A stretch of 64,000 nucleotides of DNA from Burkholderia sp. HI2500 (GTDB lineage: Bacteria; Pseudomonadota; Gammaproteobacteria; Burkholderiales; Burkholderiaceae), in contig NZ_NKFL01000006.1 in the NCBI RefSeq assembly GCF_002223055.1, forward strand, positions 1,302,001-1,366,000, read 5' to 3'. Shown here in pieces: positions 1-64,000 of the stretch. A program made the translations under genes and the position numbers. The stretch's first letter is position 1; each line of letters opens with the position of its first letter. Under the pieces are notes generated by a model. The model ran no database searches, was not told the origin of the DNA, and saw only the letters and a program-made list of their open reading frames with translations.

Positions 1-1
1 G

Positions 2-124
2 GAATACCTGTTCCATTGCGGCGAGATGCGCCTGCGCGCATTCGGCCACGTGCCGCGCGCAGCGGGCAAGCACTGGATCGAATTCCCGGCCAACGACTGC
101 TGGGCGTTCGCGAAAGCGGGCTGA
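2..124 (+). CDS. C-terminal end of an unidentified protein (partial)
   Basis: An open frame runs in from the left edge for 40 codons and stops with TGA at 122-124. It ends in HWIEFPANDCWAFAKAG and has the GC-rich third positions seen in the real genes here. Too little is present to name a family. The porin start lies 130 bases downstream. It could be the end of a short metabolic enzyme gene, but I cannot support a function. Confidence 0.5.
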   Translation, partial: EYLFHCGEMRLRAFGHVPRAAGKHWIEFPANDCWAFAKAG

Positions 125-254
125 CCCCGTCGCGGCGGCCCACGCGCCGCCGCGCATGCATTCGCGCACACCTCCCTTCGCGCTCCGCATCGGCGCGACG
201 CGTACCCGCTTTCTGTTTCAACCCGCCCACAAAAACCAAGGAGACACCGTCAAA

Positions 255-1346
255 ATGAAGTCACGCGCAGAACGTTCCATTCGAACAGTAGTCCTCACCA
301 GTTCGGCCGCGGCAGCCTGTATCGCCGTGCCGGCCGCGCACGCGCAGTCGTCGGTCACGATCTACGGGATCATGGACGCCGGCATCGAGTTCGCGAACCA
401 CGCGGCGCCGGAAGGCGGCAATTCCGTCAAGCTCAAGTCGGGCAACAAGAACACGTCGCGGTGGGGCTTGCGCGGCGTCGAGGATCTCGGCGGCGGGCTG
501 AAGGCGGTGTTCCGGCTGGAAAGCGGGATCGACCTCGCGAACGGCGCGTCCGACGACGGCCCCGACTCGATCTTCGCGCGCCGCGCAACGGTCGGCCTGA
601 AAAGCAAATGGGGCGAACTGACGCTCGGCCGCAACTTCACCGTCACGTATGACTACATGATGCCGTTCGACCCGATGGGTTACTCGCAGAACTATTCATG
701 GGCCTCGTCGTCGATGGCGACCGGCGGGCGCAAGGATGGCATGTTCACGCGCTCGTCGAATGCGGTGCGCTACGACGGTGAATTCAGCGGCTTCAAGTTC
801 GGCGCGTTGTACGGCTTCGGCAACGTGCCGGGCAGCATCAAGACCAGCTCGAAATACGACTTCGCGGCCGGCTACGAAACAGGCCCGTTCGCCGCGGTGG
901 TCGCGTTCGACCGGCAGAACGGCGCGGCCGACAGCGTCACGCCGGCCGATGCGGTCAACTATATCCAGGGCATCCATGCCGGCCTGAGCTACGACTTCGG
1001 CAACCTGAAGACGATGGCCGGCTACCGCAACTACAAGCGCACGTATCGCACGAGCGCCGCGAACCAGTTGAGCGACATGTACTGGGTCGGCGGCTCGTAT
1101 CAGTTCACGCCGACGTTCTCGCTGATCGGCGCCGTGTATCACCAGAACATCAAGGGCGGCACGGATGCCGATCCGACGCTCGTGTCGATGCGCGCGCAAT
1201 ACGCGCTGTCGAAGCGCACGGTGCTGTACGCAGCCGGTGCATTCGCGATCGGGCAGCATGGGCAGAAGGTCGGTGTATCGCGCGATGTCAACGGGTACGG
1301 CACCACGCAGGTCGGGGTGACGGCCGGGATTCAGCAGCGGTTCTGA
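255..1346 (+). CDS. Gram-negative porin, OmpC-like (Burkholderia type)
   Basis: This is a 363-residue outer-membrane beta-barrel porin for diffusion of small hydrophilic solutes. Residues 1-30 form a Sec signal peptide ending AAHA before QSSVTIYG, the usual mature start of Burkholderia and Neisseria porins. The body has the alternating strand pattern, the LGGGLKAVFRLE motif of this family, and a terminal phenylalanine (QQRF) for barrel assembly. I chose the ATG at 255 because AAGGAG lies about 10 bases upstream and it gives a clean signal peptide. An in-frame ATG at 156 has neither. It is monocistronic and convergent with the dehydrogenase gene that follows. Substrate preference cannot be read from sequence. 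Confidence 0.93.
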   Translation: MKSRAERSIRTVVLTSSAAAACIAVPAAHAQSSVTIYGIMDAGIEFANHAAPEGGNSVKLKSGNKNTSRWGLRGVEDLGGGLKAVFRLESGIDLANGASDDGPDSIFARRATVGLKSKWGELTLGRNFTVTYDYMMPFDPMGYSQNYSWASSSMATGGRKDGMFTRSSNAVRYDGEFSGFKFGALYGFGNVPGSIKTSSKYDFAAGYETGPFAAVVAFDRQNGAADSVTPADAVNYIQGIHAGLSYDFGNLKTMAGYRNYKRTYRTSAANQLSDMYWVGGSYQFTPTFSLIGAVYHQNIKGGTDADPTLVSMRAQYALSKRTVLYAAGAFAIGQHGQKVGVSRDVNGYGTTQVGVTAGIQQRF

Positions 1347-1534
1347 GTCTGATGCGGCGGATGGCGGCGCGCGCGTTGCGTCGCTGCGCCGCGTCGCCCG
1401 TTCACTCGCGACGGGCCACCGTACCCTTGTTTGTTGCACGAAGCGTGCTCGCCGTACCCATCGGTATCGTGAAGAGATCACGTGCGTGAACGGTGCCCGC
1501 CGTGCGTTCGGCCACGCGGTGCACCGCCGCTTCT

Positions 1535-2500
1535 TCATCTGCCCTCGTCCATCGTGAACACCGATCGCACGAGGCTGCTCGTATCGCCCCAATGCACGCC
1601 GACGTCCGCCAGCGGCACTACCCGCGTCTCGATTGCCAGCCCCGCCGGCCCGGCCGCGTCGAATACGCCGCGCACCGAGGCCAGCAGGCGCGGCAACGGC
1701 ACACTGCCGAGGCCGCTGCCCATCAGCTCGATGGCGGTCGCCCGCAGCACCGCGCCCGGCAGCAGCACATCCGCGCCGCCGATCGAACCGATCTGCACGA
1801 AGCGCAGCCGGCGGCCTTCGGGCGTCGCCTTCGCCGCAGCAACCAGCAGCGTCTGCGCGCTGGCACCCCACAAATAGTCGAGCACAACGTCTACGCCTGC
1901 GCGAAAGTGTGGCTCGAGCGCACGCGCCAGATGCGCGTCGTCCTGCTGCAGCGACACGACGGCATCCGCGCCCGCGTTCAGCAATGCCTGCGGCGCAGCC
2001 GCGTTGCGGCCGGTCGCGATCACCTTCGCCGCGCCGAGATGCTTCGCGATCCGCACCGCCAGCCGCCCCGACGTACCGGTCGCGCCGTTGACGAGCACCG
2101 TCTCGCCCGCGACGAGCCGGGCGCGCTCGGTCAGCGCGGCCCACGACGACATCCCGGGAATCGCGATCGCCGCGGCCGTGATGTCGTCGAGCGCGTCGGG
2201 CAACGGCACGCACCGCGTATCGGGCACGATCGTGCACTCGGCCATCGCGCCGAACGGTGCGGGCGCGCCGAAGAAATAGACGCGCTGCCCGTCATCGAGG
2301 CGGCCCACGCCGTCGACGCCGACGACGAACGGATAACGCCATTCCGACGAGTAATGCGTACCGGACGCCCGCCCCTGCGCGATCCGGCTCAGCGCGGACG
2401 CCGTCACGTCGATCAGGCGATGGCCCGGCATCGCGCGCGGTGCTTCGAAATCCATATGGACGGGACGCTCGCCGGCGCCCGTCACGACTGCTGCTTTCAT
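1535..2500 (-). CDS. Medium-chain dehydrogenase/reductase, quinone-oxidoreductase-like
   Basis: This 321-residue protein belongs to the MDR superfamily. It has an N-terminal GroES-like domain opening MKAAVVTGAG and a Rossmann domain with NGATGTSGRLAVRIA at about 138-152, a variant NADPH-binding glycine motif. The cysteines that hold zinc in classical alcohol dehydrogenases are missing, so it is probably a zinc-free reductase of the quinone oxidoreductase or YhdH sort. The ATG at 2500 was chosen because the family's standard opening starts there and GGAGTC precedes it. A longer frame to 2611 reads through the upstream gene. It lies 46 bases downstream of the 83-residue gene in the same direction and is probably cotranscribed with it. 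The AraC regulator beyond may control both. The substrate is unknown. Confidence 0.85.
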   Translation of the reverse strand: MKAAVVTGAGERPVHMDFEAPRAMPGHRLIDVTASALSRIAQGRASGTHYSSEWRYPFVVGVDGVGRLDDGQRVYFFGAPAPFGAMAECTIVPDTRCVPLPDALDDITAAAIAIPGMSSWAALTERARLVAGETVLVNGATGTSGRLAVRIAKHLGAAKVIATGRNAAAPQALLNAGADAVVSLQQDDAHLARALEPHFRAGVDVVLDYLWGASAQTLLVAAAKATPEGRRLRFVQIGSIGGADVLLPGAVLRATAIELMGSGLGSVPLPRLLASVRGVFDAAGPAGLAIETRVVPLADVGVHWGDTSSLVRSVFTMDEGR

Positions 2501-2546
2501 GGTGACTCCTTGAATCGGGATACTCGATCGACAGTTCCCGCGCGTG

Positions 2547-2798
2547 TCAATGCGCTTCGAGCCACGCGCGCAGCGTGGGATCGCGTACGTCCAGCACGTC
2601 GAACAGGCCAAGTGCGCGCAACGCGGGCAACGCGTCGATCGTGTCGGCCTCCGCGCGCGCCCGGTCGGCAGGCGCAGCGTTCGGGTCGGTCAGCACTCGC
2701 GCGTTGACCAGGAACGCGCCGACGGTGCCCTTGCGGATCGTCGTTCCGCCGGCCTCGATCCGGTCGGCATGGTCGGGAAGCATCTGTTCGGCTCGCAT
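2547..2798 (-). CDS. Small hypothetical protein upstream of the MDR dehydrogenase
   Basis: This 83-residue soluble protein has no signal peptide, membrane segment or cysteine. The middle reads TTIRKGTVGAFLVNARVLTD and the end is rich in charged helix-forming residues. CCGGAG precedes the ATG at good distance. It heads the minus-strand pair with the dehydrogenase and is divergent from the AraC gene across about 95 bases that must hold both promoters. I do not recognise a family. Its position suggests a partner or accessory of the dehydrogenase, but that is inference. Confidence 0.65.
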   Translation of the reverse strand: MRAEQMLPDHADRIEAGGTTIRKGTVGAFLVNARVLTDPNAAPADRARAEADTIDALPALRALGLFDVLDVRDPTLRAWLEAH

Positions 2799-2893
2799 CG
2801 TGTCGTACTCCGGTTGTCATCGATGGATGCAGTGTAGGCGTGCGAATCCGGCCGATCTCCGGTATAACGGCCATTCGATACCGCTATCCGGCC

Positions 2894-3703
2894 ATGTCCG
2901 ATCCACTCCTGCCCGCCCGATTCGTCACGTCCGACGACGGCCCGTTCGTCGTCGCGGCCGTCCTGTCGCAACGCGATCCGCGCGTGACGCCATCCCACTC
3001 GCACGCGCGCGGCCAGCTCGTCGGCGCGCTGAGCGGGCTGCTGACGATCGGTCTCGACGATCAGGACTGGGTCGTGCCGGCGATCCATGCGATCTGGATT
3101 CCGCCGCATTGCCGGCATTCGCTGCGCTCGTTCGGGCCGATTTCCGGCTGGTCGGCGTTCGTTGCCGAAGCACGCTGCGCGGCGCTGCCGGATACGCCGC
3201 GCGCGATCCGCACGACGCCGCTGCTGCGCGAGGCCGTGCAGCGGGCGGCGAGTTGGGAGGGTTCGGCGCTGGATGCCGCTCAAACGCGGATCGCCGACGT
3301 GATCCTCGATGAAATCGCATCGTCGGAAGTCGAGGCGCTGGGGCTGGTGCGGCCGCAAGATCCGCGGCTGATGAAGATCACCGATGCGCTTGCCGCCGAT
3401 CTAGCGGACAACCGGCGGCTGGAGGAATGGGCCGAATGGGCCGGCATCAGTGCGCGGACGATGAGCCGCCGCTTCGTCGCGGAGACGGGGCTGACGTTCG
3501 CGCAGTGGCGTCAGCAGGCCAGGCTGCTGCGGGCGCTGGAGCGCATTGCCGACGGCGTGCCGGTGACGACGATCGCGCTCGACCTCGGGTACGACAACGT
3601 GAGCGCGTTCATCGACATGTTCCGGCGCGCGTTGGGAACGACGCCGGGGAGGTATATGGCGCTTACGACGCGTGACACCAGGGATGGCAGAATTCAGTCA
3701 TAG
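2894..3703 (+). CDS. AraC-family transcriptional regulator with cupin sensor domain
   Basis: This 269-residue protein has an N-terminal cupin-like ligand domain, with SHSHARGQLV near residues 35-44 and IPPHCRHSL near 74-82. The C-terminal AraC/XylS domain runs from about 165 to 260. It shows two helix-turn-helix units, including ISARTMSRRFVAETGLTF and the signature LGYDNVSAFIDMFRRALGTTP. The ATG at 2894 is the family-like start; the frame runs back to 2840 without similarity. It is transcribed away from the small gene and MDR dehydrogenase, so local control of that pair is likely. The inducer is unknown. Confidence 0.9.
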   Translation: MSDPLLPARFVTSDDGPFVVAAVLSQRDPRVTPSHSHARGQLVGALSGLLTIGLDDQDWVVPAIHAIWIPPHCRHSLRSFGPISGWSAFVAEARCAALPDTPRAIRTTPLLREAVQRAASWEGSALDAAQTRIADVILDEIASSEVEALGLVRPQDPRLMKITDALAADLADNRRLEEWAEWAGISARTMSRRFVAETGLTFAQWRQQARLLRALERIADGVPVTTIALDLGYDNVSAFIDMFRRALGTTPGRYMALTTRDTRDGRIQS

Positions 3704-3815
3704 CCCATGCAGCTCATCTTCGGATCAAAGACTTTGGCACGCCCCTCGCTCCACACCTGCTTCGCTTCGCCAGGACGACCGGCCTTCGGCATGCATGTCG
3801 GCTATTGGATCAGGC

Positions 3816-4461
3816 TCATTTGCCCGCCTCCTGATTCAACGCCTTCTCCACCTTTTCGTGCAGTTGCCGGTCGTATGCCTCGGCCGCTTTGTCGCGCTCG
3901 CGCAGCGCCTGCATCTGCGCGTTCGCCGTGGCGTCGAGCACACCCTGAACGACATACGGATCGTTGCTGGCCGGCTTGTCCAACGAACTGCCGTCGTCGA
4001 CGCGGACGCGAATCCGATCGTCCTCGAGGAACTGCACCACGAAGTTGTACTGCGTGGGTCCATACGGCGGCACTTTTGCCACGGCTTCGAGCCATTGGTC
4101 GCCGCTACGGTCGTTGGCGTCGTATGGGTGCGAGTCACGCTCCCAACGCACGTGCACCGTCATACCGTCGCGCCACTTCTCCGGCACATAGACGCAGCAC
4201 GATTCGGAGCCACCACCACTCGGTTCCCCGGTCTTGCCAACCGGTGCGATATTCGGACCTCCCCCGCTTCGACCTTCGGCATCCGTGATGGAGAAACTTC
4301 CAACCCCATACGATGCGTAATTCAATCCGCTGACCGACGCCGGATTCTCGACCGCGCTGGCGGCAGGCGCCACCGGCGCGGCCACGCCTGCCTGCGACGT
4401 CCTAATGGCAACCGGCCACCAGCACGCCCAACGAGAGCGCAGCCAGAAGCCGCACCGGCAT
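3816..4461 (-). pseudogene. DUF3304 lipoprotein with a frameshift at the lipobox
   Basis: The body, read from about 4400 to 3816, carries the DUF3304 pattern: VSGLNYASYGVGSFSITD, CCVYVPEKWRDGMTVHVRW and a helical tail. DUF3304 proteins are small outer-membrane lipoproteins often found beside type VI secretion lipase effectors in Burkholderia, where they act or are suspected as immunity proteins. Here the signal peptide MPVRLLAALSLGVLVAGC, with lipobox LVAGC, starts at 4461 in a different frame and stops directly after the cysteine (GCH*). One base gained or lost near 4400 would join the halves. In the body frame the only start, at 4496, would give a basic N-terminus without a signal. It is downstream of the Sel1-repeat gene in the same direction. 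A sequencing error is possible. Confidence 0.7.
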
Positions 4462-4619
4462 GGCTGAAGGTCGCGCCCTGCGGCGCATCGGAACATTTTT
4501 CATTGGGCGAATCAACTTGCTTCCTCGAACTGCTTTCTGATCGGCATAGACCCGATGGGACTTGTCGCGCGTTCGAACCCTCATCGTGTGCGCGGCGCTG
4601 CTCTTGGCCGCCTCGTCGG

Positions 4620-5645
4620 CTAAGTGACCGCCTTCGCGGTATTGATCAGCGTTTGTATATCGCCGTTCCATTTGGGGAGCGGCGCTGGCGGCAAGGGCAA
4701 TATCTTGTCCAGGTTGGGAAGCTTCAATCGCCCATCGTAAAGTTTCAAGATATCGACGAATTTGCCATAGCGTCGAGCACGTACTTTGTCGACATGGCCG
4801 ACCAGGTTGGTGCCATTGTCGAGGTCCATCCCGTCAAATTCCGCAGCAAGGCTATCGGCACATTTGGCGCTTCCCAGCTTGACGCCTTCATGCAAGACGT
4901 TCAGTGCACGGCGTTTTGCCTCGAGCGTATTGGGACGGGCGTAGATCAACCCCAGTTTCTCTGCCGCATCGCCATACCCCTGTGCCAGCGCACATTCGAG
5001 CATCCTGGTTCCCACCGCCTGGTTGGCCCAAAAACCCTCGCCGGGATTGTCGTAAGACGCGGCCAGCTTGTAGCCAAGGAAAGCCATCGCGGCCGGACTC
5101 CCCATATCGGCTGCTCGCTGGAAAAATGCGTACGCCGTCCTGGCACCGCCGCCCTTGACCACTCCGTCGAGGTGATATATGCCCATCCGGTCGTATGCAT
5201 CGGGAATATCGAGCCTCATGGCCCTCTCGACCCACTGAATCGCAGCTTCAGGATCGTGTTCCGGTACGCCGGAACGATTGCTCAAAATCAGCGACGCCAG
5301 GTTGAGCATCGCCTTCCAGTGGTTTCTTCCGGCCGCCTGTAGATAGAGCTGATACACCTTGGCATAGTCGATGTTGTCGGCGGGTATGGCCGGATCGTCC
5401 AATGTCAACGCTTGCTGAAACCATATTTCCGCCTGCGGATCAACTGGAGACACCCGTTGTGCCTCAACTACGCAGGTGAAGTCTTTTCGATGTGGATCGA
5501 AGAGCGGCAGTTTTTCGTCACGTGGGAGATCAGACGTCGCAGTGGTCCACTGATGATCGACGGAAGTCAGGATGCCTGCATGCGCCGCCGAGACGAGCAG
5601 TAAAGCGGCGAGCGAGAAGCGCAACGCATCAATCAAAAATTTCAT
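4620..5645 (-). CDS. Secreted Sel1-repeat protein (DUF6396-like), T6SS immunity type
   Basis: This 341-residue protein has a Sec signal peptide at residues 1-23 ending SAAHA. About five Sel1/TPR-like helical pairs follow, such as AAIQWVERAMRLDIPDAYDR and AYAFFQRAADMGSPAAMAFL. The end, PPAPLPKWNGDIQTLINTAK, resembles the tail of the family I know as DUF6396. Such proteins occur with DUF3304 lipoproteins behind VgrG and lipase effector genes in Burkholderia and are thought to protect the periplasm. No effector gene remains here; immediately upstream is a truncated toxin gene. Its start overlaps the stop of that fragment by four bases, apparently by chance. Base composition is less GC-rich than the flanking hpa genes. 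The immunity role is inferred from family context. Confidence 0.8.
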   Translation of the reverse strand: MKFLIDALRFSLAALLLVSAAHAGILTSVDHQWTTATSDLPRDEKLPLFDPHRKDFTCVVEAQRVSPVDPQAEIWFQQALTLDDPAIPADNIDYAKVYQLYLQAAGRNHWKAMLNLASLILSNRSGVPEHDPEAAIQWVERAMRLDIPDAYDRMGIYHLDGVVKGGGARTAYAFFQRAADMGSPAAMAFLGYKLAASYDNPGEGFWANQAVGTRMLECALAQGYGDAAEKLGLIYARPNTLEAKRRALNVLHEGVKLGSAKCADSLAAEFDGMDLDNGTNLVGHVDKVRARRYGKFVDILKLYDGRLKLPNLDKILPLPPAPLPKWNGDIQTLINTAKAVT

Positions 5646-5908
5646 GTGCGGCCCGACTCGTCAGTGCCACCGATACCGTCACCATTTGACACGGAGACCG
5701 AACGGGACGACATCGTGGTCGACGAACAGCGCTCGGTGCTCAAGTCGGGACGGTTGCGCAAGAGGTTACGCTTCCACTCGTTATGAATATGCGCGCTCCA
5801 GCGAGCCCGGAAGCATCCACTCAACGCCAGCCGCATCAGAAAATCGCGAAGCGGCGCGGGATAAAGCACACAGGCATCGTAGACGGCCGTGAATGGCGAA
5901 CTCGTCAT
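5642..5908 (-). pseudogene. PIN-domain toxin, truncated at its C-terminus
   Basis: The first ~57 codons read as the N-terminal part of a PIN-domain ribonuclease: FTAVYDACVLYPAPLRDFLM, with the first catalytic Asp in YDA, then WSAHIHNEWKRNLLRNRPDL. A complete PIN toxin would be about 130-190 residues with further acidic residues. Here the similarity stops near 5740, after which the frame is serine- and threonine-rich junk. Its ATG overlaps the antitoxin stop (ATGA), the normal layout of a toxin-antitoxin operon, so the pair was once intact. The junction near 5740 looks like a deletion or recombination point next to the Sel1 gene. The remnant should have no nuclease activity. Confidence 0.75.
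5679..5741 (-). pseudogene. Possible C-terminal remnant of a lost gene upstream of the Sel1 gene
   Basis: From about 5741 a different frame from that of the PIN toxin reads EHRALFVDHDVVPFGLRVKW and then TGA at 5679-5681, 33 bases before the Sel1 start. It looks like the natural end of a protein, in the place where a type VI effector gene would be expected before its immunity genes. Sixty bases are too few to prove it, and the effector idea is inference from the neighbours. Confidence 0.25.
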
Positions 5909-6372
5909 TCGTAACCCATCCGCAGCTCCTGAGCCTGCCTGCTCAACTCATCCATTGCGTCGGCACTCGCTTGATCGCGCTCTGCCTTGTAGTGCATCAG
6001 ATCGGAAAAACGCACACGCCGATGCTTGCCCGTCCGGTGATACGGCAGTGCATTCGATTCAAGCAGCTTGATCAAGTGCGGGCGAGAAACATTGAGCAAA
6101 TCCGCCGCTTCCTGAGTAGTCAATTCCGCGTGAACCGGTACGACCTTGACCGCGTTGCCGTCGGCCAGCTCCTCGAGAATATCCACCAACAGCCGAAGTG
6201 CGGACGTCGGGAGTTCAACCTGATGCGCGCGATTCTCGTCGTCAAAGATCTGAATGCGCTGCGTATCGGTTCGCGTCGCGAGATACGCAGCCAATATGCG
6301 CTGCCCTTCGACAGCCGCCTGCATCTCGCGCTCGACAGGCAAGATCACGTCGGGTGTCGTGGGATGGGGCAT
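5905..6372 (-). CDS. Antitoxin-like DNA-binding protein (excisionase/MerR-type helix-turn-helix)
   Basis: This 155-residue protein has a winged-helix excisionase-type domain at about 84-125, with LTTQEAADLLNVSRPHL followed by the wing TGKHRRVRFSDL. The N-terminal half is likely for dimerisation or toxin binding. Its stop overlaps the start of the PIN gene (ATGA), the hallmark of this toxin-antitoxin family. The ATG at 6372 was preferred to 6408 and 6480 because homologous proteins begin near the VILPVEREMQ stretch. Two TATTCGAAA repeats just upstream could be its own operator. With the toxin broken, the antitoxin may persist as a harmless relic or autoregulator. Confidence 0.8.
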   Translation of the reverse strand: MPHPTTPDVILPVEREMQAAVEGQRILAAYLATRTDTQRIQIFDDENRAHQVELPTSALRLLVDILEELADGNAVKVVPVHAELTTQEAADLLNVSRPHLIKLLESNALPYHRTGKHRRVRFSDLMHYKAERDQASADAMDELSRQAQELRMGYE

Positions 6373-6410
6373 CGCGCTGTCCAATCGAGGGTTGCAGAAG
6401 TGCATCATCT

Positions 6411-6444
6411 TATTCGAAATAAACGGAAATCGTAATATTCGAAA
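6411..6444. promoter_or_regulatory. Paired TATTCGAAA repeats upstream of the antitoxin gene
   Basis: TATTCGAAA occurs at 6411-6419 and again at 6436-6444, 25 bases start to start. Each has the palindromic core TTCGAA. The local DNA is much more AT-rich than its surroundings and lies 40-70 bases upstream of the chosen start. Autoregulatory binding by the antitoxin is inferred from how such operons work. Confidence 0.4.
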
Positions 6445-6485
6445 CACGATATCGCCCCAATTACGCGAATGAAACCCCACTTGAC

Positions 6486-7292
6486 TTAATACGTCCCATT
6501 CCCCTTCTTCACGGCCTGCTCCCCCTTCCCCTTGAACTGCACAGCCAACCGCTCCGCCCCCCTCGCCAGCAGCGTCGTATCGACACCGACCGCGACGAAC
6601 AACGCCCCCGCCTCCAGATAGCGCCGCGCGGCCGCCTCATCGGCGCTCAGAATGCCCGGCGCCTTGCCAGCGGCCTTGATCGTCCGGATCGCACCATCGA
6701 TTGCCGCCTGCACATCCGGATGTCCCGGATTGCCGAGATGCCCGAGATCAGCCGCGAGATCCGCCGGCCCGATGAACACACCGTCCACACCTTCGACCCG
6801 CGCAATCGTCTCGATCGCGTCGAGCCCCGCCCGCGTCTCGACCTGCACGAGCACGGCCATCTCGTCGTTCGCGCGATGCAGGTAGTCACCGACGCGATTC
6901 CACCGCGACGCACGCGCCAGCGCACTGCCCACGCCACGAATCCCGTGCGGCGGATAACGCGTCGCCGCCACCGCCGCGCGCGCCTCGTCGGCGCTCTGCA
7001 CCATCGGCACGAGCAATGTCTGCGCCCCAAGGTCGAGCACCTGCTTGACGATCACCGGATCGTTCCACGGCACGCGCACGACCGGATGCGACGGATACGG
7101 CGCGATCGCCTGCAGTTGCGCGAGGATCGTCGGCACCGTGTTCGGCGCATGCTCGCCGTCGATCAGCAGCCAGTCGAAACCGGCGCCCGCGACCACTTCG
7201 GCGCTGTACGGATTCGCGAGCCCGAGCCACAGCCCGATCTGCGCATCGCCGCGTGCCAGCGCGGCCTTGAAGACATTCGAAGGAATCTGCAT
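6486..7292 (-). CDS. hpaI: 4-hydroxy-2-oxoheptanedioate aldolase (HpcH/HpaI)
   Basis: This 268-residue class II aldolase of the HpcH/HpaI family splits 4-hydroxy-2-oxoheptane-1,7-dioate to pyruvate and succinic semialdehyde, the last step of the homoprotocatechuate pathway. It shows the family landmarks [14 protein letters not shown] (catalytic His region), the metal-binding region with [13 protein letters not shown], and [14 protein letters not shown]. Length is typical. It is the distal gene of the hpaG1-G2-E-D-F-H-I operon, 12 bases after hpaH. The C-terminal tail is lysine- and glycine-rich and probably disordered. Confidence 0.95.
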
Positions 7293-7304
7293 CGCTCGCT
7301 CACC

Positions 7305-8108
7305 TCACTCGAAGTAGCACTGGATCGTCCCGAGCGGGCCGTAGTCGACGCTGAACGTATCGCCCGGCCGCGCCGCGCACGGCCGCGTGAACGAGCCGCC
7401 GAGCACGATCTGCCCCGGCTCCAGCGCGACATCGAAGCGCGCCAGCCGGTTCGCGAGCCACGCGACGCCGTTCGCCGGATGGTTCAGCACGCCGGCCGCG
7501 ACGCCCGTTTCCTCGACCACGCCATTACGCGACATGATCGCCGCGACCCAGCGCAGGTCGACGTCCTGCGGTTTCACCGGCCGCCCGCCGATCACGACGC
7601 CCGCGTTCGCCGCGTTGTCGGCGATCGTGTCGAACACCTTGCGCGGCCGCTTCGTGTCGGGGTCGATCGACTGGCTGCGCGCGTCGATGATCTCGAGCGC
7701 CGGCACCACATAGTCGACCGCGTCGTACACGTCGAAGATCGTGCAGTCCGGGCCGGTGAGCCGCTTGCCGAGCACGAACGCGAGCTCGACCTCGACGCGC
7801 GGCACGATGAAGCGGCCGGTGGGAATCGTGCCGCCGTCGGCGAAGAACATGTCGTCGAGCAGCGCGCCGTAGTCGGGCTCGTCGATCTGCGACGTGTTCT
7901 GCATCGCCTTCGACGTCAGGCCGATCTTGTGGCCCTTCAGCGTGCGGCCTTCCGCGAGCTTGAGGGCGACCCACGTGCGCTGGATCGCATACGCGTCGTC
8001 GATCGTGATGTCGGGATGGTCGAGCGAGATCTGGCGGATCTGCTTGCGCTCGCGCTCGGCGTCGTGCAGGCGCTGCGCGAGCTGGTCGATGATGGCGGGT
8101 TCGAGCAT
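7305..8108 (-). CDS. hpaH: 2-oxo-hept-3-ene-1,7-dioate hydratase
   Basis: This 267-residue cytoplasmic enzyme adds water to 2-oxo-hept-3-enedioate before aldol cleavage. The sequence is typical of HpaH and MhpD hydratases: [25 protein letters not shown] with the metal-binding glutamates, and a C-terminal [21 protein letters not shown]. The ATG at 8108 starts the conserved [18 protein letters not shown]. The frame stays open upstream through hpaF and hpaD to 9410, which is only overlap caused by GC-rich codons. It is in the hpa operon, 20 bases after hpaF. Confidence 0.95.
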
Positions 8109-8128
8109 GGTCGGATCGGGAATGGGGT

Positions 8129-8521
8129 TCAGCCGGCCCGCTTGTAGCGGGCGTGAATGTTGTTGTGCTTGTACGAGCCGCTTTCGCTGAACTCGGTCAG
8201 TTCCATCGACAGCGCCAGGTAGCGTTTCGCGTATAACTCCGCGAAATGCGCGTTGATCGCGTCGAACAGTGCGTCGCACGCGGCCTTTTTCTGCTCGTCG
8301 GTACGGCCCGAGCCGATCTTGAGCGTCACGTGGACGAACGCGTCGTCCTCCGTGCCGTCGGCCACGCAATAGTCCTGCAGCTCGATCGCGCGCGAGCGGA
8401 TGCCGCCCGTCGGGAACACGCCGCCCTGTGCGATCAGCGTGGCGTTGATCGTGCGCAGCAGCGCGGGAATGCGCGCGTCGTCGCGAATGTTCGCGGTGTA
8501 TTCGACGACGATGTGTGGCAT
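8129..8521 (-). CDS. hpaF: 5-carboxymethyl-2-hydroxymuconate delta-isomerase
   Basis: This 130-residue protein is a tautomerase-superfamily isomerase. It begins [12 protein letters not shown], which leaves Pro-2 as the catalytic N-terminal proline after methionine removal, as in HpaF/HpcD and 4-oxalocrotonate tautomerase. It converts 5-carboxymethyl-2-hydroxymuconate to the oxo-ene tautomer for HpaG. The length matches the E. coli enzyme. An SD-like AGGAGA precedes the ATG. It lies 33 bases downstream of hpaD. Confidence 0.95.
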
Positions 8522-8554
8522 GGCGGGTCTCCTGTCGAAGGCGTGGCGCAGCGC

Positions 8555-9403
8555 TCAGGCGAGCGGAAAGATCGCATTGATCTGCCCGGTGCCCGAACTC
8601 GCGAAATAGTCGGTGACGATCTCGACGGGCTTGTCGTAGCGATCCCAGCCGAGCAAGCCGAGCAGCATCGCGGTGTCGTGCATCCCGCCTTCGCCGTGGC
8701 AATGCGTGTTGTACTCGGGCAGCATCGCGCAGAAGGTCTTGAAGTCCCCCTGCTTCCACAGCTCGACCACCCGCAGGTCGACCTGCCGGAAGAATTCGCG
8801 GCTGATCTCGTGGATCGACTCCTCGGGGCTGCCGTTGTCGTTGAAGCGGTGCGACAGCGACCCGCTCGCGAGAAACGCGACGTTCGAATCGCTCTTCTCG
8901 ATCGCTTGGAGCAGCGCCTCGCCGAAGCGCCGGCTTTCGTCGAGCTGATGCCACATGCACCAGCCGGCGATCGACACGACCTTGAAGTGCTGGTCGGCGT
9001 TCATGTAGCGCATCGGCACCAGCGTGCCGTATTCGAGTTCGAGGCTGTCGATCTCGTGCGCGCGGGTCGCGATCCCGCGCTCGGTGGCCGTCTCGGCGAT
9101 CAGCCGGCCGAGCGCCGGGTTGCCTGGATACGCGTACTGCATGTCGCGGATGAAATGCGGCAGCTCGTTGCTCGTGTACGTGCCCGAGAACTGCGCATTG
9201 CAGTTCACGTGATAGCCGGCGTTGACGAGCCAGTGCACGTCCGACACGACGATCGTGTCGACGCCGAGCGCGCGGCAGCGCTCGCCGATCAGTTGATGGC
9301 CGCGGATCGCCGCTTCGCGGCAGCCGTGATGCCTGCCGGGCAGTTCCGACAGGTACATCGACGGCACGTGCGTGATTTTCGCGGCGAGGGACAGTTTGCC
9401 CAT
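8555..9403 (-). CDS. hpaD: 3,4-dihydroxyphenylacetate (homoprotocatechuate) 2,3-dioxygenase
   Basis: This 282-residue class III (LigB-type) extradiol ring-cleavage dioxygenase opens homoprotocatechuate to 5-carboxymethyl-2-hydroxymuconate semialdehyde. Visible landmarks are [16 protein letters not shown], whose histidines fit the non-haem iron site, [11 protein letters not shown], and a glutamate-rich [17 protein letters not shown] near the end. This type is unrelated to the vicinal-oxygen-chelate HPCD of Brevibacterium. GGAGAC precedes the ATG. The gene is separated from hpaE by 110 bases containing two strong hairpins, the only wide gap in the operon. Confidence 0.94.
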
Positions 9404-9420
9404 CGTTCAAGTCTCCTGTC

Positions 9421-9478
9421 GGCCGGAGTTAGCGCTTTAGCGCTTACTCCGGCCCCATGCTCGGCCGGCGTGCCGGCC
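9421..9478. repeat. Two tandem palindromic hairpins between hpaE and hpaD
   Basis: At 9421-9454 GGCCGGAGTtAGCGCT is followed by two T bases and AGCGCTtACTCCGGCC, a 16-position stem with one T:T mismatch. At 9463-9478 there is a second perfect dyad, GGCCGGCGTGCCGGCC. No T-tract follows on the minus strand, so these are more likely mRNA-stabilising or attenuating hairpins, or a dispersed REP-like element, than a terminator. Confidence 0.75.
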
Positions 9479-9513
9479 AAGGAATCATTTGTGCTGCCGA
9501 CGACCGTCGCCCG

Positions 9514-10977
9514 TTACACGCCCCAGCGCGGAATGTGGTGCGAACCCATCGAGATGCACACGTTCTTGATCTCCGCGAACACCTCGAAACTGTATTCGCC
9601 GCCCTCTCGTCCGGTGCCCGACTCCTTCACGCCGCCGAACGGCTGGCGCAGGTCGCGCACGTTCTGGCTGTTCACGAACACCATCCCGGCCTCGATGCCG
9701 CGTGCGAGGCGATGCACCTTGCCGACATCCTGCGTCCAGATGTACGAGGCGAGCCCGTAGGACGTGTCGTTCGCGAGCCGCAGCCCTTCTTCCTCGTCCT
9801 CGAACGGGATCAGGCACGCGACCGGCCCGAAGATCTCTTCTTGCGCGACGCGCATCCGGTTGTCGACGTCGGCCAGCACGGTCGGCCGCACGAAGTTGCC
9901 GTTGCGCAGATGGTCGGGCAGGCCCGCCGGCTTGTCCGCGCCGCCCGCGACCACGCGCGCGCCTTCCTGCTCGCCGATGCGGATATAGCCCGTCACCTTC
10001 TCCCAGTGCTGGCGCGTGATCATCGCGCCGAGATTCGTGGCCGGATCGGACGGATCGCCAACGATCAGGTTGTTCGCGCGGCGCGCGAATTCCTGCACGA
10101 AGCGGTCGTAGATCGTGCGCTGCACGAAGATCCGCGAGCCGGCCGTGCAGCGTTCGCCGTTGATCGAGAAAATCGTGAACAGCGACGCATCGAGCGCGCG
10201 ATCGAAATCGGCATCGTCGAAGATCAGCACCGGCGACTTGCCGCCAAGCTCCATCGAATACTTCTTGAGACCCGCACGCTCCATGATCCGCTTGCCGGTG
10301 ACCGTGCCGCCGGTGAACGACACCGCGCGCACGTCCGGGTGGCGCACGAGTGCATCGCCAGCCGTCGCGCCATAGCCCTGCACGACGTTCAGGACGCCCG
10401 GCGGAATGCCGGCTTCGAGCGCGAGGCGGCCGAGCTGGTCCGCCGTCAGCGGCGACAGTTCCGACATCTTCAGCACGGCCGTGTTGCCGAGCGCGAGACA
10501 CGGCGCCGTCTTCCACGTCGCGGTCATGAACGGCACGTTCCACGGCGACACCAGCGCACACACGCCGACCGGCTGGTACAGCGTGTAGTTCAGCATCTGG
10601 TCGTCGACCGGATAGGTGCGGCCGTTCATCTGCACGCACACTTCCGCGAAGAAGTTGAAGTTCTCCGACGCGCGCGGAATCAGCTGCTTGCTCGTCTGCG
10701 CGATCGGCAGGCCGGTGTCCTGCGTCTCCAGCGCCGCGAGCATCGGCACGTTCTTCTCGATCAGCTCGCCGAGCTTGCGCATCAGCTTCGCGCGCTCCTT
10801 GGCGGGCGTGTTCGCCCATTTCGGGAACGCTTCCTTCGCGGCGCGCACGGCCGCGTCGACTTCGGCCTCGCCGCCCGATGCGACGTCGGTGATGACCTCG
10901 CCGGTCGCGGGATTCAGCGTCGTGAACGTCTCGCGGCTCTCGACTTCGCGGCCGTCGATCCAGTGCTTGATGGTCAT
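9514..10977 (-). CDS. hpaE: 5-carboxymethyl-2-hydroxymuconate semialdehyde dehydrogenase
   Basis: This 487-residue NAD-dependent aldehyde dehydrogenase oxidises the ring-cleavage semialdehyde made by HpaD. The ALDH signatures are complete: GNTAVLKMSELSPLTADQLG, the glycine motif FTGGTVTGKRIM, the catalytic glutamate in MELGGKSPVLIFDDADFD, and the active cysteine in NGERCTAGSRIF. The sequence opens MTIKHWIDGREVES as in HpaE proteins. It starts 22 bases downstream of hpaG2 with GGAGAG as ribosome site. Placement between hpaG2 and hpaD fixes the substrate with good confidence. Confidence 0.95.
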   Translation of the reverse strand: MTIKHWIDGREVESRETFTTLNPATGEVITDVASGGEAEVDAAVRAAKEAFPKWANTPAKERAKLMRKLGELIEKNVPMLAALETQDTGLPIAQTSKQLIPRASENFNFFAEVCVQMNGRTYPVDDQMLNYTLYQPVGVCALVSPWNVPFMTATWKTAPCLALGNTAVLKMSELSPLTADQLGRLALEAGIPPGVLNVVQGYGATAGDALVRHPDVRAVSFTGGTVTGKRIMERAGLKKYSMELGGKSPVLIFDDADFDRALDASLFTIFSINGERCTAGSRIFVQRTIYDRFVQEFARRANNLIVGDPSDPATNLGAMITRQHWEKVTGYIRIGEQEGARVVAGGADKPAGLPDHLRNGNFVRPTVLADVDNRMRVAQEEIFGPVACLIPFEDEEEGLRLANDTSYGLASYIWTQDVGKVHRLARGIEAGMVFVNSQNVRDLRQPFGGVKESGTGREGGEYSFEVFAEIKNVCISMGSHHIPRWGV

Positions 10978-10999
10978 GCTCTCTCCTTGGGCGACGGGC

Positions 11000-11764
11000 T
11001 CAGCCGGCGCGATAGTAGTCTGCTTCGCCGACGATCGTGTTCACGAGCCGGCCAATCCCTTCGATCTCGGTCACGACCTCGTCGCCCGGCTTCGTGTCCG
11101 CCAGCCCCTCGGGCGTGCCGGTCAGGATCAGGTCGCCCGGCGAGAGCGTCATGAAGCCGCTGATGTGCTCGATCAGCGCGGGCACGTCGAAGATCATGTC
11201 GCGCGTGCTGCCGCGCTGCGTCTCCTGGCCGTTCACCGTCGTGCGCAGCGTCAGGTCGCCCGCATCGCCGATCTCGTCGCGGCTGACGAACCACGGCCCG
11301 AGCGGCGTGCAGGTGTCGCGGTTCTTCACGCGCAGGTTCGGGCGGTAGTAGTTCTCGAGATAGTCGCGGATCGCGTAGTCGTTCGCGACCGTGTAGCCGG
11401 CCACGTAGTCGAGCGCCTGCGCGCGACTCACGTTGCGCGCGGGCCGGCCGATCACGACGGCCAGCTCGCACTCGTAATGCATGTGGGTGGCATCCGCCGG
11501 GCGCACGGTGCGCGACCGGTGGCCGATGAACGTGTTCGGCCCCTTCAGGAAGATCAGCGGCTCGCTCGGCGCGTTGAACGCGAGTTCCTTCGCGTGGTCG
11601 GCGTAGTTGAGGCCGAGCGCGAACGTCGTGCGCGGCGCGACGGGTGGCAGCCATTCGACCGCCTCTTCCGCGACGACGCGCCCCGTATCGAGGCGGATCG
11701 CACCGTCGCCGGCCGGTTCGGCCGCATGCAGTGCGCCGTTGTAGATGACGCGTGCGGTTTTCAT
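11000..11764 (-). CDS. hpaG2: 5-oxopent-3-ene-1,2,5-tricarboxylate decarboxylase / HHDD isomerase, C-terminal-type subunit
   Basis: This 254-residue protein of the fumarylacetoacetate hydrolase (FAH) fold has the metal-binding pattern YECELAVVIGR and the core FALGLNYADHAKEL. E. coli HpaG is a fused two-domain enzyme; here the two halves are separate genes, and this one carries the better preserved catalytic site. It decarboxylates and isomerises the hpa intermediate to 2-oxo-hept-3-enedioate. The ATG at 11764 overlaps the hpaG1 stop (ATGA), so the subunits are made together. Confidence 0.92.
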   Translation of the reverse strand: MKTARVIYNGALHAAEPAGDGAIRLDTGRVVAEEAVEWLPPVAPRTTFALGLNYADHAKELAFNAPSEPLIFLKGPNTFIGHRSRTVRPADATHMHYECELAVVIGRPARNVSRAQALDYVAGYTVANDYAIRDYLENYYRPNLRVKNRDTCTPLGPWFVSRDEIGDAGDLTLRTTVNGQETQRGSTRDMIFDVPALIEHISGFMTLSPGDLILTGTPEGLADTKPGDEVVTEIEGIGRLVNTIVGEADYYRAG

Positions 11765-12450
11765 CGTGCTTCCTCCGCGATCAGCGTGTGTCGCAACGTG
11801 CCGATGCCGGCGGCCGAAATCTCGATCGTGCTGCCCGCGCGGGCGCGCGGTGCGCCGCCGGCAACGCCGAGCAGCAGGACATCGCCCGCGTCGAAGGACA
11901 TGAAGGCCGTCACGTCGGCGATCAGCTCGCGCACGGGCCGAATCAGCGTGGCCGTCGAGGCAGACACGGCTACCTCGCCATCGATCCGCACGGTCAGGCC
12001 GATCGCGTCGACCTCGCCTAGCGCAGAGGCCGGCACGATCGCCGGGCCCAGCGGGCAGAAACCATCGCGGCACTTGAAGCGCACGGCCGGACGGTAGTAA
12101 TCGGGATGCGGCACCGACACATCGCTTGCGAGCGTGAAGCCGTGCACATAGTCGAGCGCCCGTTCGGCCGGCACGCGCGTCGCGCGGCGAGCAAACACGA
12201 CGGCCACCGATGCGCCTATCTCCAGCGCGTCGACACCGGCCGGCACGATGACGGCCGCGCCGTCGCTCGCATGCGTGTTGGCGGGCTTGATGTACAGGAT
12301 CGGCGCCTGCGGCGGGCGGCCGTAAGGCGGTGCGTTCACGGCATCGCCGAGCGCGTCGAGCGCCGCGCACTCGTTGAGCAGCGCACCGTAGACGGTACCG
12401 ATGGCGACCGGCAACGGCGGCGCCGCGGCGGTCGTGCAAGACAGCTCCAT
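11761..12450 (-). CDS. hpaG1: HpaG subunit 1 (FAH-fold decarboxylase/isomerase partner)
   Basis: This 229-residue FAH-fold protein corresponds to the N-terminal half of E. coli HpaG. It keeps the fold markers APILYIKPANTH and the DYYRPAVRFKCRDGFCPLGPAIV stretch. Acidic metal ligands are fewer than in HpaG2 (the region reads LEIGASVAVVF), so it may be structural or cover the isomerase half-reaction. It is the first gene of the operon, divergent from hpaR, and overlaps hpaG2 by four bases. Confidence 0.9.
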   Translation of the reverse strand: MELSCTTAAAPPLPVAIGTVYGALLNECAALDALGDAVNAPPYGRPPQAPILYIKPANTHASDGAAVIVPAGVDALEIGASVAVVFARRATRVPAERALDYVHGFTLASDVSVPHPDYYRPAVRFKCRDGFCPLGPAIVPASALGEVDAIGLTVRIDGEVAVSASTATLIRPVRELIADVTAFMSFDAGDVLLLGVAGGAPRARAGSTIEISAAGIGTLRHTLIAEEAR

Positions 12451-12491
12451 GCGTCATTCCCCTGCCGCGCGTCGCGGCGCATCGTCAATAG

Positions 12492-12503
12492 TTAATATCT
12501 TAA
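12492..12503. promoter_or_regulatory. Candidate HpaR operator between hpaG1 and hpaR
   Basis: TTAATATCTTAA at 12492-12503 is a TTAA-N4-TTAA dyad inside an AT-rich patch (about 12485-12515) in otherwise GC-rich DNA, 42-53 bases upstream of hpaG1. The 152-base gap separates the catabolic operon from the divergent MarR gene, the usual place for a MarR operator. Binding by HpaR is inferred. Confidence 0.45.
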
Positions 12504-12602
12504 GTAAACAATCGAACGCTGGCAACCTCGATTACCCTGATAGGCGAAATTCACTACCCGCGGCTGTTAAGATTGATGCGTCCCCGTCCTCTGCTCTCCC
12601 CG

Positions 12603-13043
12603 ATGAACCGTACGCTCGACCACCGCAACCTGGCCATGCTGCTGCTCGAGGCCCGCGAAACGCTGATGGGTCTGTTTCGCCCCATTCTCAAGGAATTCGC
12701 GCTGACCGAACAGCAATGGCGGATCATCCGCGTGCTCGACGGCGAACCGGCGCAGGCGCTCGAAGCGGGACAGATCGCGCGGCGCTGCTGCATCCTGAGC
12801 CCGAGCCTGACCGGCGTGCTGGAACGGATGGAGCGCGACGGCCTGATCACGCGCACGCGCGCGCAGGAAGATCAGCGCCGGCTGCTGGTCAGCCTGACAC
12901 CGCAAAGCAGGAAGCTGGTCACGGAAATCGGTCCGCGGATCGACGAGCAGTACCGGCAGCTCGAATCGCGGTTCGGCCAGGACGGCCTCGAAGACATCTA
13001 CCGCGCGCTCGACCGGCTCATCGAGCTCGGCGGCAACACGTGA
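12603..13043 (+). CDS. hpaR: MarR-family repressor of the homoprotocatechuate operon
   Basis: This 146-residue MarR winged-helix protein closely follows HpaR: LLEARETLMGLFRPILKEF, LTEQQWRIIRVL, the recognition region ILSPSLTGVLERMERDGLI, and the wing RAQEDQRRLLVSLT. HpaR represses the meta-cleavage operon until 4-hydroxyphenylacetate or a derivative binds. I placed the start at 12603 (MNRTLDHRN), which matches the family; an ATG at 12576 would add nine residues, and neither has a strong ribosome site. It is divergent from hpaG1 and followed by a strong hairpin shared with the convergent SDR gene. Confidence 0.9.
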   Translation: MNRTLDHRNLAMLLLEARETLMGLFRPILKEFALTEQQWRIIRVLDGEPAQALEAGQIARRCCILSPSLTGVLERMERDGLITRTRAQEDQRRLLVSLTPQSRKLVTEIGPRIDEQYRQLESRFGQDGLEDIYRALDRLIELGGNT

Positions 13044-13047
13044 AAAC

Positions 13048-13082
13048 GGCGCCCGTTCCCGCCCACCGCGGGAACGGGCGCC
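13048..13082 (-). terminator. Hairpin terminator between hpaR and the SDR gene
   Basis: GGCGCCCGTTCCCGC and GCGGGAACGGGCGCC form a perfect 15-bp stem with a CCACC loop. Read on the minus strand the stem is followed by GTTTTC, so it best fits intrinsic termination of the SDR gene. It may also stop hpaR transcription from the other side. Confidence 0.7.
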
Positions 13083-13098
13083 GGTGCGGCGCGGGTGA

Positions 13099-14310
13099 TC
13101 AGTGCACCGTGCCGCGGATCAGCTCGGTCACGGCCACGCCGCGCGACGTGCGCATGCATTCTTCGACGTAGTCGATGAACGGCAGCGGCTCGAAATCGAT
13201 TTCGTCGCGCACGCGGCGGTTGTCGAACACGCGATCGACCGTCGCGAATTCCCCGCAGCGCTGCAGTGCCCGGCCGATCACGCGTTCGAGTGCCGGATCG
13301 GTCCGCCCCAGCACATCGCGCACCACGAGCGGCAACTCGGCCGGCGCACACGCCGCGTAGCGCGGCGCGCCCGTCATCCCCGCCGCCTCGTCCATCGCAC
13401 GCACGATCTGCGCGACCTGCGGCGCCTCGTCGCCGGCCGACACGTGATACAGGTCGTGCGCGAGCGTCGGCTTGACGGCCAGCAGCATCGTCGCGCGCGC
13501 CACGTCGTCCACCGACACGATGTCGATGCGCGTCATCGGCCGCGCGGTGAAGCGGCGCGCGGCATGCGCGAGCCGGAACATCCAGAACGAATTCGGCGCG
13601 GGCCGCGTACCGAGCACCGTGTGGCCGACCACATGCGACGGCCGCACCACGACGAGCGGCAGCCCGAGCGCCCGCAGCCGCTGCTCGGTCTCGGCCTTCG
13701 CATGCAGGTAGTCCGCCGCGAGCACCGCACCCGGCAGGCCTTCTTCGTCGCGCGCGACGTCGTTCGCCGCAGCGGCCGCGGCTTCTTCCTGCACGATCCC
13801 GCCGCGGCCCGCATGCGCATAGGCCGTGCCGACGTACACGAAGCGCTGCAGGCGCGGCGCCCGGGCGAAGCGCTCGGCGAAGCGCACCGCATCGGCGATG
13901 TCGGCGCGCAGGTGCGCGCCGTCGGCCGGCGACGCATGGCCCGCGCAATGAATCACGTGCGTCGCGGCGGCGAGGCGCGGCGCGTCGGCGCCCTGCCACA
14001 CGTCGCCGAGCGCACCGACGATCACGTTCGCATCGGTCAGGCGCGACGCCCAGTACGGCGCCAACCCCGCGCGCAGCGCCGCTTCGCGCAGCCGCGCGAC
14101 GGCGTGGCCGCGATCCTGCGCACGCACGACGCAGACGATGCGGTCGAGCAGCCCCGCATTGACGAGCGCCGTCAGTACGGTACTGCCGATGAAGCCGGTT
14201 GCGCCGGTCAGCACCAGCCGCCCGACGTTCGCCGCCGCGACCGGTGCGCTGGCCGGCGACACGAGGCTCGTCCGCCAGTTGAGCGACAACGCGGTTTTCC
14301 AGATCAGCAC
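13099..14310 (-). CDS. NAD(P)-dependent SDR, thioester-reductase-like
   Basis: This 403-residue extended short-chain dehydrogenase resembles the NAD_binding_4 (thioester reductase) group. The nucleotide motif TGATGFIGSTVLTALV is near residues 35-50. VIHCAGHAS, YVGTAYAHAGRG and the catalytic Tyr-x3-Lys in DYLHAKAETEQRL follow. The start is a GTG at 14310, chosen because AAGGAG stands seven bases ahead; the frame is open to 14370 but without a ribosome site. No adenylation or carrier domain is attached and no carrier gene is adjacent, so the substrate is open. It is monocistronic. Confidence 0.8.
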   Translation of the reverse strand: MLIWKTALSLNWRTSLVSPASAPVAAANVGRLVLTGATGFIGSTVLTALVNAGLLDRIVCVVRAQDRGHAVARLREAALRAGLAPYWASRLTDANVIVGALGDVWQGADAPRLAAATHVIHCAGHASPADGAHLRADIADAVRFAERFARAPRLQRFVYVGTAYAHAGRGGIVQEEAAAAAANDVARDEEGLPGAVLAADYLHAKAETEQRLRALGLPLVVVRPSHVVGHTVLGTRPAPNSFWMFRLAHAARRFTARPMTRIDIVSVDDVARATMLLAVKPTLAHDLYHVSAGDEAPQVAQIVRAMDEAAGMTGAPRYAACAPAELPLVVRDVLGRTDPALERVIGRALQRCGEFATVDRVFDNRRVRDEIDFEPLPFIDYVEECMRTSRGVAVTELIRGTVH

Positions 14311-14958
14311 GATAGTCTCCTTCGAAGAGTCGGCCGGGCGGCGCGACGCCCGCGGTTGCGGGCTGCGCACGGCTCACCGGCCGGGCCGGGGCCTGACGCG
14401 CGCCCCGGCAGTCCCGATCGGGCGTGCGGCCCGCGATCGCGTCGATCGCGTCTCTGGCACGAGGCGGCGGCAGCCGCCGAGGACGGGCGTCCGCGGCACT
14501 GGATCAGGAAGATCTCAGTGTGGGGCCCGACCGCAGGCAAGTCTGTCCCGAAAGTTTCGTGAAAGTGTGCCGATTTGTATGGGATTGTCGGAGTGTGTCG
14601 TACCGGGCGCGCCGTCAACCTGCCGTAACATCCGATCAGCCCGCGTTCCGACGGTGCGGCGCCCCGGTCGGCCCGGTTTCCCCGGCGGGTCGTGCGCGAC
14701 AGATCGACGCGCCTCGCGGCCATGTCATCCCATGTCTCGATGATCGGCCGCCCCCCATCGGCACCGCGATCGCCGGTACGCGTGTGTTTGCGCGTGCTGG
14801 GCCGGAATTACCATGAATCGTCAGACGTCGTTCCATCTGAAATCGCAATGGACTCAATATGAATTTATTGCGGATTATCACTTGCGTTTCACGCCAGTCT
14901 ATCTAGACTGGTCAAGTCAAAACGGTCGAATGTGTCATTTTTTTAGGAGACGATCACA
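14311..14958. other. Intergenic region, 648 bases, divergent promoters
   Basis: This stretch separates the SDR gene from the small plus-strand gene at 14959. I see no convincing gene in it. The half next to the small gene is clearly more AT-rich and contains a perfect dyad at 14894-14911. An ATG at 14813 opens a frame that only shadows the downstream gene. Confidence 0.5.
14894..14911. promoter_or_regulatory. Perfect 18-base palindrome upstream of the 114-residue gene
   Basis: CCAGTCTATCTAGACTGG has 8-bp arms around a 2-base centre. It lies 47 bases before the ATG at 14959, in the range of a promoter, which makes a repressor or activator operator likely. The flanking bases do not extend the symmetry. 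The binding protein is unknown. Confidence 0.5.
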
Positions 14959-15303
14959 ATGCGCCTCACCATTCGGATTAATGGCAGCGAATCGGCAACC
15001 CGGCATGCCTTCGCGGTACTGTGGGTCGATACCGACGAGGGCCTGTGGTCGCGCGAGGCACATCAGGGCATGGATCTTCCGACCTGGGGCAAGGTCCGCG
15101 ACGTCGAGGGCGCAATGGCGCTCTGCGCGGCCGACAGCGGGAATGCCGTGTGCCAGTTGAAGGGACTGTCGTTCGGTGCGACGCAGCGCGAACAGGGCCC
15201 CGCGGTGCTCGCCGGCAATCATCCCGGCGCGTGGCGACTGCAGGCTGTCGATCGTTGCACGAGCGAGCCGGAATACCGGGAATTCATTTCCGTCGCCCGA
15301 TAG
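14959..15303 (+). CDS. Small hypothetical protein, 114 residues
   Basis: AGGAGA sits at good distance before the ATG, and an intrinsic terminator closes the gene about 80 bases after its stop, so it is a real single-gene unit. The protein is soluble, begins MRLTIRINGSESATRHAFAV, has two cysteines (ALCAADSGNAVCQ) and no signal or membrane segment. I recognise no family. A strong palindrome just upstream suggests tight regulation. Confidence 0.7.
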   Translation: MRLTIRINGSESATRHAFAVLWVDTDEGLWSREAHQGMDLPTWGKVRDVEGAMALCAADSGNAVCQLKGLSFGATQREQGPAVLAGNHPGAWRLQAVDRCTSEPEYREFISVAR

Positions 15304-15384
15304 AAATAATCGATGTAATTCGTCTGCGGTTTTCGGGTTTATTCCGGTTTCAGCGATATTCATTTCGATATTCAGCATTAACGG

Positions 15385-15411
15385 CGCCCCACTTCGGGGC
15401 GTTTTCATTTT
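15385..15411 (+). terminator. Intrinsic terminator after the 114-residue gene
   Basis: CGCCCC, loop ACTTC, GGGGCG, then GTTTTCATTTT. The stem and T-rich tail are on the plus strand, about 80 bases past the stop at 15303. Confidence 0.8.
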
Positions 15412-15711
15412 CCGGCTTAAAGAAATAACCACGGGCCGGTCAATTGATCGCACACCGGGGAGGATCGGCCTCGATCCGTACCGGAAATCCCCCAACCGCC
15501 CGTTCTGCACGTCGCAAGTCACCCGAGTTTCATCGTCACCTGCTTCGGGAAAATGTCGCTCCCTCCCCCTTTTCCACCCGGTGTCAGCGCGCCGATACCC
15601 GCTTTTTCTCGGGGCCGGAACATACTTTCCCCACACGGCGTTTACTCATTTATTACAATCGCATTATTCAGACTGACTCGCCGCCCTCGGGCGGCCCGAC
15701 CCGGCCCTTGC

Positions 15712-17610
15712 ATGAGCGTGAAAAAGAAGACCCACCCCGCCGATCCGTACGCGGCCGCGACCAAGCATCCGATGCTTGCGTCGCGCCTGCCGATGTGGCG
15801 CTCGAAGCTGATCGTGATCATCGTGTTCCTCGCGTTCGCCGCGCTGATCGGCCGCGCCTTCTGGGTGCAGGTCGCGAACAAGGAGTTCTACGTCGGCCAG
15901 GGTCAGAAACGCTACCAGCGCACGATCGAGCTCGACGCGACGCGCGGGCGCATCGTCGACCGCAACGGCGCGATGCTTGCCGTCAGCCTGTCGACCTATG
16001 AAATCTGGGCGAACCCGAAACAGGTCGCCGACACCGATTACCCGCAGATCTCGAAGCTGCTCGACATGCCGCTCGTCGAGGTCAAGCGGCGTCTCGGCAA
16101 CGACAAGACGTTCGTGCTGCTCAAGCGGCAGGTCGACGCGGACACCGCGGGCAAGCTCGACAAGCTCGCGATCGACGGCGTCACGCAGATCGCCGATTCG
16201 AAGCGTTTCTACCCGGAAGGCGAATCGGCCGCGCACGTGGTCGGCTTCACGAACGTCGAGGACAAGGGGCAGGAAGGCGTCGAGCTCGCGGCGAATGCGC
16301 GCCTGGTGGGCACGTCCGGGCAGCGCGAGGTGATCCGCGACCGGCTCGGCCGCATCGTGTCGGATACGCGCCCGCTCGTCCCGGCGCAGCACGGCGCGAC
16401 GATCGAACTGACGATCGACCGCCGCATCCAGCAGCTCGCGTTCAGCCAGCTCAAGGCGGCCGTGGTCGAGAACAACGCGGTGGCCGGCAGCGTCGTGGTG
16501 CTCGACGCGCAGAACGGCGAGATTCTCGCGCTCGCGAACTATCCGACCTTCGACCCGAACGATCGCGCGCGCCTCACCGGCCAGCAGTTGCGCAACCGCG
16601 CGGTGATCGACACGTTCGAGCCGGGCTCGACGATCAAGCCGCTCGTCGTCGCGCTGTCGATCGACGAGCGCAAGGTCACGCCGAACACGATCATCAACAC
16701 GTCGCCGGGCACCTACAAGATCGGCCCGGCCGTGATCCACGACACGTCGAACCACGGGTCGCTGACGGTGTCGCAGGCGCTGCAGAAGTCGAGCAACGTC
16801 GCGCTCGCGAAGCTCGCGCTGAACCTGCCTGCCGAAACGATCTGGAACAAATACCAGGAATACGGAATCGGCCGCGCACCGGAACTCACGTTCCCGGGCG
16901 TCGCGTCGGGCCGGCTGCGCGGCTACAAGCGCTGGCGGCCGATCGAGCAGGCGACGATGGCGTACGGCTACGGCCTGTCGATGTCGCTGCTGCAGATCGC
17001 GCAGACCTACACGGCCTATGCAGGCGACGGCACGCTGCACCCGGTGTCGCTGCTGAAGAACGGCACCGACCAGCAGACGATCGACGCGCATCGCGGCCAC
17101 CGCGTGACGTCGCCGCAAACGGCCGCGGCGATCCGCTCGATGCTCGAGATGGCGGTCGGCGAAGGCGGCACGGGGCGCCGCGCGCGCGTCGACGGCTACC
17201 GGATCGGCGGCAAGACGGGTACCGCGCGCAAGCAGGTCGGCGCGACCTATGCGAAGGGCAAGTACCGCGCGCTGTTCGCCGGGATGGCGCCGATGAGCAA
17301 CCCGCGCCTGATCGTCGCGGTGATGATCGACGAGCCGCGCGGCAAGGGCTACTACGGCGGCACGGTGGCCGGCCCGGTGTTCGCGTCGGTCACGAGCGGC
17401 TCGCTGCAGTTGCTCGGCGTGCCGCCCGACGCGCCGGTCGAGCCCGAGAAGGCGCCGCCGGCGAAGGCCGTTGCGCCGCAAAAGACGGTGGCTGCACCGA
17501 AAGCGGCGGCAACCCAGGCCAAGACAGCCGCGGCGCCGAAAGCCGCCGCATCCCTGAAGACTGCCTCGCCATCGAGCGCGCCGGCGCAGGCAAACACGGC
17601 GGCGGGTTGA
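15712..17610 (+). CDS. Class B penicillin-binding protein (FtsI/PBP3-like transpeptidase)
   Basis: This 632-residue protein cross-links peptidoglycan in the periplasm. An N-terminal membrane anchor lies at about 31-50, then a PBP dimerisation domain, then the transpeptidase. The active serine is S306 in EPGSTIKPL, the second motif SSN is at 360-362, and KTG is at 501-503. From about residue 570 it ends in an Ala/Lys/Pro-rich tail of low complexity. It is not in a division (dcw) cluster and has no MraY or Mur neighbours, so it is probably a second, accessory FtsI paralogue. The ATG at 15712 starts MSVKKKTHP; upstream in-frame ATGs lack coding character. It is convergent with the antiporter gene. 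Confidence 0.9.
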   Translation: MSVKKKTHPADPYAAATKHPMLASRLPMWRSKLIVIIVFLAFAALIGRAFWVQVANKEFYVGQGQKRYQRTIELDATRGRIVDRNGAMLAVSLSTYEIWANPKQVADTDYPQISKLLDMPLVEVKRRLGNDKTFVLLKRQVDADTAGKLDKLAIDGVTQIADSKRFYPEGESAAHVVGFTNVEDKGQEGVELAANARLVGTSGQREVIRDRLGRIVSDTRPLVPAQHGATIELTIDRRIQQLAFSQLKAAVVENNAVAGSVVVLDAQNGEILALANYPTFDPNDRARLTGQQLRNRAVIDTFEPGSTIKPLVVALSIDERKVTPNTIINTSPGTYKIGPAVIHDTSNHGSLTVSQALQKSSNVALAKLALNLPAETIWNKYQEYGIGRAPELTFPGVASGRLRGYKRWRPIEQATMAYGYGLSMSLLQIAQTYTAYAGDGTLHPVSLLKNGTDQQTIDAHRGHRVTSPQTAAAIRSMLEMAVGEGGTGRRARVDGYRIGGKTGTARKQVGATYAKGKYRALFAGMAPMSNPRLIVAVMIDEPRGKGYYGGTVAGPVFASVTSGSLQLLGVPPDAPVEPEKAPPAKAVAPQKTVAAPKAAATQAKTAAAPKAAASLKTASPSSAPAQANTAAG

Positions 17611-17831
17611 TCGGCGCTGCCCGCGCGACGCGCCGCCGTCCCGGCGCGCGCGTCACGCCCCGACAGCCTCGTCGCCGCCTCAGACCTACCCGTCATCGGG
17701 CACCGTCCCACTTTCCAGGAACGCCGCGCATCATTTGAGCGTTCCCGCCGCTACTCCCTACCAATTTTTCACGCCTCGGCCCACCCGGGCCGCCGCGCCC
17801 TGCCCGGTACGCGGCACGATGCCGCGTGCCG

Positions 17832-19550
17832 TCAATGTGCAGCGGCCGCGGCCGGCTTCGTCATCCTGCCGAGCACGTGCTCGGTCATCCCGCGCGCGAG
17901 TTCGGTCTCGCCCATGAACACCGTGCCGATCCCCTCGCTCGACAGCAGCGCGGCCTCGTCGCCGCTGTTCGTGCACAGCACGACCTCGAGCGCCGGATTC
18001 AAGGTGCGCGAGATCTCGACGATCTGCCGCACGTCGAACACGTCGGGCAGCGTGACGACCAGCATCCCGGCGCGCGCGATGTGCGCCTGCACGAGCACGA
18101 TCGGCTCGATCGCGTCGCCCGACACGGCGGCGACGCCGTCCTCACGCAGTTTCTCGACGAGCTCGCGATTCTGTTCGACGACGACATACGCGATGCCGCG
18201 CTCGTCCAGCGCGTGCGCGATTCGGGTACCGACCTTGCCGTAGCCGACGATCACGACCTGCCCGGTCAGGTGCGTCTGCGGCGTCGACATCGGCAGCGCG
18301 GCGAGCGGATCGTCGCGCGCCTCGAGCTTGCGCGCGAACGCCGAATGCTTGCGAATCCACGCGAGCGCCGGATCGATCATCGCGAACAGCAGCGTGTTCA
18401 TCGCGATCGAGATCAGCGCGACGGCCAGAATCAGGCTCTGCCCCTCGGCCGACAGCAGCCCCAGCGCACGGCCGAGCCCGGCGAGGATGAACGAGAACTC
18501 GCCGATCTGCGCGAGCCCCGCACCGACCGTCAGCGCGGTATTCAGCGGATAGCGGAACGCGATCACGAGCGCGACTGCCGCGAGCGTCTTGCCGATCACC
18601 ACGATCGCGGCGACCTCGATCACGTGCAGCGGCTCCGCGAGCAGGATCTTCGGGTCGAACAGCATCCCGACCGAAATGAAGAACAGCACCGAGAACGCAT
18701 CGCGCAGCGGCAGCGTCTCGTCGGCCGCGCGCCGGCTGAATTCCGACTCGCGCATCATCATCCCGGCGAAGAACGCGCCGAGCGCGAACGACACGTCGAA
18801 CAGCTTCGCCGCGCCGAATGCGATGCCGACCGCGGCCGCGATCATGCACAGCGTGAACAGCTCGCGCGAGCCGGTGCGCGCGACGAGCCACAGAATGCGC
18901 GGAAACACGCGCTTGCCGACCACCAGCATCAATGCGATGAACGCCGCGACCTTCAGCATCGTGACGCCGAGCGTGCCCCACACGCTGCCGCCGGCCGCCT
19001 GCGCGTCGCCGGGCGGCGTGCCGCCGAGCAGCCCCGCGACGGGTGGCAGCAGCACCAGCACGAGCACCATCACGAGATCCTCGACGACGAGCCAGCCGAC
19101 CGCGATGCGCCCGTTGACCGTCTCGACCAGCCCGCGCCCTTCGAGCGCTCGCAGCAGCACCACCGTGCTCGCGACCGACAGCGCGAGCCCGAACACGAGC
19201 GCCGCGCCGACGCTCCAGCCCCAGGTGAGCGCGAGCCCGCCGCCGAGCAGCGTGGCCACCGTAATCTGGACGATCGCGCCGGGCAGCGCGATCTTGCGCA
19301 CCGCGAGCAGATCGCCGAGCGAGAAATGCAGGCCGACGCCGAACATCAGCAGCATCACGCCGACTTCGGCGAGCTGCTGCGCGAGCGACAGGTCGCCGAC
19401 GAAGCCGGGCGTGCCGGGGCCGATCACGATCCCGGCGAGCAAATAGCCGACGAGCGGCGGCATTTTCAACAGCGACGCGAAATAACCGAAGACCATCGCG
19501 AGACCGAAACCGGCCGCGAGCAACGCAATCAGGCTGACGTCATGAGGCAT
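17832..19550 (-). CDS. Kef/YbaL-type monovalent cation:proton antiporter (CPA2) with RCK domain
   Basis: This 572-residue inner-membrane protein has about 12 hydrophobic segments in the first ~385 residues, including LVGYLLAGIVIGPGTPGF and EFSFILAGLGRAL, both typical of the CPA2 family. A cytoplasmic TrkA-N/RCK domain follows with the dinucleotide motif VVIVGYGKVGTRIAHAL near residue 410. The arrangement matches E. coli YbaL more than KefC. Likely function is K+ or Na+ efflux in exchange for protons, gated by nucleotide. The start ATG at 19550 has GGAGGG ahead. It stands alone; the upstream gap holds the terminators of the next operon. Confidence 0.9.
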   Translation of the reverse strand: MPHDVSLIALLAAGFGLAMVFGYFASLLKMPPLVGYLLAGIVIGPGTPGFVGDLSLAQQLAEVGVMLLMFGVGLHFSLGDLLAVRKIALPGAIVQITVATLLGGGLALTWGWSVGAALVFGLALSVASTVVLLRALEGRGLVETVNGRIAVGWLVVEDLVMVLVLVLLPPVAGLLGGTPPGDAQAAGGSVWGTLGVTMLKVAAFIALMLVVGKRVFPRILWLVARTGSRELFTLCMIAAAVGIAFGAAKLFDVSFALGAFFAGMMMRESEFSRRAADETLPLRDAFSVLFFISVGMLFDPKILLAEPLHVIEVAAIVVIGKTLAAVALVIAFRYPLNTALTVGAGLAQIGEFSFILAGLGRALGLLSAEGQSLILAVALISIAMNTLLFAMIDPALAWIRKHSAFARKLEARDDPLAALPMSTPQTHLTGQVVIVGYGKVGTRIAHALDERGIAYVVVEQNRELVEKLREDGVAAVSGDAIEPIVLVQAHIARAGMLVVTLPDVFDVRQIVEISRTLNPALEVVLCTNSGDEAALLSSEGIGTVFMGETELARGMTEHVLGRMTKPAAAAAH

Positions 19551-19563
19551 CCCCCCTCCCGAA

Positions 19564-19595
19564 GTTCTTGTAACTATTTAGTAAGGTTCAAGAAC
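19564..19595. promoter_or_regulatory. Inverted repeat in the antiporter promoter region
   Basis: GTTCTTG at 19564-19570 and CAAGAAC at 19589-19595 form a 7-bp dyad with an 18-base AT-rich spacer (TAACTATTTAGTAAGGTT), 14-45 bases ahead of the antiporter start. It could be an operator or a leader hairpin. Confidence 0.35.
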
Positions 19596-19618
19596 GAAAG
19601 GATAAGGGATGAGGCGGA

Positions 19619-19660
19619 AAAATGGCGCGCCGCCGCGAAAAATTCACGCGGTGGCGCGCC
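19619..19660 (-). terminator. Second (distal) terminator of the gluconate dehydrogenase operon
   Basis: GGCGCGCC arms at 19624-19631 and 19653-19660 extend inward by CCGCG/CGCGG with one mismatch. On the minus strand the stem is followed by ATTTTT. It lies about 100 bases past the cytochrome stop and just beyond the first terminator. Confidence 0.65.
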
Positions 19661-19682
19661 TTTGCGGGGTGCAACCCCGGCG

Positions 19683-19717
19683 AAACAAAAGGCGCCGCGC
19701 GGAGACGGCGGCGCCTT
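19683..19717 (-). terminator. First terminator of the gluconate dehydrogenase operon
   Basis: Minus strand: AAGGCGCCG, an 11-base loop, CGGCGCCTT, then TTGTTTCG. The 9-bp stem with T-rich tail is about 40 bases after the cytochrome gene stop. Confidence 0.8.
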
Positions 19718-19758
19718 GCAGCACATCCGATACGCGGGGCCGGCGCCCCGCCGCCCCG

Positions 19759-21171
19759 TCAGCGCGACGCTTGCGGGAACCGCGCGCCCGGCGGCGGTTC
19801 GGGCCGGGTCGACGGCACGCTCTTGCGCACCTTCGCGACCTGCGCGGCCGTCACGGCAGCCCCCGTGTTGCCCCAGCTCGTGCGCACGAAGTTGGACACG
19901 TCCGCGACTTCCTGGTCCGACAGGCGCCAGCCGAACGGCGGCATCGTGAACGTCGACGGCGCGGTGCGCGTGCCCTGCAGTGCGCTGCCTTCCAGCACGA
20001 CGTGGATCAGCGAGGTCGGATCGTCGCCCTGCACGACCGGGTTGCCGGCGAGCGCCGGGAACACGCGCGTGTAGCCATGGCCGTCGCTGCGGTGGCACGC
20101 CATGCAGTTGTCGCGATAAACGGCCGCGCCCGGCTTGCTCGCGTCGCCGGTCTGCAGCGCCTTCGCGGCCGCCGCGTCGTACACGTGCGGCTGTTCGCCC
20201 TGCACGCGCGGCGGCAGCGTCTTCAGGTAGCGCGCGATCGCGTTCAGGTCGTCGTCGGTCATGTGCTGCATGCTGTGGCCGACCACGTCCGTCATCCCGC
20301 CGAACGCGGCCGTGCGCAGCGTGCGGCCCGTCTTCAGGAACTGCACGATCTCGGTTTCCGTCCACGTGCCGAGGCCCGTGCGCGGCTCGCCGCGCAGGCT
20401 CGTCGGCACCCAGCCGTCGATCGCCGCGCCGCCGGCCAGGAAGTCCGGGCCGTCCGCGTCGGTCAGCCCGCGCTCCTGCATGGTCGGCGCGCGCGGCGTA
20501 TGGCATGCGCCGCAGTGGCCGAGACCCTGCACGAGATACGCACCGCGCGCGACCACCGGATCGGTGTACGGCGCCGCGTCGAACGGCTTCGGGGTCGGCG
20601 CGAACATCTTGCGCCAGATCCCGAGCGGCCAGCGCATCGACAGCGGCCACACGATGTCGACCGCGCGGTTCTCGTGCTCGACGGGCGCGACGCCGTGCAT
20701 GAAGTACGCGTACAGCGCCTTCATGTCGTCGTCGGTCAGGCGCGCGTAGGACGGGAACGGCATGGCCGGATACATCGTGTCGCCGTTCTTGCGCACGCCT
20801 TCGCGCACGGCGCGCGTGAAGTCCTCGACGGTCCAGCCGCCCAGGCCCGTTTTCGGATCCGGCGTGATGTTCGTCGAGTAGATCCCGCCGATCGGCGTGT
20901 CGAATTTCAGCCCGCCCGCAAACGGCTTGCCGCCGCTCGCGGTGTGGCACGCGATGCAGTCGCCTGCCCGCGCGAGATATTCGCCGCGCTTGATCAAGGC
21001 CGCGTCGGCGGATTGGGCCGCGGGTGCGGCCGCCGGGCCGGAAGCCGCCGCGGGAGTTGCCGGCTGCGCGAACGCCGCCGTGCCCGCGAGGCCGAACGCG
21101 GCCCAGGCCGCACCGGCCGCCAGCGCGCGCGACATCCGGCGCGCGACGTTGTGGTTCATCGTCCTCTTCAT
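19759..21171 (-). CDS. Gluconate 2-dehydrogenase-type cytochrome c subunit (three haems)
   Basis: This 470-residue periplasmic protein has a signal peptide ending near residue 35 (AAFA). Three c-type haem sites are present: CIACH at 72-76, CGACH at 220-224 and CMACH at 356-360. It carries electrons from the GMC flavoprotein to ubiquinone in membrane-bound gluconate, sorbitol or alcohol dehydrogenases. The ATG at 21171 overlaps the stop of the flavoprotein gene (ATGA). Length and three-haem layout match the family. It is the last gene of a three-gene operon followed by two terminators. Confidence 0.92.
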   Translation of the reverse strand: MKRTMNHNVARRMSRALAAGAAWAAFGLAGTAAFAQPATPAAASGPAAAPAAQSADAALIKRGEYLARAGDCIACHTASGGKPFAGGLKFDTPIGGIYSTNITPDPKTGLGGWTVEDFTRAVREGVRKNGDTMYPAMPFPSYARLTDDDMKALYAYFMHGVAPVEHENRAVDIVWPLSMRWPLGIWRKMFAPTPKPFDAAPYTDPVVARGAYLVQGLGHCGACHTPRAPTMQERGLTDADGPDFLAGGAAIDGWVPTSLRGEPRTGLGTWTETEIVQFLKTGRTLRTAAFGGMTDVVGHSMQHMTDDDLNAIARYLKTLPPRVQGEQPHVYDAAAAKALQTGDASKPGAAVYRDNCMACHRSDGHGYTRVFPALAGNPVVQGDDPTSLIHVVLEGSALQGTRTAPSTFTMPPFGWRLSDQEVADVSNFVRTSWGNTGAAVTAAQVAKVRKSVPSTRPEPPPGARFPQASR

Positions 21172-22946
21172 GCGGTCACCAGCGGGGCGGGATTTTTCAG
21201 GTATTGCTCGCGGATCGCACGTGCCGACCAGTAGGCCAGCGCCGCGATGATCCCGGTCGGGTTGTAGCCGATGCCCTGCGGCAGCGCCGATGCGCCCATC
21301 ACGAACACGTTGTGCACGTCCCAGCACTGCAGGTAGCGGTTCAGCACGCTCGTCTTCGGGTCGGTACCCATGATCGCGCCGCCGACGAGGTGGGTCGTCT
21401 GGTACGCGCGCGAATCGAAGTGCTTGCCGAACTCGCGCGTCGACACGCTGATCGCCTTCGGCCCCATCGCCTCCGCGATCTTCTTCATCTGCCCGGTCAC
21501 GTACTGCGCCATCTTGATGTCGTTGTCCTTCCAGTCGAACGTCATCCGCAGCAGCGGCTGGCCGTACGAATCGCGATAGGTCGGATCGAGGTCGAGATAC
21601 ACGTCGCGGTACGACATGTTGGTGCCGTGCGCGTCCATCGAGATCGTGTGCGCGTAGTTGTCCTTCACCGCCTTCTTCCACGCCGAGCCCCACTGCGGCG
21701 TACCGGGCGGCGTCGCGATGCCGCTGATCGGCTTCACGCCGGCCTGGTTTACCCACAGCGGCGAGCCGCCGACGAAGCCGAGCGGGCCGTGGTCGAAGTT
21801 GTCCGCGTTGAAATCGTCCACCGCGACGCCGTTGCCGCCCGCGCCGATGAACGGATTCGTGTAGGTGTCCTTGTCGAAGAACGCCTTGATCGTCGACAGG
21901 TTCTGGTACGCGAAATTGCGGCCCACGACGCCTTCGCCCGAGATCGGGTCGTACGGCTTGCCGATGCCCGACAGCAGCAGCAGGTGCACGTTGTGGTACT
22001 GGAACGCGGCCACGATCACGAGATCCGCCGGCTGGTGCACTTCACGCCCGGCCGGATCGACGTAGGTCACGCCCGTCGCGCGCTTCTTCGTATCGTCGAG
22101 GTCGACGCGCAGCACGTGGCACTTCGAGCGCAGCTCGAAGTTAGGCGCCTGCTTCAGCGCGGGCAGGATGTTCAGGTTCGGCGACGCCTTCGAGTACATG
22201 TAGCACGCGTAGCCGCTGCAGTAGCCGCAGAAGTTGCACGGGCCCATCTGCACGCCGTACGGGTTCGTGTACGGCCCCGACGTGTTCGCCGACGGCAGCC
22301 GATACGGATGCAGGCCGAGCGACTTCGCCGCGTCGGAGAAGCGCTGCGCCGAATAGGTATTGAGCTGCGCGGGCAGCGGGAAGTTGTCGCTGCGGTTCGC
22401 CTCGAACACGTTGCCGTCGCCGACCACCTTGCCGCCGACCTTGTACGCCTGCCCCGACGTGCCGAACACCTTCTCCGCGAAGTCGAAATGCGGCTCGAGC
22501 TCCTCGTAGGTCACGCCCGTGTCCTGGATCGTCATCCCTTCGGGGATGAACTTCTTGCCGTAGCGCTCTTCATAGTGGCTGCGCAGGCGCAGCTCTTCCG
22601 GCGTGATCCGGAAATGCACGCCCGACCAGTGCAGCCCCGCGCCGCCCACGCCTTCGCCCGGCAGGAACGCGGCGAGCTGCCGGTACGGCAGCGCGGTGTC
22701 CTGCAGGCCGTGGCGGATCGACACGGTCGTCTTCGACAGGTCGAGGAACAGCTTCTTGCGGATGTTGTAGGTCAGCTCGTCGATCGTGTTCGGATACGCG
22801 CCGTCCGGATAGGTGTCGCGATACTCGCCACGCTCGAGCGCGACGACGTTCAGGCCCGCTTCGGTCAGTTCCTTCGCGAGAATCGCGCCGGTCCAGCCGA
22901 AGCCGACGATCACCGCATCGACATGCGGTTTTTTCTCTGCGGCCAT
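21168..22946 (-). CDS. GMC-family flavoprotein, gluconate 2-dehydrogenase-type large subunit
   Basis: This 592-residue FAD enzyme has the dinucleotide motif VIVGFGWTGAILAKEL at about 12-27, GEGVGGAGLHWSGV near 97-110, and the GMC C-terminal ATP-like region GASALPQGIGYNPTGIIAAL. Cysteines C237, C240, C243 and C248 (CNFCGYCSGYAC) fit the iron-sulfur cluster reported for FAD-dependent sugar dehydrogenases of this group. It oxidises a sugar or sugar acid, probably gluconate to 2-ketogluconate, in the periplasm; it has no signal and is likely exported with the Tat subunit. The start at 22946 shares one base with the upstream stop. Confidence 0.9.
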   Translation of the reverse strand: MAAEKKPHVDAVIVGFGWTGAILAKELTEAGLNVVALERGEYRDTYPDGAYPNTIDELTYNIRKKLFLDLSKTTVSIRHGLQDTALPYRQLAAFLPGEGVGGAGLHWSGVHFRITPEELRLRSHYEERYGKKFIPEGMTIQDTGVTYEELEPHFDFAEKVFGTSGQAYKVGGKVVGDGNVFEANRSDNFPLPAQLNTYSAQRFSDAAKSLGLHPYRLPSANTSGPYTNPYGVQMGPCNFCGYCSGYACYMYSKASPNLNILPALKQAPNFELRSKCHVLRVDLDDTKKRATGVTYVDPAGREVHQPADLVIVAAFQYHNVHLLLLSGIGKPYDPISGEGVVGRNFAYQNLSTIKAFFDKDTYTNPFIGAGGNGVAVDDFNADNFDHGPLGFVGGSPLWVNQAGVKPISGIATPPGTPQWGSAWKKAVKDNYAHTISMDAHGTNMSYRDVYLDLDPTYRDSYGQPLLRMTFDWKDNDIKMAQYVTGQMKKIAEAMGPKAISVSTREFGKHFDSRAYQTTHLVGGAIMGTDPKTSVLNRYLQCWDVHNVFVMGASALPQGIGYNPTGIIAALAYWSARAIREQYLKNPAPLVTA

Positions 22947-23683
22947 CAGCTGCGCTCCCCGTTGATCGAGACGGGGCCGTACGGATACGACTTGCCGTTC
23001 TGGTTGACGAAATCCATGAAGTCCGCGCGCGCGCCCGGAAAGCCGATCATCTTCCACGCGGCCATGTCGTGATTGCCGCCATGCACCGGATCACAGAAGT
23101 AACCTTCACGCGTGTTCTGCAGCAACTGGCCGAAGAACACGCCGGGCGGCACGTCGTCGATCTGCGCGCCGCCCTTCTCCAGCGCGCCGAGCACGGTGTC
23201 GCGCGTCGGCGCGTCGAGATCCGCGAATGCCTTGCCGTGGGTCTTCTCGCAATAGCGGTTGACCGCCGCGATACCGAGCCGGTAGATGTCGCGCGGCACC
23301 AGCTTCAGCTGGTAGCCGAGCTCGGGCACGCCTTGCTGGAACGGCCCCTGCATGTACCAGGTGGCGCCGTGCGCATACGGCGTCTCCATCTGGCGGTCGA
23401 TGAATTCGGGCACGCCCGATTCGAGCGCACCGGGCCCTTCGGCGTCGGCCGGAATCAGCCGGTCGACGGCGGCCTGGACGAACGCCCATTCCTTCGCATC
23501 GAAGAAGGTCGGCTTGTACGGCGCGCGTTCGGCACTGGCCGATGCACCGGGCGCGTTGCCGGTCGTCGCGGAAGGCGACGACGAACGCAGGTCGCAGCCG
23601 GCGACCGACGCGATCGGCACGAGCGCGACCGACGTGCGCAGGAAACGGCGGCGCGAGTTGGGTTTGTCAGGTGGCGTGGACAT
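22946..23683 (-). CDS. Gluconate 2-dehydrogenase subunit 3 (Tat-exported small subunit)
   Basis: This 245-residue protein has a twin-arginine signal, NSRRRFLRTSVALVPIASV, then a cysteine in VAGCD that could also serve as a lipobox. The rest carries the family pattern FVQAAVDRLIPADAEGPGALESGVPEFIDRQ in part and REGYFCDPVHGGNHDMAAWK near the end. It is the chaperone-like partner that carries the folded flavoprotein through the Tat system. The ATG at 23683 was chosen because it gives the Tat signal directly; the frame extends to 23734. It is first in the operon, 370 bases from a LacI-type palindrome. Confidence 0.9.
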   Translation of the reverse strand: MSTPPDKPNSRRRFLRTSVALVPIASVAGCDLRSSSPSATTGNAPGASASAERAPYKPTFFDAKEWAFVQAAVDRLIPADAEGPGALESGVPEFIDRQMETPYAHGATWYMQGPFQQGVPELGYQLKLVPRDIYRLGIAAVNRYCEKTHGKAFADLDAPTRDTVLGALEKGGAQIDDVPPGVFFGQLLQNTREGYFCDPVHGGNHDMAAWKMIGFPGARADFMDFVNQNGKSYPYGPVSINGERS

Positions 23684-24284
23684 GGTCGGATGTTGATCGT
23701 TGGGGATCGGGACCCGGACGCGCGCACTCCGCATGCGGCATGTCCGGCATGGCAGCCATGCCGCATGCGGCTGGCCGTCCTGTTCTTTCGTCTGTTGCGA
23801 ACAACCTCGCTGCAGGCGCCGCCCGTGCCATGCACGGCAGCGCCTTCAAGCAGCCGCGCATCGCGCCAATTCAGGTTGCGCTGCACGGATCGGCTTCTTC
23901 GCGAGCCTTATCGTCTGACAAATAACGGCAATTGCCCGCATCTGCCCCTCATCGCTCATGACCCTCATTCAACTTAGACGCCGCGTTTGCCGACAGCAAG
24001 CGCAACGTGCACGACCCTCTTTCGGGCCCGGCGACAAGTGCCGCGAATTATAAATGGAACCGGTTCCATTGAGTGTCGTATCAATGCAATTCAATGCATC
24101 GAAAATCGCAACAATTGAAAAATCCGGGAGTCGGAATCGACAAGGATCGCGGGAATACCGACTGACGCGGGCGTCAGGTAGACGATTGTTGTGTGGCGCG
24201 CTGCGCCGAAGGCTGTCTCTTTCCTGCTACGCGGGGTACCCGGGCGTACTTTTTTGCGCGGTGCTCTGGTAGCCTCCGCGTCTC
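23684..24284. other. Intergenic region, 601 bases, divergent promoters
   Basis: This region lies between the gluconate dehydrogenase operon and kptA. I find no convincing gene. GCATGCGGCATG/CATGCCGCATGC-like repeats occur near 23731-23770 (GCATGCGGCATGTCCGGCATGGC), and the right half is more AT-rich. It contains the 18-base palindrome at 24053-24070. Confidence 0.5.
24053..24070. promoter_or_regulatory. Perfect 18-base LacI-family-type operator
   Basis: AATGGAACCGGTTCCATT is fully symmetric with the central AACCGGTT typical of LacI/GalR operators. It lies about 370 bases upstream of the gluconate dehydrogenase operon and 215 upstream of kptA. No LacI-type gene is in the window. Control of the sugar dehydrogenase is inferred from the family logic. 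Confidence 0.6.
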
Positions 24285-24872
24285 ATGAAACCACACAAGA
24301 AGAATGAACTGCCGGCGACCGACGCGACCGGCATCAGCCAATATCTCAGCTACCTGCTGCGCCACGCGCCGCAGTCGATCGGGCTGCAACTCGACCCCGA
24401 AGGCTGGGCCGACATCGACGCACTGATGACCGGCGCTGCCCGCCAGGGGCACCACCTCGATCGTGCGACGCTCGAAACCGTCTGCGCGATTAACGACAAG
24501 CAACGCTTCGCCCTCTCCGACGACGGCCGTCGCATCCGTGCGGTGCAAGGCCATTCGACGCCCGTCGTGCAGCGCCGCTATCCTACCGCGCAGCCGCCCG
24601 AGCGCCTGTATCACGGCACGGCGACGCGCTTCCTGGATTCGATTCGGGAGCAAGGGCTGAAACCCGGCGCCCGTCATCACGTGCATCTGTCGCCGGACAT
24701 CCGGACGGCGCTGGCCGTCGGCACGCGCTACGGCGTGCCCGTGATACTCGAGGTCGATGCGCAGCGCATGCATCGGCAAGGCCACACGTTCTTCGTCGCG
24801 GAAAACGGCGTATGGCTGACCGACACCGTGCCGGCGGCATTCCTCATAGAGATGGACGGGCCGGCGCGCTGA
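24285..24872 (+). CDS. kptA: RNA 2'-phosphotransferase (Tpt1/KptA family)
   Basis: This 195-residue protein moves a 2'-phosphate from RNA to NAD+, giving ADP-ribose 1''-2'' cyclic phosphate; its bacterial substrate is uncertain because bacteria lack the tRNA ligase that makes this phosphate in yeast. Family motifs are clear: ISQYLSYLLRHAPQSIGL, LYHGTATRFLDSIREQGL, the catalytic HHVHLSPD, and FFVAENGVWLTDTVPAAFL. Length is slightly above E. coli KptA. It is convergent with the DUF3995 gene at a 9-base gap and has no linked tRNA genes. Confidence 0.93.
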   Translation: MKPHKKNELPATDATGISQYLSYLLRHAPQSIGLQLDPEGWADIDALMTGAARQGHHLDRATLETVCAINDKQRFALSDDGRRIRAVQGHSTPVVQRRYPTAQPPERLYHGTATRFLDSIREQGLKPGARHHVHLSPDIRTALAVGTRYGVPVILEVDAQRMHRQGHTFFVAENGVWLTDTVPAAFLIEMDGPAR

Positions 24873-24881
24873 GGCGCGCGC

Positions 24882-25298
24882 TCACCACGGCCAGAACATC
24901 GACGCGATGGACAGCGCCAGCGCCGCGCAAAGCGGCGAGTAATACAGCGTGTCCATGCGTGCGAAACGCGAGCCGCGAATCCGCTTGAAGAAGCCGACGT
25001 AACGGAAATCGCCGACGGCCCGCACCGCGAAGATCAGTGCGAACGCAACGACCGCGAACGAGATCGTGCCGGGATACGCGTTCGGCCCCAGCCAGCCGGC
25101 ACGCGCGGCAACCATGCACGCGCCGCCCAGCAACGCCACCGCGACCGCAAGCGTGCCGATGGCAGTCGGCCGCAATAGCGGCTCGCCGTCCTGCTCCGGA
25201 ATGGCCGCCCCCTTGCCGCGCCGCCCGCCCAACGCCCAGTAGACGTGAACGAGCGCGATTGCGCAAAGCGTCGGCACGCTGAAATACGCTCCGGTCAT
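24882..25298 (-). CDS. DUF3995 membrane protein
   Basis: This 138-residue protein has four predicted membrane helices: about 5-25, 47-67, 78-100 and 118-136. The VHVYWALGG motif near residues 18-26 and the VGFFKRIRGSRFARMDTLYYSPLC stretch (in parts) are as in DUF3995 proteins. Function is unknown. It is convergent with kptA and divergent from ald. Confidence 0.8.
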   Translation of the reverse strand: MTGAYFSVPTLCAIALVHVYWALGGRRGKGAAIPEQDGEPLLRPTAIGTLAVAVALLGGACMVAARAGWLGPNAYPGTISFAVVAFALIFAVRAVGDFRYVGFFKRIRGSRFARMDTLYYSPLCAALALSIASMFWPW

Positions 25299-25643
25299 GT
25301 TGGTCAGTGCCCTCGTGTCGTTGTCTCGTTATCGCGATGTGTTGCCGGCAACGTTCCGGCGCGCGGCCTCGGTCCGAGCCACACGTGACGATACCGAAAC
25401 CCGGCACCACGTGCATTGCGACCTCCGGTCGCAACCTGCCACCCGCCACCCGCGACAGCGCATGTTGCGATGCAGTGCGCGCGCCGGTGAACGCGGTCCG
25501 GCCGCTTGACTTCCCTCCCCGCACTACTACCCTGATATTCCAGTACTGCGGTCGATACGCTCCTGCATGATCGGCCGCACGGGCAACGTTCGCCGCATGG
25601 CGCACCTGCACGACAACGATAACGAAGGCCATGGAGGCGACTC
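25299..25643. other. Intergenic region, 345 bases, between the DUF3995 gene and ald
   Basis: This divergent region must hold promoters for both genes. I see no open frame with coding character and no clear dyad. GGAGGCGACTC just before the ald ATG is its ribosome site. The Lrp/AsnC gene often found beside ald is absent. Confidence 0.45.
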
Positions 25644-26759
25644 ATGCTGATCGGTGTGCCGAAAGAGATCAAGAACCACGAATATCGCGTGGGCCTCACG
25701 CCGGCCGGCGCGCGCGAACTGACGCGGCACGGCCATCGCGTATTGGTGCAGCGCGGCGCGGGCACGGCGATCGGCCTGCTCGACAACGACTACACGGCCG
25801 CGGGCGCAGCGCTCTGCGACGGCGCCGACGAAGTCTTCGCGCGCGTCGACATGATCATCAAGGTCAAGGAGCCGCAGCCGGCGGAATGCGCGATGCTGCG
25901 GCGCGGCCAGATCCTCTACACGTACCTGCATCTCGCACCCGATCCCGACCAGGCGGCCGCGCTCGTGAAGTCCGGCGCCGTCTGCATCGCGTACGAAACC
26001 GTGACGGGCCCCGGTGGCGGCCTGCCGCTGCTCGCGCCGATGAGCGAGGTGGCCGGGCGCATGTCGATCCAGGTCGCGGCGACTCATCTCGAAAGCCCGC
26101 GCGGCGGGCGTGGCCTGCTGATGGCCGGGGTGCCCGGCGTGCCGGCCGCGCACGTCGTCGTGCTCGGCGCGGGCGTGGTGGGCACCGGCGCCCTGCAGAT
26201 GGCGGTCGGCCTCGGCGCACGCGTCACCGTGCTCGATACCAACGTGAACCGGCTGCGCCAGCTCGACCTCGTCTTCGCCAACCGGATCGCGACCGTCTGC
26301 TCGAATGCACACACGATCGACGAAGCCGTGCGCGACGCCGACGTCGTGATCGGCGCCGTGCTGGTGCCGGGCGCATCGGCGCCGCGGCTCGTCACGCGCG
26401 ACATGATCGCGACGATGCGCACGGGAGCGGTCGTCGTCGACGTCGCGATCGACCAGGGCGGCTGCTTCGAGACTTCGCATGCGACGACGCACGCGGACCC
26501 GACCTTCGTCGTCGACGGCGTCGTGCACTACTGCGTCGCGAACATGCCCGGCGCAGTCGCGCGCACGTCGACCTTCGCGCTCAACAACGCGACGCTCACC
26601 CATGCGCTCGCGCTCGCCGACAAGGGCTGGAAGCAGGCGATGACCGACGATCCGCATCTGCGCGCGGGCCTGAACGTATGCGACGGACACATCACGTACG
26701 AAGCCGTCGCGCTCGCGCTCGGCCTACCCTATGTGCCGGCGGCCGGCGTACTGGCATGA
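25644..26759 (+). CDS. ald: Alanine dehydrogenase
   Basis: This 371-residue NAD-dependent enzyme interconverts L-alanine and pyruvate plus ammonia. The N-terminus MLIGVPKEIKNHEYRVGLTP is diagnostic. The catalytic lysine K75 (IKVKEPQ) and histidine H96 (YLHLAPD) are in place, and the NAD site is VLGAGVVGTGALQMAVGLG near 170-188. DVAIDQGGCFETSHATTH follows, with the conserved Asp of the family. GGAGG precedes the ATG at 25644. Single gene, convergent with polX. Confidence 0.96.
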   Translation: MLIGVPKEIKNHEYRVGLTPAGARELTRHGHRVLVQRGAGTAIGLLDNDYTAAGAALCDGADEVFARVDMIIKVKEPQPAECAMLRRGQILYTYLHLAPDPDQAAALVKSGAVCIAYETVTGPGGGLPLLAPMSEVAGRMSIQVAATHLESPRGGRGLLMAGVPGVPAAHVVVLGAGVVGTGALQMAVGLGARVTVLDTNVNRLRQLDLVFANRIATVCSNAHTIDEAVRDADVVIGAVLVPGASAPRLVTRDMIATMRTGAVVVDVAIDQGGCFETSHATTHADPTFVVDGVVHYCVANMPGAVARTSTFALNNATLTHALALADKGWKQAMTDDPHLRAGLNVCDGHITYEAVALALGLPYVPAAGVLA

Positions 26760-26813
26760 CGTGACCACATTCATGACCGGCCAGCCGCTGACGGCACGCG
26801 CCGCCGGCTGCGT

Positions 26814-28583
26814 TCACGCGCCCTTCGCGCCGCCGCTGCGCTTCGACGCGCCGCCCGCTCCCATCGTGCGTGCAAGCAGCGGCCGCAATTGCGCGAGCGT
26901 GCGCGTGTTCAGCACGTCGGGCCGCGTGAGCCAGCCCCGTCGCGCCTGATCGACGCCGTACGCAAGATTGTCGAGTTCGTCCGCACTGCACGCATCCGAG
27001 CCGATCGCCACCGGCACGCCGGCCTTCGCGGCCTCGCGGCACCAGACGTCCGGCAGGTCGAGCCGCCGCGGCTGCGCATCGAGTTCGACGAAGCAACCGC
27101 GCGCCGCGGCGTGCGCGATCACGCGCGTCACATCGAGTTCGCAAGCATCGCGCTCGCCGAGCACGCGGCCCGTCGGGTGCGCGAGAATCGTGAAATGCGG
27201 ATGATCCATCGCGCGCAGCATGCGCGCGGTCTGTGCGTCGCGCGACAGCTCGAAGCCGTCGCGTACCACGCCGACCACGAGATCGAGCCGGCCGAGCATC
27301 GCATCGGGCACATCGAGGCTGCCGTCCTCTCGAATGCCGGCCTCCACGCCCTTGAGCAGCACCAAATCGTCGAACGACGCGTTGAGACGATCGATCTCGT
27401 CGAGCTGCCGGGCAAGCCAGTCGAAGTCGCTGCGGCTGCCGCCGGCATGCGGCGCCCGGTCGGTGATGGCCAGGTACGCGAACCCGCGTGCGCGTGCCGC
27501 ATCGGCCATCGCACGCAGGCTGTCGCGGCCGGCAGACGCGTCGGTATGCGCGTGCAGGTCGCCGCGCACGTGCTTGCGCTCGACCAGTGCCGGCAGCGTG
27601 CCCGCGCGCGCGGCCTCGATCTCGCCGCGATCCTCGCGCAACTCGGGCGGCACGTCGTGCAACCCGATCGCTGCATAGACCGACGCCTCGGTCGCGCCGG
27701 CAATCCGTTCGTCGCCGCGAAACACGCCGTACTCGTTGATCTTCAGTCCGCCGGCCTGCGCGATCCTGCGCAACGCGATGTTGTGCGCTTTCGATCCGGT
27801 GAAATAGACGAGCGCCGCGCCGAACGCGTCGGCATCGACGACGCGCAGGTCGACCTGCAACCCGCTGGCGAGCACGACGCTCGACTTCGTCTTGCCGTGC
27901 GCGAGCACGCGCGCGACCTCGCCGTGGCCGACGAACGCGTCGGCGACAGCCACCGGATCACGTGCGGTAACGAGGATGTCGAGATCGCCGACCGTCTCGC
28001 GGCGGCGGCGAAAGCTGCCGGCCGGCACGGCGTTGCCGACGCCCGCGATCGCGCGCAGGCGTTCGAGCAGCGGCTGCAGCGCGTGCATCGCATCCGGCAG
28101 CAGGAAGCGTTGAGGTTCGCGCTTCAGCCGGTCGTCGATCGCTTCGAGCAGATGCGCTTCGGTTTTCGCGCCGAAGCCCGGCAACTCGCGCACGTGCCCG
28201 CTCTTCGCTTCCGCGCGAAGCTGCTCGAGCGAATCGACGTGCAGTGCGTCATGGAGCGCCTTCACACGCTTCGCGCCGAGCCCCGGCACGTCAAGCAGCT
28301 CGACGATCGCGCCCGGCAACGCGTGACGCAGCGTTTGCTGCAGTTCGCAGGTGCCGGTCGCGGCAATCTCGCGCAGCTTCGACGCGAGATCGGGCCCGAT
28401 CGACGGAATCTTCCCGAGATCGTCGCCGTTCGCGATCATCGTCGGGATATCGCGCCCGTAGTCGGCAATCGTCCGTGCTGCGTTGCGATAGGCACGCACC
28501 CGGAACGGATTGGCGCCCTGGATCTCGAGCATGTCGGCGATCTCGGCGAACACCGCCGCACACTCGGCATTGTGGATCGGCAT
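26814..28583 (-). CDS. polX: DNA polymerase/3'-5' exonuclease PolX
   Basis: This 589-residue repair protein has an N-terminal helix-hairpin-helix part (IPSIGPDLASKLREI and VPGLGAKRVKAL) and a family X polymerase domain with the acidic pair in VGDLDILVTA. A C-terminal PHP phosphoesterase starts near residue 345 with DLHAHTDASAG and also carries HPHFTILAHPTGR. It fills short gaps in base excision repair. Length agrees with Bacillus and Thermus PolX. Convergent with ald, 54 bases apart. Confidence 0.94.
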   Translation of the reverse strand: MPIHNAECAAVFAEIADMLEIQGANPFRVRAYRNAARTIADYGRDIPTMIANGDDLGKIPSIGPDLASKLREIAATGTCELQQTLRHALPGAIVELLDVPGLGAKRVKALHDALHVDSLEQLRAEAKSGHVRELPGFGAKTEAHLLEAIDDRLKREPQRFLLPDAMHALQPLLERLRAIAGVGNAVPAGSFRRRRETVGDLDILVTARDPVAVADAFVGHGEVARVLAHGKTKSSVVLASGLQVDLRVVDADAFGAALVYFTGSKAHNIALRRIAQAGGLKINEYGVFRGDERIAGATEASVYAAIGLHDVPPELREDRGEIEAARAGTLPALVERKHVRGDLHAHTDASAGRDSLRAMADAARARGFAYLAITDRAPHAGGSRSDFDWLARQLDEIDRLNASFDDLVLLKGVEAGIREDGSLDVPDAMLGRLDLVVGVVRDGFELSRDAQTARMLRAMDHPHFTILAHPTGRVLGERDACELDVTRVIAHAAARGCFVELDAQPRRLDLPDVWCREAAKAGVPVAIGSDACSADELDNLAYGVDQARRGWLTRPDVLNTRTLAQLRPLLARTMGAGGASKRSGGAKGA

Positions 28584-28738
28584 GATCGGCGTGGCTCCCT
28601 TCCACGTGGATGGCGCCGCGCGCGTGCGCGACAGCGTCTGCCCGCCCGGCGCCGCATGCTGACGCCGCCGGGTGCCCGTTCATCATCGTACGCCGGCCGC
28701 GCCGCGCGTGCAGCGCCGTGATGGCGACGATGACAGCG

Positions 28739-29131
28739 TCAGAGGGAGGCGCGCGGTGTCGTGGCGTAGTGCCGCTCGTAGATCGACTGGCAATGCGTGC
28801 AGCGTTCGGCGGCCGGGCGCGCCAGCAGGCGCTCGTAGCCGACCGAGCCGTCGCAGTCGATGCACTCGCCGTAGCTGCCGTCGCGCATTCGCTGCTGGGC
28901 ACGGCCGATCGCGCGCAGCTCGGTCAGTTTCATGCCGATCAACGCATGATCGACGTCGACGAACAGATCCGCATTGGCCTCGTCGCCCTCGTCCGGCGCC
29001 GCGCCGGCGAGGTCTGCGTAGGACTCCGACGCGCGCTGGTCTTCGCTCGCGCGGATCTCCGCACGCAACGTCTGCTCGCTCTCGTTCAGCCGCTGTTTCA
29101 GCGTCTGCCGTTGTTGTGGGTCGAGCGACAT
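28739..29131 (-). CDS. DksA/TraR-family zinc-finger protein
   Basis: This 130-residue protein has a glutamate-rich helical N-terminus (LKQRLNESEQTLRAEI) and the C-terminal C4 zinc finger, CIDC and CTHC about 20 residues apart, with the signature ERLLARPAAERCTHCQ. DksA/TraR proteins bind the RNA polymerase secondary channel. The N-terminal coiled-coil tip lacks the clear DxxDxA pattern; it has EGDEANADLFVDVD instead, so it may be a regulatory variant of the YbiI/YocK kind. The ATG at 29131 has GGAGA upstream; a frame open to 29455 is not coding. Confidence 0.85.
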   Translation of the reverse strand: MSLDPQQRQTLKQRLNESEQTLRAEIRASEDQRASESYADLAGAAPDEGDEANADLFVDVDHALIGMKLTELRAIGRAQQRMRDGSYGECIDCDGSVGYERLLARPAAERCTHCQSIYERHYATTPRASL

Positions 29132-29517
29132 GGCCGTCTCTCCTGTTCCGGGTTCCGCGCGGAGCATGGCGGCGCGCGGTGTCGCGCCGGTGCGCGGCGG
29201 CCCGGCGTCACCGCCAGCCACCGTGTCCGGATGGGCGCGCGGCGACACGAAGAGCGCCGGACGCATTCGACGCAGGATAAACCCATTGAACACGCGTGTG
29301 TTGACCGGAATCAGCGTGTCGGTCAGGCAGCGGCAGCCGTGCGGAAACTGGGGCCGGACGCGTAATCCGGACCCGCGGTGCGCGCTCGGACACTCGGCGG
29401 CACGACCGCAGCGCAGCAATTTTCCGCACGGCCACAACGCTTCGTCCGCGCGCACGAACCGGCATTACGCCGTCGGGACGATCGCTCGCGCGGCGCCGCC
29501 TCGATCTTTCGTGATCC
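29132..29517. other. Intergenic region, 386 bases
   Basis: It lies between the start of the DksA/TraR-like gene and the stop of the sugar transferase gene, both on the minus strand. It should contain the promoter of the former. I see no gene or strong hairpin. Confidence 0.4.
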
Positions 29518-30948
29518 TCAGAATGCATTGCGCCCGATGAAGCCGCGCACGACCGTCAACAGGATGATCTTCATGTCGAACCAGAAGCTCCAGTTCTGCA
29601 TGTAGAACAGATCGAACTTCACGCGTGCTGCCATCGCCTCGACCTTGCGCGTTTCACCGCGATAGCCGTTCACCTGCGCCCATCCGGTGATGCCGGGCCG
29701 CACGCGGTAGCGGTACATGTAGCAGTCGATCAATTGCCGATAGAGGTCGTCGTGTTCGATCGCGTGCGGGCGCGGCCCGACCACCGACATCTGCCCGAAC
29801 AGCACGTTGAAGAACTGCGGCAGTTCGTCGAGCGACGTACGCCGCAGGAACGCGCCGACGCGCGTGATGCGCGAATCGTTGCGCGACGCCTGCTGCAGCA
29901 CGCCCGGCTGGGCGCGATGCACGCGCATGGTCCGGAACTTGAGAATGTCGAACTCCCGGCCGTCGACACCCTTGCGGCGCTGCCTGAACAGCACGGGCCC
30001 CGGTGACGACAGCTTGACCGCGATCGCCAGCATCGACAGCAGCGGCAGCAACGGAATCAGCACGCCGAATGCGAACAGCCGGTCGAACGCGAACTTCGCC
30101 CACAGCTCCGGCGCCGAACGCGGCGTGGTCGCGAGGTTGATGGCGGGCATGCCGAGCACGTCGGTCGCCGAGCGATCGACCACCGCCATCTGCCGCACGT
30201 CGGGCAACAGCCGCAGTTCCACGAACTCGTCGCGCAACTCGCGCACGATGCGCTGGATCCGCCACTCGTGCGACATCGGCAGCGTGAGCCAGACCTCGTC
30301 GATGTCGCCGCCGCGAATCAGGTCACGCAATACGCTCCAGTCGTCGATTACCGGCACGCCGCCGATGCCGCCGGTGCCGCCGGTAGCAGCCGGTGCGTCG
30401 TCGTCGAATACGCATGCGGCCACGAACGGGCCGTTCGGCGCGAGCTGCATCCGCTCGACCGCGACACGCCCATATGCCGTTGCGCCCACCACCGCGACGC
30501 GGCGCTGCCGCGCGCGCGGGTCGTCACGCGTCAGCGCGAGCGCCAGCAGCGCGGCACGGCCGAGCAGCAACGCAGCATCGCCGGCCAGCACCGTCCGCAC
30601 GATCCAGCGTGTCGTGATCGTGCCGCCGCGATTCATGATCCACATCGCGGCGGTGACCGTCAGCACGCTCGCGCAGACGAGCGCCACCATCGTCTGCGTC
30701 AGTGCATGCGTGCCGCCTTGCGGCGCCACGCTGCCGCGCACGGTGCGCAGGTAGCGCGGCAGCAAGGCCACGGTCAGCACGCACAGCAGCGCGATCGCGC
30801 CGCGCTGCGCGTCGGACAGCGCGTGCCACGCGAGGCCCGACGCCGCCTGCGCCGCGAGCGCGCCTGCCAGCACGAGCGTGGCGTCGATAACTGCGATCAC
30901 AGAACGCCGCATCGAATTCGTCCCACCGGACTTCGATTGCATCGTCAT
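29518..30948 (-). CDS. Undecaprenyl-phosphate sugar-1-phosphate transferase (WcaJ-like)
   Basis: This 476-residue polyprenyl glycosylphosphotransferase loads the first sugar phosphate, usually glucose, onto undecaprenyl phosphate to start EPS repeat synthesis. It has four N-terminal membrane helices, a Rossmann-like middle domain (RVAVVGATAYGRVAVERM), a fifth helix (FGVLIPLLPLLSMLAIAVKL), and the catalytic domain with KFRTMRVHR, SLDELPQFFNVLFGQMSVVG and RPGITGWAQVNGYRGE. The ATG at 30948 overlaps the stop of the Crp/Fnr gene (ATGA), so the two are coupled. This is the only initiating transferase in the window and is the likely partner of the EPS genes at 42-61 kb. Confidence 0.93.
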   Translation of the reverse strand: MTMQSKSGGTNSMRRSVIAVIDATLVLAGALAAQAASGLAWHALSDAQRGAIALLCVLTVALLPRYLRTVRGSVAPQGGTHALTQTMVALVCASVLTVTAAMWIMNRGGTITTRWIVRTVLAGDAALLLGRAALLALALTRDDPRARQRRVAVVGATAYGRVAVERMQLAPNGPFVAACVFDDDAPAATGGTGGIGGVPVIDDWSVLRDLIRGGDIDEVWLTLPMSHEWRIQRIVRELRDEFVELRLLPDVRQMAVVDRSATDVLGMPAINLATTPRSAPELWAKFAFDRLFAFGVLIPLLPLLSMLAIAVKLSSPGPVLFRQRRKGVDGREFDILKFRTMRVHRAQPGVLQQASRNDSRITRVGAFLRRTSLDELPQFFNVLFGQMSVVGPRPHAIEHDDLYRQLIDCYMYRYRVRPGITGWAQVNGYRGETRKVEAMAARVKFDLFYMQNWSFWFDMKIILLTVVRGFIGRNAF

Positions 30949-31727
30949 GCACCATGTGCCGGGAACCCGCGATGCACGTCCGGCATGCGCGGCCGAACCG
31001 GTGTCGGCCTCGCCGTCTCGCGCGTGCCGAGCAGCCTGCGATAGTCCTCGCGGATCAGGTTGTAGCATTCACACGCGTGATGTTCGAGGCCGTCGCGGTC
31101 GAGCACCGTGATACGGCCGCGGCGCTGCCGGATCAGCCCGGCTTCCTGCAGGTTGCCCGCCGCTTCCGTCACGCCTTCGCGGCGCACGCCGAGCATGTTC
31201 GCGATCGTCTGCTGCGTGACGGCCAGTTCGTCGCCGTCGATGCGGTCATGCGCAAGCAGCAGCCAGCGACTGAGCTGCTCGCTGACCGAGTGATGCCGGT
31301 TGCACAGCGCGCTGCGCGAGATCTGCGCCATCACCGCCTGGCAGTAGTTGAGCAGCAGCCGGTAGGTTTCCGGCGAGCGCTCGAATTCGGCGCGCATCAC
31401 GCAGCTCGGCACGCGATAAGCCATCCCGCCGATGCGGACCTCGACCCGTTGCGACGCCGCGGCGCCGCCGACCATCGTCGCGAGGCCGACCACCCCCTCG
31501 CGGCCGACCTGCGCCACCTCGACCATCGCACCGTCCTCCATCAGATGCTGCACCGACATCATCGACGTCGTCGGGAAATGCACGTGGCGCATCGGCTCGC
31601 CGACCCGGTCGAGCATCCCGGCCTTGATCCTGACCAGTTCGAGATGCGGTGCGATGGTGCGGATGCTGTCCTCCGGGAGGGCATCGAGGATGGCGTTCGC
31701 CGAGTAGCTCGAGTGAAGATGAAGCAT
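30945..31727 (-). CDS. Crp/Fnr-family transcriptional regulator, coupled to the priming transferase
   Basis: This 260-residue protein has a cyclic-nucleotide-binding-like beta-roll at about 15-130 and a winged helix with LAVTQQTIANMLGVRREGVTEAA near 175-200. The Fnr cysteine cluster is missing and the cAMP-contact RS motif is not conserved, so the ligand is something else or none. AAGGGATAC precedes the ATG at 31727. It overlaps the undecaprenyl-phosphate transferase by four bases and is divergent from a paralogue of the same length at 32650. BerA of B. cenocepacia, a c-di-GMP binder in this family, is the nearest known type; I cannot tell which paralogue is the orthologue from sequence alone. 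Confidence 0.88.
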   Translation of the reverse strand: MLHLHSSYSANAILDALPEDSIRTIAPHLELVRIKAGMLDRVGEPMRHVHFPTTSMMSVQHLMEDGAMVEVAQVGREGVVGLATMVGGAAASQRVEVRIGGMAYRVPSCVMRAEFERSPETYRLLLNYCQAVMAQISRSALCNRHHSVSEQLSRWLLLAHDRIDGDELAVTQQTIANMLGVRREGVTEAAGNLQEAGLIRQRRGRITVLDRDGLEHHACECYNLIREDYRRLLGTRETARPTPVRPRMPDVHRGFPAHGA

Positions 31728-32185
31728 GTCTGTATCCCTTTTATTGTCCGCGCCGCCTGCAGCCGCGTGCACGGAACTCGTTATCGCGATGCGCGCCCGG
31801 GACTGACCGTGGTTGCGGCCCACAACCCTGATTCCGACTGACCGTCGGCTTATCGCCGCCGGATCGAGTCGGCCGTCCCGTTTCGACACGCCAGCCCGAA
31901 TAAGCGATTTACGTGCCAATACATGCCCATCCTTAATATATGAATCACGCCTGATTTAGATCGACCGAATAACCGGCCAAGAAACAAAAAAAGCGTCTCA
32001 TTTCCGGACACTCTTCCTGATGGTGGACACTGCGGGCAATTTGACTGATCATTCATCTGCCTCGAGCCGAGGCAGCCGCACCGGTGCTGCACGGCTTGTC
32101 GCTCATATACTTACAGTCTATTTTCAATTGTTTCCATGACGTGCCCGGATAGCACTCCGGTATGGCATCGCGCCTCACACGGTTG

Positions 32186-32202
32186 TTTGAAACTGTCTCA
32201 AA
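32186..32202. promoter_or_regulatory. 17-base near-perfect dyad TTTGAAACTGTCTCAAA
   Basis: Read on either strand the site fits TTTGARACWGTYTCAAA. Arms pair at 7 of 8 positions around one central base. It lies in the middle of the divergent region, about 460 bases from either regulator gene. A Crp/Fnr or other dimeric regulator could bind. Confidence 0.45.
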
Positions 32203-32503
32203 TCTGAATCGGCACACTAATTTTCGCCTCTGTCATCCACCGCACAATTCTCACGCAACCGCCTGATTTATATAGACATTATTGAAATAGCAATTTATTT
32301 GTCAAAAAATGTTCAATGCCCATCTGGCACTTTTCCCGTGCGATGCGCCCCTCCCGGCAGATTGATTCACGGTCGACATGGAATGAATGCCCGAGGTCGC
32401 ATTCAACTTCCGGATGATTAATTTCACGGAAATGAGTCATTAAATCCGGATCACGTTTGCATGCGCCAAAATCGTCAAACTTTGTGAAATGACGTAATAT
32501 GCA

Positions 32504-32519
32504 ATTGATCGATTTCAAT
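32504..32519. promoter_or_regulatory. Crp-like half-site pair ATTGA-N6-TCAAT
   Basis: ATTGATCGATTTCAAT has 5-bp arms with a 6-base spacer, the geometry of CRP-family boxes. It is about 130 bases upstream of the second Crp/Fnr gene. Autoregulation is a reasonable inference; the arms are short, so chance is possible. Confidence 0.35.
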
Positions 32520-32649
32520 GGCGTGCTAGCCTTTTCGCCAGTATCGTCACTCCATTTTTGACGAACACAAGTCCGCACGATCGTGCGAATTCCCAATTCC
32601 CGGGATATCGCCGCGACGACGCGTGACCGCCACCCTACGAGGATGCGCC

Positions 32650-33432
32650 GTGACTCACCAGGCCCCGGATACCGTCGCGTACGCGAACGGCATGATCGAG
32701 CTTTCCCACAGCTTCGACGCGAACCGCTTTCTCGCGGCCATCGACCGCGACGAGCGCGCGACGCTGGCCCCCCACCTTCAACTCGTCCACCTGAAATCCG
32801 GGCAAGTGCTCTGCGAGCCCGGTGAAATGCTCGCGGCGGTCTACCTGCCCGTCACGACCGCGATTTCGCTGCAGTACGTGTCGTCCGGCGGCATGACGCT
32901 GGAAGTCGCGGAGATCGGCAGCGAGAGCGTGGTGTGCGACGACGTGATCGGCGGCAGCGGCCGGATGCCCTGCCGCGCCGTGGCCTGCCGCGACGGCTTC
33001 GTCTACCGGCTCGACCGGCGCGTGTTCGCCGCCGCGTTCGACGCATCGCCGGTGATCCGCCATCTCGTGTTCGTCTGCGTGCGGCTGCTGATGGCGCAGG
33101 TCTCGCAGATCACGTTCTGCAGCCGTCATCACGTGCTCAAACATCAGTTATGCAGATGGTTCCTGCTCGCGTACGACCGGACCCGCAGCATCGAGATCCA
33201 GGTGACGCACAGCATGCTGGCGCAGATGCTCGGCGTGCGGCGCGAAACGGTCACCGATGCCGCCGGCGAAATCCAGAAGCTGGGCCTGATCCGCCAGTAC
33301 CGGAGCTCGATCGAGCTCGCCGACCTCGACGGCCTCGAAAAAATGTCGTGCGGCTGCCGCGCGATCGTGCGCGACGAGATGAAGCGCATCCTGTCGGCCG
33401 ATTCGGGCGTGCCGGCCGCGTCGCGCGCCTGA
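32650..33432 (+). CDS. Crp/Fnr-family transcriptional regulator (BerA-like candidate)
   Basis: This 260-residue protein has the beta-roll sensor at about 20-135 (LKSGQVLCEPGEMLAAVYLP) and a winged helix with VTHSMLAQMLGVRRETVTDAAGE near 180-203. It is a clear paralogue of the divergent gene at 30945. I placed the start at the GTG at 32650, with GAGG eight bases upstream; a GTG at 32623 has no ribosome site and an ATG at 32692 would cut the sensor domain. It lies 189 bases before the carrier-protein operon. By position relative to the EPS genes it is my candidate for B. cenocepacia Bcam1349 (BerA), a c-di-GMP-dependent activator of biofilm polysaccharide; this is from memory. Confidence 0.87.
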   Translation: MTHQAPDTVAYANGMIELSHSFDANRFLAAIDRDERATLAPHLQLVHLKSGQVLCEPGEMLAAVYLPVTTAISLQYVSSGGMTLEVAEIGSESVVCDDVIGGSGRMPCRAVACRDGFVYRLDRRVFAAAFDASPVIRHLVFVCVRLLMAQVSQITFCSRHHVLKHQLCRWFLLAYDRTRSIEIQVTHSMLAQMLGVRRETVTDAAGEIQKLGLIRQYRSSIELADLDGLEKMSCGCRAIVRDEMKRILSADSGVPAASRA

Positions 33433-33621
33433 TCGGCGTGCCGCATCAGGACGGGACGCAGCGTCGCGTGCCGTCCGGTGCCTGCCGGGTCAGCTGTTTG
33501 TAGGGTGGCGAACAGAACACCGTGTCTGCCAATGGTCTACTGATGCCGGACTGCCGGGGGGACGTCAGCGCGTGTCGCGCGTCTGCCCGAGCGGACGACA
33601 CCACGCACGCCGGAGCAGCAC

Positions 33622-33873
33622 GTGAAAAACGAAATCAGAACCATCCTGAAACACGTCGCCCATCTCGAAGCCGCGATCGATTCGATCGGCGACGGGGACG
33701 ACCTCTACGACGCGGGCCTTTCGTCACTCGACACGATCCAGCTGATGCTCGCGATCGAGAAGCAATTCAACATCGAGATTCCCGACGAGATGCTGAACCG
33801 CAACCTGTTCCGCAGCATCGACGCGCTCGCGGACACGATCACCACGCTGCAACGCACCGAGCATTCAGCATGA
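33622..33873 (+). CDS. Acyl carrier protein of the amino acid:carrier-protein ligase operon
   Basis: This 83-residue carrier protein has the phosphopantetheine site at Ser35 in DAGLSSLDTIQLMLAIE. It is small, acidic and helical as expected. It is the first of five genes in which every junction overlaps by four bases. The neighbouring ligase, a homologue of serine-tRNA synthetases, is of the kind known to load glycine or alanine onto such carriers in Bradyrhizobium and Agrobacterium. No phosphopantetheinyl transferase is nearby. The ATG at 33622 has GGAGCAG ahead of it. Confidence 0.92.
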   Translation: MKNEIRTILKHVAHLEAAIDSIGDGDDLYDAGLSSLDTIQLMLAIEKQFNIEIPDEMLNRNLFRSIDALADTITTLQRTEHSA

Positions 33874-35066
33874 GCGCGCCGCTTCCCGAACTCGCGGCCG
33901 ACAGCGATGCGCGTCGGCTCGACGAGGCCGCGCATGCCGTCGCACAGATCGCCGCGCAGCACGCGGACGCGGTCGACCGCGACGCGCGCTGCCCCGTCGA
34001 GGCGATCGAGGCGATGCGCGCGCGCCGCCTGCTCGGCGCGATGGTGCCGACCCATCTCGGCGGCGCGGGCGCGTCGCTGGAAGACATCGCGTCGGCCTGC
34101 TCGATCCTCGGCCAGGCCTGTGCGTCGTCGGCGATGGTGTTCGCGATGCACCAGATCCAGGTCGCCTGCATCGTCGATCACGCCGCCGGCCAGGGCTGGC
34201 ACAAGCTGTTCCTGCAACAGCTCGTGCGCCACCAGTGGTTGCTCGCATCAGCCACGTCGGAAGACGGCGTGGGCGGCAACCTGCGCGCGAGCCAGTGCGC
34301 ACTCGAAATCGACGGTGGCGGCTTCCGTTTGCACAAATCCGCGCCGACGATCTCGTACGGCGACTACGCGGACGGCATTCTCGCCACCGCGCGACGCGAT
34401 GCGGATGCGCCGGCTTCCGAGCAGGTGCTCGTCACGCTGCTGCGCGACGGCTACACGCTCACGCGCCGCGGCGAATGGGACACGCTCGGCATGCGCGGCA
34501 CGTGCAGCAACGGCTTCGTGCTGGATGCGCAGGGCGCCGCCGTGCAATGCCTGCCGGTGCCGTTCGCGACGATCGCCGAGGAAACGATGGTGCCGGTCTC
34601 GCACATCCTGTGGGCCGCGGTGTGGATCGGCGTGGCCGGCGACGCATTCCATCGCGCGCACCAGTTCTTCCGCGCGCAGGCACGCCAGACCGACGGCGCA
34701 CCTTCGCCCGCCGCGCGGCGCATCGCCGAATCGCTTGCACTGATGCAGGCGATGCAGGCCCGCGTCGACAACGTGCTGCGCCTTCACGCGAATGCGTCGG
34801 CCCGTTCGTGGTCGGCCGGCATGGCCTGGGCCGCCGAAATCAATACGCTGAAGACCTACGTGTCGGAGACGGCCCTCGAAGTCGCGCACCAGGCGATGAT
34901 GATCTGCGGGATGGCCGGCTACAAGCAAGGCACGCCCTTCAGTATCGGCCGCCATATTCGCGACCTGCACGCGGCGCCGCTGATGATCAGCAACGACCGC
35001 ATTGCCGCCAACACTGCGAGCCTGTTGCTCGCGCTGCGTCCTGCGACGCTGGAGAAACATACGTGA
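33870..35066 (+). CDS. Acyl-CoA dehydrogenase-fold flavoprotein, probably acting on a carrier-bound substrate
   Basis: This 398-residue protein has the acyl-CoA dehydrogenase fold: the helical N-terminus with LGGAGASLEDIASACSILG, the middle beta domain (ATSEDGVGGNLRASQC, then WDTLGMRGTCSNGF), and the C-terminal helices ending GRHIRDLHAAPLMISNDR. In classical enzymes the last region holds the base glutamate (Y-E-G-T); here it reads S-N-D-R, so ordinary alpha,beta-dehydrogenation of acyl-CoA is doubtful. Overlap with the carrier gene (ATGA) and the ligase gene (GTGA) implies a carrier-bound aminoacyl or related substrate, as for prolyl-carrier dehydrogenases or flavin hydroxylases of this fold. 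The exact reaction is unknown. Confidence 0.85.
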   Translation: MSAPLPELAADSDARRLDEAAHAVAQIAAQHADAVDRDARCPVEAIEAMRARRLLGAMVPTHLGGAGASLEDIASACSILGQACASSAMVFAMHQIQVACIVDHAAGQGWHKLFLQQLVRHQWLLASATSEDGVGGNLRASQCALEIDGGGFRLHKSAPTISYGDYADGILATARRDADAPASEQVLVTLLRDGYTLTRRGEWDTLGMRGTCSNGFVLDAQGAAVQCLPVPFATIAEETMVPVSHILWAAVWIGVAGDAFHRAHQFFRAQARQTDGAPSPAARRIAESLALMQAMQARVDNVLRLHANASARSWSAGMAWAAEINTLKTYVSETALEVAHQAMMICGMAGYKQGTPFSIGRHIRDLHAAPLMISNDRIAANTASLLLALRPATLEKHT

Positions 35067-36031
35067 ACGATCGCCTCGCCGTGCCCGCCGCCTCCCCCGC
35101 CGACGCCCCGCTCGACCGCGCGGGCGTCAACCCGCTGCGCGACGAACTGATCGACGCGGGCCTGCTGGTCTCGACCGGCATCCAGGGCCTGTTCGGCCGC
35201 AGCGAGCGATTCGAGCGCGTGGTCGAAGCGCTCGACGCGTTCGTCACGCGCATCGGTGCCGACCAGCAGGCCGAAGTGCTGCGCTTCCCGCCGGCCATGA
35301 GCCGCACCGAGTTCGAGCGCAGCGAATACATGAAGAGCTTCCCGCAGCTGGCGGGCAGCGTGCATGCGTTCTGCGGCGACGAACGCCAGCATCAGCGCGT
35401 GCTGCAATGCCTCGATCGCGGCGACGACTGGACCGAGAACCAGAAGCCGACCTACGTCGTGATGACACCGGCCGCGTGCTACCCCGTCTATCCGGTCGTC
35501 GCACGCGCGGGCGCGCTGCCCGCCGACGGCCGGATCGTCGACGTGTTCTCGTACTGCTTCCGTCACGAACCGTCGCTCGACCCGACCCGCATGCAGTTGT
35601 TCCGGATGCGCGAGTACGTGCGGATCGGCACGCCCGAGCAGATCGTCTCGTTCCGCGAGACGTGGATCGAACGCGGCACGAAGATGATCGACGCGCTGCG
35701 CCTGCCGAATGCGATCGATCTCGCGAACGACCCGTTCTTCGGGCGCGGCGGCAAGATCGTCGCGGACAGCCAGCGCGAGCAGAACCTGAAGTTCGAGCTG
35801 CTGATCCCGATCGAGCACGACGATCGCCAGACGGCGTGCCTGAGCTTCAACTACCACATGGACCATTTCGGGCTGCTGTGGGACATCCGCACCGCGACGG
35901 GCGACGTCGCGCACACGGGCTGCGTCGGCTTCGGCCTCGAACGGCTCACGCTCGCGCTGTTCCGCCACCACGGCTTCGATATCGACGCGTGGCCGCAAGC
36001 GGTCCGCGACGTGCTGTGGGGGACGCGATGA
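35063..36031 (+). CDS. Amino acid:[carrier protein] ligase (seryl-tRNA synthetase-like, no tRNA domain)
   Basis: This 322-residue protein is a class II aminoacyl-tRNA synthetase catalytic core with no tRNA-binding arm. Motif 2 is FRHEPSLDPTRMQLFRMREYV and motif 3 is GFGLERLTLALF. Cys139, Glu184 and Cys287 are spaced exactly like the zinc ligands I recall for the B. japonicum enzyme (C131, E176, C279, all shifted by 8), which is of the atypical methanogen SerRS type. Such enzymes activate glycine or alanine with ATP and load the phosphopantetheine arm of a small carrier protein. The start is a GTG at 35063 overlapping the flavoprotein stop (GTGA). The carrier is encoded two genes upstream. Confidence 0.93.
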   Translation: MNDRLAVPAASPADAPLDRAGVNPLRDELIDAGLLVSTGIQGLFGRSERFERVVEALDAFVTRIGADQQAEVLRFPPAMSRTEFERSEYMKSFPQLAGSVHAFCGDERQHQRVLQCLDRGDDWTENQKPTYVVMTPAACYPVYPVVARAGALPADGRIVDVFSYCFRHEPSLDPTRMQLFRMREYVRIGTPEQIVSFRETWIERGTKMIDALRLPNAIDLANDPFFGRGGKIVADSQREQNLKFELLIPIEHDDRQTACLSFNYHMDHFGLLWDIRTATGDVAHTGCVGFGLERLTLALFRHHGFDIDAWPQAVRDVLWGTR

Positions 36032-37083
36032 GGTTCGTGTCCCGCGACGGCGAAGACGCGTCGTTCGAGAGCGTGCGCCACCGCGCCCGCCACTACCGGC
36101 CGCACCCGCTGCACAGCCAGGCGATGGTCTGGAAGCAGACCAACTGCTATGTCGACATGTGGCTCGAGGTGCTCCGGTGGTGGGGTCTCAATCCGTACGC
36201 GGCGCTGCCGTTTACGATCGCGCTCGACTTCGAGGGCGATCAGTTCACGTTCTTCAAGTTTCCGCTCGACGAGCTGGAGCGGCTCTACGGGATCGTCGTG
36301 CAGGAACATTCGATCTACGAGCCGCTCGACCAACACATCGAGACGCAGGTCGCGCGCGGCCACCTGATGATCGTCGAGGTCGACGCGTGGTTCCTGCCCG
36401 ATACGCGCGGCAGCAGCTACCGCACGCAGCATACGAAGACGACGATCGGCATCGACGCGATCGACCGCGCGAACCGCCAGATCGGCTACTTCCACAACAG
36501 CGGCTATTACGTGGCCGAGGATTTCGACTACAACGGGCTCGTCGGCGGCAACTCGCCGATGACGCTGCCGCCGTACGTCGAATGCGCGAAACGACGCTTT
36601 ACGCCGCTTGACGAACGCGCGCTCTGCGAGGCCTCGCTCGCCGCGTTGCAGCGCCACCTGCGGCGCCTGCCGACCGTCGATCCGATCGCGGCGTTCCGCC
36701 GGCAGTTGCAGACCGACGCACAACGCCTCGCGCAGGCGCCGCTCGAACATTTCCATGCATACTCGTTCAATTCGGTGCGGCAGCTCGGCGCGAATTTCGA
36801 ACTGTTCGGCCACTATGCGCGCTGGCTGCAGGCGAGCGGCTGCATCGGCCCGTTCGCCGAGATTCGCGCCGCGTGCGAGCGCATCGCGTCCGAAGCGATG
36901 GTGCTGGAATTCCGGCTCGCGCGCGCATGCGCACGCGGCAAGGAGGAGCGCGGCGACTCGACGCTCGAGGCGATCGAGGCCGCGTATGTCGACGTCGTCG
37001 CGTGCGCGCGGCAGATCTGCGCGCCGTTGCGGCACGTGACGCCCGCACGCTACGACACGGCGCCCGTGTCGGTCATGCGGTGA
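36028..37083 (+). CDS. DUF1839 protein, putative acyl/aminoacyl transferase with a Cys-protease-like fold
   Basis: This 351-residue protein matches the DUF1839 family I know from operons with amino acid:carrier-protein ligases. An invariant-looking Cys40 in WKQTNCYVDMWLEVL is followed by acidic and histidine motifs, GHLMIVEVDAWFLPDT and HTKTTIGIDAID, and HNSGYY. The pattern recalls BtrH of butirosin synthesis, a papain-like transferase that moves an acyl chain from a carrier protein to an amine. Transfer of the aminoacyl or oxidised group from the carrier to an acceptor is therefore an inference. The start overlaps the ligase stop (ATGA) and its own stop overlaps the GH2 gene (GTGA). Confidence 0.8.
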   Translation: MRFVSRDGEDASFESVRHRARHYRPHPLHSQAMVWKQTNCYVDMWLEVLRWWGLNPYAALPFTIALDFEGDQFTFFKFPLDELERLYGIVVQEHSIYEPLDQHIETQVARGHLMIVEVDAWFLPDTRGSSYRTQHTKTTIGIDAIDRANRQIGYFHNSGYYVAEDFDYNGLVGGNSPMTLPPYVECAKRRFTPLDERALCEASLAALQRHLRRLPTVDPIAAFRRQLQTDAQRLAQAPLEHFHAYSFNSVRQLGANFELFGHYARWLQASGCIGPFAEIRAACERIASEAMVLEFRLARACARGKEERGDSTLEAIEAAYVDVVACARQICAPLRHVTPARYDTAPVSVMR

Positions 37084-39566
37084 CGCGCGCGCGCGCCCTG
37101 CCCGCGTGGTCGATGCTGGCGACGGCCGCAGGCGCCGTTCGGGAACCGCGCGACCTCCCGGCCGGCCACGGCGGCTGGATCGCGGCGCCGGTGCCCGGCA
37201 CGGTCGCGCAGGCGCTCGCGCTGGCCGGCCGGCTCGACGAAGCCGCATCGCTCGACGAGCGCGACCACTGGTACCGCGTCGAGCTGCGTGGGCGCGGGCC
37301 GCGCATCCTGCGCTTTCACGGCCTCGCGACGCTCGCACAGGCCTGGCTCGACGACACGCCGATTCACGGCTCGGACAGCATGTTCGTCGCGCACGACGTG
37401 CCGGTATCGCTCGACGGCATGCACCGGCTGACCCTCTGTTTCCGCGCGCTCGCGCCGCACCTGCGCGACGCGCGCGCACCGCGCCGCGCGCGCTGGCGCA
37501 CGCGGCTCGCCGAGCCGGCCGGGCTGCGCACGATCCGCACGTCGCTGTTCGGGCACATGCCCGGCTGGTTTCCGCCGTATGTGCCCACCGGCCCGTGGCG
37601 GCCCGTCGACGTGCTCGATCCGGCCGACGGGCCCGTTCTGGCCAACTGCAAACTGCAGGCGCGTGTCGAAGGCGACACGGGCTGGCTCGACGCGGAACTG
37701 ACGTTCGCCGCGCCGCTGCCGGATACGTTCGCAGCGCGGCTGTCGTGCGGCGAACATCATGCGAAGCTCGAACGTGACGGCGCCGACCGGCTGCGTGCGC
37801 ACGTCGCGATACCGAACGTGCGTCGCTGGTGGCCGCATACGCACGGCGAACCGTCGCTCTACGACGTTGTGCTGCATATCGGCGATGCGCGCCGGCCGCT
37901 CGGCTCGACCGGTTTCCGCACGATCGAGATCGATTCCGGCGCCGACGGCAAGGGTTTCGGACTGCGCATCAACGGCGTGCCCGTGTTCGCGCGCGGCGCA
38001 TGCTGGAGCAGCGCCGCGCCGCTCGCGCTCCACGCGGGCGACGCGACCTACGGCCGCCTGCTCGGGCTCGCACGCGACGCCGGCTTCAACATGATCCGCG
38101 TCGGCGGCACCATGACCTACGAGGCCGATGCCTTTCACGCGTGGTGCGACCGGCTCGGGCTGCTGGTCTGGCAGGACTTCGGTTTCGCGAACTTCGATTA
38201 CGCGCTCGACGATCCCACGTTCGCGGCCAACGTCGATCGCGAAGCGACCCAGTTCCTCTCGCGTCACGGCGCTTCGCCGTCGCTTGCGGTGCTGTGCGGC
38301 GGCAGCGAGATCGCGCAACAGGCCGCGATGTCGGGGCTCGGGCCGAAGCAGCGCTTCCTCGAACTGACGGCCGACCGGCTGGCCGGCCACGCGGCCGCGC
38401 TCCGTCCCGATGTCCCGTACGTGCCCGATTCGCCCGACGGCGGCGTACTGCCGTTCACGCCGCGCGAACGCGTGTCGCACTACTACGGCGTCGGTGCGTA
38501 CCTGCGTCCGCTCGACGACGCGCGCCGCGCGGACGTGCGCTTTGCGAGCGAATGCCTCGCGTTCGCGAACGTCCCGTGCGACGCGACACTCGCCGAACTC
38601 GGCTGGCCCGGCGTGCACGAGCCGCGCTGGAAGGCGGCCGTGCCGCGCGACCCCGGCACGTCGTGGGATTTCGACGATATCCGCGATCACTATTTGCAGA
38701 CGCTGTACGACGTTGTGCCGGACCGGCTGCGGCGCGAGGATCCGGCGCGCTATGTCGAGCTGTCGCGTGCGGTGGTCGCGGACGTGATGCGCGAGACGTT
38801 TTCCGAATGGCGCCGCACCGGCTCGCGTTGCGCCGGCGCGCTCGTGTGGCAGTTCCAGGACGTGATGCCGGGCGCCGGATGGGGCGTGATCGACGCCGCC
38901 CACCGGCCGAAATCGGCATGGTATGCGCTGCGCCAGGTGCTGCAGCCGATCCAGGTGCTCCTCGTCGACGAAGGGCTGAACGGGCTCGACGTGCACGTCG
39001 TCAACGAGCGCCCGGCGCCGCTGTCGGCGTCAATCGAGCTGGTCGCGCTGCGCGACGGCCGTACGCCGGTCGCGCGGGCCGGCTGCCCGGTGCGGATCGC
39101 CGCGCACGACACGGTGCGGCTCGGCTCGGCCGAGTTGCTCGGCCGCTTCTTCGACTGGACCTATGCATACCGTTTCGGCCCGTGCGAACACGATACGGTC
39201 GTCGCGACCCTGCGTGCCGACGACGGCACGCTGCTGTCGCAGGCGTTCCATTTTGTGTCGCGCACGCATCCGGCCGTGCTGGCGCGTCGCGAACTCGGGA
39301 TCGAGGCATGCGTGTCGCGCACCGGCGAGACCTGGCACGTCGACGTCGACACGCGACATGTCGCGCGCCATGTGCAGATCGACGCGCCGGGATTCATGCC
39401 AGGCGACGACTGGTTCCATCTCGCGCCCGGCACGCCGGCGCGCATCGCGCTCGTTCCATTGCGCATCGACGGGAAGCCTGTGGCGGCCGACGACAACGCC
39501 CCGCCCGCGGTGGAAATCCGTGCCGTGAACGCCGCGCGCGCGGTGCGAGCCACGCAGGCCGGCTGA
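37080..39566 (+). CDS. Glycoside hydrolase family 2 protein, beta-mannosidase-like
   Basis: This 828-residue protein has the GH2 layout: sugar-binding jelly roll (1-170), immunoglobulin-like domain (about 180-290), TIM barrel (about 290-590) and C-terminal beta domains. The acid/base region SLAVLCGGSE (Glu410) and nucleophile region FASECLAF (Glu491) are both present, and VWQDFGFANFDY resembles beta-mannosidases and exo-glucosaminidases. No signal peptide is seen, so it acts in the cytoplasm or is exported otherwise. The start is a GTG overlapping the DUF1839 stop (GTGA). It is the last gene of the five-gene operon and ends in a strong hairpin. Why a glycosidase is coupled to aminoacyl-carrier chemistry is unexplained. 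Confidence 0.88.
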   Translation: MTRARALPAWSMLATAAGAVREPRDLPAGHGGWIAAPVPGTVAQALALAGRLDEAASLDERDHWYRVELRGRGPRILRFHGLATLAQAWLDDTPIHGSDSMFVAHDVPVSLDGMHRLTLCFRALAPHLRDARAPRRARWRTRLAEPAGLRTIRTSLFGHMPGWFPPYVPTGPWRPVDVLDPADGPVLANCKLQARVEGDTGWLDAELTFAAPLPDTFAARLSCGEHHAKLERDGADRLRAHVAIPNVRRWWPHTHGEPSLYDVVLHIGDARRPLGSTGFRTIEIDSGADGKGFGLRINGVPVFARGACWSSAAPLALHAGDATYGRLLGLARDAGFNMIRVGGTMTYEADAFHAWCDRLGLLVWQDFGFANFDYALDDPTFAANVDREATQFLSRHGASPSLAVLCGGSEIAQQAAMSGLGPKQRFLELTADRLAGHAAALRPDVPYVPDSPDGGVLPFTPRERVSHYYGVGAYLRPLDDARRADVRFASECLAFANVPCDATLAELGWPGVHEPRWKAAVPRDPGTSWDFDDIRDHYLQTLYDVVPDRLRREDPARYVELSRAVVADVMRETFSEWRRTGSRCAGALVWQFQDVMPGAGWGVIDAAHRPKSAWYALRQVLQPIQVLLVDEGLNGLDVHVVNERPAPLSASIELVALRDGRTPVARAGCPVRIAAHDTVRLGSAELLGRFFDWTYAYRFGPCEHDTVVATLRADDGTLLSQAFHFVSRTHPAVLARRELGIEACVSRTGETWHVDVDTRHVARHVQIDAPGFMPGDDWFHLAPGTPARIALVPLRIDGKPVAADDNAPPAVEIRAVNAARAVRATQAG

Positions 39567-39599
39567 CCCGACGCTCGCGGCCGCCGCGAGCGTCGGGTC
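39565..39599. terminator. Long hairpin between the GH2 operon and the sigma-54 regulator gene
   Basis: GACCCGACGCTCGCGG, a CCG loop, then CCGCGAGCGTCGGGTC: a perfect 16-bp stem. It overlaps the GH2 stop codon region and lies 9 bases from the convergent gene end. No T-tract follows on either strand, so it may stop or pause transcription in both directions. Confidence 0.6.
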
Positions 39600-39607
39600 G
39601 CCCTGTA

Positions 39608-40999
39608 TCAATCGGACGAGCCCGTCCCGCGCGGCCGCTCGATACCGTACGCCTCCATCCAGCGATACAGCGTCGCGCGCGACACGCCGAGTTCGCGCGC
39701 CGAAGCGGCAACGCGCCCGCGCGTTCGCAGCAACGCGGTTTCGATCGCCTCGCGCTCGATCGACTTGCGGATGTCGGCCACCGACGGCGACGCCGCATCG
39801 AGACAGTATTCGAGCTCGAGGTCACGCGCGGTGATCAGGCGCCCCTCCGTCATCACGACCGCACGGCGCACGCGGTTGATCAGCTCGCGGACATTGCCCG
39901 GCCAGTCGTGCTTGTAGAGCGCGGTAATCGCATCCGTCGAGAACCCGCGCACGCGATGGCGCGCATCGCCGCGGAAGCGTTCGAGCATGTGGTGCGCGAG
40001 CAGTTCGATGTCCTTGCCGCGCGCGCGCAGCGGCGGCTGGTCGATGCGCATCACGCACAGACGGTGGAACAGGTCGGCGCGAAAGCGTCCTTCTTCCATC
40101 GCATCGCGCAGGTCGACGTGCGTCGCCGACACGATCCGGACATCGACCGGCACCGGTTCGCTGCCGCCAAGTCGGTGAATCGAGCGTTCCTGCAGAAACC
40201 GCAGCAGGCTCGCCTGGCTCTCGTGCGGCAGGTCGCCGATCTCGTCGAGCAGCAGCGTGCCGCCGTTCGCGGCTTCGACGTAGCCGATCTTGCGCGCGTT
40301 CGCGCCGGTAAACGCGCCGCGCTCATAGCCGAACAGTTCCGATTGCAGCAGATGCGGCGGAATCGCACCGCAGTTGACCGCGACGAACGGGCCGTTGCGC
40401 CGCGCCGAATGGCGATGGATCGCGACGGCCGTAAGTTCCTTGCCGGTTCCCGTTTCGCCGAACACGAACACCGGTGCGTCGGTGCGTGCGAAACGCCGCA
40501 CCGTATCGAACAGCCGCAGCATCGCGCTGCAGGTGCCGACGATGCCCTTTTCCTCCGATTCGAGCTGTTCGCGATCGCGCGCGAACAGGCATTCCATGCC
40601 GTAGGCATGGCCGACCGTATCGGCAATCCGCTGATGCGACGCCGGTAACGTCACGTAGTCGAAGCAGTAGTCGCGCAACAGCGCGCGCACGTTGGGCGAG
40701 GTGGTCTGGCCGACATCCACGAGCGCCACCCACACGACATCGCGCATCGACGCGCAGGTCGACGCGATGTTGCCGATCGCATCGGCATGACCGCCGCTCA
40801 GGTCGAGAATGCCGCAGGTAATTTCGCCGGACGTGTCGCGCAGCTCGCTCGCATGCGCGACGACCGACACCTTCCAGTCGCGGCGCGACAATTCCTTTCG
40901 CAGCATCACGGACGGCGATTGCGTCCAGTAAATCAGCGGACGCTGCCCGTTACCGCTCCCCACGCCGGCGCTCTTATCGCGCGTTATTGGCATATTCAT
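39608..40999 (-). CDS. Sigma-54-dependent activator with VpsR-like N-terminal domain
   Basis: This 463-residue protein has a degenerate receiver-like domain (about 20-130), then an AAA+ domain. Walker A is GETGTGKE (181-188), the sigma-54 contact loop GAFTGA is at 228-233 and Walker B is GGTLLLDEIGD. A C-terminal Fis-type helix-turn-helix, ASARELGVSRATLYRWMEAYGI in parts, closes it. The receiver lacks the usual lysine, so control by phosphorylation is doubtful. VpsR of Vibrio cholerae and BerB of B. cenocepacia are relatives that respond to c-di-GMP and drive biofilm polysaccharide genes. Its position between the aminoacyl-carrier operon and the EPS genes suggests it regulates one or both. 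Two ATGs, 40999 and 40993, are possible starts. Confidence 0.9.
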   Translation of the reverse strand: MNMPITRDKSAGVGSGNGQRPLIYWTQSPSVMLRKELSRRDWKVSVVAHASELRDTSGEITCGILDLSGGHADAIGNIASTCASMRDVVWVALVDVGQTTSPNVRALLRDYCFDYVTLPASHQRIADTVGHAYGMECLFARDREQLESEEKGIVGTCSAMLRLFDTVRRFARTDAPVFVFGETGTGKELTAVAIHRHSARRNGPFVAVNCGAIPPHLLQSELFGYERGAFTGANARKIGYVEAANGGTLLLDEIGDLPHESQASLLRFLQERSIHRLGGSEPVPVDVRIVSATHVDLRDAMEEGRFRADLFHRLCVMRIDQPPLRARGKDIELLAHHMLERFRGDARHRVRGFSTDAITALYKHDWPGNVRELINRVRRAVVMTEGRLITARDLELEYCLDAASPSVADIRKSIEREAIETALLRTRGRVAASARELGVSRATLYRWMEAYGIERPRGTGSSD

Positions 41000-42226
41000 A
41001 ACGAACCATCATTTTCTGCACTCCGCGAACCGTTCGCGTGCGCGGCGGCAGGCGGCGCATGGCCGCCTTTCCGCGCTGCGTTTCCGCAGCCTTGGCGAAG
41101 ATCGAAACTGCACACGGCGAGAACCCCCGGAGATCGAGCCGGATATCATCCGGTCCCGTTGTCATCGAACTCGAACGGAACGCGCGGCTACGGGAGCCAC
41201 GACATTCCGGCTTTGAAGCAACCCGCCGCCAGGCGGGGCACGTCGGCAAACCAAAACCCGTCCGCATGGGCATGGCGTCGTACACGGCAAGCGCGCCGAT
41301 GCTGAACCGGCGGGCCGCCAAACCGCGCCCGGATTGACTGCCCCATTTCAACCGCACCTGAATTTACACCCCGTTTCGGGCCGGTTTTGTTAGCAAAAGA
41401 TAAACCTGAATCAAGCGGTTACGGGGCCGGCCGTTCCGCACCGCCCCCTTTTTGAACACTGAGATTTGATTATCTATGACCTTTCCCGTCAATCAGTGGC
41501 AAATACTACTTTTCCGCAAGATTGATACCGTCGATTACCCGCAACTTCCGTCGAAATCTCCTTAAAGTGGCGGCACCGTATCCGTCGCACCACATAATCG
41601 CGCCCGCCCCCGGATAGCCCGATCCCATTGCGCCGGCGCGAGAGCCATCCGGCCGTTACACGTCGTAATCACGCCGTAATCAACGGCATCGCGCCACGCT
41701 GGCGCTTTTCGCGCGAATCGCCGCCGGCGAGCTCGAACTTCAGGGGGCCGGCACGCGCGTCTCGCGGCGCAGCATGATGGCCATTCCCGCGCGACCGGAC
41801 AACCCCGTGGTTCGACCGGATGCAGGCCCGCGACAGGTCACGACGGTCGTGCATGCACGCGGGCGGCCGCGTGCCGACGATGCGGTACGCGAGCGGTCCG
41901 TCGTCGGCCGCGCGCAATCCTCGGTCCCGCGCCCCGCTGCCTCGTTCGCGTGCGATGCGGACCAGTCGCGCTTCATTGCAGCGAGCCACGATGAATCAAT
42001 TATGAAAAGCCAGCGGCACGGACGATGTGTGCTGTCGCACATTGCGACGCTCGCCCGTCGCGCACACCGCCCCGCAGCCCGCGCCGGACCGGCGAATCCG
42101 GAGCGTGAGTACGCTGTCGAACAGACCGCAGGACCGCGCATCCGGATGATGAAGATCGCCACGTCGCACGGAACGATCGCGTCCGTGCAGCGCGGCGTGC
42201 CGAAGGCATCACGCGAGGACAGCATC
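41000..42226. other. Intergenic region, 1227 bases, upstream of the EPS genes
   Basis: This is the largest gap in the window, between the sigma-54 activator and the GNAT-manC pair. Short frames (for example 41038-41337 plus, 41669-41989 minus) lack ribosome sites and family features. The segment 41340-41560 is AT-rich and could hold promoters; I looked for the GG-N10-GC sigma-54 pattern around TGGCAAATACTAC (41497) and found no match. CGTAATCA occurs twice, 13 bases apart, near 41664-41684. No gene is supported. Confidence 0.5.
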
Positions 42227-42805
42227 ATGGAATGGCATTGTTGTGAATTCGAACATCTGAGCGCCGTCGATCTCTATGCAATCCTGCGCGCGCGCAACGC
42301 CGTGCTGGTGGTCGAGGACGCCCACACGCATCTCGACATCGACGGCAAGGACGCAGGCGCGCTGCACGTCTATGCGAGCGTGAGCGACGGCGACACGACG
42401 GAAGTCGCCGCCTACGCGCGCATCCTGCCCGGCGACGACATCGATCCGGACGTCGTGATCGACAAGGTGCTGACGAGCGAAAGCTGCCGCGATGACGAGA
42501 CGCTCGAGCGTTTGATCGGGCGCGCACTCACCGCCGCGCAGGCTGCATGGCCGGACACCGCGGTGCGCATGCACGTCCCCGCGCCGCGTCAGGCGTTCTA
42601 CAAACGGTTCGGATTCCGCAAAGCCTACGGCCCGTATCTCGAACAAGGGGCGCCGTTCGTCGGCCTGGTCCGGCCGGCCGACCGTACGGCCGGTGCGCTG
42701 CGTCACCTGCTGTCGCGCGCAGTTTCGTTCTCGCGCGACGACGATACGCGCGCCGACGGCCGCCCTCACGCCCGGCTGCCCGCCGATACCGGAGCGAACC
42801 GATGA
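42227..42805 (+). CDS. GNAT N-acetyltransferase, ElaA-like
   Basis: This 192-residue protein follows ElaA closely in its first 150 residues: MEWHCCEFEHLSAVDLYAIL, RNAVLVVEDAHTHLDIDGKD, AAYARILPGDDIDPDVVIDK and FYKRFGFRKAYGPYLEQGAP. The tail after ~155 is arginine-rich and extra. GAGG lies eight bases before the ATG at 42227; an upstream in-frame ATG at 42002 has no ribosome site. Its stop overlaps the start of manC (ATGA), so it is coupled to GDP-mannose supply. Acceptor unknown; sugar or polyamine acetylation are options. Confidence 0.85.
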   Translation: MEWHCCEFEHLSAVDLYAILRARNAVLVVEDAHTHLDIDGKDAGALHVYASVSDGDTTEVAAYARILPGDDIDPDVVIDKVLTSESCRDDETLERLIGRALTAAQAAWPDTAVRMHVPAPRQAFYKRFGFRKAYGPYLEQGAPFVGLVRPADRTAGALRHLLSRAVSFSRDDDTRADGRPHARLPADTGANR

Positions 42806-44376
42806 CCCGCGCCCTTCACCCGGTTCCCGAACCCGATCTGCCGAGCATCCTGCCGGTGATTCTCGCCGGCGGTTCCGGCACGCGGCTGTGGCCGTTGTCG
42901 CGCGAGCAGTATCCGAAGCAGCTGATCGAGCTGGTCTCGAACGAGTCGCCGCTGTCGGCGACGGCGCGCCGCCTGAACGGCATCGCGAACGCGTCGCTCG
43001 GCGACACGCTGCTACTCGTATGCGGCGAACAACATCGCTTCATGAGCGCCGAGCAGGTACACGGCCGCTCGGTGCCTGCCCGCATCCTGCTGGAGCCCGC
43101 GGCGCGCAACACGGCGCCCGCGCTGACGCTGGCCGCGCTCGACGCGAACGCGCTCGCGAACGATCCTGTCCTCGCCGTGATGCCGGCCGATCACGTGATC
43201 GCGGATGTCGCCGCGTTCCAGGACGCGGTCGCGCGCGCGGCGCGTTATGCGCAGGAAGGCGCGATCGTCACGCTCGGCGTGCTGCCGCGCCGCGCGGAGA
43301 CGGGCTACGGCTACATCCAGGTCGGCGAGCCGCGCTCGGGCCGCCACGGCAGCCACGGCGGCTACGCGATCGGACGCTTCGTCGAAAAACCCGATGCGAC
43401 GCTCGCCGAGCGTTACCTGCAATCGGGCGATTACTGGTGGAACAGCGGGATCTTCGTCACGCGCGCATCGGTCTGGCTGAAGGCGATCGGCGCGCTCGCA
43501 CCGGACATCCATGCTGCCTGCGACAGCGCGTGGCGCGCGGGCGTCGCCGACGATCCGTTCTTCCGGGTCGATGCGGCCGCCTTCGACGCGTGCCCATCGG
43601 ATTCGATCGACTATGCGGTGATGGAGCGCCTCGCGGAACACGCCGAACTCGGCATCGAAGGCATTGTGGTGCCGCTCGCGGCCGGCTGGTCGGACGTCGG
43701 CACGTGGGACGCGATCTGGGAAATCATGCCGAAGGACGATCACGGCAACGTCGCGCGCGGCCCGATCGTCTTCGAGGATACGCAGGACAGCCTCGTGCGT
43801 TCGGAAGGCCGCCTCGTCGCGTGCGTCGGGATGAAGGACGTCGTCGTGATCGAGACGGCCGATGCGGTGCTGGTCGCGAACAAGCACGACGTGCAGCGCG
43901 TGAAGAACATCGTCGCGCGCCTGAAGAGCGACCAGCGCCCGCAGGTGAGCGAGCACCGCAAGGTGCAGCGGCCGTGGGGCCATTACGATTCGATTGACCT
44001 CGGCGAGCGCTTCCAGGTGAAGCGGATCGTGGTCGAACCCGGCAAGCAGCTGTCGCTGCAGATGCACTATCACCGCGCCGAGCACTGGATCGTCGTGCGC
44101 GGCACCGCGAAGGTGACGCGCGGCGCCGAGACGTTCCTGCTGTGCGAGAACGAATCGACATACATCGCCGTCGGCGAAGTGCATCGACTCGAGAATCCCG
44201 GCCGGATTCCGCTCGAAATCATCGAGGTTCAATCGGGCAACTATCTCGGCGAGGACGATATCGTGCGGTTCGAGGATCAGTACGGGCGGGCAGTCGTCGG
44301 GACCGCGCAGCAGCCCCCGTCGCTCGCCTCGCGCGAACCGCACGAGGAAGCCGCGGAACGCGACGTCATCCGGTAA
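42802..44376 (+). CDS. manC: Mannose-1-phosphate guanylyltransferase/mannose-6-phosphate isomerase
   Basis: This 524-residue bifunctional enzyme makes GDP-mannose for the polysaccharide. The nucleotidyltransferase domain (1-~350) has the signature GGSGTRLWPLSREQYPKQ at 24-41, VMPADHVI, and FVEKPDATLAERYL. The C-terminal cupin isomerase domain has RPWGHYDSIDLGERFQVKRI and LQMHYHRAEHWIVVRGTA with the metal-binding histidines. It is the same type as BceA of the cepacian locus and AlgA. It overlaps the GNAT gene by four bases. A convergent beta-helix gene begins 79 bases after its stop. Confidence 0.95.
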   Translation: MTRALHPVPEPDLPSILPVILAGGSGTRLWPLSREQYPKQLIELVSNESPLSATARRLNGIANASLGDTLLLVCGEQHRFMSAEQVHGRSVPARILLEPAARNTAPALTLAALDANALANDPVLAVMPADHVIADVAAFQDAVARAARYAQEGAIVTLGVLPRRAETGYGYIQVGEPRSGRHGSHGGYAIGRFVEKPDATLAERYLQSGDYWWNSGIFVTRASVWLKAIGALAPDIHAACDSAWRAGVADDPFFRVDAAAFDACPSDSIDYAVMERLAEHAELGIEGIVVPLAAGWSDVGTWDAIWEIMPKDDHGNVARGPIVFEDTQDSLVRSEGRLVACVGMKDVVVIETADAVLVANKHDVQRVKNIVARLKSDQRPQVSEHRKVQRPWGHYDSIDLGERFQVKRIVVEPGKQLSLQMHYHRAEHWIVVRGTAKVTRGAETFLLCENESTYIAVGEVHRLENPGRIPLEIIEVQSGNYLGEDDIVRFEDQYGRAVVGTAQQPPSLASREPHEEAAERDVIR

Positions 44377-44455
44377 GGGCATGCGGGTTGCGACGGCGTG
44401 TGCGACGCCAACACCCGCCGCCGCGCGAACAACCGGCGGCCCACGCAACACCTGA

Positions 44456-45748
44456 TCAGTGGGGGCCGCCTTGCGGCCAGCGCGGCCGCCTGACGGACTC
44501 GCGCACGCGCGGCAACAACGACGTATCCGCGCCGATCGCATCGCCTGCCGCCGACAGCGGCTGAAGCGCGGCGCCGGCACACGGCGTGCCCTTCGCCTGC
44601 TGTCCCGATGCCCCCACCTGCCGGCCGGCCGCGCAAGCATGCGCAGGGTCGATCCGGACCGGCATTCCGCCGATCCCCGACAGTTGATTGTCCGCGAGAC
44701 GCACGCCCGACACGTTTCCCCACAGGCGAATGCCGTCGAATCGCGCATGCGACACGCGATTACCGATCACGGTCACGCGCGACACCGAACCCGACCACGT
44801 GCTGACCTCGATCGCCGCCTGCTGCGTGACCGGGCGAGCATCGGCCCGATCCGTCGCCGTCTGGATATCCGCGATCGAATTACCCTCGATGCGGATATCG
44901 GACGAGCCGGCAGTGCGATTGCTGTCTTCCTGAGCGACGAGAATGCCGGAGCTCACCTGCACGTTGCGCACGACGTTGTTCGAGATGGTGACCTCCGCAC
45001 CGCCGACCACCGTGATGCCCCGCCCCCACGGATTGCCCTCCAGCGAGTTGCCGGTAATCAGCACGTTGCGCGTCAGCACGCCTTCCGCCTGATAACTCAC
45101 CACGGCGATCATGTCGTCGCCGGTGCCGCGAACGACATTGCCCTGCACCAGCACGTTGCGCGTGCCGTGCGTCATGTGAATGCCATCCGCCAGCGTCGAC
45201 AGCACCTCGTTGCCGACGATCGCGACGTCCGCGCCGCCGAACACGAAGATCCCGCCGCCCGCGCCACCGTCGATGACGTTGTCGAGCACCTGCACACCGC
45301 GCCCCGTCACCTCGACCTTCGACGACTCCGGCGTCGTGAGGCGTGTCGTACCGGCTCCGGTGAGCCGGAAGCCGACGAGCGTCGTACCGTCGCCGCTCAT
45401 CTCGATCGTCTGGTCGCCGGGTGTGGTCGCGATCAGCGTCGCGCCGTAACCCGACAACACCACATGCCGCTGCCGCACGACCAGCGACCGGCCGACCACA
45501 TACCGGCCCGGCGCGAACACCAGCCGCTGGCCCGGCTGCAACGCGTCCAGCGCATGTTGCAGCATGTCGGCCTGATCGGCCGCGTCCGCAGCGGGACGAA
45601 CGACCGCATCCGGTACAGTCGCATTAAGCGCCCCAGGCACGGACGTGCCGGATGCCGCCGCGGCACTGCCCGGCCAAGCCAGCCCGCCTGCCGCGCACAT
45701 GGCGGCGAGCGCTGCGCGCGCGAGAAACGTGCCATGTGATCTACGCAT
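44456..45748 (-). CDS. Secreted right-handed parallel beta-helix protein
   Basis: This 430-residue protein has a signal peptide ending near residue 32 (GSAAAA). After it come about ten imperfect beta-helix turns such as VQVLDNVIDGGAGGGIFVFG, VAIVGNEVLSTLADGIHMTH and VLVQGNVVRGTGDDMIAVVS, ending about residue 375. Proteins of this fold in EPS loci are polysaccharide lyases, epimerases (AlgG) or processing factors. The repeated asparagine-rich turns fit a NosD/pectate-lyase-like group, and a lyase cannot be confirmed because no catalytic set stands out. The C-terminal 55 residues are not repetitive. AGGGAG precedes the ATG at 45748. It is divergent from the GT2 gene. Confidence 0.85.
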   Translation of the reverse strand: MRRSHGTFLARAALAAMCAAGGLAWPGSAAAASGTSVPGALNATVPDAVVRPAADAADQADMLQHALDALQPGQRLVFAPGRYVVGRSLVVRQRHVVLSGYGATLIATTPGDQTIEMSGDGTTLVGFRLTGAGTTRLTTPESSKVEVTGRGVQVLDNVIDGGAGGGIFVFGGADVAIVGNEVLSTLADGIHMTHGTRNVLVQGNVVRGTGDDMIAVVSYQAEGVLTRNVLITGNSLEGNPWGRGITVVGGAEVTISNNVVRNVQVSSGILVAQEDSNRTAGSSDIRIEGNSIADIQTATDRADARPVTQQAAIEVSTWSGSVSRVTVIGNRVSHARFDGIRLWGNVSGVRLADNQLSGIGGMPVRIDPAHACAAGRQVGASGQQAKGTPCAGAALQPLSAAGDAIGADTSLLPRVRESVRRPRWPQGGPH

Positions 45749-46117
45749 ATCGAGTCGACTCCCTGGAATGACTTCGAACGTGCCGGCACGCGCATCCGAA
45801 TCGCTGCATGCCGACCGAGTTGCCCACCGACGATACCGTCGACGCGACGGCATGCTACGGTCGATTGGATCATTCGAACCCGCCGCGTTTCAGTGCGTCA
45901 ACAGACCAATACACCCTGCCTGCGCGGTGTATCCGGCTTGCGGTTGACGCGTCATCGCGCTTTCGACGAAGCGAATCGCGCAACGGTAGGCTCGCGAACC
46001 GAATGCCGATCGACGACGCGTATCATGGCCGCCATGCGACGCGACCGTGCTCCGGGGCCCGAACCCTGCGCGCCGGGCACCCGGATCGTCCGCACTTCGC
46101 TCGTCCGGAATCCGTTC
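45749..46117. other. Intergenic region, 369 bases, divergent promoters
   Basis: It separates the beta-helix gene (minus) from the GT2 gene (plus). The GT2 frame is open back to 45893, but ATGs at 46025 and before lack coding character. No clear operator dyad is seen. Confidence 0.4.
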
Positions 46118-47167
46118 ATGACCACCCTGACCATCGCAATCTGCAACTACAACCACGGCGCGTACCTGCGCGATGCGATCGATTCGGCGCTCGCACAAAG
46201 CGCGCACGGCGTCCCCGTGCTGGTCGTCGACGACGGTTCCACCGACGATTCGCGCGACATCATTCGCTCGTACGGCGAGCGCGTGACGGCGGTGTTCCAG
46301 GAGAATCGCGGCCAGGTCGCCGCATACAACCGCGCGATCGAGCATGTCACGACGCGCTACGTGATCCTGCTCGACGCCGACGACCTGCTCTATGCCGACG
46401 CCGCGGCCCGCGTGCTGGCCGCATTCGCTTCCGGCGACTTCGTGAAGGTGCATTTCCGGCTCGACGTGATCGCACGGGACGGTGCGGTGACCGGGGCCAG
46501 CGTACCGCAGTCGGCCGTCGACACCGATTGCGGCCGCCTGTTGCGCGCGGGCTGGCTGTACCCGTCGCCGCCCGCATCGGGCAACGCGTATCGGGTCGAC
46601 GCGCTCAAGCGCATCTTTCCGGTGCCGGTCACCCCGGACAATCTGCACGGTGCGGATTTCTACGCGATCTACGGTATCGCGTTGCTCGGCGCCGTGCACA
46701 TGATCGATGCAACGCTCGGCGGCTATCGCGTCCACCAGCAGCCGGGGATGCGCCTGCCCGCCGACACGCCGGCGCTTGCGCTCACCAACTCCGAAGACGC
46801 CGCGACGGGCGCGCTGAAAGCCGAACGCCGGTGGGCGACGCTGCGCATGCTCGCCGCCACGCGGCTGCACGAAGCATTGCCGATCGCGCCGCTCGACTTC
46901 GCGATCGAGAAGGCCCGCTTCGCCAGCACGCTCTATCACGCCCCACTCGTGCGGCGCTGGCGCTGGTTCCTGTGCGAATCCGGACGCTACTGGCAAACCG
47001 TGCTGCGCAACCCGTTCTGGGGCGTTGCCAAGAAAGCGGCCGTAGCCGGGCTGTCGCTCGCATGCTTGCTGCCGTCGGCAACGCTCAGCAACCGCGCGAT
47101 TCGCTATATCTCCAATCCGCTCGCGCGCGTGCGCAAATCGTCGGGCCATCACGCCGACGCGCGATAG
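46118..47167 (+). CDS. Glycosyltransferase family 2
   Basis: This 349-residue GT-A enzyme starts MTTLTIAICNYNHGAYLRDA, with DDGSTDDSRDII and the metal-binding DADDLLYAD in the expected places at about 35-100. The C-terminal half has short hydrophobic segments (FWGVAKKAAVAGLSLACLL) that may attach to the membrane. It adds one sugar to the lipid-linked EPS repeat; donor unknown. The ATG at 46118 is chosen because the GT2 fold begins there; the frame extends further without conserved sequence. Ribosome site is weak. Confidence 0.88.
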   Translation: MTTLTIAICNYNHGAYLRDAIDSALAQSAHGVPVLVVDDGSTDDSRDIIRSYGERVTAVFQENRGQVAAYNRAIEHVTTRYVILLDADDLLYADAAARVLAAFASGDFVKVHFRLDVIARDGAVTGASVPQSAVDTDCGRLLRAGWLYPSPPASGNAYRVDALKRIFPVPVTPDNLHGADFYAIYGIALLGAVHMIDATLGGYRVHQQPGMRLPADTPALALTNSEDAATGALKAERRWATLRMLAATRLHEALPIAPLDFAIEKARFASTLYHAPLVRRWRWFLCESGRYWQTVLRNPFWGVAKKAAVAGLSLACLLPSATLSNRAIRYISNPLARVRKSSGHHADAR

Positions 47168-47605
47168 CGTCGCCGAATCGCGCATTCGGTAAGCCATCGC
47201 ACCCAGTGGGTCGCGCATGCGCTGCACAATGATCCGGACCAGTGGATTCACGCGCACTGACCGGACTTCGTCGTTGTCTCGGCTCCAGTCGTCGTAGTCG
47301 AACGCCGGTTTCGATGTTCGGAGGAATCGCGCCTGCACGTATGTCGCGGCATGGATTCCTCACGCTGCATCGTGTCCGGCGCCCTGCGGCAACGTCGACT
47401 CGGCATTTCATCGGCGGAAACCATCACGCTGCAACGTCGGCGCAAACCAGCGACTGTGACAGCAGGATCCAATGGCCGCGACTGCCATGCATTTATCAAT
47501 CAGGAATGCATAGTTTCACGAACCGGATATCGAGACCGCGAGATTCGCAGGCGACTCATCGTCACGACGTGCGATGAGTGTGCGAGCGAATCGCTGGACC
47601 CACAG
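47168..47605. other. Intergenic region, 438 bases, with two dyads
   Basis: It lies between two plus-strand glycosyltransferase genes. ATGCATT (47487-47493) and AATGCAT (47505-47511) form a 7-bp dyad; ACTCATCG (47554-47561) and CGATGAGT (47572-47579) form an 8-bp hairpin just ahead of the next gene. A separate promoter or a leader with a structured 5' end is likely. The gene frame is open back to 47351 but without coding bias. Confidence 0.4.
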
Positions 47606-48754
47606 ATGACCCAACAAAAGATCGTTCATATCGCCGAAGCATTCGGTGGCGGCGTGCTTTCGATGCTGACCCATCTCGCCAACCATGCCGCAGCGTCCGG
47701 CGTCGACGTGACGGTTCTGCACTCGATCCGATCGGAAACCCCGACCGATTTTTCGACGCTGTTCCTGCCCCGCGTGAAGCTCGTGTACGTCGACATGGCG
47801 CGCGAGGTGAGCGTCAGACAGGATCTGCAGAGCGTGCGTGCGCTGGTCCTGAACCTGCGCGACTGCAGGCCGACCGCGATTCACCTGCACTCGTCGAAGG
47901 CCGGCGTACTGGGGCGAATCGCCGCCCGGATCGCCGCCCCGAACGCGAAGGTGCTCTACTCGCCGCACGGACTCTCGTTCCTGCGTCGCGACGTGTCGCG
48001 CATGAAGCAGTACGCCTATCTGAGCTTCGAACGCATCGCGGCGCACATCGGCGGCACCATCGTCGCGTGCTCGGGCAGCGAGCTCGCCGAGATCAGGGCA
48101 AAGGTCCGGGCTAAATCGACGGTCCTGGTGGAAAACGGTGTCGATGTAGCGGAGATCCCGCCGCGTCGAATGCGCGACGATCGCAAAGTCGTCATCGGGA
48201 TGAGCGGTCGGGCGTCGTACCAGAAGAATCATCAAGCCTTCGTGCGACTCGCCGACCTGCTGCACGACGCGGACGTCGAGTTTCTCTGGATCGGCGGCAA
48301 CGCGGCCGAGATTCCGGATTCCGCCCAGCACGGAGCCGTCGTCTGCAGCGGCTGGATACCCCGCGCACGTGCGCTCGCGCTGACGTCGGAACTGGACATC
48401 TACGTCCAGACTTCCCGCTGGGAAGGCATGCCGGTCGCGCTGATCGAAGCGCAAGTCGCCGGCATACCGGCCGTGGTGACGGACGTCGTGGGCAATCGCG
48501 ACGTGGTGATTCACGGCGTGACCGGCTACGTCGCGTCGAACGCCGCCGAGATGGCCGCGTATCTGACGACGCTGCGCGACGACCGGCAGCTTCGCGAGCA
48601 AATGGGCGCGGCAGCCCGAAAACGGGCGATTCAGCGGTTTTCGATGAACGCGATTTTCCGGCAGTGGAATGCGCTCTACGGACTCGATACCGAGGAGCTG
48701 CGGGTCGACACGCGCGACTTCAAGCCGGTCGCACCGGATCACGTCAAAGCCTGA
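47606..48754 (+). CDS. Glycosyltransferase family 4
   Basis: This 382-residue GT-B enzyme has an N-terminal domain with VHIAEAFGGGVLSMLTHLA and IHLHSSKAGVLGRIAARIA, and a C-terminal domain with SGRASYQKNHQAFVRLADLL and the donor site SRWEGMPVALIEAQVAGIPA. These identify a retaining transferase like those building capsule and EPS repeats. The ATG at 47606 follows a small hairpin and has no strong ribosome site. It lies 27 bases ahead of a second GT4 gene, with which it is probably cotranscribed. Confidence 0.92.
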   Translation: MTQQKIVHIAEAFGGGVLSMLTHLANHAAASGVDVTVLHSIRSETPTDFSTLFLPRVKLVYVDMAREVSVRQDLQSVRALVLNLRDCRPTAIHLHSSKAGVLGRIAARIAAPNAKVLYSPHGLSFLRRDVSRMKQYAYLSFERIAAHIGGTIVACSGSELAEIRAKVRAKSTVLVENGVDVAEIPPRRMRDDRKVVIGMSGRASYQKNHQAFVRLADLLHDADVEFLWIGGNAAEIPDSAQHGAVVCSGWIPRARALALTSELDIYVQTSRWEGMPVALIEAQVAGIPAVVTDVVGNRDVVIHGVTGYVASNAAEMAAYLTTLRDDRQLREQMGAAARKRAIQRFSMNAIFRQWNALYGLDTEELRVDTRDFKPVAPDHVKA

Positions 48755-48781
48755 TTCCGATTTCGATATCTTCTTGTTGAC

Positions 48782-49861
48782 ATGATCACTTTCAATAAAC
48801 CGAAGCAACTCGTCTATAACGGCCGCTTCACCACGCAGAAGACGACCGGCGTGCAGCGCGTCGCGCGCGAGCTGATCGCCGCATTGATCAAGTTTCAGCC
48901 GCAGGATCCGGTGACCGTGCTGGTGCCTCCGCAGCCCGGCGTCGAGGTCAGCGGCGCCAGGACGGTCAAGGTCGGCTTTTACAAGGGCGTGGTCTGGGAG
49001 CAGTTGGTGCTCCCGTTATTCGCTCGCCGAGGCCGCATCGTCAATCTCAGCAATTCGGCATCCGTTTTCATCGGCAACCAGATCATCTACATGCACGATG
49101 CGGCAGTGTTCGACACGCCTGCGCACTTCTCACGCCCGTTTCGCGTGTGGTACCGGATCATGTTCTGGATCCTCGCGCGAACCTCCGTATGCGTGCTGAC
49201 CAACTCCTATTTCTCACGGGATCGCCTCGCGCATCACTGCGGCGTGTCCGCGGAGAAGATCAGCGTCGTGCCGCTCGGTGCGGATCATCTCGATGCGCTG
49301 GAAGCGGACACGAGCGTGCTCGACAAGCATGCGCTGACGCCCGGCCGCTTCGTGCTCGCGGTCAGCAGCATGAATCCGACCAAGAACTTCGGGCGGCTGA
49401 TCGCGGCTTTCCGGCAGATCGACGATCCTTCGGTCGATCTCGTCATCGTCGGCATGCAGAACACCACCGTATTCGGCAAGCAGGATCCTCTGTCGGCCGC
49501 CGAACCGAACATCAAGTACGTCGGCTACATCAGCGACGAGCAATTGAAGGCGCTGTATCAGAACGCGGCGTGCTTCCTGTATCCGTCGATCTACGAAGGG
49601 TTCGGCATACCGCCTCTCGAGGCGATGCGCTGCGGCTGTCCGGCGGTCGTCGGCAAATCGGCCGCGCTGCCGGAAGTCTGTGCCGATGCGGCCCTGTACT
49701 GCGATCCGTATTCCCAGGACGACATCGCACGGAAATTGCGGACCCTGCTCGATTCGGCCGAACTCAGGGCCGAGCTCAAGCGCAAGGGCAGCCTGCACGC
49801 GGAGAAATATCGCTGGCGCCGAAGCGCCGAGATGATGACGGAGATCTTCGACGGGCTGTAA
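48782..49861 (+). CDS. Glycosyltransferase family 4, mannosyltransferase-like
   Basis: This 359-residue GT-B enzyme has KTTGVQRVARELIAAL near the N-terminus and the C-terminal motifs AVSSMNPTKNFGRLIAAFRQ, VGYISDEQLKALYQNA and YPSIYEGFGIPPLEAMRCG. This is the WbaZ/MtfB-like group that transfers mannose or rhamnose from a nucleotide sugar. It ends the plus-strand group of transferases and is convergent with an acyltransferase gene across a hairpin. Confidence 0.92.
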   Translation: MITFNKPKQLVYNGRFTTQKTTGVQRVARELIAALIKFQPQDPVTVLVPPQPGVEVSGARTVKVGFYKGVVWEQLVLPLFARRGRIVNLSNSASVFIGNQIIYMHDAAVFDTPAHFSRPFRVWYRIMFWILARTSVCVLTNSYFSRDRLAHHCGVSAEKISVVPLGADHLDALEADTSVLDKHALTPGRFVLAVSSMNPTKNFGRLIAAFRQIDDPSVDLVIVGMQNTTVFGKQDPLSAAEPNIKYVGYISDEQLKALYQNAACFLYPSIYEGFGIPPLEAMRCGCPAVVGKSAALPEVCADAALYCDPYSQDDIARKLRTLLDSAELRAELKRKGSLHAEKYRWRRSAEMMTEIFDGL

Positions 49862-49896
49862 GCGCGACTCCCGCCATCCCGCATTCCCGCATTCCC

Positions 49897-49927
49897 GCAC
49901 GCCGGCGCCGCAACGACGCCGGCGTGC
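49897..49927. terminator. Hairpin between convergent EPS genes
   Basis: GCACGCCGGCG and CGCCGGCGTGC pair over 11 bases with a 9-base loop. No T-tract on either side. It is preceded by GCATTCCC repeated twice. It probably separates the two converging transcripts. Confidence 0.5.
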
Positions 49928-49944
49928 GCCGCGCGCGGCGCCCG

Positions 49945-51114
49945 TTACCCGGCGTTGACCGGGTTGCCGGTCGCGGCCCGGTGATTTCCGAACATGCGCT
50001 TGCCCAGATACGACCTGATCGGTTCTTCGACGAATTTCGCCAGGATGGCGGCGGACACGATCGAAAGAAACGCAGCTAGCATCGCAGTTCGGACAATGTG
50101 GATGTCGGCCTGTGGTGCATACGCGAACACCAGCCTGCCGATCGGATAGTGCACGCAATAAAGCGGATACGAGATCCAGCCGAGGAACGCGCTGAGCCTT
50201 GCAGTCGCCTTGCCGCTAGGCGCGAGCATGGCCCCCCGGTAAACCATTGCGGGGGCGACGAACAGCAGGATCGCAACCGAATACATCCCCTTGATCGACG
50301 ACGGAAACGCGACGACCACCAGGAAAACGACAAACAGCATGTAGTCGTTCTTCACCAGCCCGCCGATGAACCAATGCGGCTTCGCCGGAAGATTCGCGTC
50401 GTACATCTTGCCGATCGCGATTCCCAACAAGAACCCGTAGCCCACCCTGAAGAAGCCGCCGAAGAAGTTATCCGCCGCCCAGCCCTGGCTCATCAGGATC
50501 GCCAGCTTGTCGTTATCGAGGCTGGCGAGGAAACCGTATACGAGGAATGCGACGAGACAGGCGTAGGCCCATCTCGACAGATTGCGCGCGCTCATCCTGA
50601 TTGCCACGATCAGGATGACGCTCGCGAACATCTCGAAGAACAGCGACCAGGCAGGCGGGTTCAGCGGGAATACGCCGGGATCGTTGACGGACGGCAAGCT
50701 GTGATTCGCCGCGCCGACGAAACCCGACACCGAAAAGCGACCGAGGTACGGAACGAGAAAAAGATTCTGGCCGGTGGCGGCCACCAGGTTGCCCGACGAG
50801 AACCGGGCCGACGAATTGGCCTGCATGACGATGAGGCTGGCGAAGCCGATCGCGAACCCGATGAAAATCATCGGGTACAGGCGTATCAACCTGCGCTTCA
50901 GATACTCGCCACGCCATGCGTCCTGGCGCAGCCTTTCACCGTAGGAATACGCAAGAATGAACCCGCTCAACATGAAAAACATGTCGACGGAAAGATAGGC
51001 GCCCTGCAGGATCGTGCTCGATAGTTCCTGCAGGAAATGCATGAACATCACGCTGATGGCAGCGATGCCCCGCAAGCCGTCCAGGATTTCGAACTTCTGC
51101 TTGTGACTGGCCAT
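49945..51114 (-). CDS. Acyltransferase 3 family membrane protein
   Basis: This 389-residue protein has about ten membrane helices. The N-terminus LDGLRGIAAISVMFMHF carries the family Arg and His, and YLSVDMFFMLSGFILAYSYG is also diagnostic. It O-acylates (usually acetylates) sugar residues of surface glycans. The start at 51114 is supported by the conserved beginning, though the ribosome site is weak. It is the last gene of a long minus-strand operon and the second acyltransferase in the locus besides MBOAT. Confidence 0.92.
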   Translation of the reverse strand: MASHKQKFEILDGLRGIAAISVMFMHFLQELSSTILQGAYLSVDMFFMLSGFILAYSYGERLRQDAWRGEYLKRRLIRLYPMIFIGFAIGFASLIVMQANSSARFSSGNLVAATGQNLFLVPYLGRFSVSGFVGAANHSLPSVNDPGVFPLNPPAWSLFFEMFASVILIVAIRMSARNLSRWAYACLVAFLVYGFLASLDNDKLAILMSQGWAADNFFGGFFRVGYGFLLGIAIGKMYDANLPAKPHWFIGGLVKNDYMLFVVFLVVVAFPSSIKGMYSVAILLFVAPAMVYRGAMLAPSGKATARLSAFLGWISYPLYCVHYPIGRLVFAYAPQADIHIVRTAMLAAFLSIVSAAILAKFVEEPIRSYLGKRMFGNHRAATGNPVNAG

Positions 51115-51226
51115 GAAAGTGAGTGGCTCCGGGAAATATCGATCTTGCAGGTTCGGCACGCGTCGGCGCGCACTTGCACGGGTCCGGCAACCCGGCACCC
51201 TGCGATCGCCGTACCGCCGACGCGGA

Positions 51227-52657
51227 TCAGAAAGTCTTGTAGACGATGTCCGGCGCGGGCGAATCGGAAATGACCAGCACCAGCACGGTCACGACCGCCA
51301 ATACCGTGCACCACGAGGTCCGGGCGTAACGCGACAGGAACAGTCCGGCCATGCCGCCTTGCGTCATACGCGTATATACCGCGTTGAGCACGGCAAGCGT
51401 CACCGTCGCGCCGACGAATACCATCAGCCACACGAGCGCGACGAGTACCGGGCCGAGCGTGGTCGCGATGGTCTGGATTTCGCTCCAGGTCGACCAGAAC
51501 CACAACAGGCTGAATGCGAAGAACGTAAACGTCAGCCCACGCGCGCAATGGGTGTAGAGCGGCGTGTTGCACAGCGCGACGTACCGTTTCTTGCCAAGCC
51601 ATTTGGTCATGCGGATCTGATACAGCTTGTTGATGCTGACGCCCCCGCCCTGCAGGACACCGAAGAACAGGAACATCGACGTCTGCCCGTGCCAGGCGCC
51701 GACCAGGAAGAACGTCACGAAGAACGCGACGACACCCAGATACGGCTCCAGTGAGCGCGACGGAAAGCGACGCATGAGCGCCATCAGCAGCGGGTTGTAG
51801 ACGTAGGTCTTGAGCCAGCCGGAGAGCGTGATGTGCCAGCGGCTCCAGAATCCGATGAAGTTGGTCGACGAGAACGGCCGGTCGAAATTCTCCGGCAGCG
51901 AGATCCCGAAGAAGCGCGCGACACCGACGACCGTGTCCGTGTAGCCGGAGAAGTTGAAATACAGATAGACCGGGTAGATCGCAGCGATCGTCAGCCCGGT
52001 CAGAATGCGCTCGCCGAGCGGTTGCGCCGGCGACAGCTGCGCAAGCGCCTGATGATGGACGTGCGACAACGCCACCGACACGATCGCCACCTTGAAGAAT
52101 CCCACGATGATGCGCTCGAGCGCGACGCCGTAATCGATGGCATCCGGCCCCGGCCGCTCGTTCGTCTGCGTCACGCTGTAATCCTGAAAGCGTTGAATCG
52201 GCCCCGACACGATCGACGTGAAGTTGAGCACGTAATTCAGATACACCACCGGCGTCACGCGAACCGGCAGGCCCGGACTGCGAGCGTCGATGATGAGGTG
52301 GAGCATCCGGAAAAAGATGTACGACACGCCGATCGTCGCGTAAGGGTGCGACAGCAGCAACGCGGACGGCACGAACGTATAGCGTTTGAGCCAGAAGAAC
52401 AGCGCGATCACGATCGCGAGGATCGGTGCGAACGCCGCCAGCCACTGCTTCGTCTGCATGCCCCGGACGCTCAGATAGCCGACGAGCAGGAAAGCGGCGA
52501 ACGGAATCCACGCGACCGGATCGCGGGAAAACGTGGCCAGGAACAGCAGGTTGACGACGAGAAACACCGCGTTTTGCCAGGTCAGCGAGCGAGACAGGTT
52601 GAAGATCAGCGCGGCGACGGCTGCAAAGGCGAAGAACTGGAAGGATGGAATATTCAT
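51227..52657 (-). CDS. MBOAT-family membrane O-acyltransferase (AlgI-like)
   Basis: This 476-residue polytopic protein of the MBOAT family has two conserved histidines: H275 in FWSRWHITLSGW and H323 in VGAWHGQTS. FNFSGYTDTVVGVARFFGI is typical of AlgI and DltB. These proteins pass acyl groups from the cytoplasm to extracytoplasmic sugars with an AlgX/AlgJ-type SGNH partner, whose likely counterpart is the next gene upstream. The acyl donor may be the ACP-linked group made by the FkbH protein of the same operon. Confidence 0.93.
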   Translation of the reverse strand: MNIPSFQFFAFAAVAALIFNLSRSLTWQNAVFLVVNLLFLATFSRDPVAWIPFAAFLLVGYLSVRGMQTKQWLAAFAPILAIVIALFFWLKRYTFVPSALLLSHPYATIGVSYIFFRMLHLIIDARSPGLPVRVTPVVYLNYVLNFTSIVSGPIQRFQDYSVTQTNERPGPDAIDYGVALERIIVGFFKVAIVSVALSHVHHQALAQLSPAQPLGERILTGLTIAAIYPVYLYFNFSGYTDTVVGVARFFGISLPENFDRPFSSTNFIGFWSRWHITLSGWLKTYVYNPLLMALMRRFPSRSLEPYLGVVAFFVTFFLVGAWHGQTSMFLFFGVLQGGGVSINKLYQIRMTKWLGKKRYVALCNTPLYTHCARGLTFTFFAFSLLWFWSTWSEIQTIATTLGPVLVALVWLMVFVGATVTLAVLNAVYTRMTQGGMAGLFLSRYARTSWCTVLAVVTVLVLVISDSPAPDIVYKTF

Positions 52658-52709
52658 CGGGCGGCCTGGATACGGTTCGAAACGATGGCGGCGGCATGCG
52701 CCGCCAGAT

Positions 52710-53864
52710 TCAATGTGATCCGCATGCCGACAACGCGGGCGACCCGCCGGCGGTAAGCGCCGTCACCATGCTTTGCGCGACGACGCGCGCGCCGGCGGCG
52801 TTCAGATGGTTGTCGACCGGATAGTAGTAATCGGCCGGGTTCGCCGACTGCTTCAGGCTCGAGGCCAGGTCGATGTAGCGCATGCCGTGCTTCGCGGCGA
52901 TTTCGGCCATCGCGCGATCGAGCGCCCACGGATCGATCCCGCTCGGCAGCGATTTCGCGGCCAGCAGCCCCGCCTGCGTGCGCTGTGGAATCAGCATCAG
53001 CGCCACCGGCACGCCTGTCGCGCGAAACCTGTCCGCGACCGTGGCGGCCACCTTGTCGAACGTCTCGAGCCGCTCGCGCCAGGCGGTCGAAAATGGCGGG
53101 CGAAGGAAATCGGCCTTGTCGCCGTATTTCAGATACATCGGCACCTGAATGTCCGGATTTTCGAACATGTAGTGCTGCGCGACGGCAATGGCACGGCTCC
53201 CGCTCAGCCAGCCCTTGGCACGCGCCATCAGGTCGCTGCGCGGTTCCGGCGCCGCGGTGGCCGCGGGCGCATCCGCGACGTCGGGCAGGTTGATCTTTTC
53301 CAGATCGAACGGCGCGACCGTGAGCACCGCTGCATCCGGCTGCAAGGCGAGCGCCGGCCCGATCCGGTTCAGCACCTTGCGGAACGGCAGTTCGTAGACA
53401 CCGAGATTCTGGACCTCGACCGGCGCGCCGCACATCCTGCTCAAATCCTGTTCCGCCAGCGCCGCGAACGATTGGTCATACGGGAGGCTCGTGCCTTCGG
53501 CAAACGACGTGCCGAGCAACGCCACGCGGCGCGTTCCGGCCGGCTTCGGCCCGCAACCCTCGGTCGAGCGGAAACCGCACGCGTTGTAGTGATAAGCGAT
53601 CCACGGCGTTTCCGGGGTCTTGACCGTCATCGTGCAATTCGGAACGTTTCGCATGCCCTCCGCCGCATCGGCTACATGACATTCGCCCCCGCGCGTCCCC
53701 GCGCTCCAGATCGCCCTCGTCACGCATTCGGCGGCGACGAACAGGCAGATCACCGTCGCCACGACGATCAACGGCAGCAATACATAGTCCCGGCGCGGCA
53801 GCCGGCGAGAAACCGCGACGTCATCCGTCTCGCGAAATGACGTGAGTGGTACGGTGTTTTTCAT
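52710..53864 (-). CDS. Membrane-anchored SGNH-like O-acyltransferase partner (AlgJ/AlgX-like)
   Basis: This 384-residue protein has one N-terminal membrane helix (about 27-47) and a periplasmic SGNH-like domain. The nucleophile Ser120 is in VALLGTSFAEG and the Asp351-x-His353 pair in PVDNHLNAAGARVV, so the serine-histidine-aspartate set is intact. In alginate and similar systems such proteins take the acyl group from an MBOAT protein and put it on the polymer. It sits directly between FkbH (3-base gap) and MBOAT in the same operon, supporting that role. Confidence 0.83.
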   Translation of the reverse strand: MKNTVPLTSFRETDDVAVSRRLPRRDYVLLPLIVVATVICLFVAAECVTRAIWSAGTRGGECHVADAAEGMRNVPNCTMTVKTPETPWIAYHYNACGFRSTEGCGPKPAGTRRVALLGTSFAEGTSLPYDQSFAALAEQDLSRMCGAPVEVQNLGVYELPFRKVLNRIGPALALQPDAAVLTVAPFDLEKINLPDVADAPAATAAPEPRSDLMARAKGWLSGSRAIAVAQHYMFENPDIQVPMYLKYGDKADFLRPPFSTAWRERLETFDKVAATVADRFRATGVPVALMLIPQRTQAGLLAAKSLPSGIDPWALDRAMAEIAAKHGMRYIDLASSLKQSANPADYYYPVDNHLNAAGARVVAQSMVTALTAGGSPALSACGSH

Positions 53865-53867
53865 GGT

Positions 53868-55811
53868 TCAGGCGGCAGCCATCGTATCGAAACCCGCCCG
53901 CGTCACGGCGAAGTGACCGGGCGCGATCTCGCGGTCGCTGGCCATTTCCCAGACCGTCGTGCCGTCCGGCTCTTCGCTCACGGCTTCGAAACCGAGCTTC
54001 GCATAATGATCCCTGACCAGCGCATTGCGGTCGGTCGGGACATAACGCCCGATCACGCGCGTGACATCGCGCTGGCGCGCATGCTGCAGCACTTCGCGCA
54101 ACACCATCTGCTCGACCTGGCGCCCGAGCACGCGGCAGCTCATCAACCACGAATCGATCTGCCAGGTACTCGGCGCCTGTTCGTCGGGCCGGCAAATCAC
54201 GACCGAGATCATGCCGTTGTCGCCGAACGTATCCGTCAGGCGAACCTGCAGCGTAAAAACCCGCCCGTCGCCTTCGAGCGCCTGGATCTCCGCGTCGGTA
54301 TAGCGGCGCGTCGTCAAATTGAACTGGTTCGACTTGTTGATCAACTGAACGATGCGGGCCCGTCCGGTATCGTCGAACGGTGCGAAATCGATCTTCATGT
54401 CGAGGGATCGCAAGTACGCATCCATGTCGCCGGCCTGACTGCGTAGCGCCACGCGGCGCGCATTGTCCTGGTACATGTCCGCGCGCTTCCGATCTTCCGG
54501 CAAGAATGCGAGGGACTCGAAATAGCCCGCGGCGGCCAGGGTTCGCGCGTACAGCGACGGATCATCGGGCAACTCGGGAACGGCGACTTCGGGCAACGTC
54601 GTACGGACCAGATTGCGCTCGACCGGATTGTCGTCGAGGAACACCATCGCATCGATACCGAGCGACAGTTCGTCGGCAATCGCGCGAATATTGGTCGCCT
54701 TGTCGTTCCAGTTGGCCTGGAACACCGCGAAGTGTTGCTCGCGCAACAGCATTTCAGGGTGTTTTTGAAACGGCAGACGCGCCGTATCGTCATTGTTCTT
54801 CGACGACACCGCGAGCACGATGCCGCGTGCTCTCAGCGAAAGCGCGAGCTGCTGCACCGCGAGATGGGCTTCACCGACCGCATCGCCCTGCGCCACCTTG
54901 ATGCCTTCGAGCAAGTCGTCGCCGATCACCCCGCCCCACAGGGTATTGTCGAGATCGAGTACCAGCACGCGCCGGCTCTTGCCGCGCGCCGCGCCGAGCA
55001 GCCGGCCCACGTGATCCGCATACAGCGGCACATAGTCGCCGGCAAACGGATACTTGGCCAGATTCCATTGCGCGGGCGAATGCCAGTTCGCGACGCCGAC
55101 CGTCCCCGCGACATGTGCAACGTCGAACAGGATGTCATTCGATTCCGCCACACGCTGCGCAAGTGCTCGATTGAAACGTTCGACGAGATTGAGCGGCGTG
55201 CCGGCAATCAGTGCATCCCGGTTGCCGAACAGCGTGTCGGACGGCGGCGCGAGCGTCTGGACGATCGACAGCGCGTTGCCGTGCTGCCTGAAGCCGGCGC
55301 GCAGTGCATCGATCTGATCCAGCGCCGCAGCCACGCCGTGCTGCGCCGCTTCCTCGTCGCCCGGTTGTGCGTTCAGCGGCAGCCCGCGGTAGTCCAGGGC
55401 CACCAGCACGGCATCGACTTGCGCGCGATTGATCGTCGAATCCGGCGCCAGGGCTTCCTGCATGACCTGCCCGTAGTGTCCCGACACGATCTCCAGCGCA
55501 ACGCCATGACGCGCGGCGCTGGCCACGAGCGGCAACACGAGATGATCGAGCGTGCCGTTGCCGACCAGCCCGAGCCGGAACGGCGTAAGCGGCGCAAGCG
55601 TGCGCCCCGCGCGCTGCAAGGCGACGATCGCGCGCCCCAGCTTGATCAACTGATTTTCGCCGAGCGCGCAGCTGGCCAGTTGGCGTACGCGACTGCCCAA
55701 TCCGGCACCCGGATCGTCGTGGATCGTTTCGCCGAGCTCGCGGCAGCGCGCGGAGAAATCGTCAGGCGGGCGCGGCAACCAGGCCAGCGCGGTGTACAAA
55801 TCATCTTTCAT
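53868..55811 (-). CDS. FkbH-type HAD-IIIC protein with N-terminal SGNH-like and C-terminal GNAT domains
   Basis: This 647-residue protein has an N-terminal part (about 1-270), a HAD domain beginning VLVLDLDNTLWGGVIGDD with D286 and D288, and a GNAT-like C-terminus (REVLQHARQRDVTRVIGRYV, HYAKLGFEAV). FkbH proteins turn 1,3-bisphosphoglycerate into glyceryl-carrier protein in polyketide pathways. The adjacent small carrier gene upstream and acyl-transfer genes downstream suggest it charges that carrier with a glyceryl (or lactyl-like) group for the EPS. That product is inferred. Similar proteins occur in many EPS and O-antigen loci without a proven role. Confidence 0.87.
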   Translation of the reverse strand: MKDDLYTALAWLPRPPDDFSARCRELGETIHDDPGAGLGSRVRQLASCALGENQLIKLGRAIVALQRAGRTLAPLTPFRLGLVGNGTLDHLVLPLVASAARHGVALEIVSGHYGQVMQEALAPDSTINRAQVDAVLVALDYRGLPLNAQPGDEEAAQHGVAAALDQIDALRAGFRQHGNALSIVQTLAPPSDTLFGNRDALIAGTPLNLVERFNRALAQRVAESNDILFDVAHVAGTVGVANWHSPAQWNLAKYPFAGDYVPLYADHVGRLLGAARGKSRRVLVLDLDNTLWGGVIGDDLLEGIKVAQGDAVGEAHLAVQQLALSLRARGIVLAVSSKNNDDTARLPFQKHPEMLLREQHFAVFQANWNDKATNIRAIADELSLGIDAMVFLDDNPVERNLVRTTLPEVAVPELPDDPSLYARTLAAAGYFESLAFLPEDRKRADMYQDNARRVALRSQAGDMDAYLRSLDMKIDFAPFDDTGRARIVQLINKSNQFNLTTRRYTDAEIQALEGDGRVFTLQVRLTDTFGDNGMISVVICRPDEQAPSTWQIDSWLMSCRVLGRQVEQMVLREVLQHARQRDVTRVIGRYVPTDRNALVRDHYAKLGFEAVSEEPDGTTVWEMASDREIAPGHFAVTRAGFDTMAAA

Positions 55812-55866
55812 CGGACGGCGCTCTCGGCGAAGCGGGTTCTGGACGGGAAATGCGGGCCGACGCGCG

Positions 55867-56112
55867 TCATGCGGCGTGGCGCTTGCTGATCAGGTCTGCA
55901 AATTCACCGACGTTCTTCAGGCCTGAAATATCGGCGGCGGCAAGCTTGATTCCGAACGCACGCTCGACGCTCAGAACCAGACGGATATGCGACAGGCTGT
56001 CCCAGCCGTCGACGTCGGCGGCGGTCAGTTGAGGCGTTGCCACCAGCTCGTCGTCGTCGAATACGTCCCGCAACACATCGGTCAACTTGGCATAGACGGC
56101 AGATTGGCTCAC
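55867..56112 (-). CDS. Acyl carrier protein of the EPS operon
   Basis: This 81-residue carrier has the attachment Ser39 in DVDGWDSLSHIRLVLSVE. The DGWDSLSH form is that of carriers paired with FkbH proteins. It is the first gene after a 374-base gap, 55 bases ahead of FkbH and translated in the same direction. It is distinct from the carrier at 33622, which has a different motif (GLSSLDTI). Each carrier seems dedicated to its own module. Confidence 0.93.
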   Translation of the reverse strand: MSQSAVYAKLTDVLRDVFDDDELVATPQLTAADVDGWDSLSHIRLVLSVERAFGIKLAAADISGLKNVGEFADLISKRHAA

Positions 56113-56486
56113 GGCGAAGGCATCCTTTGACGTAGGGAAAAATGAACGATGCGATGTGCGCGGTCGAAGTCGTTCTCGCGCACGTCATCGCATTGCATCG
56201 GTCAGCGGTCCGTGGCAGCACGACAACCTCGACCATCGTACAAATGCTAGCCCGGCGATCGAATCATTAACGTGCGAAAAGCTACTTTTCCGGGAGACTG
56301 CACGGCTCGAATGCGGGTTTCGAATCCCGGGCGGAATGTCGAGCGGGTGCGCAGCCGCCCCGCCGCTTCGCGCGCGGCAGGCGCCGCGACGCGGGACCGA
56401 ACGTCAACGGGGTATCAGCCGCGTTCGCGCTGCGATACGCCGCGAACCCGGCCGTCGTTCCACACGTCGGCGCGACCGCGTGCGCC
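56113..56486. other. Intergenic region, 374 bases, inside the EPS minus-strand group
   Basis: It lies between the Wzy-like gene stop and the ACP gene start. The half near the carrier is relatively AT-rich and could hold an independent promoter. A plus-strand frame at 56156-56509 has no supporting features. No terminator stands out. Confidence 0.4.
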
Positions 56487-57821
56487 TCACGGCGCGGCAG
56501 GACGGGTGAGCGGCGCGACCGATGCCGGTCGCTTGACGAAATAGCGGAACACGACGATCAGCAAGACGATCGGCACGAAATTCCGTCCGCTGAACAAATT
56601 CGGAATTCGAAGAATTTCCATGATCGAAACGAAGAGCACGGCATGCGCGCAACACCAGAACCCCGCTCCGCTCCGCCAGCCTGCGTAGCTCCGTCCGAAC
56701 ACCCAGCCGAGGACAACCGCATCGAGCAGCCCGAACCAGCCCCATTCGTAAAAGTGAACGAAGATCCCCGACGGATTATTGAATTCCGGGTCGGCGTAGC
56801 TGTTCAGGAACACGGTGATGCTGTCGGTCGAATCGAGCCACGGCTCCAACGGCGCACCGATGATCGGAAAATGCAGCAGCCAGTCGAAGGTGAACATCGG
56901 ATGACCGCTGTCCCACCCGAGCACGCTCAGTATCCCCGCACCGTTGTTCAGCGCCGTCGAGTAATACAAGCCGAGACGTTCGATCGCGAAATCGAAAATG
57001 TTGTCGTAGACGGTGACGTAATAGGCCTCCCACGACCGGTTGTACTCGTTCGCGATGAAGAGCCCGAACAGCAACGGAATCGCGGCGTACGGCCCGAGCG
57101 TCAGCAGCCGCGAGAACCGGCCGCGAAGCCGGAACCGCACGATCATGAGCACGCACGGCAGCGCCACCTCGATCAACGCGAGCCGCTCGGCAAAGATGAA
57201 GCTGCGCAGCAGCGTCAGCACCGCGAGCACGCCGAGGTAAGCCTTGTAGCGGTTCATGCCCTTGACCGGTGTCTTGAACACGTAGAAATACAGCACGACG
57301 TACGGCGCGGCTGCCTGGGTGAACGAGCTCAGGCCCGTGAAGTGCCCTTTCTGCTCGAGCATGACATACGCGTTCGCTTCGCCGTGCAGGAACGCCAGCA
57401 CCAACGCCGGACGCGCGAGAATCCCGCCCAGCAGCATCAGATTGCCGAACATCGCGAGCACGAACACGAAATCGAGTACGCCGGGGAGCAACTCGGCGGG
57501 GGCGGCCGGCGGCCCCCGGCGCGACTGCGCCTCGGTCGTCGCCAGCCACGCCGTCGCCACGACCACCAGCAGGAACAATGCGCCGACCCAGGCGTAATAG
57601 CCGTCGAAGTAGAGCCGCGCAATCGATTTCTGATTGACCAGCAGACTCAATGACAACATCCCGTACAACGGCAGGATGAAGATCAGCACGAGCCGGGCGG
57701 GGTCTTCCCACCAGTAACCCGTGTAAGCACCTGCCTCGCGACGGACACGCGCCGCCTTGCGTGCCGTCGCCCCGCTCTGTCGCGGACGGGGCCTGCCTTC
57801 GCCCACGCCACGCGGTCTCAT
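56487..57821 (-). CDS. O-antigen/EPS polymerase (Wzy-like) membrane protein
   Basis: This 444-residue protein has 10-12 membrane segments and a large periplasmic loop with the aromatic-rich FTFDWLLHFPIIGAPLEPWL and FHFYEWG-like stretch (FVHFYEWGWFG). It has no catalytic motif, as usual for Wzy proteins; the assignment rests on topology, length and the neighbouring wzc and wza. It would join lipid-linked repeats in the periplasm. The first ~35 residues are basic and may be an unneeded extension. The start overlaps the Wzc stop (ATGA). Confidence 0.85.
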   Translation of the reverse strand: MRPRGVGEGRPRPRQSGATARKAARVRREAGAYTGYWWEDPARLVLIFILPLYGMLSLSLLVNQKSIARLYFDGYYAWVGALFLLVVVATAWLATTEAQSRRGPPAAPAELLPGVLDFVFVLAMFGNLMLLGGILARPALVLAFLHGEANAYVMLEQKGHFTGLSSFTQAAAPYVVLYFYVFKTPVKGMNRYKAYLGVLAVLTLLRSFIFAERLALIEVALPCVLMIVRFRLRGRFSRLLTLGPYAAIPLLFGLFIANEYNRSWEAYYVTVYDNIFDFAIERLGLYYSTALNNGAGILSVLGWDSGHPMFTFDWLLHFPIIGAPLEPWLDSTDSITVFLNSYADPEFNNPSGIFVHFYEWGWFGLLDAVVLGWVFGRSYAGWRSGAGFWCCAHAVLFVSIMEILRIPNLFSGRNFVPIVLLIVVFRYFVKRPASVAPLTRPAAP

Positions 57822-60091
57822 GAAGCACGTTCCATCTGTTGTCGCGACACCGCCATTCCATTGGCGGTCGCCGCGGCCTGATGCGTATTCGTATCCGTAT
57901 AGCCGTAGTCGTACCGACCCGGCGCGCCCTGGTAATCGTTCAGGATCACGCCGCGCACATCGATATGCGCGTGCTCGAGCCGTCGCGCGCTTTCGTCGAG
58001 CTCCGTCAGCGTCGTCACGCCGCTACGCGCGACGAGGAACACCGTGCCCGCCAGACGCCCCAGCACCAGCGCATCGGCGACCGGCAGCAACGGCGGGCCG
58101 TCGAGCACCACCATGTCGTAGCGCGACGCGAGCTGCCCGATCAATTCGGCGAACGCGGGCTGCAGCAGCAGTTCGCCCGGATCGGGAACGACGCTGCCCA
58201 TCGCGATGAAATCGAGGCCCGGTGTGACGCCGCGCTTGATTGCCTCGTCGAGCGCATGGGTGCCCGCCACCACGTCCGACAACCCCGGCGCGCGGCTATA
58301 GCGGAACCGGTCGTGCAGCGAACCCTTGCGCAGATCGGCGTCGATCAGCAGGACCCGCCGTTTCGCGGCACCGGCGAGCGACGCGATATTCGCAGCGACG
58401 AACGACTTGCCGACGCCCGTCGTCGGCCCGGAGATCAGCACGACCGGATTCGATGCGGCCGGCATCTCCAATTGCAGCGACGCGCGCAGACCGCGCAGGC
58501 TTTCGAGCGCGGCGTCCTGCGCGCCGACCGGCGCAATCGATGCGCGCGGACCGGGCCGGCCGGCCTTTGTCCGCAGTTCCGCGGCCGCAGCGATCGCGCT
58601 GTGCGGGACGGTCGCGAACACCGGCAGCCCCGTCGCCCATTCGATTTCCTCCGCGTCGCCGATCGTGCCGACGACGCGCTGCCGGGCGATCACGATCGCC
58701 GCGCCAGCCAGCAGGCCCACCACCAGGAGACCGACCACCGCAACCCCGCGATGCGGACCGATCGGCTGCTCGGCGATCTTCGCCGTATCGACGATCCGCA
58801 CGGTGCCGGTCTTGCTGGCACGTGCGAGGACCATCTGCTGGCGCGTATTGAGCAGGTTCGTGTACAGCGCGGTATCCACGGCCACGTCGCGCTGCAGTTG
58901 CAGCACGCCCTGCTCCACGGTCGGCAACTGCTGGATCTGCTTGCGCGTCGTGTCGAGCGTACGCTGCGCATCGGCGAGCTGCGCATCAACGGCCGCAACC
59001 GCCGGATGCTTCGGCATGAAGCGCGTCATCAGTTCCTCACGCCGCTGCTGCAGCGTCTGCACGCGCGTCTCGATGTCGACCGCCTGTTGACGCAATGCCA
59101 GCGCTTCGTCGCTCGTATTGACCGTCCCGTGCGATGCGCGGAATGCGTTGAAGCGGTTTTCCGCCGCCTCCAGCTGGGCCTTCAACTGCGGCAACTGGCC
59201 GTCCATATAGCGGATCAGCTTGTCGGCCGCCTCGGACTTGCGTTGCGTGTTCTGCGCCAGATACGCGTCGCCGATCGCGTTCAGCACGCGGCTGTCCTGC
59301 ACGGGATCGGTGCCGTCGAGCGTCACGCCAACCATGTTCGACTGCTTGCCGCGCTCCGAGATCAGCGCGTTCTTCTGCAGCCACGTGGACGCCTCCTCGT
59401 CGCTGTAACGCGTCAGGTCGAAGCGTGCGCCGGGCTTGCCGGCCACGCCGCGCACGAACACGTCGATCGCGCCCTCCGGTGTCTCGACGTGCAACGGCTG
59501 GCCGATACGGCCCTGCCACATCGGCCCTTTCCGGCCGAAGATGCCGGTGCGCTGCAGCGTATAGGCGCCGTCATCGCCGACGGTCAACGCGAAGCGCTTG
59601 CCGAGCAGTCGTTTCGGCACGTCGAAGGTCGGCACGTCGATGCGTTCGGTGCCGTACACGTATCCGCCCGGCAACGGCGACGACAACCCGTCGGCGGCAT
59701 TCACGAACCGCCAGCCGATCAGCGGCAGGTAATGCGGTCGAACGTCGAGCGCGAGGTTGGTACTGTCGATCGCGCGATCGAGCACCGCGCGGGATTTCAG
59801 CACCTCGATCTCCGTCGATGCATCCGTCTTCAGATCGAACACCGACGATGGATCGCCAGGCGGCGACGTCTGCTTCGAGTCGGTCTGGCTTTGCTCGACC
59901 TGGAACAGGATGTCGGAGCGGTAGACGGGGGCCGCGCACAGCGCATACAGGCCTCCGGCAATCGCGCCCGCAAGCGCGGTGCAAAGGATCAGGCGCCGGC
60001 CGCCATACAGCACGCTCCAGTAGCGGCGTACCGAATGGGACGGCCGCGGAATGCGCCCGCTGTGCGAGTCAGGCAGGGTCGAAGTATTCAT
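57818..60091 (-). CDS. Polysaccharide co-polymerase and tyrosine autokinase (Wzc-like)
   Basis: This 757-residue inner-membrane protein has two membrane helices (about 40 and 440), a periplasmic Wzz domain between them with coiled coils, and a cytoplasmic BY-kinase. Walker A is SGPTTGVGKSFVAANIAS near residue 560, Walker A' is VLLIDADLRKGSLHDRF, and Walker B is MVVLDGPPLLPVADAL. The tail YQGAPGRYDYGYTDTNTH has four tyrosines for autophosphorylation. It controls chain length and export with Wza. A C-terminal phosphatase (Wzb) gene is not seen in this window. It starts 59 bases after wza. Confidence 0.94.
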   Translation of the reverse strand: MNTSTLPDSHSGRIPRPSHSVRRYWSVLYGGRRLILCTALAGAIAGGLYALCAAPVYRSDILFQVEQSQTDSKQTSPPGDPSSVFDLKTDASTEIEVLKSRAVLDRAIDSTNLALDVRPHYLPLIGWRFVNAADGLSSPLPGGYVYGTERIDVPTFDVPKRLLGKRFALTVGDDGAYTLQRTGIFGRKGPMWQGRIGQPLHVETPEGAIDVFVRGVAGKPGARFDLTRYSDEEASTWLQKNALISERGKQSNMVGVTLDGTDPVQDSRVLNAIGDAYLAQNTQRKSEAADKLIRYMDGQLPQLKAQLEAAENRFNAFRASHGTVNTSDEALALRQQAVDIETRVQTLQQRREELMTRFMPKHPAVAAVDAQLADAQRTLDTTRKQIQQLPTVEQGVLQLQRDVAVDTALYTNLLNTRQQMVLARASKTGTVRIVDTAKIAEQPIGPHRGVAVVGLLVVGLLAGAAIVIARQRVVGTIGDAEEIEWATGLPVFATVPHSAIAAAAELRTKAGRPGPRASIAPVGAQDAALESLRGLRASLQLEMPAASNPVVLISGPTTGVGKSFVAANIASLAGAAKRRVLLIDADLRKGSLHDRFRYSRAPGLSDVVAGTHALDEAIKRGVTPGLDFIAMGSVVPDPGELLLQPAFAELIGQLASRYDMVVLDGPPLLPVADALVLGRLAGTVFLVARSGVTTLTELDESARRLEHAHIDVRGVILNDYQGAPGRYDYGYTDTNTHQAAATANGMAVSRQQMERAS

Positions 60092-60150
60092 ACAGCCTCA
60101 GTCCTGTATGGCGCGACGCACCGTCGCGGTCACAAAATCCGCCGCGAGCA

Positions 60151-61377
60151 TCACGGCGAAATGGCCTTCGCCGTCAGCGCACCTTGCGCGGACGATGGAA
60201 TCAGCAGGTTCACGACGCGGCTCCAGCGCACGAGCGACGACGCATCGACGAACACGACGTCGCGCCGCTCGAGCGGAAACTGGTCGGCGAGCGCGAACGA
60301 CGCGGGCGAGCTGCCGTCGAGGTGGTACACCCGCGGACGGTTGTCCGGGCCACGGCGCACGACGAACACCTGGCGCGCGTCGGACGTGTACTGACTTACG
60401 CCGCCCGTGTCGCCGAGCGCCTCGCCGAGGCTCATCCGGCCGTCGGTCAATGTCAGCGTCGCGGGTCGCGACACCTCGCCGAGCACGAACACCTTCGCGT
60501 CGCTCGCCGCGCGCACGCGCACGAGATCGCCGTCGCGCAACAGGATGTTCGACGGATTCACGCCCGCCGAGATCAATGCGGGCAGGCTCACGTTTACGGT
60601 CTTGTCGCCGCGCGTCACCGAAACCTGCGAGCGGTCTGCCGTCGGGGTGAAACCGCCCGCACGGTCGATCGCCTCGGGCAGCGTCATCGGCATGTCGTTG
60701 ACGATCTGCAGACCCGGCGTGCGCACCTCGCCGTCGAGATAGACGCGCTTGCTGCGGTAGCTCTGCACGCGTAGCGAGAGCTGCGGCTTGCGCACGTATT
60801 CGCCGAGCCGCTTCATCAGCAGCGCGCCTGCCTGTGCCTCGGTCAACCCGGCCACGTGAACGAGGCCCGCGTAAGCGAACTGCACGTTGCCGTTCGCGTC
60901 GACCGTATAGCCCGTCGCGACCGAGCTGGCGCCGACCCCGTCGCCGCCACCGACCGTCTGCGTCGTCGGCAGGTTCAACTCCGGGTGGTCCCATACGACG
61001 ATGCCCAGCACATCGCCAGGGCCGATCGTGTACGGCATCGGCTTGCCGAACAGCTGGCGGATTTCCGCGTCGACGTTGGCCGGCCGCCCCGCATGGTGTT
61101 GCGCGACGAAGGCCGGCGTGATCTCGATCAGATCCTCGCTCGACACGTTCTGCACGCCGTCGAGGCCGCCCGATCCCGATGCGTCGGCGCTCACGCGCGC
61201 ATTCGAGTCGCGCTCGGCCGGCGGGTGATAAGTCATGCCGGGCGACAGCGCGCATGCGCTCAGTGCGCACGCGGCGGCCGCGATCGCCAGGCGCGACTGC
61301 CACGGTGCGCGACGGGCGTCGGCCCGACGGGGCCTCGGCGTGCCGAGCGTCGATTCCGGTTGCGTGGTGATTGACAT
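60151..61377 (-). CDS. Outer-membrane polysaccharide export lipoprotein (Wza-like)
   Basis: This 408-residue protein has a lipobox ending at Cys42 (LSAC) after a basic, unusually long N-terminus. A PES domain (PMPYTIGPGDVLGIVVWDHPEL in part) follows, then two SLBB repeats (RVYLDGEVRTPGLQIV and VFVLGEVSRPATLTLTD). It forms the outer-membrane channel for the polymer. GGAAGGACATC lies before the ATG at 61377. It is the first gene of the minus-strand EPS group and divergent from a small secreted-protein gene. Confidence 0.94.
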   Translation of the reverse strand: MSITTQPESTLGTPRPRRADARRAPWQSRLAIAAAACALSACALSPGMTYHPPAERDSNARVSADASGSGGLDGVQNVSSEDLIEITPAFVAQHHAGRPANVDAEIRQLFGKPMPYTIGPGDVLGIVVWDHPELNLPTTQTVGGGDGVGASSVATGYTVDANGNVQFAYAGLVHVAGLTEAQAGALLMKRLGEYVRKPQLSLRVQSYRSKRVYLDGEVRTPGLQIVNDMPMTLPEAIDRAGGFTPTADRSQVSVTRGDKTVNVSLPALISAGVNPSNILLRDGDLVRVRAASDAKVFVLGEVSRPATLTLTDGRMSLGEALGDTGGVSQYTSDARQVFVVRRGPDNRPRVYHLDGSSPASFALADQFPLERRDVVFVDASSLVRWSRVVNLLIPSSAQGALTAKAISP

Positions 61378-61505
61378 GATGTCCTTCCAAAACTGTGCGG
61401 TAACCCGCCGAACGCGGCGAATTCCGGCATTACGCTTGCCCAGCGCGGCTCGCATTGCATCGCCGCACCGCCCTCTTCACCGCACGTCACTCCATACGAT
61501 TCGTC

Positions 61506-61901
61506 ATGAACTTCTCTTCATCGCTTTCGTCGTTCGTCTGCATCGTGTCGGCCGGGTTCGTCTGTGCCGCCGGTGCGCAGACGCTGTCCAGCAGCCCCGC
61601 CGACACTCCGTCCCTTGCGTCGTCGACGCTACCGGGCCTGGTGCCGCCACAACGTTCGGCGCAAGCGGCGGTCGCACGCGCGGCCGCGGCTGCCGCACCC
61701 GCGCTCACGCGTTCCGCCGCGAGCGCCGCCGTCCAGCCCGACCCGCGCGCCCACAGCACGTTGCGCCGGCCGCTCGTCCCGGCGCGCCCGCACCGCGCGC
61801 AGGTGGCCAGTACACCGGCCGACGACGTATGGGGCAGCAACACGTTGTACGCATCGCCCTACGCGAAATCACCCTATGACGCGCCAGCCGAGCCGGACTG
61901 A
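61506..61901 (+). CDS. Small secreted low-complexity protein, divergent from wza
   Basis: This 131-residue protein has a signal peptide ending near AGA|Q (residue 24-25). The middle is alanine- and proline-rich (AVARAAAAAAPALTRSAASA), and a short aromatic C-terminus reads VWGSNTLYASPYAKSPYD. No family is recognised. Its start shares a 128-base region with wza. The ATG at 61506 gives the signal peptide; the frame extends to 61455. It is a possible periplasmic or matrix component, but this is only positional. Confidence 0.6.
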   Translation: MNFSSSLSSFVCIVSAGFVCAAGAQTLSSSPADTPSLASSTLPGLVPPQRSAQAAVARAAAAAAPALTRSAASAAVQPDPRAHSTLRRPLVPARPHRAQVASTPADDVWGSNTLYASPYAKSPYDAPAEPD

Positions 61902-62069
61902 AGCACCCGCCGGTCATGCCTCGGCATGACCGCGCATGCATCGATAAGGGATTGGACACCACGGCAAACGGCGCGTCTGTGAGCAACCTCACCGAACGCC
62001 CATCTTCATACGCGGGCGCGATCGCACCCCAACGCGCCGCTGCATGCAACGCATGCGGCACAGCGCACG

Positions 62070-63926
62070 TCACGGCCTGCCGACCGACACGCTCCCGTAC
62101 GACCCTGCGGCCGCGTCGAGCGTGGCAGGATCGGCAACGCGCACGACCGACCTCGCCGAATCACGGCCGAGTGCCTGCATGCACAGCCCGATCACGATGT
62201 CCGTGCCGACCGCGCCGTACACCGCGTGATCGACCTGCGGCTCGAGATGCAGTCGCACGTGACGCGAGTGCCTGAACGCGCGCTCGATCGCACCGAAGTG
62301 GCGCCGCACGTCGTCGATGCCGGGATCGAGCGCGCCGTACACCAGCGTCGTCCGGACATTGCGTTGTGCCAGCACGTGCATCACGCCGCGTGGTGTGCCG
62401 GCGCGCGGCTTCCAGCCGAAGCGCGCGGCGGCCTCTTTCAACGGCACGCTGACCCGCGCGATCGCATTGGCGGCGACGGCCGCCACGATCGGCCGCAAAT
62501 CGCGCCGTTCGCGCACGAGGCCCTTCCACTTTTTCCAGTCGCGCACCGATAGCCAGTAGCCGCGCACCGAATTGTTCCGCTGCTTCTGCACCGCCTCCAG
62601 CGAGAGCCCGGCCGGCCACACGAAACGCGCCAGGTTGATCGCGATCACGCCGCCGAGCGACGGCGTCTTCACGGCCGCATGCAATGCCGCATAGGCGCCC
62701 GAACAGATGCCGGTTGCGATCACCTCCGGGTAGCCGAGTGCACGCAGCCAGTCGGCGGCGGCTGCCACGTCGTCGCTCGACTGCGGTGAATACACGACCG
62801 GCGCCTGGTCGTCGGGCGCGGCAACCCCGCTGTCGCCCACGCCATGCACGTCGATCCTCAGCGTCGTCACGCCGGCGCGTGCGAGCGTCCGCGCGAGGCG
62901 CACGCTGAAGCGCCCTTCTCCGCTGCGCGGATTCGTCGACGTGTTCGCGATCACGAGTGCCGGCGCGACGGGATTTGCCGGCCCCGTATCGGCGGGACGG
63001 CACAGCACGCCGACCACCCGGTCCGGCCCTACCGCGACGACCTGCTCGGTCATGTCCGTCATGTCGAGCGCGACAGCCGACTCGCCATTCCATGACGGAT
63101 CCAGCGGCCGCGCGGGGTCGATGCGAGTCGCCACGTGCGGTGCCCGTTCGGCGATCCAGTTGACGAGCGTGTCGATCGCGTCGAGCGGCAAGCGCGAGCG
63201 CGTGCCGTCCAGCATCGTCGTCGACCATTCGCGGAACGAGTCGGTCGCCACGTCGACGCCGCGAGCGAGCAGTGCATCGCGCAACGCAGGACCGTCCCCC
63301 TGATCGGGATCGATCAGCAGCATCGCGCCGGGCAACGTCGCTGCATCGCGCACGACGTCGCACAAATCGACCGCCTTCAGCGCATCGACGAAATCGTCGG
63401 GAAAGCGGTGCCCGAGCACGTTCATGCACGGTTCGTCGCGATGTGCGGCACGAATGGCCGGCGACGTGATGTCGAGCCACTGCCGATGCACGAACGACAT
63501 CTCGCGGAGGTACGCACGCCCACGCACGACGGGCGCGAACGCCGCCAATGCGTCGACGCGCGGCGACGGGCGCTGGCCGTTGCCTGCGGCGGCCAGCATC
63601 GCGAACAGCGCGCCCGCACGGATTCCGACGAGCGTTAGCGACGCGACACCGACCTGGTCGCGCAGCATGCCGATCGCATCGTGAATGCTGTCGATGCACG
63701 CGGCATACCGACCGGCATCGAGATCGTCGCCCGCGGAGTCACCGCTGCACGGATAGTTGAATCGCAACACCGTGACACCGTTACTGGCAAGGCGCTCGGC
63801 GATCGCCCGCATGAACTTGTGCGTCCACGATGCCTCGTGGCCCAATGCTTCGCACAGGACCACCCCTTGTGTCGTCTGTCCCTCGTGCAGCCACCCCACG
63901 CAGCTGCCGAACGTAATCGGCTTCAA
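62070..63926 (-). CDS. Two-domain alpha/beta hydrolase with altered nucleophile elbows
   Basis: This 618-residue protein has two serine-aminopeptidase-type alpha/beta hydrolase domains in tandem (about 1-290 and 295-600). The first has GIRAG (101-105) where GxSxG is expected, so the nucleophile is arginine and the domain looks inactive. The second has GICSG (406-410), with Cys408 at the nucleophile position. An Asp in LDPGIDDV and a His in QVDHAVYG could complete a Cys-Asp-His triad, as in dienelactone hydrolase. It resembles hydrolases found in EPS and exosortase loci. The start is a TTG at 63926 with GAGGAG seven bases upstream, and it overlaps the previous stop (TTGA). Confidence 0.82.
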   Translation of the reverse strand: MKPITFGSCVGWLHEGQTTQGVVLCEALGHEASWTHKFMRAIAERLASNGVTVLRFNYPCSGDSAGDDLDAGRYAACIDSIHDAIGMLRDQVGVASLTLVGIRAGALFAMLAAAGNGQRPSPRVDALAAFAPVVRGRAYLREMSFVHRQWLDITSPAIRAAHRDEPCMNVLGHRFPDDFVDALKAVDLCDVVRDAATLPGAMLLIDPDQGDGPALRDALLARGVDVATDSFREWSTTMLDGTRSRLPLDAIDTLVNWIAERAPHVATRIDPARPLDPSWNGESAVALDMTDMTEQVVAVGPDRVVGVLCRPADTGPANPVAPALVIANTSTNPRSGEGRFSVRLARTLARAGVTTLRIDVHGVGDSGVAAPDDQAPVVYSPQSSDDVAAAADWLRALGYPEVIATGICSGAYAALHAAVKTPSLGGVIAINLARFVWPAGLSLEAVQKQRNNSVRGYWLSVRDWKKWKGLVRERRDLRPIVAAVAANAIARVSVPLKEAAARFGWKPRAGTPRGVMHVLAQRNVRTTLVYGALDPGIDDVRRHFGAIERAFRHSRHVRLHLEPQVDHAVYGAVGTDIVIGLCMQALGRDSARSVVRVADPATLDAAAGSYGSVSVGRP

Positions 63927-64000
63927 TCGGTACTCCTCGGATCGGTATTTTTATCGGACGCGGACGCGTGTTCCGGCGGCTCCACCGAAATGAGCGATTC
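63923..64000 (-). CDS. C-terminal end of an unidentified upstream gene (partial)
   Basis: A frame enters from the right edge and reads ESLISVEPPEHASASDKNTD before TGA at 63923-63925, which overlaps the TTG start of the hydrolase gene. The coupled layout says the hydrolase is the second or later gene of an operon. The residues are a disordered tail and do not reveal a family. Confidence 0.5.
   Translation of the reverse strand, partial: ESLISVEPPEHASASDKNTDPRSTD

Follow-up and report, generated by a model that had tools for sequence, protein, structure and literature searches.

Closest described systems

In the lincosamide condensing system, a carrier-bound amino acid supplied by the ligase CcbC/LmbC is passed to its acceptor via a papain-fold protein, CcbD/LmbD. 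CtaG and AziU2-U3 likewise act in carrier-linked biosynthesis, and ColB1 (PDB 7xp7), a carrier-tethered cysteine dehydrogenase, can be counted among the closest known systems. A different type of ligase, related to SerRS and paired with an ACP, is found in Bradyrhizobium and Agrobacterium (Bll0957; PDB 3mey and 4h2w); a literature search whose scope did not extend to biochemistry papers found no end product for these SerRS-derived enzymes. Further, a 2010 note in proof predicted the ligation of an amino acid to a cell-surface sugar from a neighborhood with a SerRS paralogue, an ACP, a redox enzyme, a conserved unknown protein, a glycosidase, and lipopolysaccharide genes (PMC2922099, in its accessible text). 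The operon described here follows the same predicted logic; hence, the general idea of its role is not new. The initial annotation had named no characterized pathway with this set of genes, and none was found in the literature searched, but the idea itself was in print by 2010. The note in proof differs from the present analysis in that it describes neither a fold nor an active site and does not place the genes near bep or nif; Atu2574 may correspond to DUF1839.

A five-gene operon with overlapping junctions

The window analyzed, a stretch of 64,000 nucleotides from Burkholderia sp. HI2500, carries five genes on its forward strand at positions 33622-39566. Their order, the 4-bp overlaps at the four junctions (ATGA, GTGA, ATGA, and GTGA, from the ORF coordinates), and the key residues named in the initial annotation are all borne out by ORF calls and homologue alignments. 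The packed genes, hereafter the module, look like a small assembly line, in which an amino acid would be loaded on a carrier, oxidized, and joined to another molecule, probably a sugar. With automatic choice of starts, 4-bp overlaps at every junction occur in 5 of the 26 loci measured, all belonging to the same genus as the window; in the remaining loci, the spacing varies but is mostly tight. The residue counts below come from rows that include many close relatives and count the window twice where its own locus passed the filter, with tblastn matches below 60 bits (ACP excepted) and proteins shorter than 70% of the query left out. The homologue alignments comprise 67 of 120 listed proteins in one set and 36 of 120 in another; 138 of 172 control ORFs were used, every fifth being dropped.

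The first gene (33622-33873, + strand, GTG start) encodes an 83-residue ACP (PF00550; NF005480, 147 bits against a cut-off of 72), whose phosphopantetheine-bearing Ser35 is present in 70/70 homologues. The third (35063-36031, + strand, GTG start) encodes a 322-residue SerRS-like amino acid:[carrier protein] ligase (NF005479, 562 bits against a cut-off of 357; PDB 4h2w, 9e-94). This protein lacks the N-terminal region that binds tRNA and consists of the catalytic core, aligning only with residues 306 to 503 of the 518-residue SerRS models, and the Cys-Glu-Cys zinc ligands of atypical SerRS (Cys139, Glu184, and Cys287) are each conserved in 83/83 homologues from the fetched loci. Unlike the lincosamide ligase, it is SerRS-derived rather than an NRPS adenylation domain, for which the window proteins searched against Pfam gave no match, and its carrier is a stand-alone ACP. 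Family membership and zinc ligands favor the earlier proposal that the ACP is loaded with an amino acid. The Bradyrhizobium/Agrobacterium enzymes share the family, zinc ligands, and partner ACP type, and glycine loading was reportedly measured on Bll0957, in work said to have appeared in PNAS in 2010. However, Bll0957 belongs to a sister clade lacking DUF1839 and GH2: over the aligned part, its PDB entry shares 96% sequence identity with ligases of that clade and at most 54% with any module ligase. Glycine loading is therefore not directly transferable to the module ligase, and we do not carry glycine over as its sure substrate. As a possible DUF1839 equivalent in the ligase-only Bradyrhizobium-type locus, the downstream ORF was rejected, being dissimilar (hhalign probability of 0.2%) and GNAT-like by eye.

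Between these genes lies that of a 398-residue flavoprotein (33870-35066, + strand, ATG start) with the acyl-CoA dehydrogenase fold, in which both PF02771 and PF00441 score above their cut-offs. The canonical catalytic glutamate of the C-terminal I-Y-E-G-T motif is missing: Glu377 of 3pfd aligns with Ile373, which is invariant (37/37). The IVD-type catalytic position, read by hand, we take to be Ser244. The flavoprotein may be either a dehydrogenase or a monooxygenase of the nitrososynthase/DszC type: nitrososynthases were the best match in one search and were absent among the 50 matches listed in another. The flavoprotein adjoins the ligase in all 16 module genomes and in the 8/8 fetched loci with a ligase but no DUF1839 (from 12 such genomes in the phylum sample). 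From this adjacency we infer, in agreement with the initial annotation, that an oxidation takes place on the carrier.

A predicted papain-like fold for DUF1839

The fourth gene (36028-37083, + strand, ATG start) encodes a 351-residue protein of the DUF1839 family (PF08893, 425 bits against a cut-off of 22.5), predicted to be a papain-like acyltransferase of the CcbD/CtaG kind. The fold of its model matches CcbD, CtaG, and AziU2-U3 over the whole chain, with the CcbD match covering 287 residues, which supports the role in transfer previously suggested for it. At the level of sequence, a 68-row profile matched no PDB chain up to an E value of 10, CtaG and AziU2-U3 included, and another PDB search returned at best an unrelated chain (E = 0.08). 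The BtrH-type ACP:aminoglycoside acyltransferases are, like DUF1839, papain-like and carrier-protein linked according to the available portion of PMC10318531; BtrH too went unmatched when PDB was searched with the profile, and it is absent from the fold list.

Cys40, found in 99/103 homologues, opens a helix spanning residues 40 to 51, as expected of a nucleophilic cysteine, while His156 is conserved in 103/103 rows and Thr139 in 94/103. These residues give an apparent Cys-Thr-His order, in contrast to the Cys-His-Glu of the lincosamide protein; in its available portion, PMC10318531 gives the triad as C(T/S)H, in which Thr and His trade places. Only 4/13 copies from loci devoid of the ligase have Thr at position 139, which renders its role doubtful, and one of these copies has Ala at position 40. 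Two loci, L107 and L039, encode two copies of DUF1839, both with Cys40; in L039, neither follows a ligase.

The GH2 protein and an associated hydrolase

The last gene (37080-39566, + strand, GTG start) encodes an 828-residue GH2 beta-mannosidase-like protein (PF22666, 35.8 bits against a cut-off of 27, with PF00703 below its cut-off; 2e-41 to beta-mannosidase PDB 5n6u). Its acid/base residue Glu410, in a GGSE motif, and its nucleophile Glu491 are each present in 63/64 homologues, with one gap. The Asn preceding the acid/base Glu is replaced by Ser409 in 62/64, giving CGGSEI here against CGNNEI in the beta-mannosidase 2vjx. The flavoprotein and GH2 are both additions relative to the lincosamide system. 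A double alpha/beta hydrolase of the hydr2_PEP plus hydr1_PEP type (62070-63926, - strand; TIGR03101 and TIGR03100 below cut-off), 22.5 kb away in the window, adjoins GH2 in L035, L042, L104, L120, L121, and L128; the alpha/beta hydrolase is near the module in 15/34 loci.

Conservation of the module

Of 398 genomes sampled from the phylum, 28 have an above-cut-off ligase and 16 have DUF1839, and every one of the 16 is among the 28 (Fisher P = 2e-21, relatedness not corrected). All 16 (the window and 15 others) have ACP, flavoprotein, ligase, DUF1839, and GH2 in this order on one strand, so the five genes are conserved together well beyond this locus, contrary to the survey outcome that the initial annotation had named as refuting its reading, and a linked ligase and carrier for DUF1839 are present in each. 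Within the window's family, Burkholderiaceae, 183 of the 204 DUF1839 genomes co-occur with a ligase match and 21 do not (E value of 0.001); conversely, 8 of 191 ligase genomes lack DUF1839. Strict DUF1839-ligase linkage thus holds in the phylum sample and fails in the family. At the 13 ligase-free loci mapped from these 21 genomes (L050 and L129 to L140), the ligase is found in 0/13, and the remaining module genes are missing or seem incomplete, with pieces of flavoprotein, ACP, or GH2 left in 10/13. These may be decaying modules, or DUF1839 may have a second donor. In Belnapia L108, ligase and ACP are present with no flavoprotein, DUF1839, or GH2 nearby. The initial interpretation is thus supported in part, for loading, oxidation on the carrier, transfer by DUF1839, and conservation, with trimming by GH2 a possible further step; the 21 genomes and L108 speak against a strict five-part machine.

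Regulatory and exopolysaccharide context

The operon sits between homologues of berB (39608-40999, - strand; PF00158 and PF20161, a sigma-54 activator with a VpsR domain, in the gene order published for BCAM1342) and berA (30945-31919, - strand; CRP/FNR type, PF13545, true start probably near 31735), the c-di-GMP regulators of Bep exopolysaccharide. The published berA promoter primer maps to 31996-32015 with one mismatch. Directly upstream of the operon is a second CRP/FNR-type regulator (32623-33432, + strand; PF13545 and PF00027), in the same position in Burkholderia cepacia complex loci. Beyond berB lies a bep-type exopolysaccharide cluster (41774-61455) with GNAT, ManC, glycosyltransferases, acyltransferases, Wzc, and Wza, identified by Pfam, NCBIfam, and the gene table of PMC3584217. 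In the complex, the operon thus lies within the c-di-GMP-controlled Bep locus, and co-regulation is likely. No paper naming BCAM1343 to BCAM1348 was found in a search outside subscription papers.

A conserved element, TGTAGGGTGGCGAACAGAAC ... AATGGTCTACTGATGCCGGACTGCCGG (33499-33557, + strand), is a putative promoter/operator of the operon. Its two blocks hardly vary between the window and the 11 Burkholderia loci selected for comparison, and it is single copy in the window, with 0 expected by chance. It has no Rfam match in the window and no unusual RNA fold (z = 0.03). An RpoN promoter was rejected: the -24/-12 pattern with one mismatch has 2 sites in the window against 1.5 expected, none near the operon start.

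Proposed function and alternatives

We propose, with a probability of roughly 0.5, that the operon is an amino-acyl transfer system working like the lincosamide trio of ligase, carrier, and CcbD. Judging from its family, the SerRS-like ligase would adenylate a small amino acid and load it on the ACP phosphopantetheine, after which the flavoprotein may oxidize or hydroxylate the amino-acyl group on the carrier. The group would then move to Cys40 of DUF1839, whose fold is modeled, and from there, with His156 serving as the base, to an acceptor bearing an amine (or a hydroxyl). The acceptor is probably sugar linked, and GH2 and the double alpha/beta hydrolase might process it or the product, this being the weakest step. 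Counted against this proposal are the ligase-free DUF1839 genomes, the DUF1839 copies of L039 and L107, the variable position 139, the lack of a sequence-level match to CcbD, the neutral H111 polysaccharide, loci with no annotated glycan genes close by, and GH2 genes cut short or frame-broken on two Rhizobium plasmids. The ligase-free genomes (21/204) lowered our estimate from 0.55; they also slightly lowered that for a diffusible product and slightly raised that for a decorated polysaccharide.

The first of these alternatives, which we regard as unlikely, is a small diffusible sugar-amino-acid metabolite, a signal or lincosamide-type antibiotic, for which the exopolysaccharide neighborhood reflects shared regulation only. 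Complete modules without exopolysaccharide neighbors in Azospirillum lipoferum (from incomplete PLSDB gene tables) and in Caballeronia SL2Y3, where no glycan genes are annotated nearby, are consistent with it, as are the module's retention on plasmids of host-associated bacteria, the lack of a signal peptide visible by eye at the GH2 N termini, and the origin of the closest DUF1839 folds in antibiotic pathways. Against it, the surroundings of the module are enriched in glycan genes, and no constant transporter was seen among 34 loci, in which only the alpha/beta hydrolase, berA/crpX, wzc, a sugar transferase, and wza recur in more than six besides the module, most recurring clusters being unannotated.

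Similarly doubtful is an ester- or amide-linked amino acid added by the module to the repeat unit of a Bep-type polysaccharide or to the lipid-linked precursor of that repeat. The flanking berB and berA genes argue for this, as do the ligase-free loci, where DUF1839 stands beside a berA-like gene in 13/13 and wzc occurs in 9/13, and the alpha/beta hydrolase, which accompanies the module elsewhere and belongs to the bep cluster as published (Bcam1334, TIGR03100; PMC3584217). According to the accessible part of PMC7084887, which mentions neither amino sugars nor amino acids, the water-insoluble polysaccharide of H111 is a neutral one of Gal, Glc, and Man; its structure was solved in alkali, and the NaOD used would strip esters. 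The lack of an amino sugar in that repeat and the presence of the module where bep genes are absent both count against decoration.

It is rather improbable that DUF1839 is a hydrolase or editing thioesterase, with a free oxidized amino acid as the output. Its triad order is unusual, and papain-like folds are mostly hydrolytic according to the available portion of PMC10318531; however, the fold match takes in the C-terminal helical part. The three solved top relatives serve carrier-linked biosynthesis, not proteolysis. Finally, a Dlt-like route, by which the DltB-like bep MBOAT protein would take the amino acid from the carrier and export it to the polysaccharide, is suggested by the window MBOAT (178.8 bits to the DltB model, against a cut-off of 375) and by Belnapia L108, where a single run of genes encodes MBOAT, an FkbH-type protein, ACP, ligase, and alpha/beta hydrolase, but it is highly improbable as a general explanation, since FkbH, the MBOAT neighbor marking bep transfer genes, is at background frequency (2/16 module genomes and 44/382 others) and bep has its own second ACP (55867-56112, by eye).

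Returning to the amino-acyl transfer system, tying DUF1839, a frequent partner of carrier ligases, to the CcbD/CtaG fold narrows the product question to which amino acid and which amine. Beyond the Bep locus, the module also adjoins nif genes on Rhizobium plasmids. A broader reading, which we offer tentatively, is that the module represents a counterpart of lincosamide synthetase that is widespread and derived from a tRNA synthetase. Its acyltransferase would form a new, carrier-dependent class with a permuted Cys-Thr-His triad, attaching an oxidized amino acid to a sugar or surface glycan, in Burkholderia biofilm under c-di-GMP control and in rhizobia via nif-bearing plasmids. The neighborhoods of the operon, Bep biofilm genes in one case and nif genes in the other, suggest that it acts in biofilms and in contact with hosts.

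Conservation of the five-gene module

The initial annotation had described five genes in the window (33622-39566), coding for a carrier protein (ACP), an acyl-CoA dehydrogenase-like flavoprotein, a SerRS-like amino acid:[carrier protein] ligase, DUF1839 and a GH2 glycosidase. All five ORFs, with their coordinates, are present on the plus strand, as are the four 4-bp overlaps that join them and the residues singled out for them (ligase Cys139, Glu184 and Cys287, carrier Ser35, DUF1839 Cys40 and both GH2 glutamates). The ligase clearly belongs to its family (NF005479, 562 bits against a cut-off of 357) and matches the structure 4h2w with an E value of 9e-94. The hypothesis was to fall if the five genes proved not to be conserved together elsewhere, and it withstands this check: of 398 genomes sampled across the phylum, 28 have a ligase that scores above the cut-off and 16 have DUF1839. 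All 16 of the latter (the window among them) have a ligase match within about 130 bp and the full order ACP, flavoprotein, ligase, DUF1839, GH2. DUF1839 is present in 53 of 61 genomes of the genus, its own genome counted, and in 204 of 398 genomes of the family, where the link is looser; 183 of these 204 have a ligase and 21 have none, and eight genomes have a ligase without DUF1839. Among 72,556 plasmid records, 59 carry DUF1839, mostly from Rhizobium (18), Azospirillum (11) and Mycetohabitans (9).

Ligase clades and DUF1839 variants

In a 38-row ligase tree, a long, fully supported branch parts the module ligases from eight non-module ligases. The remaining row without DUF1839, from a Belnapia locus, has a very long branch and groups with the module rows; its gene run (L108:4641-13788) comprises an MBOAT protein, an FkbH-type protein, an unknown protein, an ACP, the carrier ligase, an alpha/beta hydrolase and an acyltransferase, and lacks the flavoprotein, DUF1839 and GH2. 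Over the aligned part, the Bradyrhizobium ligase of known structure, Bll0957, shares 96% identity with the non-module clade and no more than 54% with any module ligase; hence, the amino acid used by Bll0957 should not be carried over to the module. A GNAT-like ORF lies just downstream of DUF1839-free ligases at two loci (L067:8788-9873, minus strand; L068 near 10500-11416, plus strand), and might serve that branch as its transfer enzyme.

We mapped 13 of the 21 ligase-free Burkholderiaceae loci (L050 and L129-L140) over spans of 12 to 20 kb. A berA-like gene adjoins DUF1839 in all 13 and wzc is present in nine, with the ACP, flavoprotein and GH2 partial or missing. Their DUF1839 copies have Cys at position 139 in seven cases and Ala at position 40 in one. 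These loci look like reduced forms of the same exopolysaccharide-linked locus, or else DUF1839 there uses another donor. Cys40 is also replaced by R or Q in four operon copies (L040:7688-8668, L041:7294-8274, L055:9401-10378 and L054:9935-10918). In the first three, a second, intact copy lies 3.8 to 3.9 kb away, which probably makes for a pairing of pseudoenzyme and enzyme.

Genomic settings

In the window, the operon stands beside the bep exopolysaccharide cluster, flanked by homologues of berA (30945-31919, minus strand) and berB (39608-40999, minus strand), regulators of Bep exopolysaccharide. All three were assigned from Pfam domains and the gene order in the published tables of PMC3584217 and PMC9684580, and berA additionally from the promoter primer printed in PMC5552954, which matches 31996-32015 with one mismatch. 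From the neighbors' numbers, the operon would be BCAM1343-1347 of B. cenocepacia, tags that appear in no paper found by a literature search limited to papers accessible without subscription. A 59-bp element upstream of the operon occurs once within the window and is conserved there and in 11 chosen Burkholderia loci. An RpoN-like site upstream of berA (31903-31918, minus strand, one mismatch) fits the published RpoN control of berA and is a match expected by chance. The bep cluster here also has a DltB-like MBOAT protein (51227-52657), an FkbH-type protein (53868-55811) and an ACP of its own (55867-56112), all on the minus strand and none of them among the 12 bep genes in the table published for B. 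cenocepacia J2315; these possibly transfer a glyceryl or lactyl group to the polysaccharide. Farther off, this Burkholderia genome encodes a Tpt1/KptA-family RNA 2'-phosphotransferase (24285-24869, plus strand).

Outside the window, the module also occurs in non-pathogens such as Azospirillum brasilense Sp7 (L128) and Paraburkholderia ginsengisoli (L101), and its setting differs between loci. On two Rhizobium plasmids from nodules (L122 and L126), the module comes directly after nif genes and a gene for an "exopolysaccharide production repressor"; the ligase match of L126 begins only at residue 62. In Caballeronia SL2Y3, no annotated glycan genes were seen near the module. An alpha/beta hydrolase (62070-63926 in the window) appears to be a sixth member: it lies within about 10 kb of the module in 9 of 15 phylum-sample module loci and follows it in Mycetohabitans rhizoxinica, Azospirillum lipoferum and A. 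brasilense. At 11 module loci outside Burkholderiaceae, GT1 domains occur in 7 of 105 neighbor ORFs, and no GT family is listed for 138 control ORFs from the same genomes, where a single-member family could be hidden; Fisher's test gives p = 0.0025 assuming zero control GTs and 0.023 assuming one, with related loci not being independent. In five Rhizobium-type loci (L057, L058, L062, L064 and L127), the EF-P lysylation genes epmA and epmB adjoin the module (efp itself is annotated in L127), placing a second tRNA-synthetase paralogue next door.

The GH2 glycosidase

The GH2 protein is beta-mannosidase-like (5n6u, E = 2e-41) and keeps both catalytic glutamates; however, the Asn that precedes the acid/base in beta-mannosidases is replaced by Ser in 62 of 64 rows. 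Inspection of 11 orthologues by eye revealed no signal peptide. The gene is cut short or broken on two Rhizobium plasmids that mostly keep the preceding module genes, being truncated beside an IS5 transposase in L125 and split across several frames in L126, and only pieces of it were found in several of the ligase-free Burkholderiaceae loci. Its part is the weakest point of the proposed pathway.

Relation to an earlier prediction

The gene neighborhood of this operon was already noticed in 2010, in a note in proof to PMC2922099, which predicts that a conserved unknown protein attaches an amino acid, after monooxygenation, to a cell-surface sugar at the sugar's amino group. As both the neighborhood and the logic are printed in that note, the hypothesis of the initial annotation is an independent rediscovery, and the pathway steps are predicted throughout. 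What is added here is a structural case for DUF1839 as the predicted transfer enzyme; its putative active-site residues, together with natural copies that have lost the Cys; linkage counts that include the exceptions; the separation of the module ligases from the clade of the characterized ligase; and the module's occurrence in bep and nif settings.
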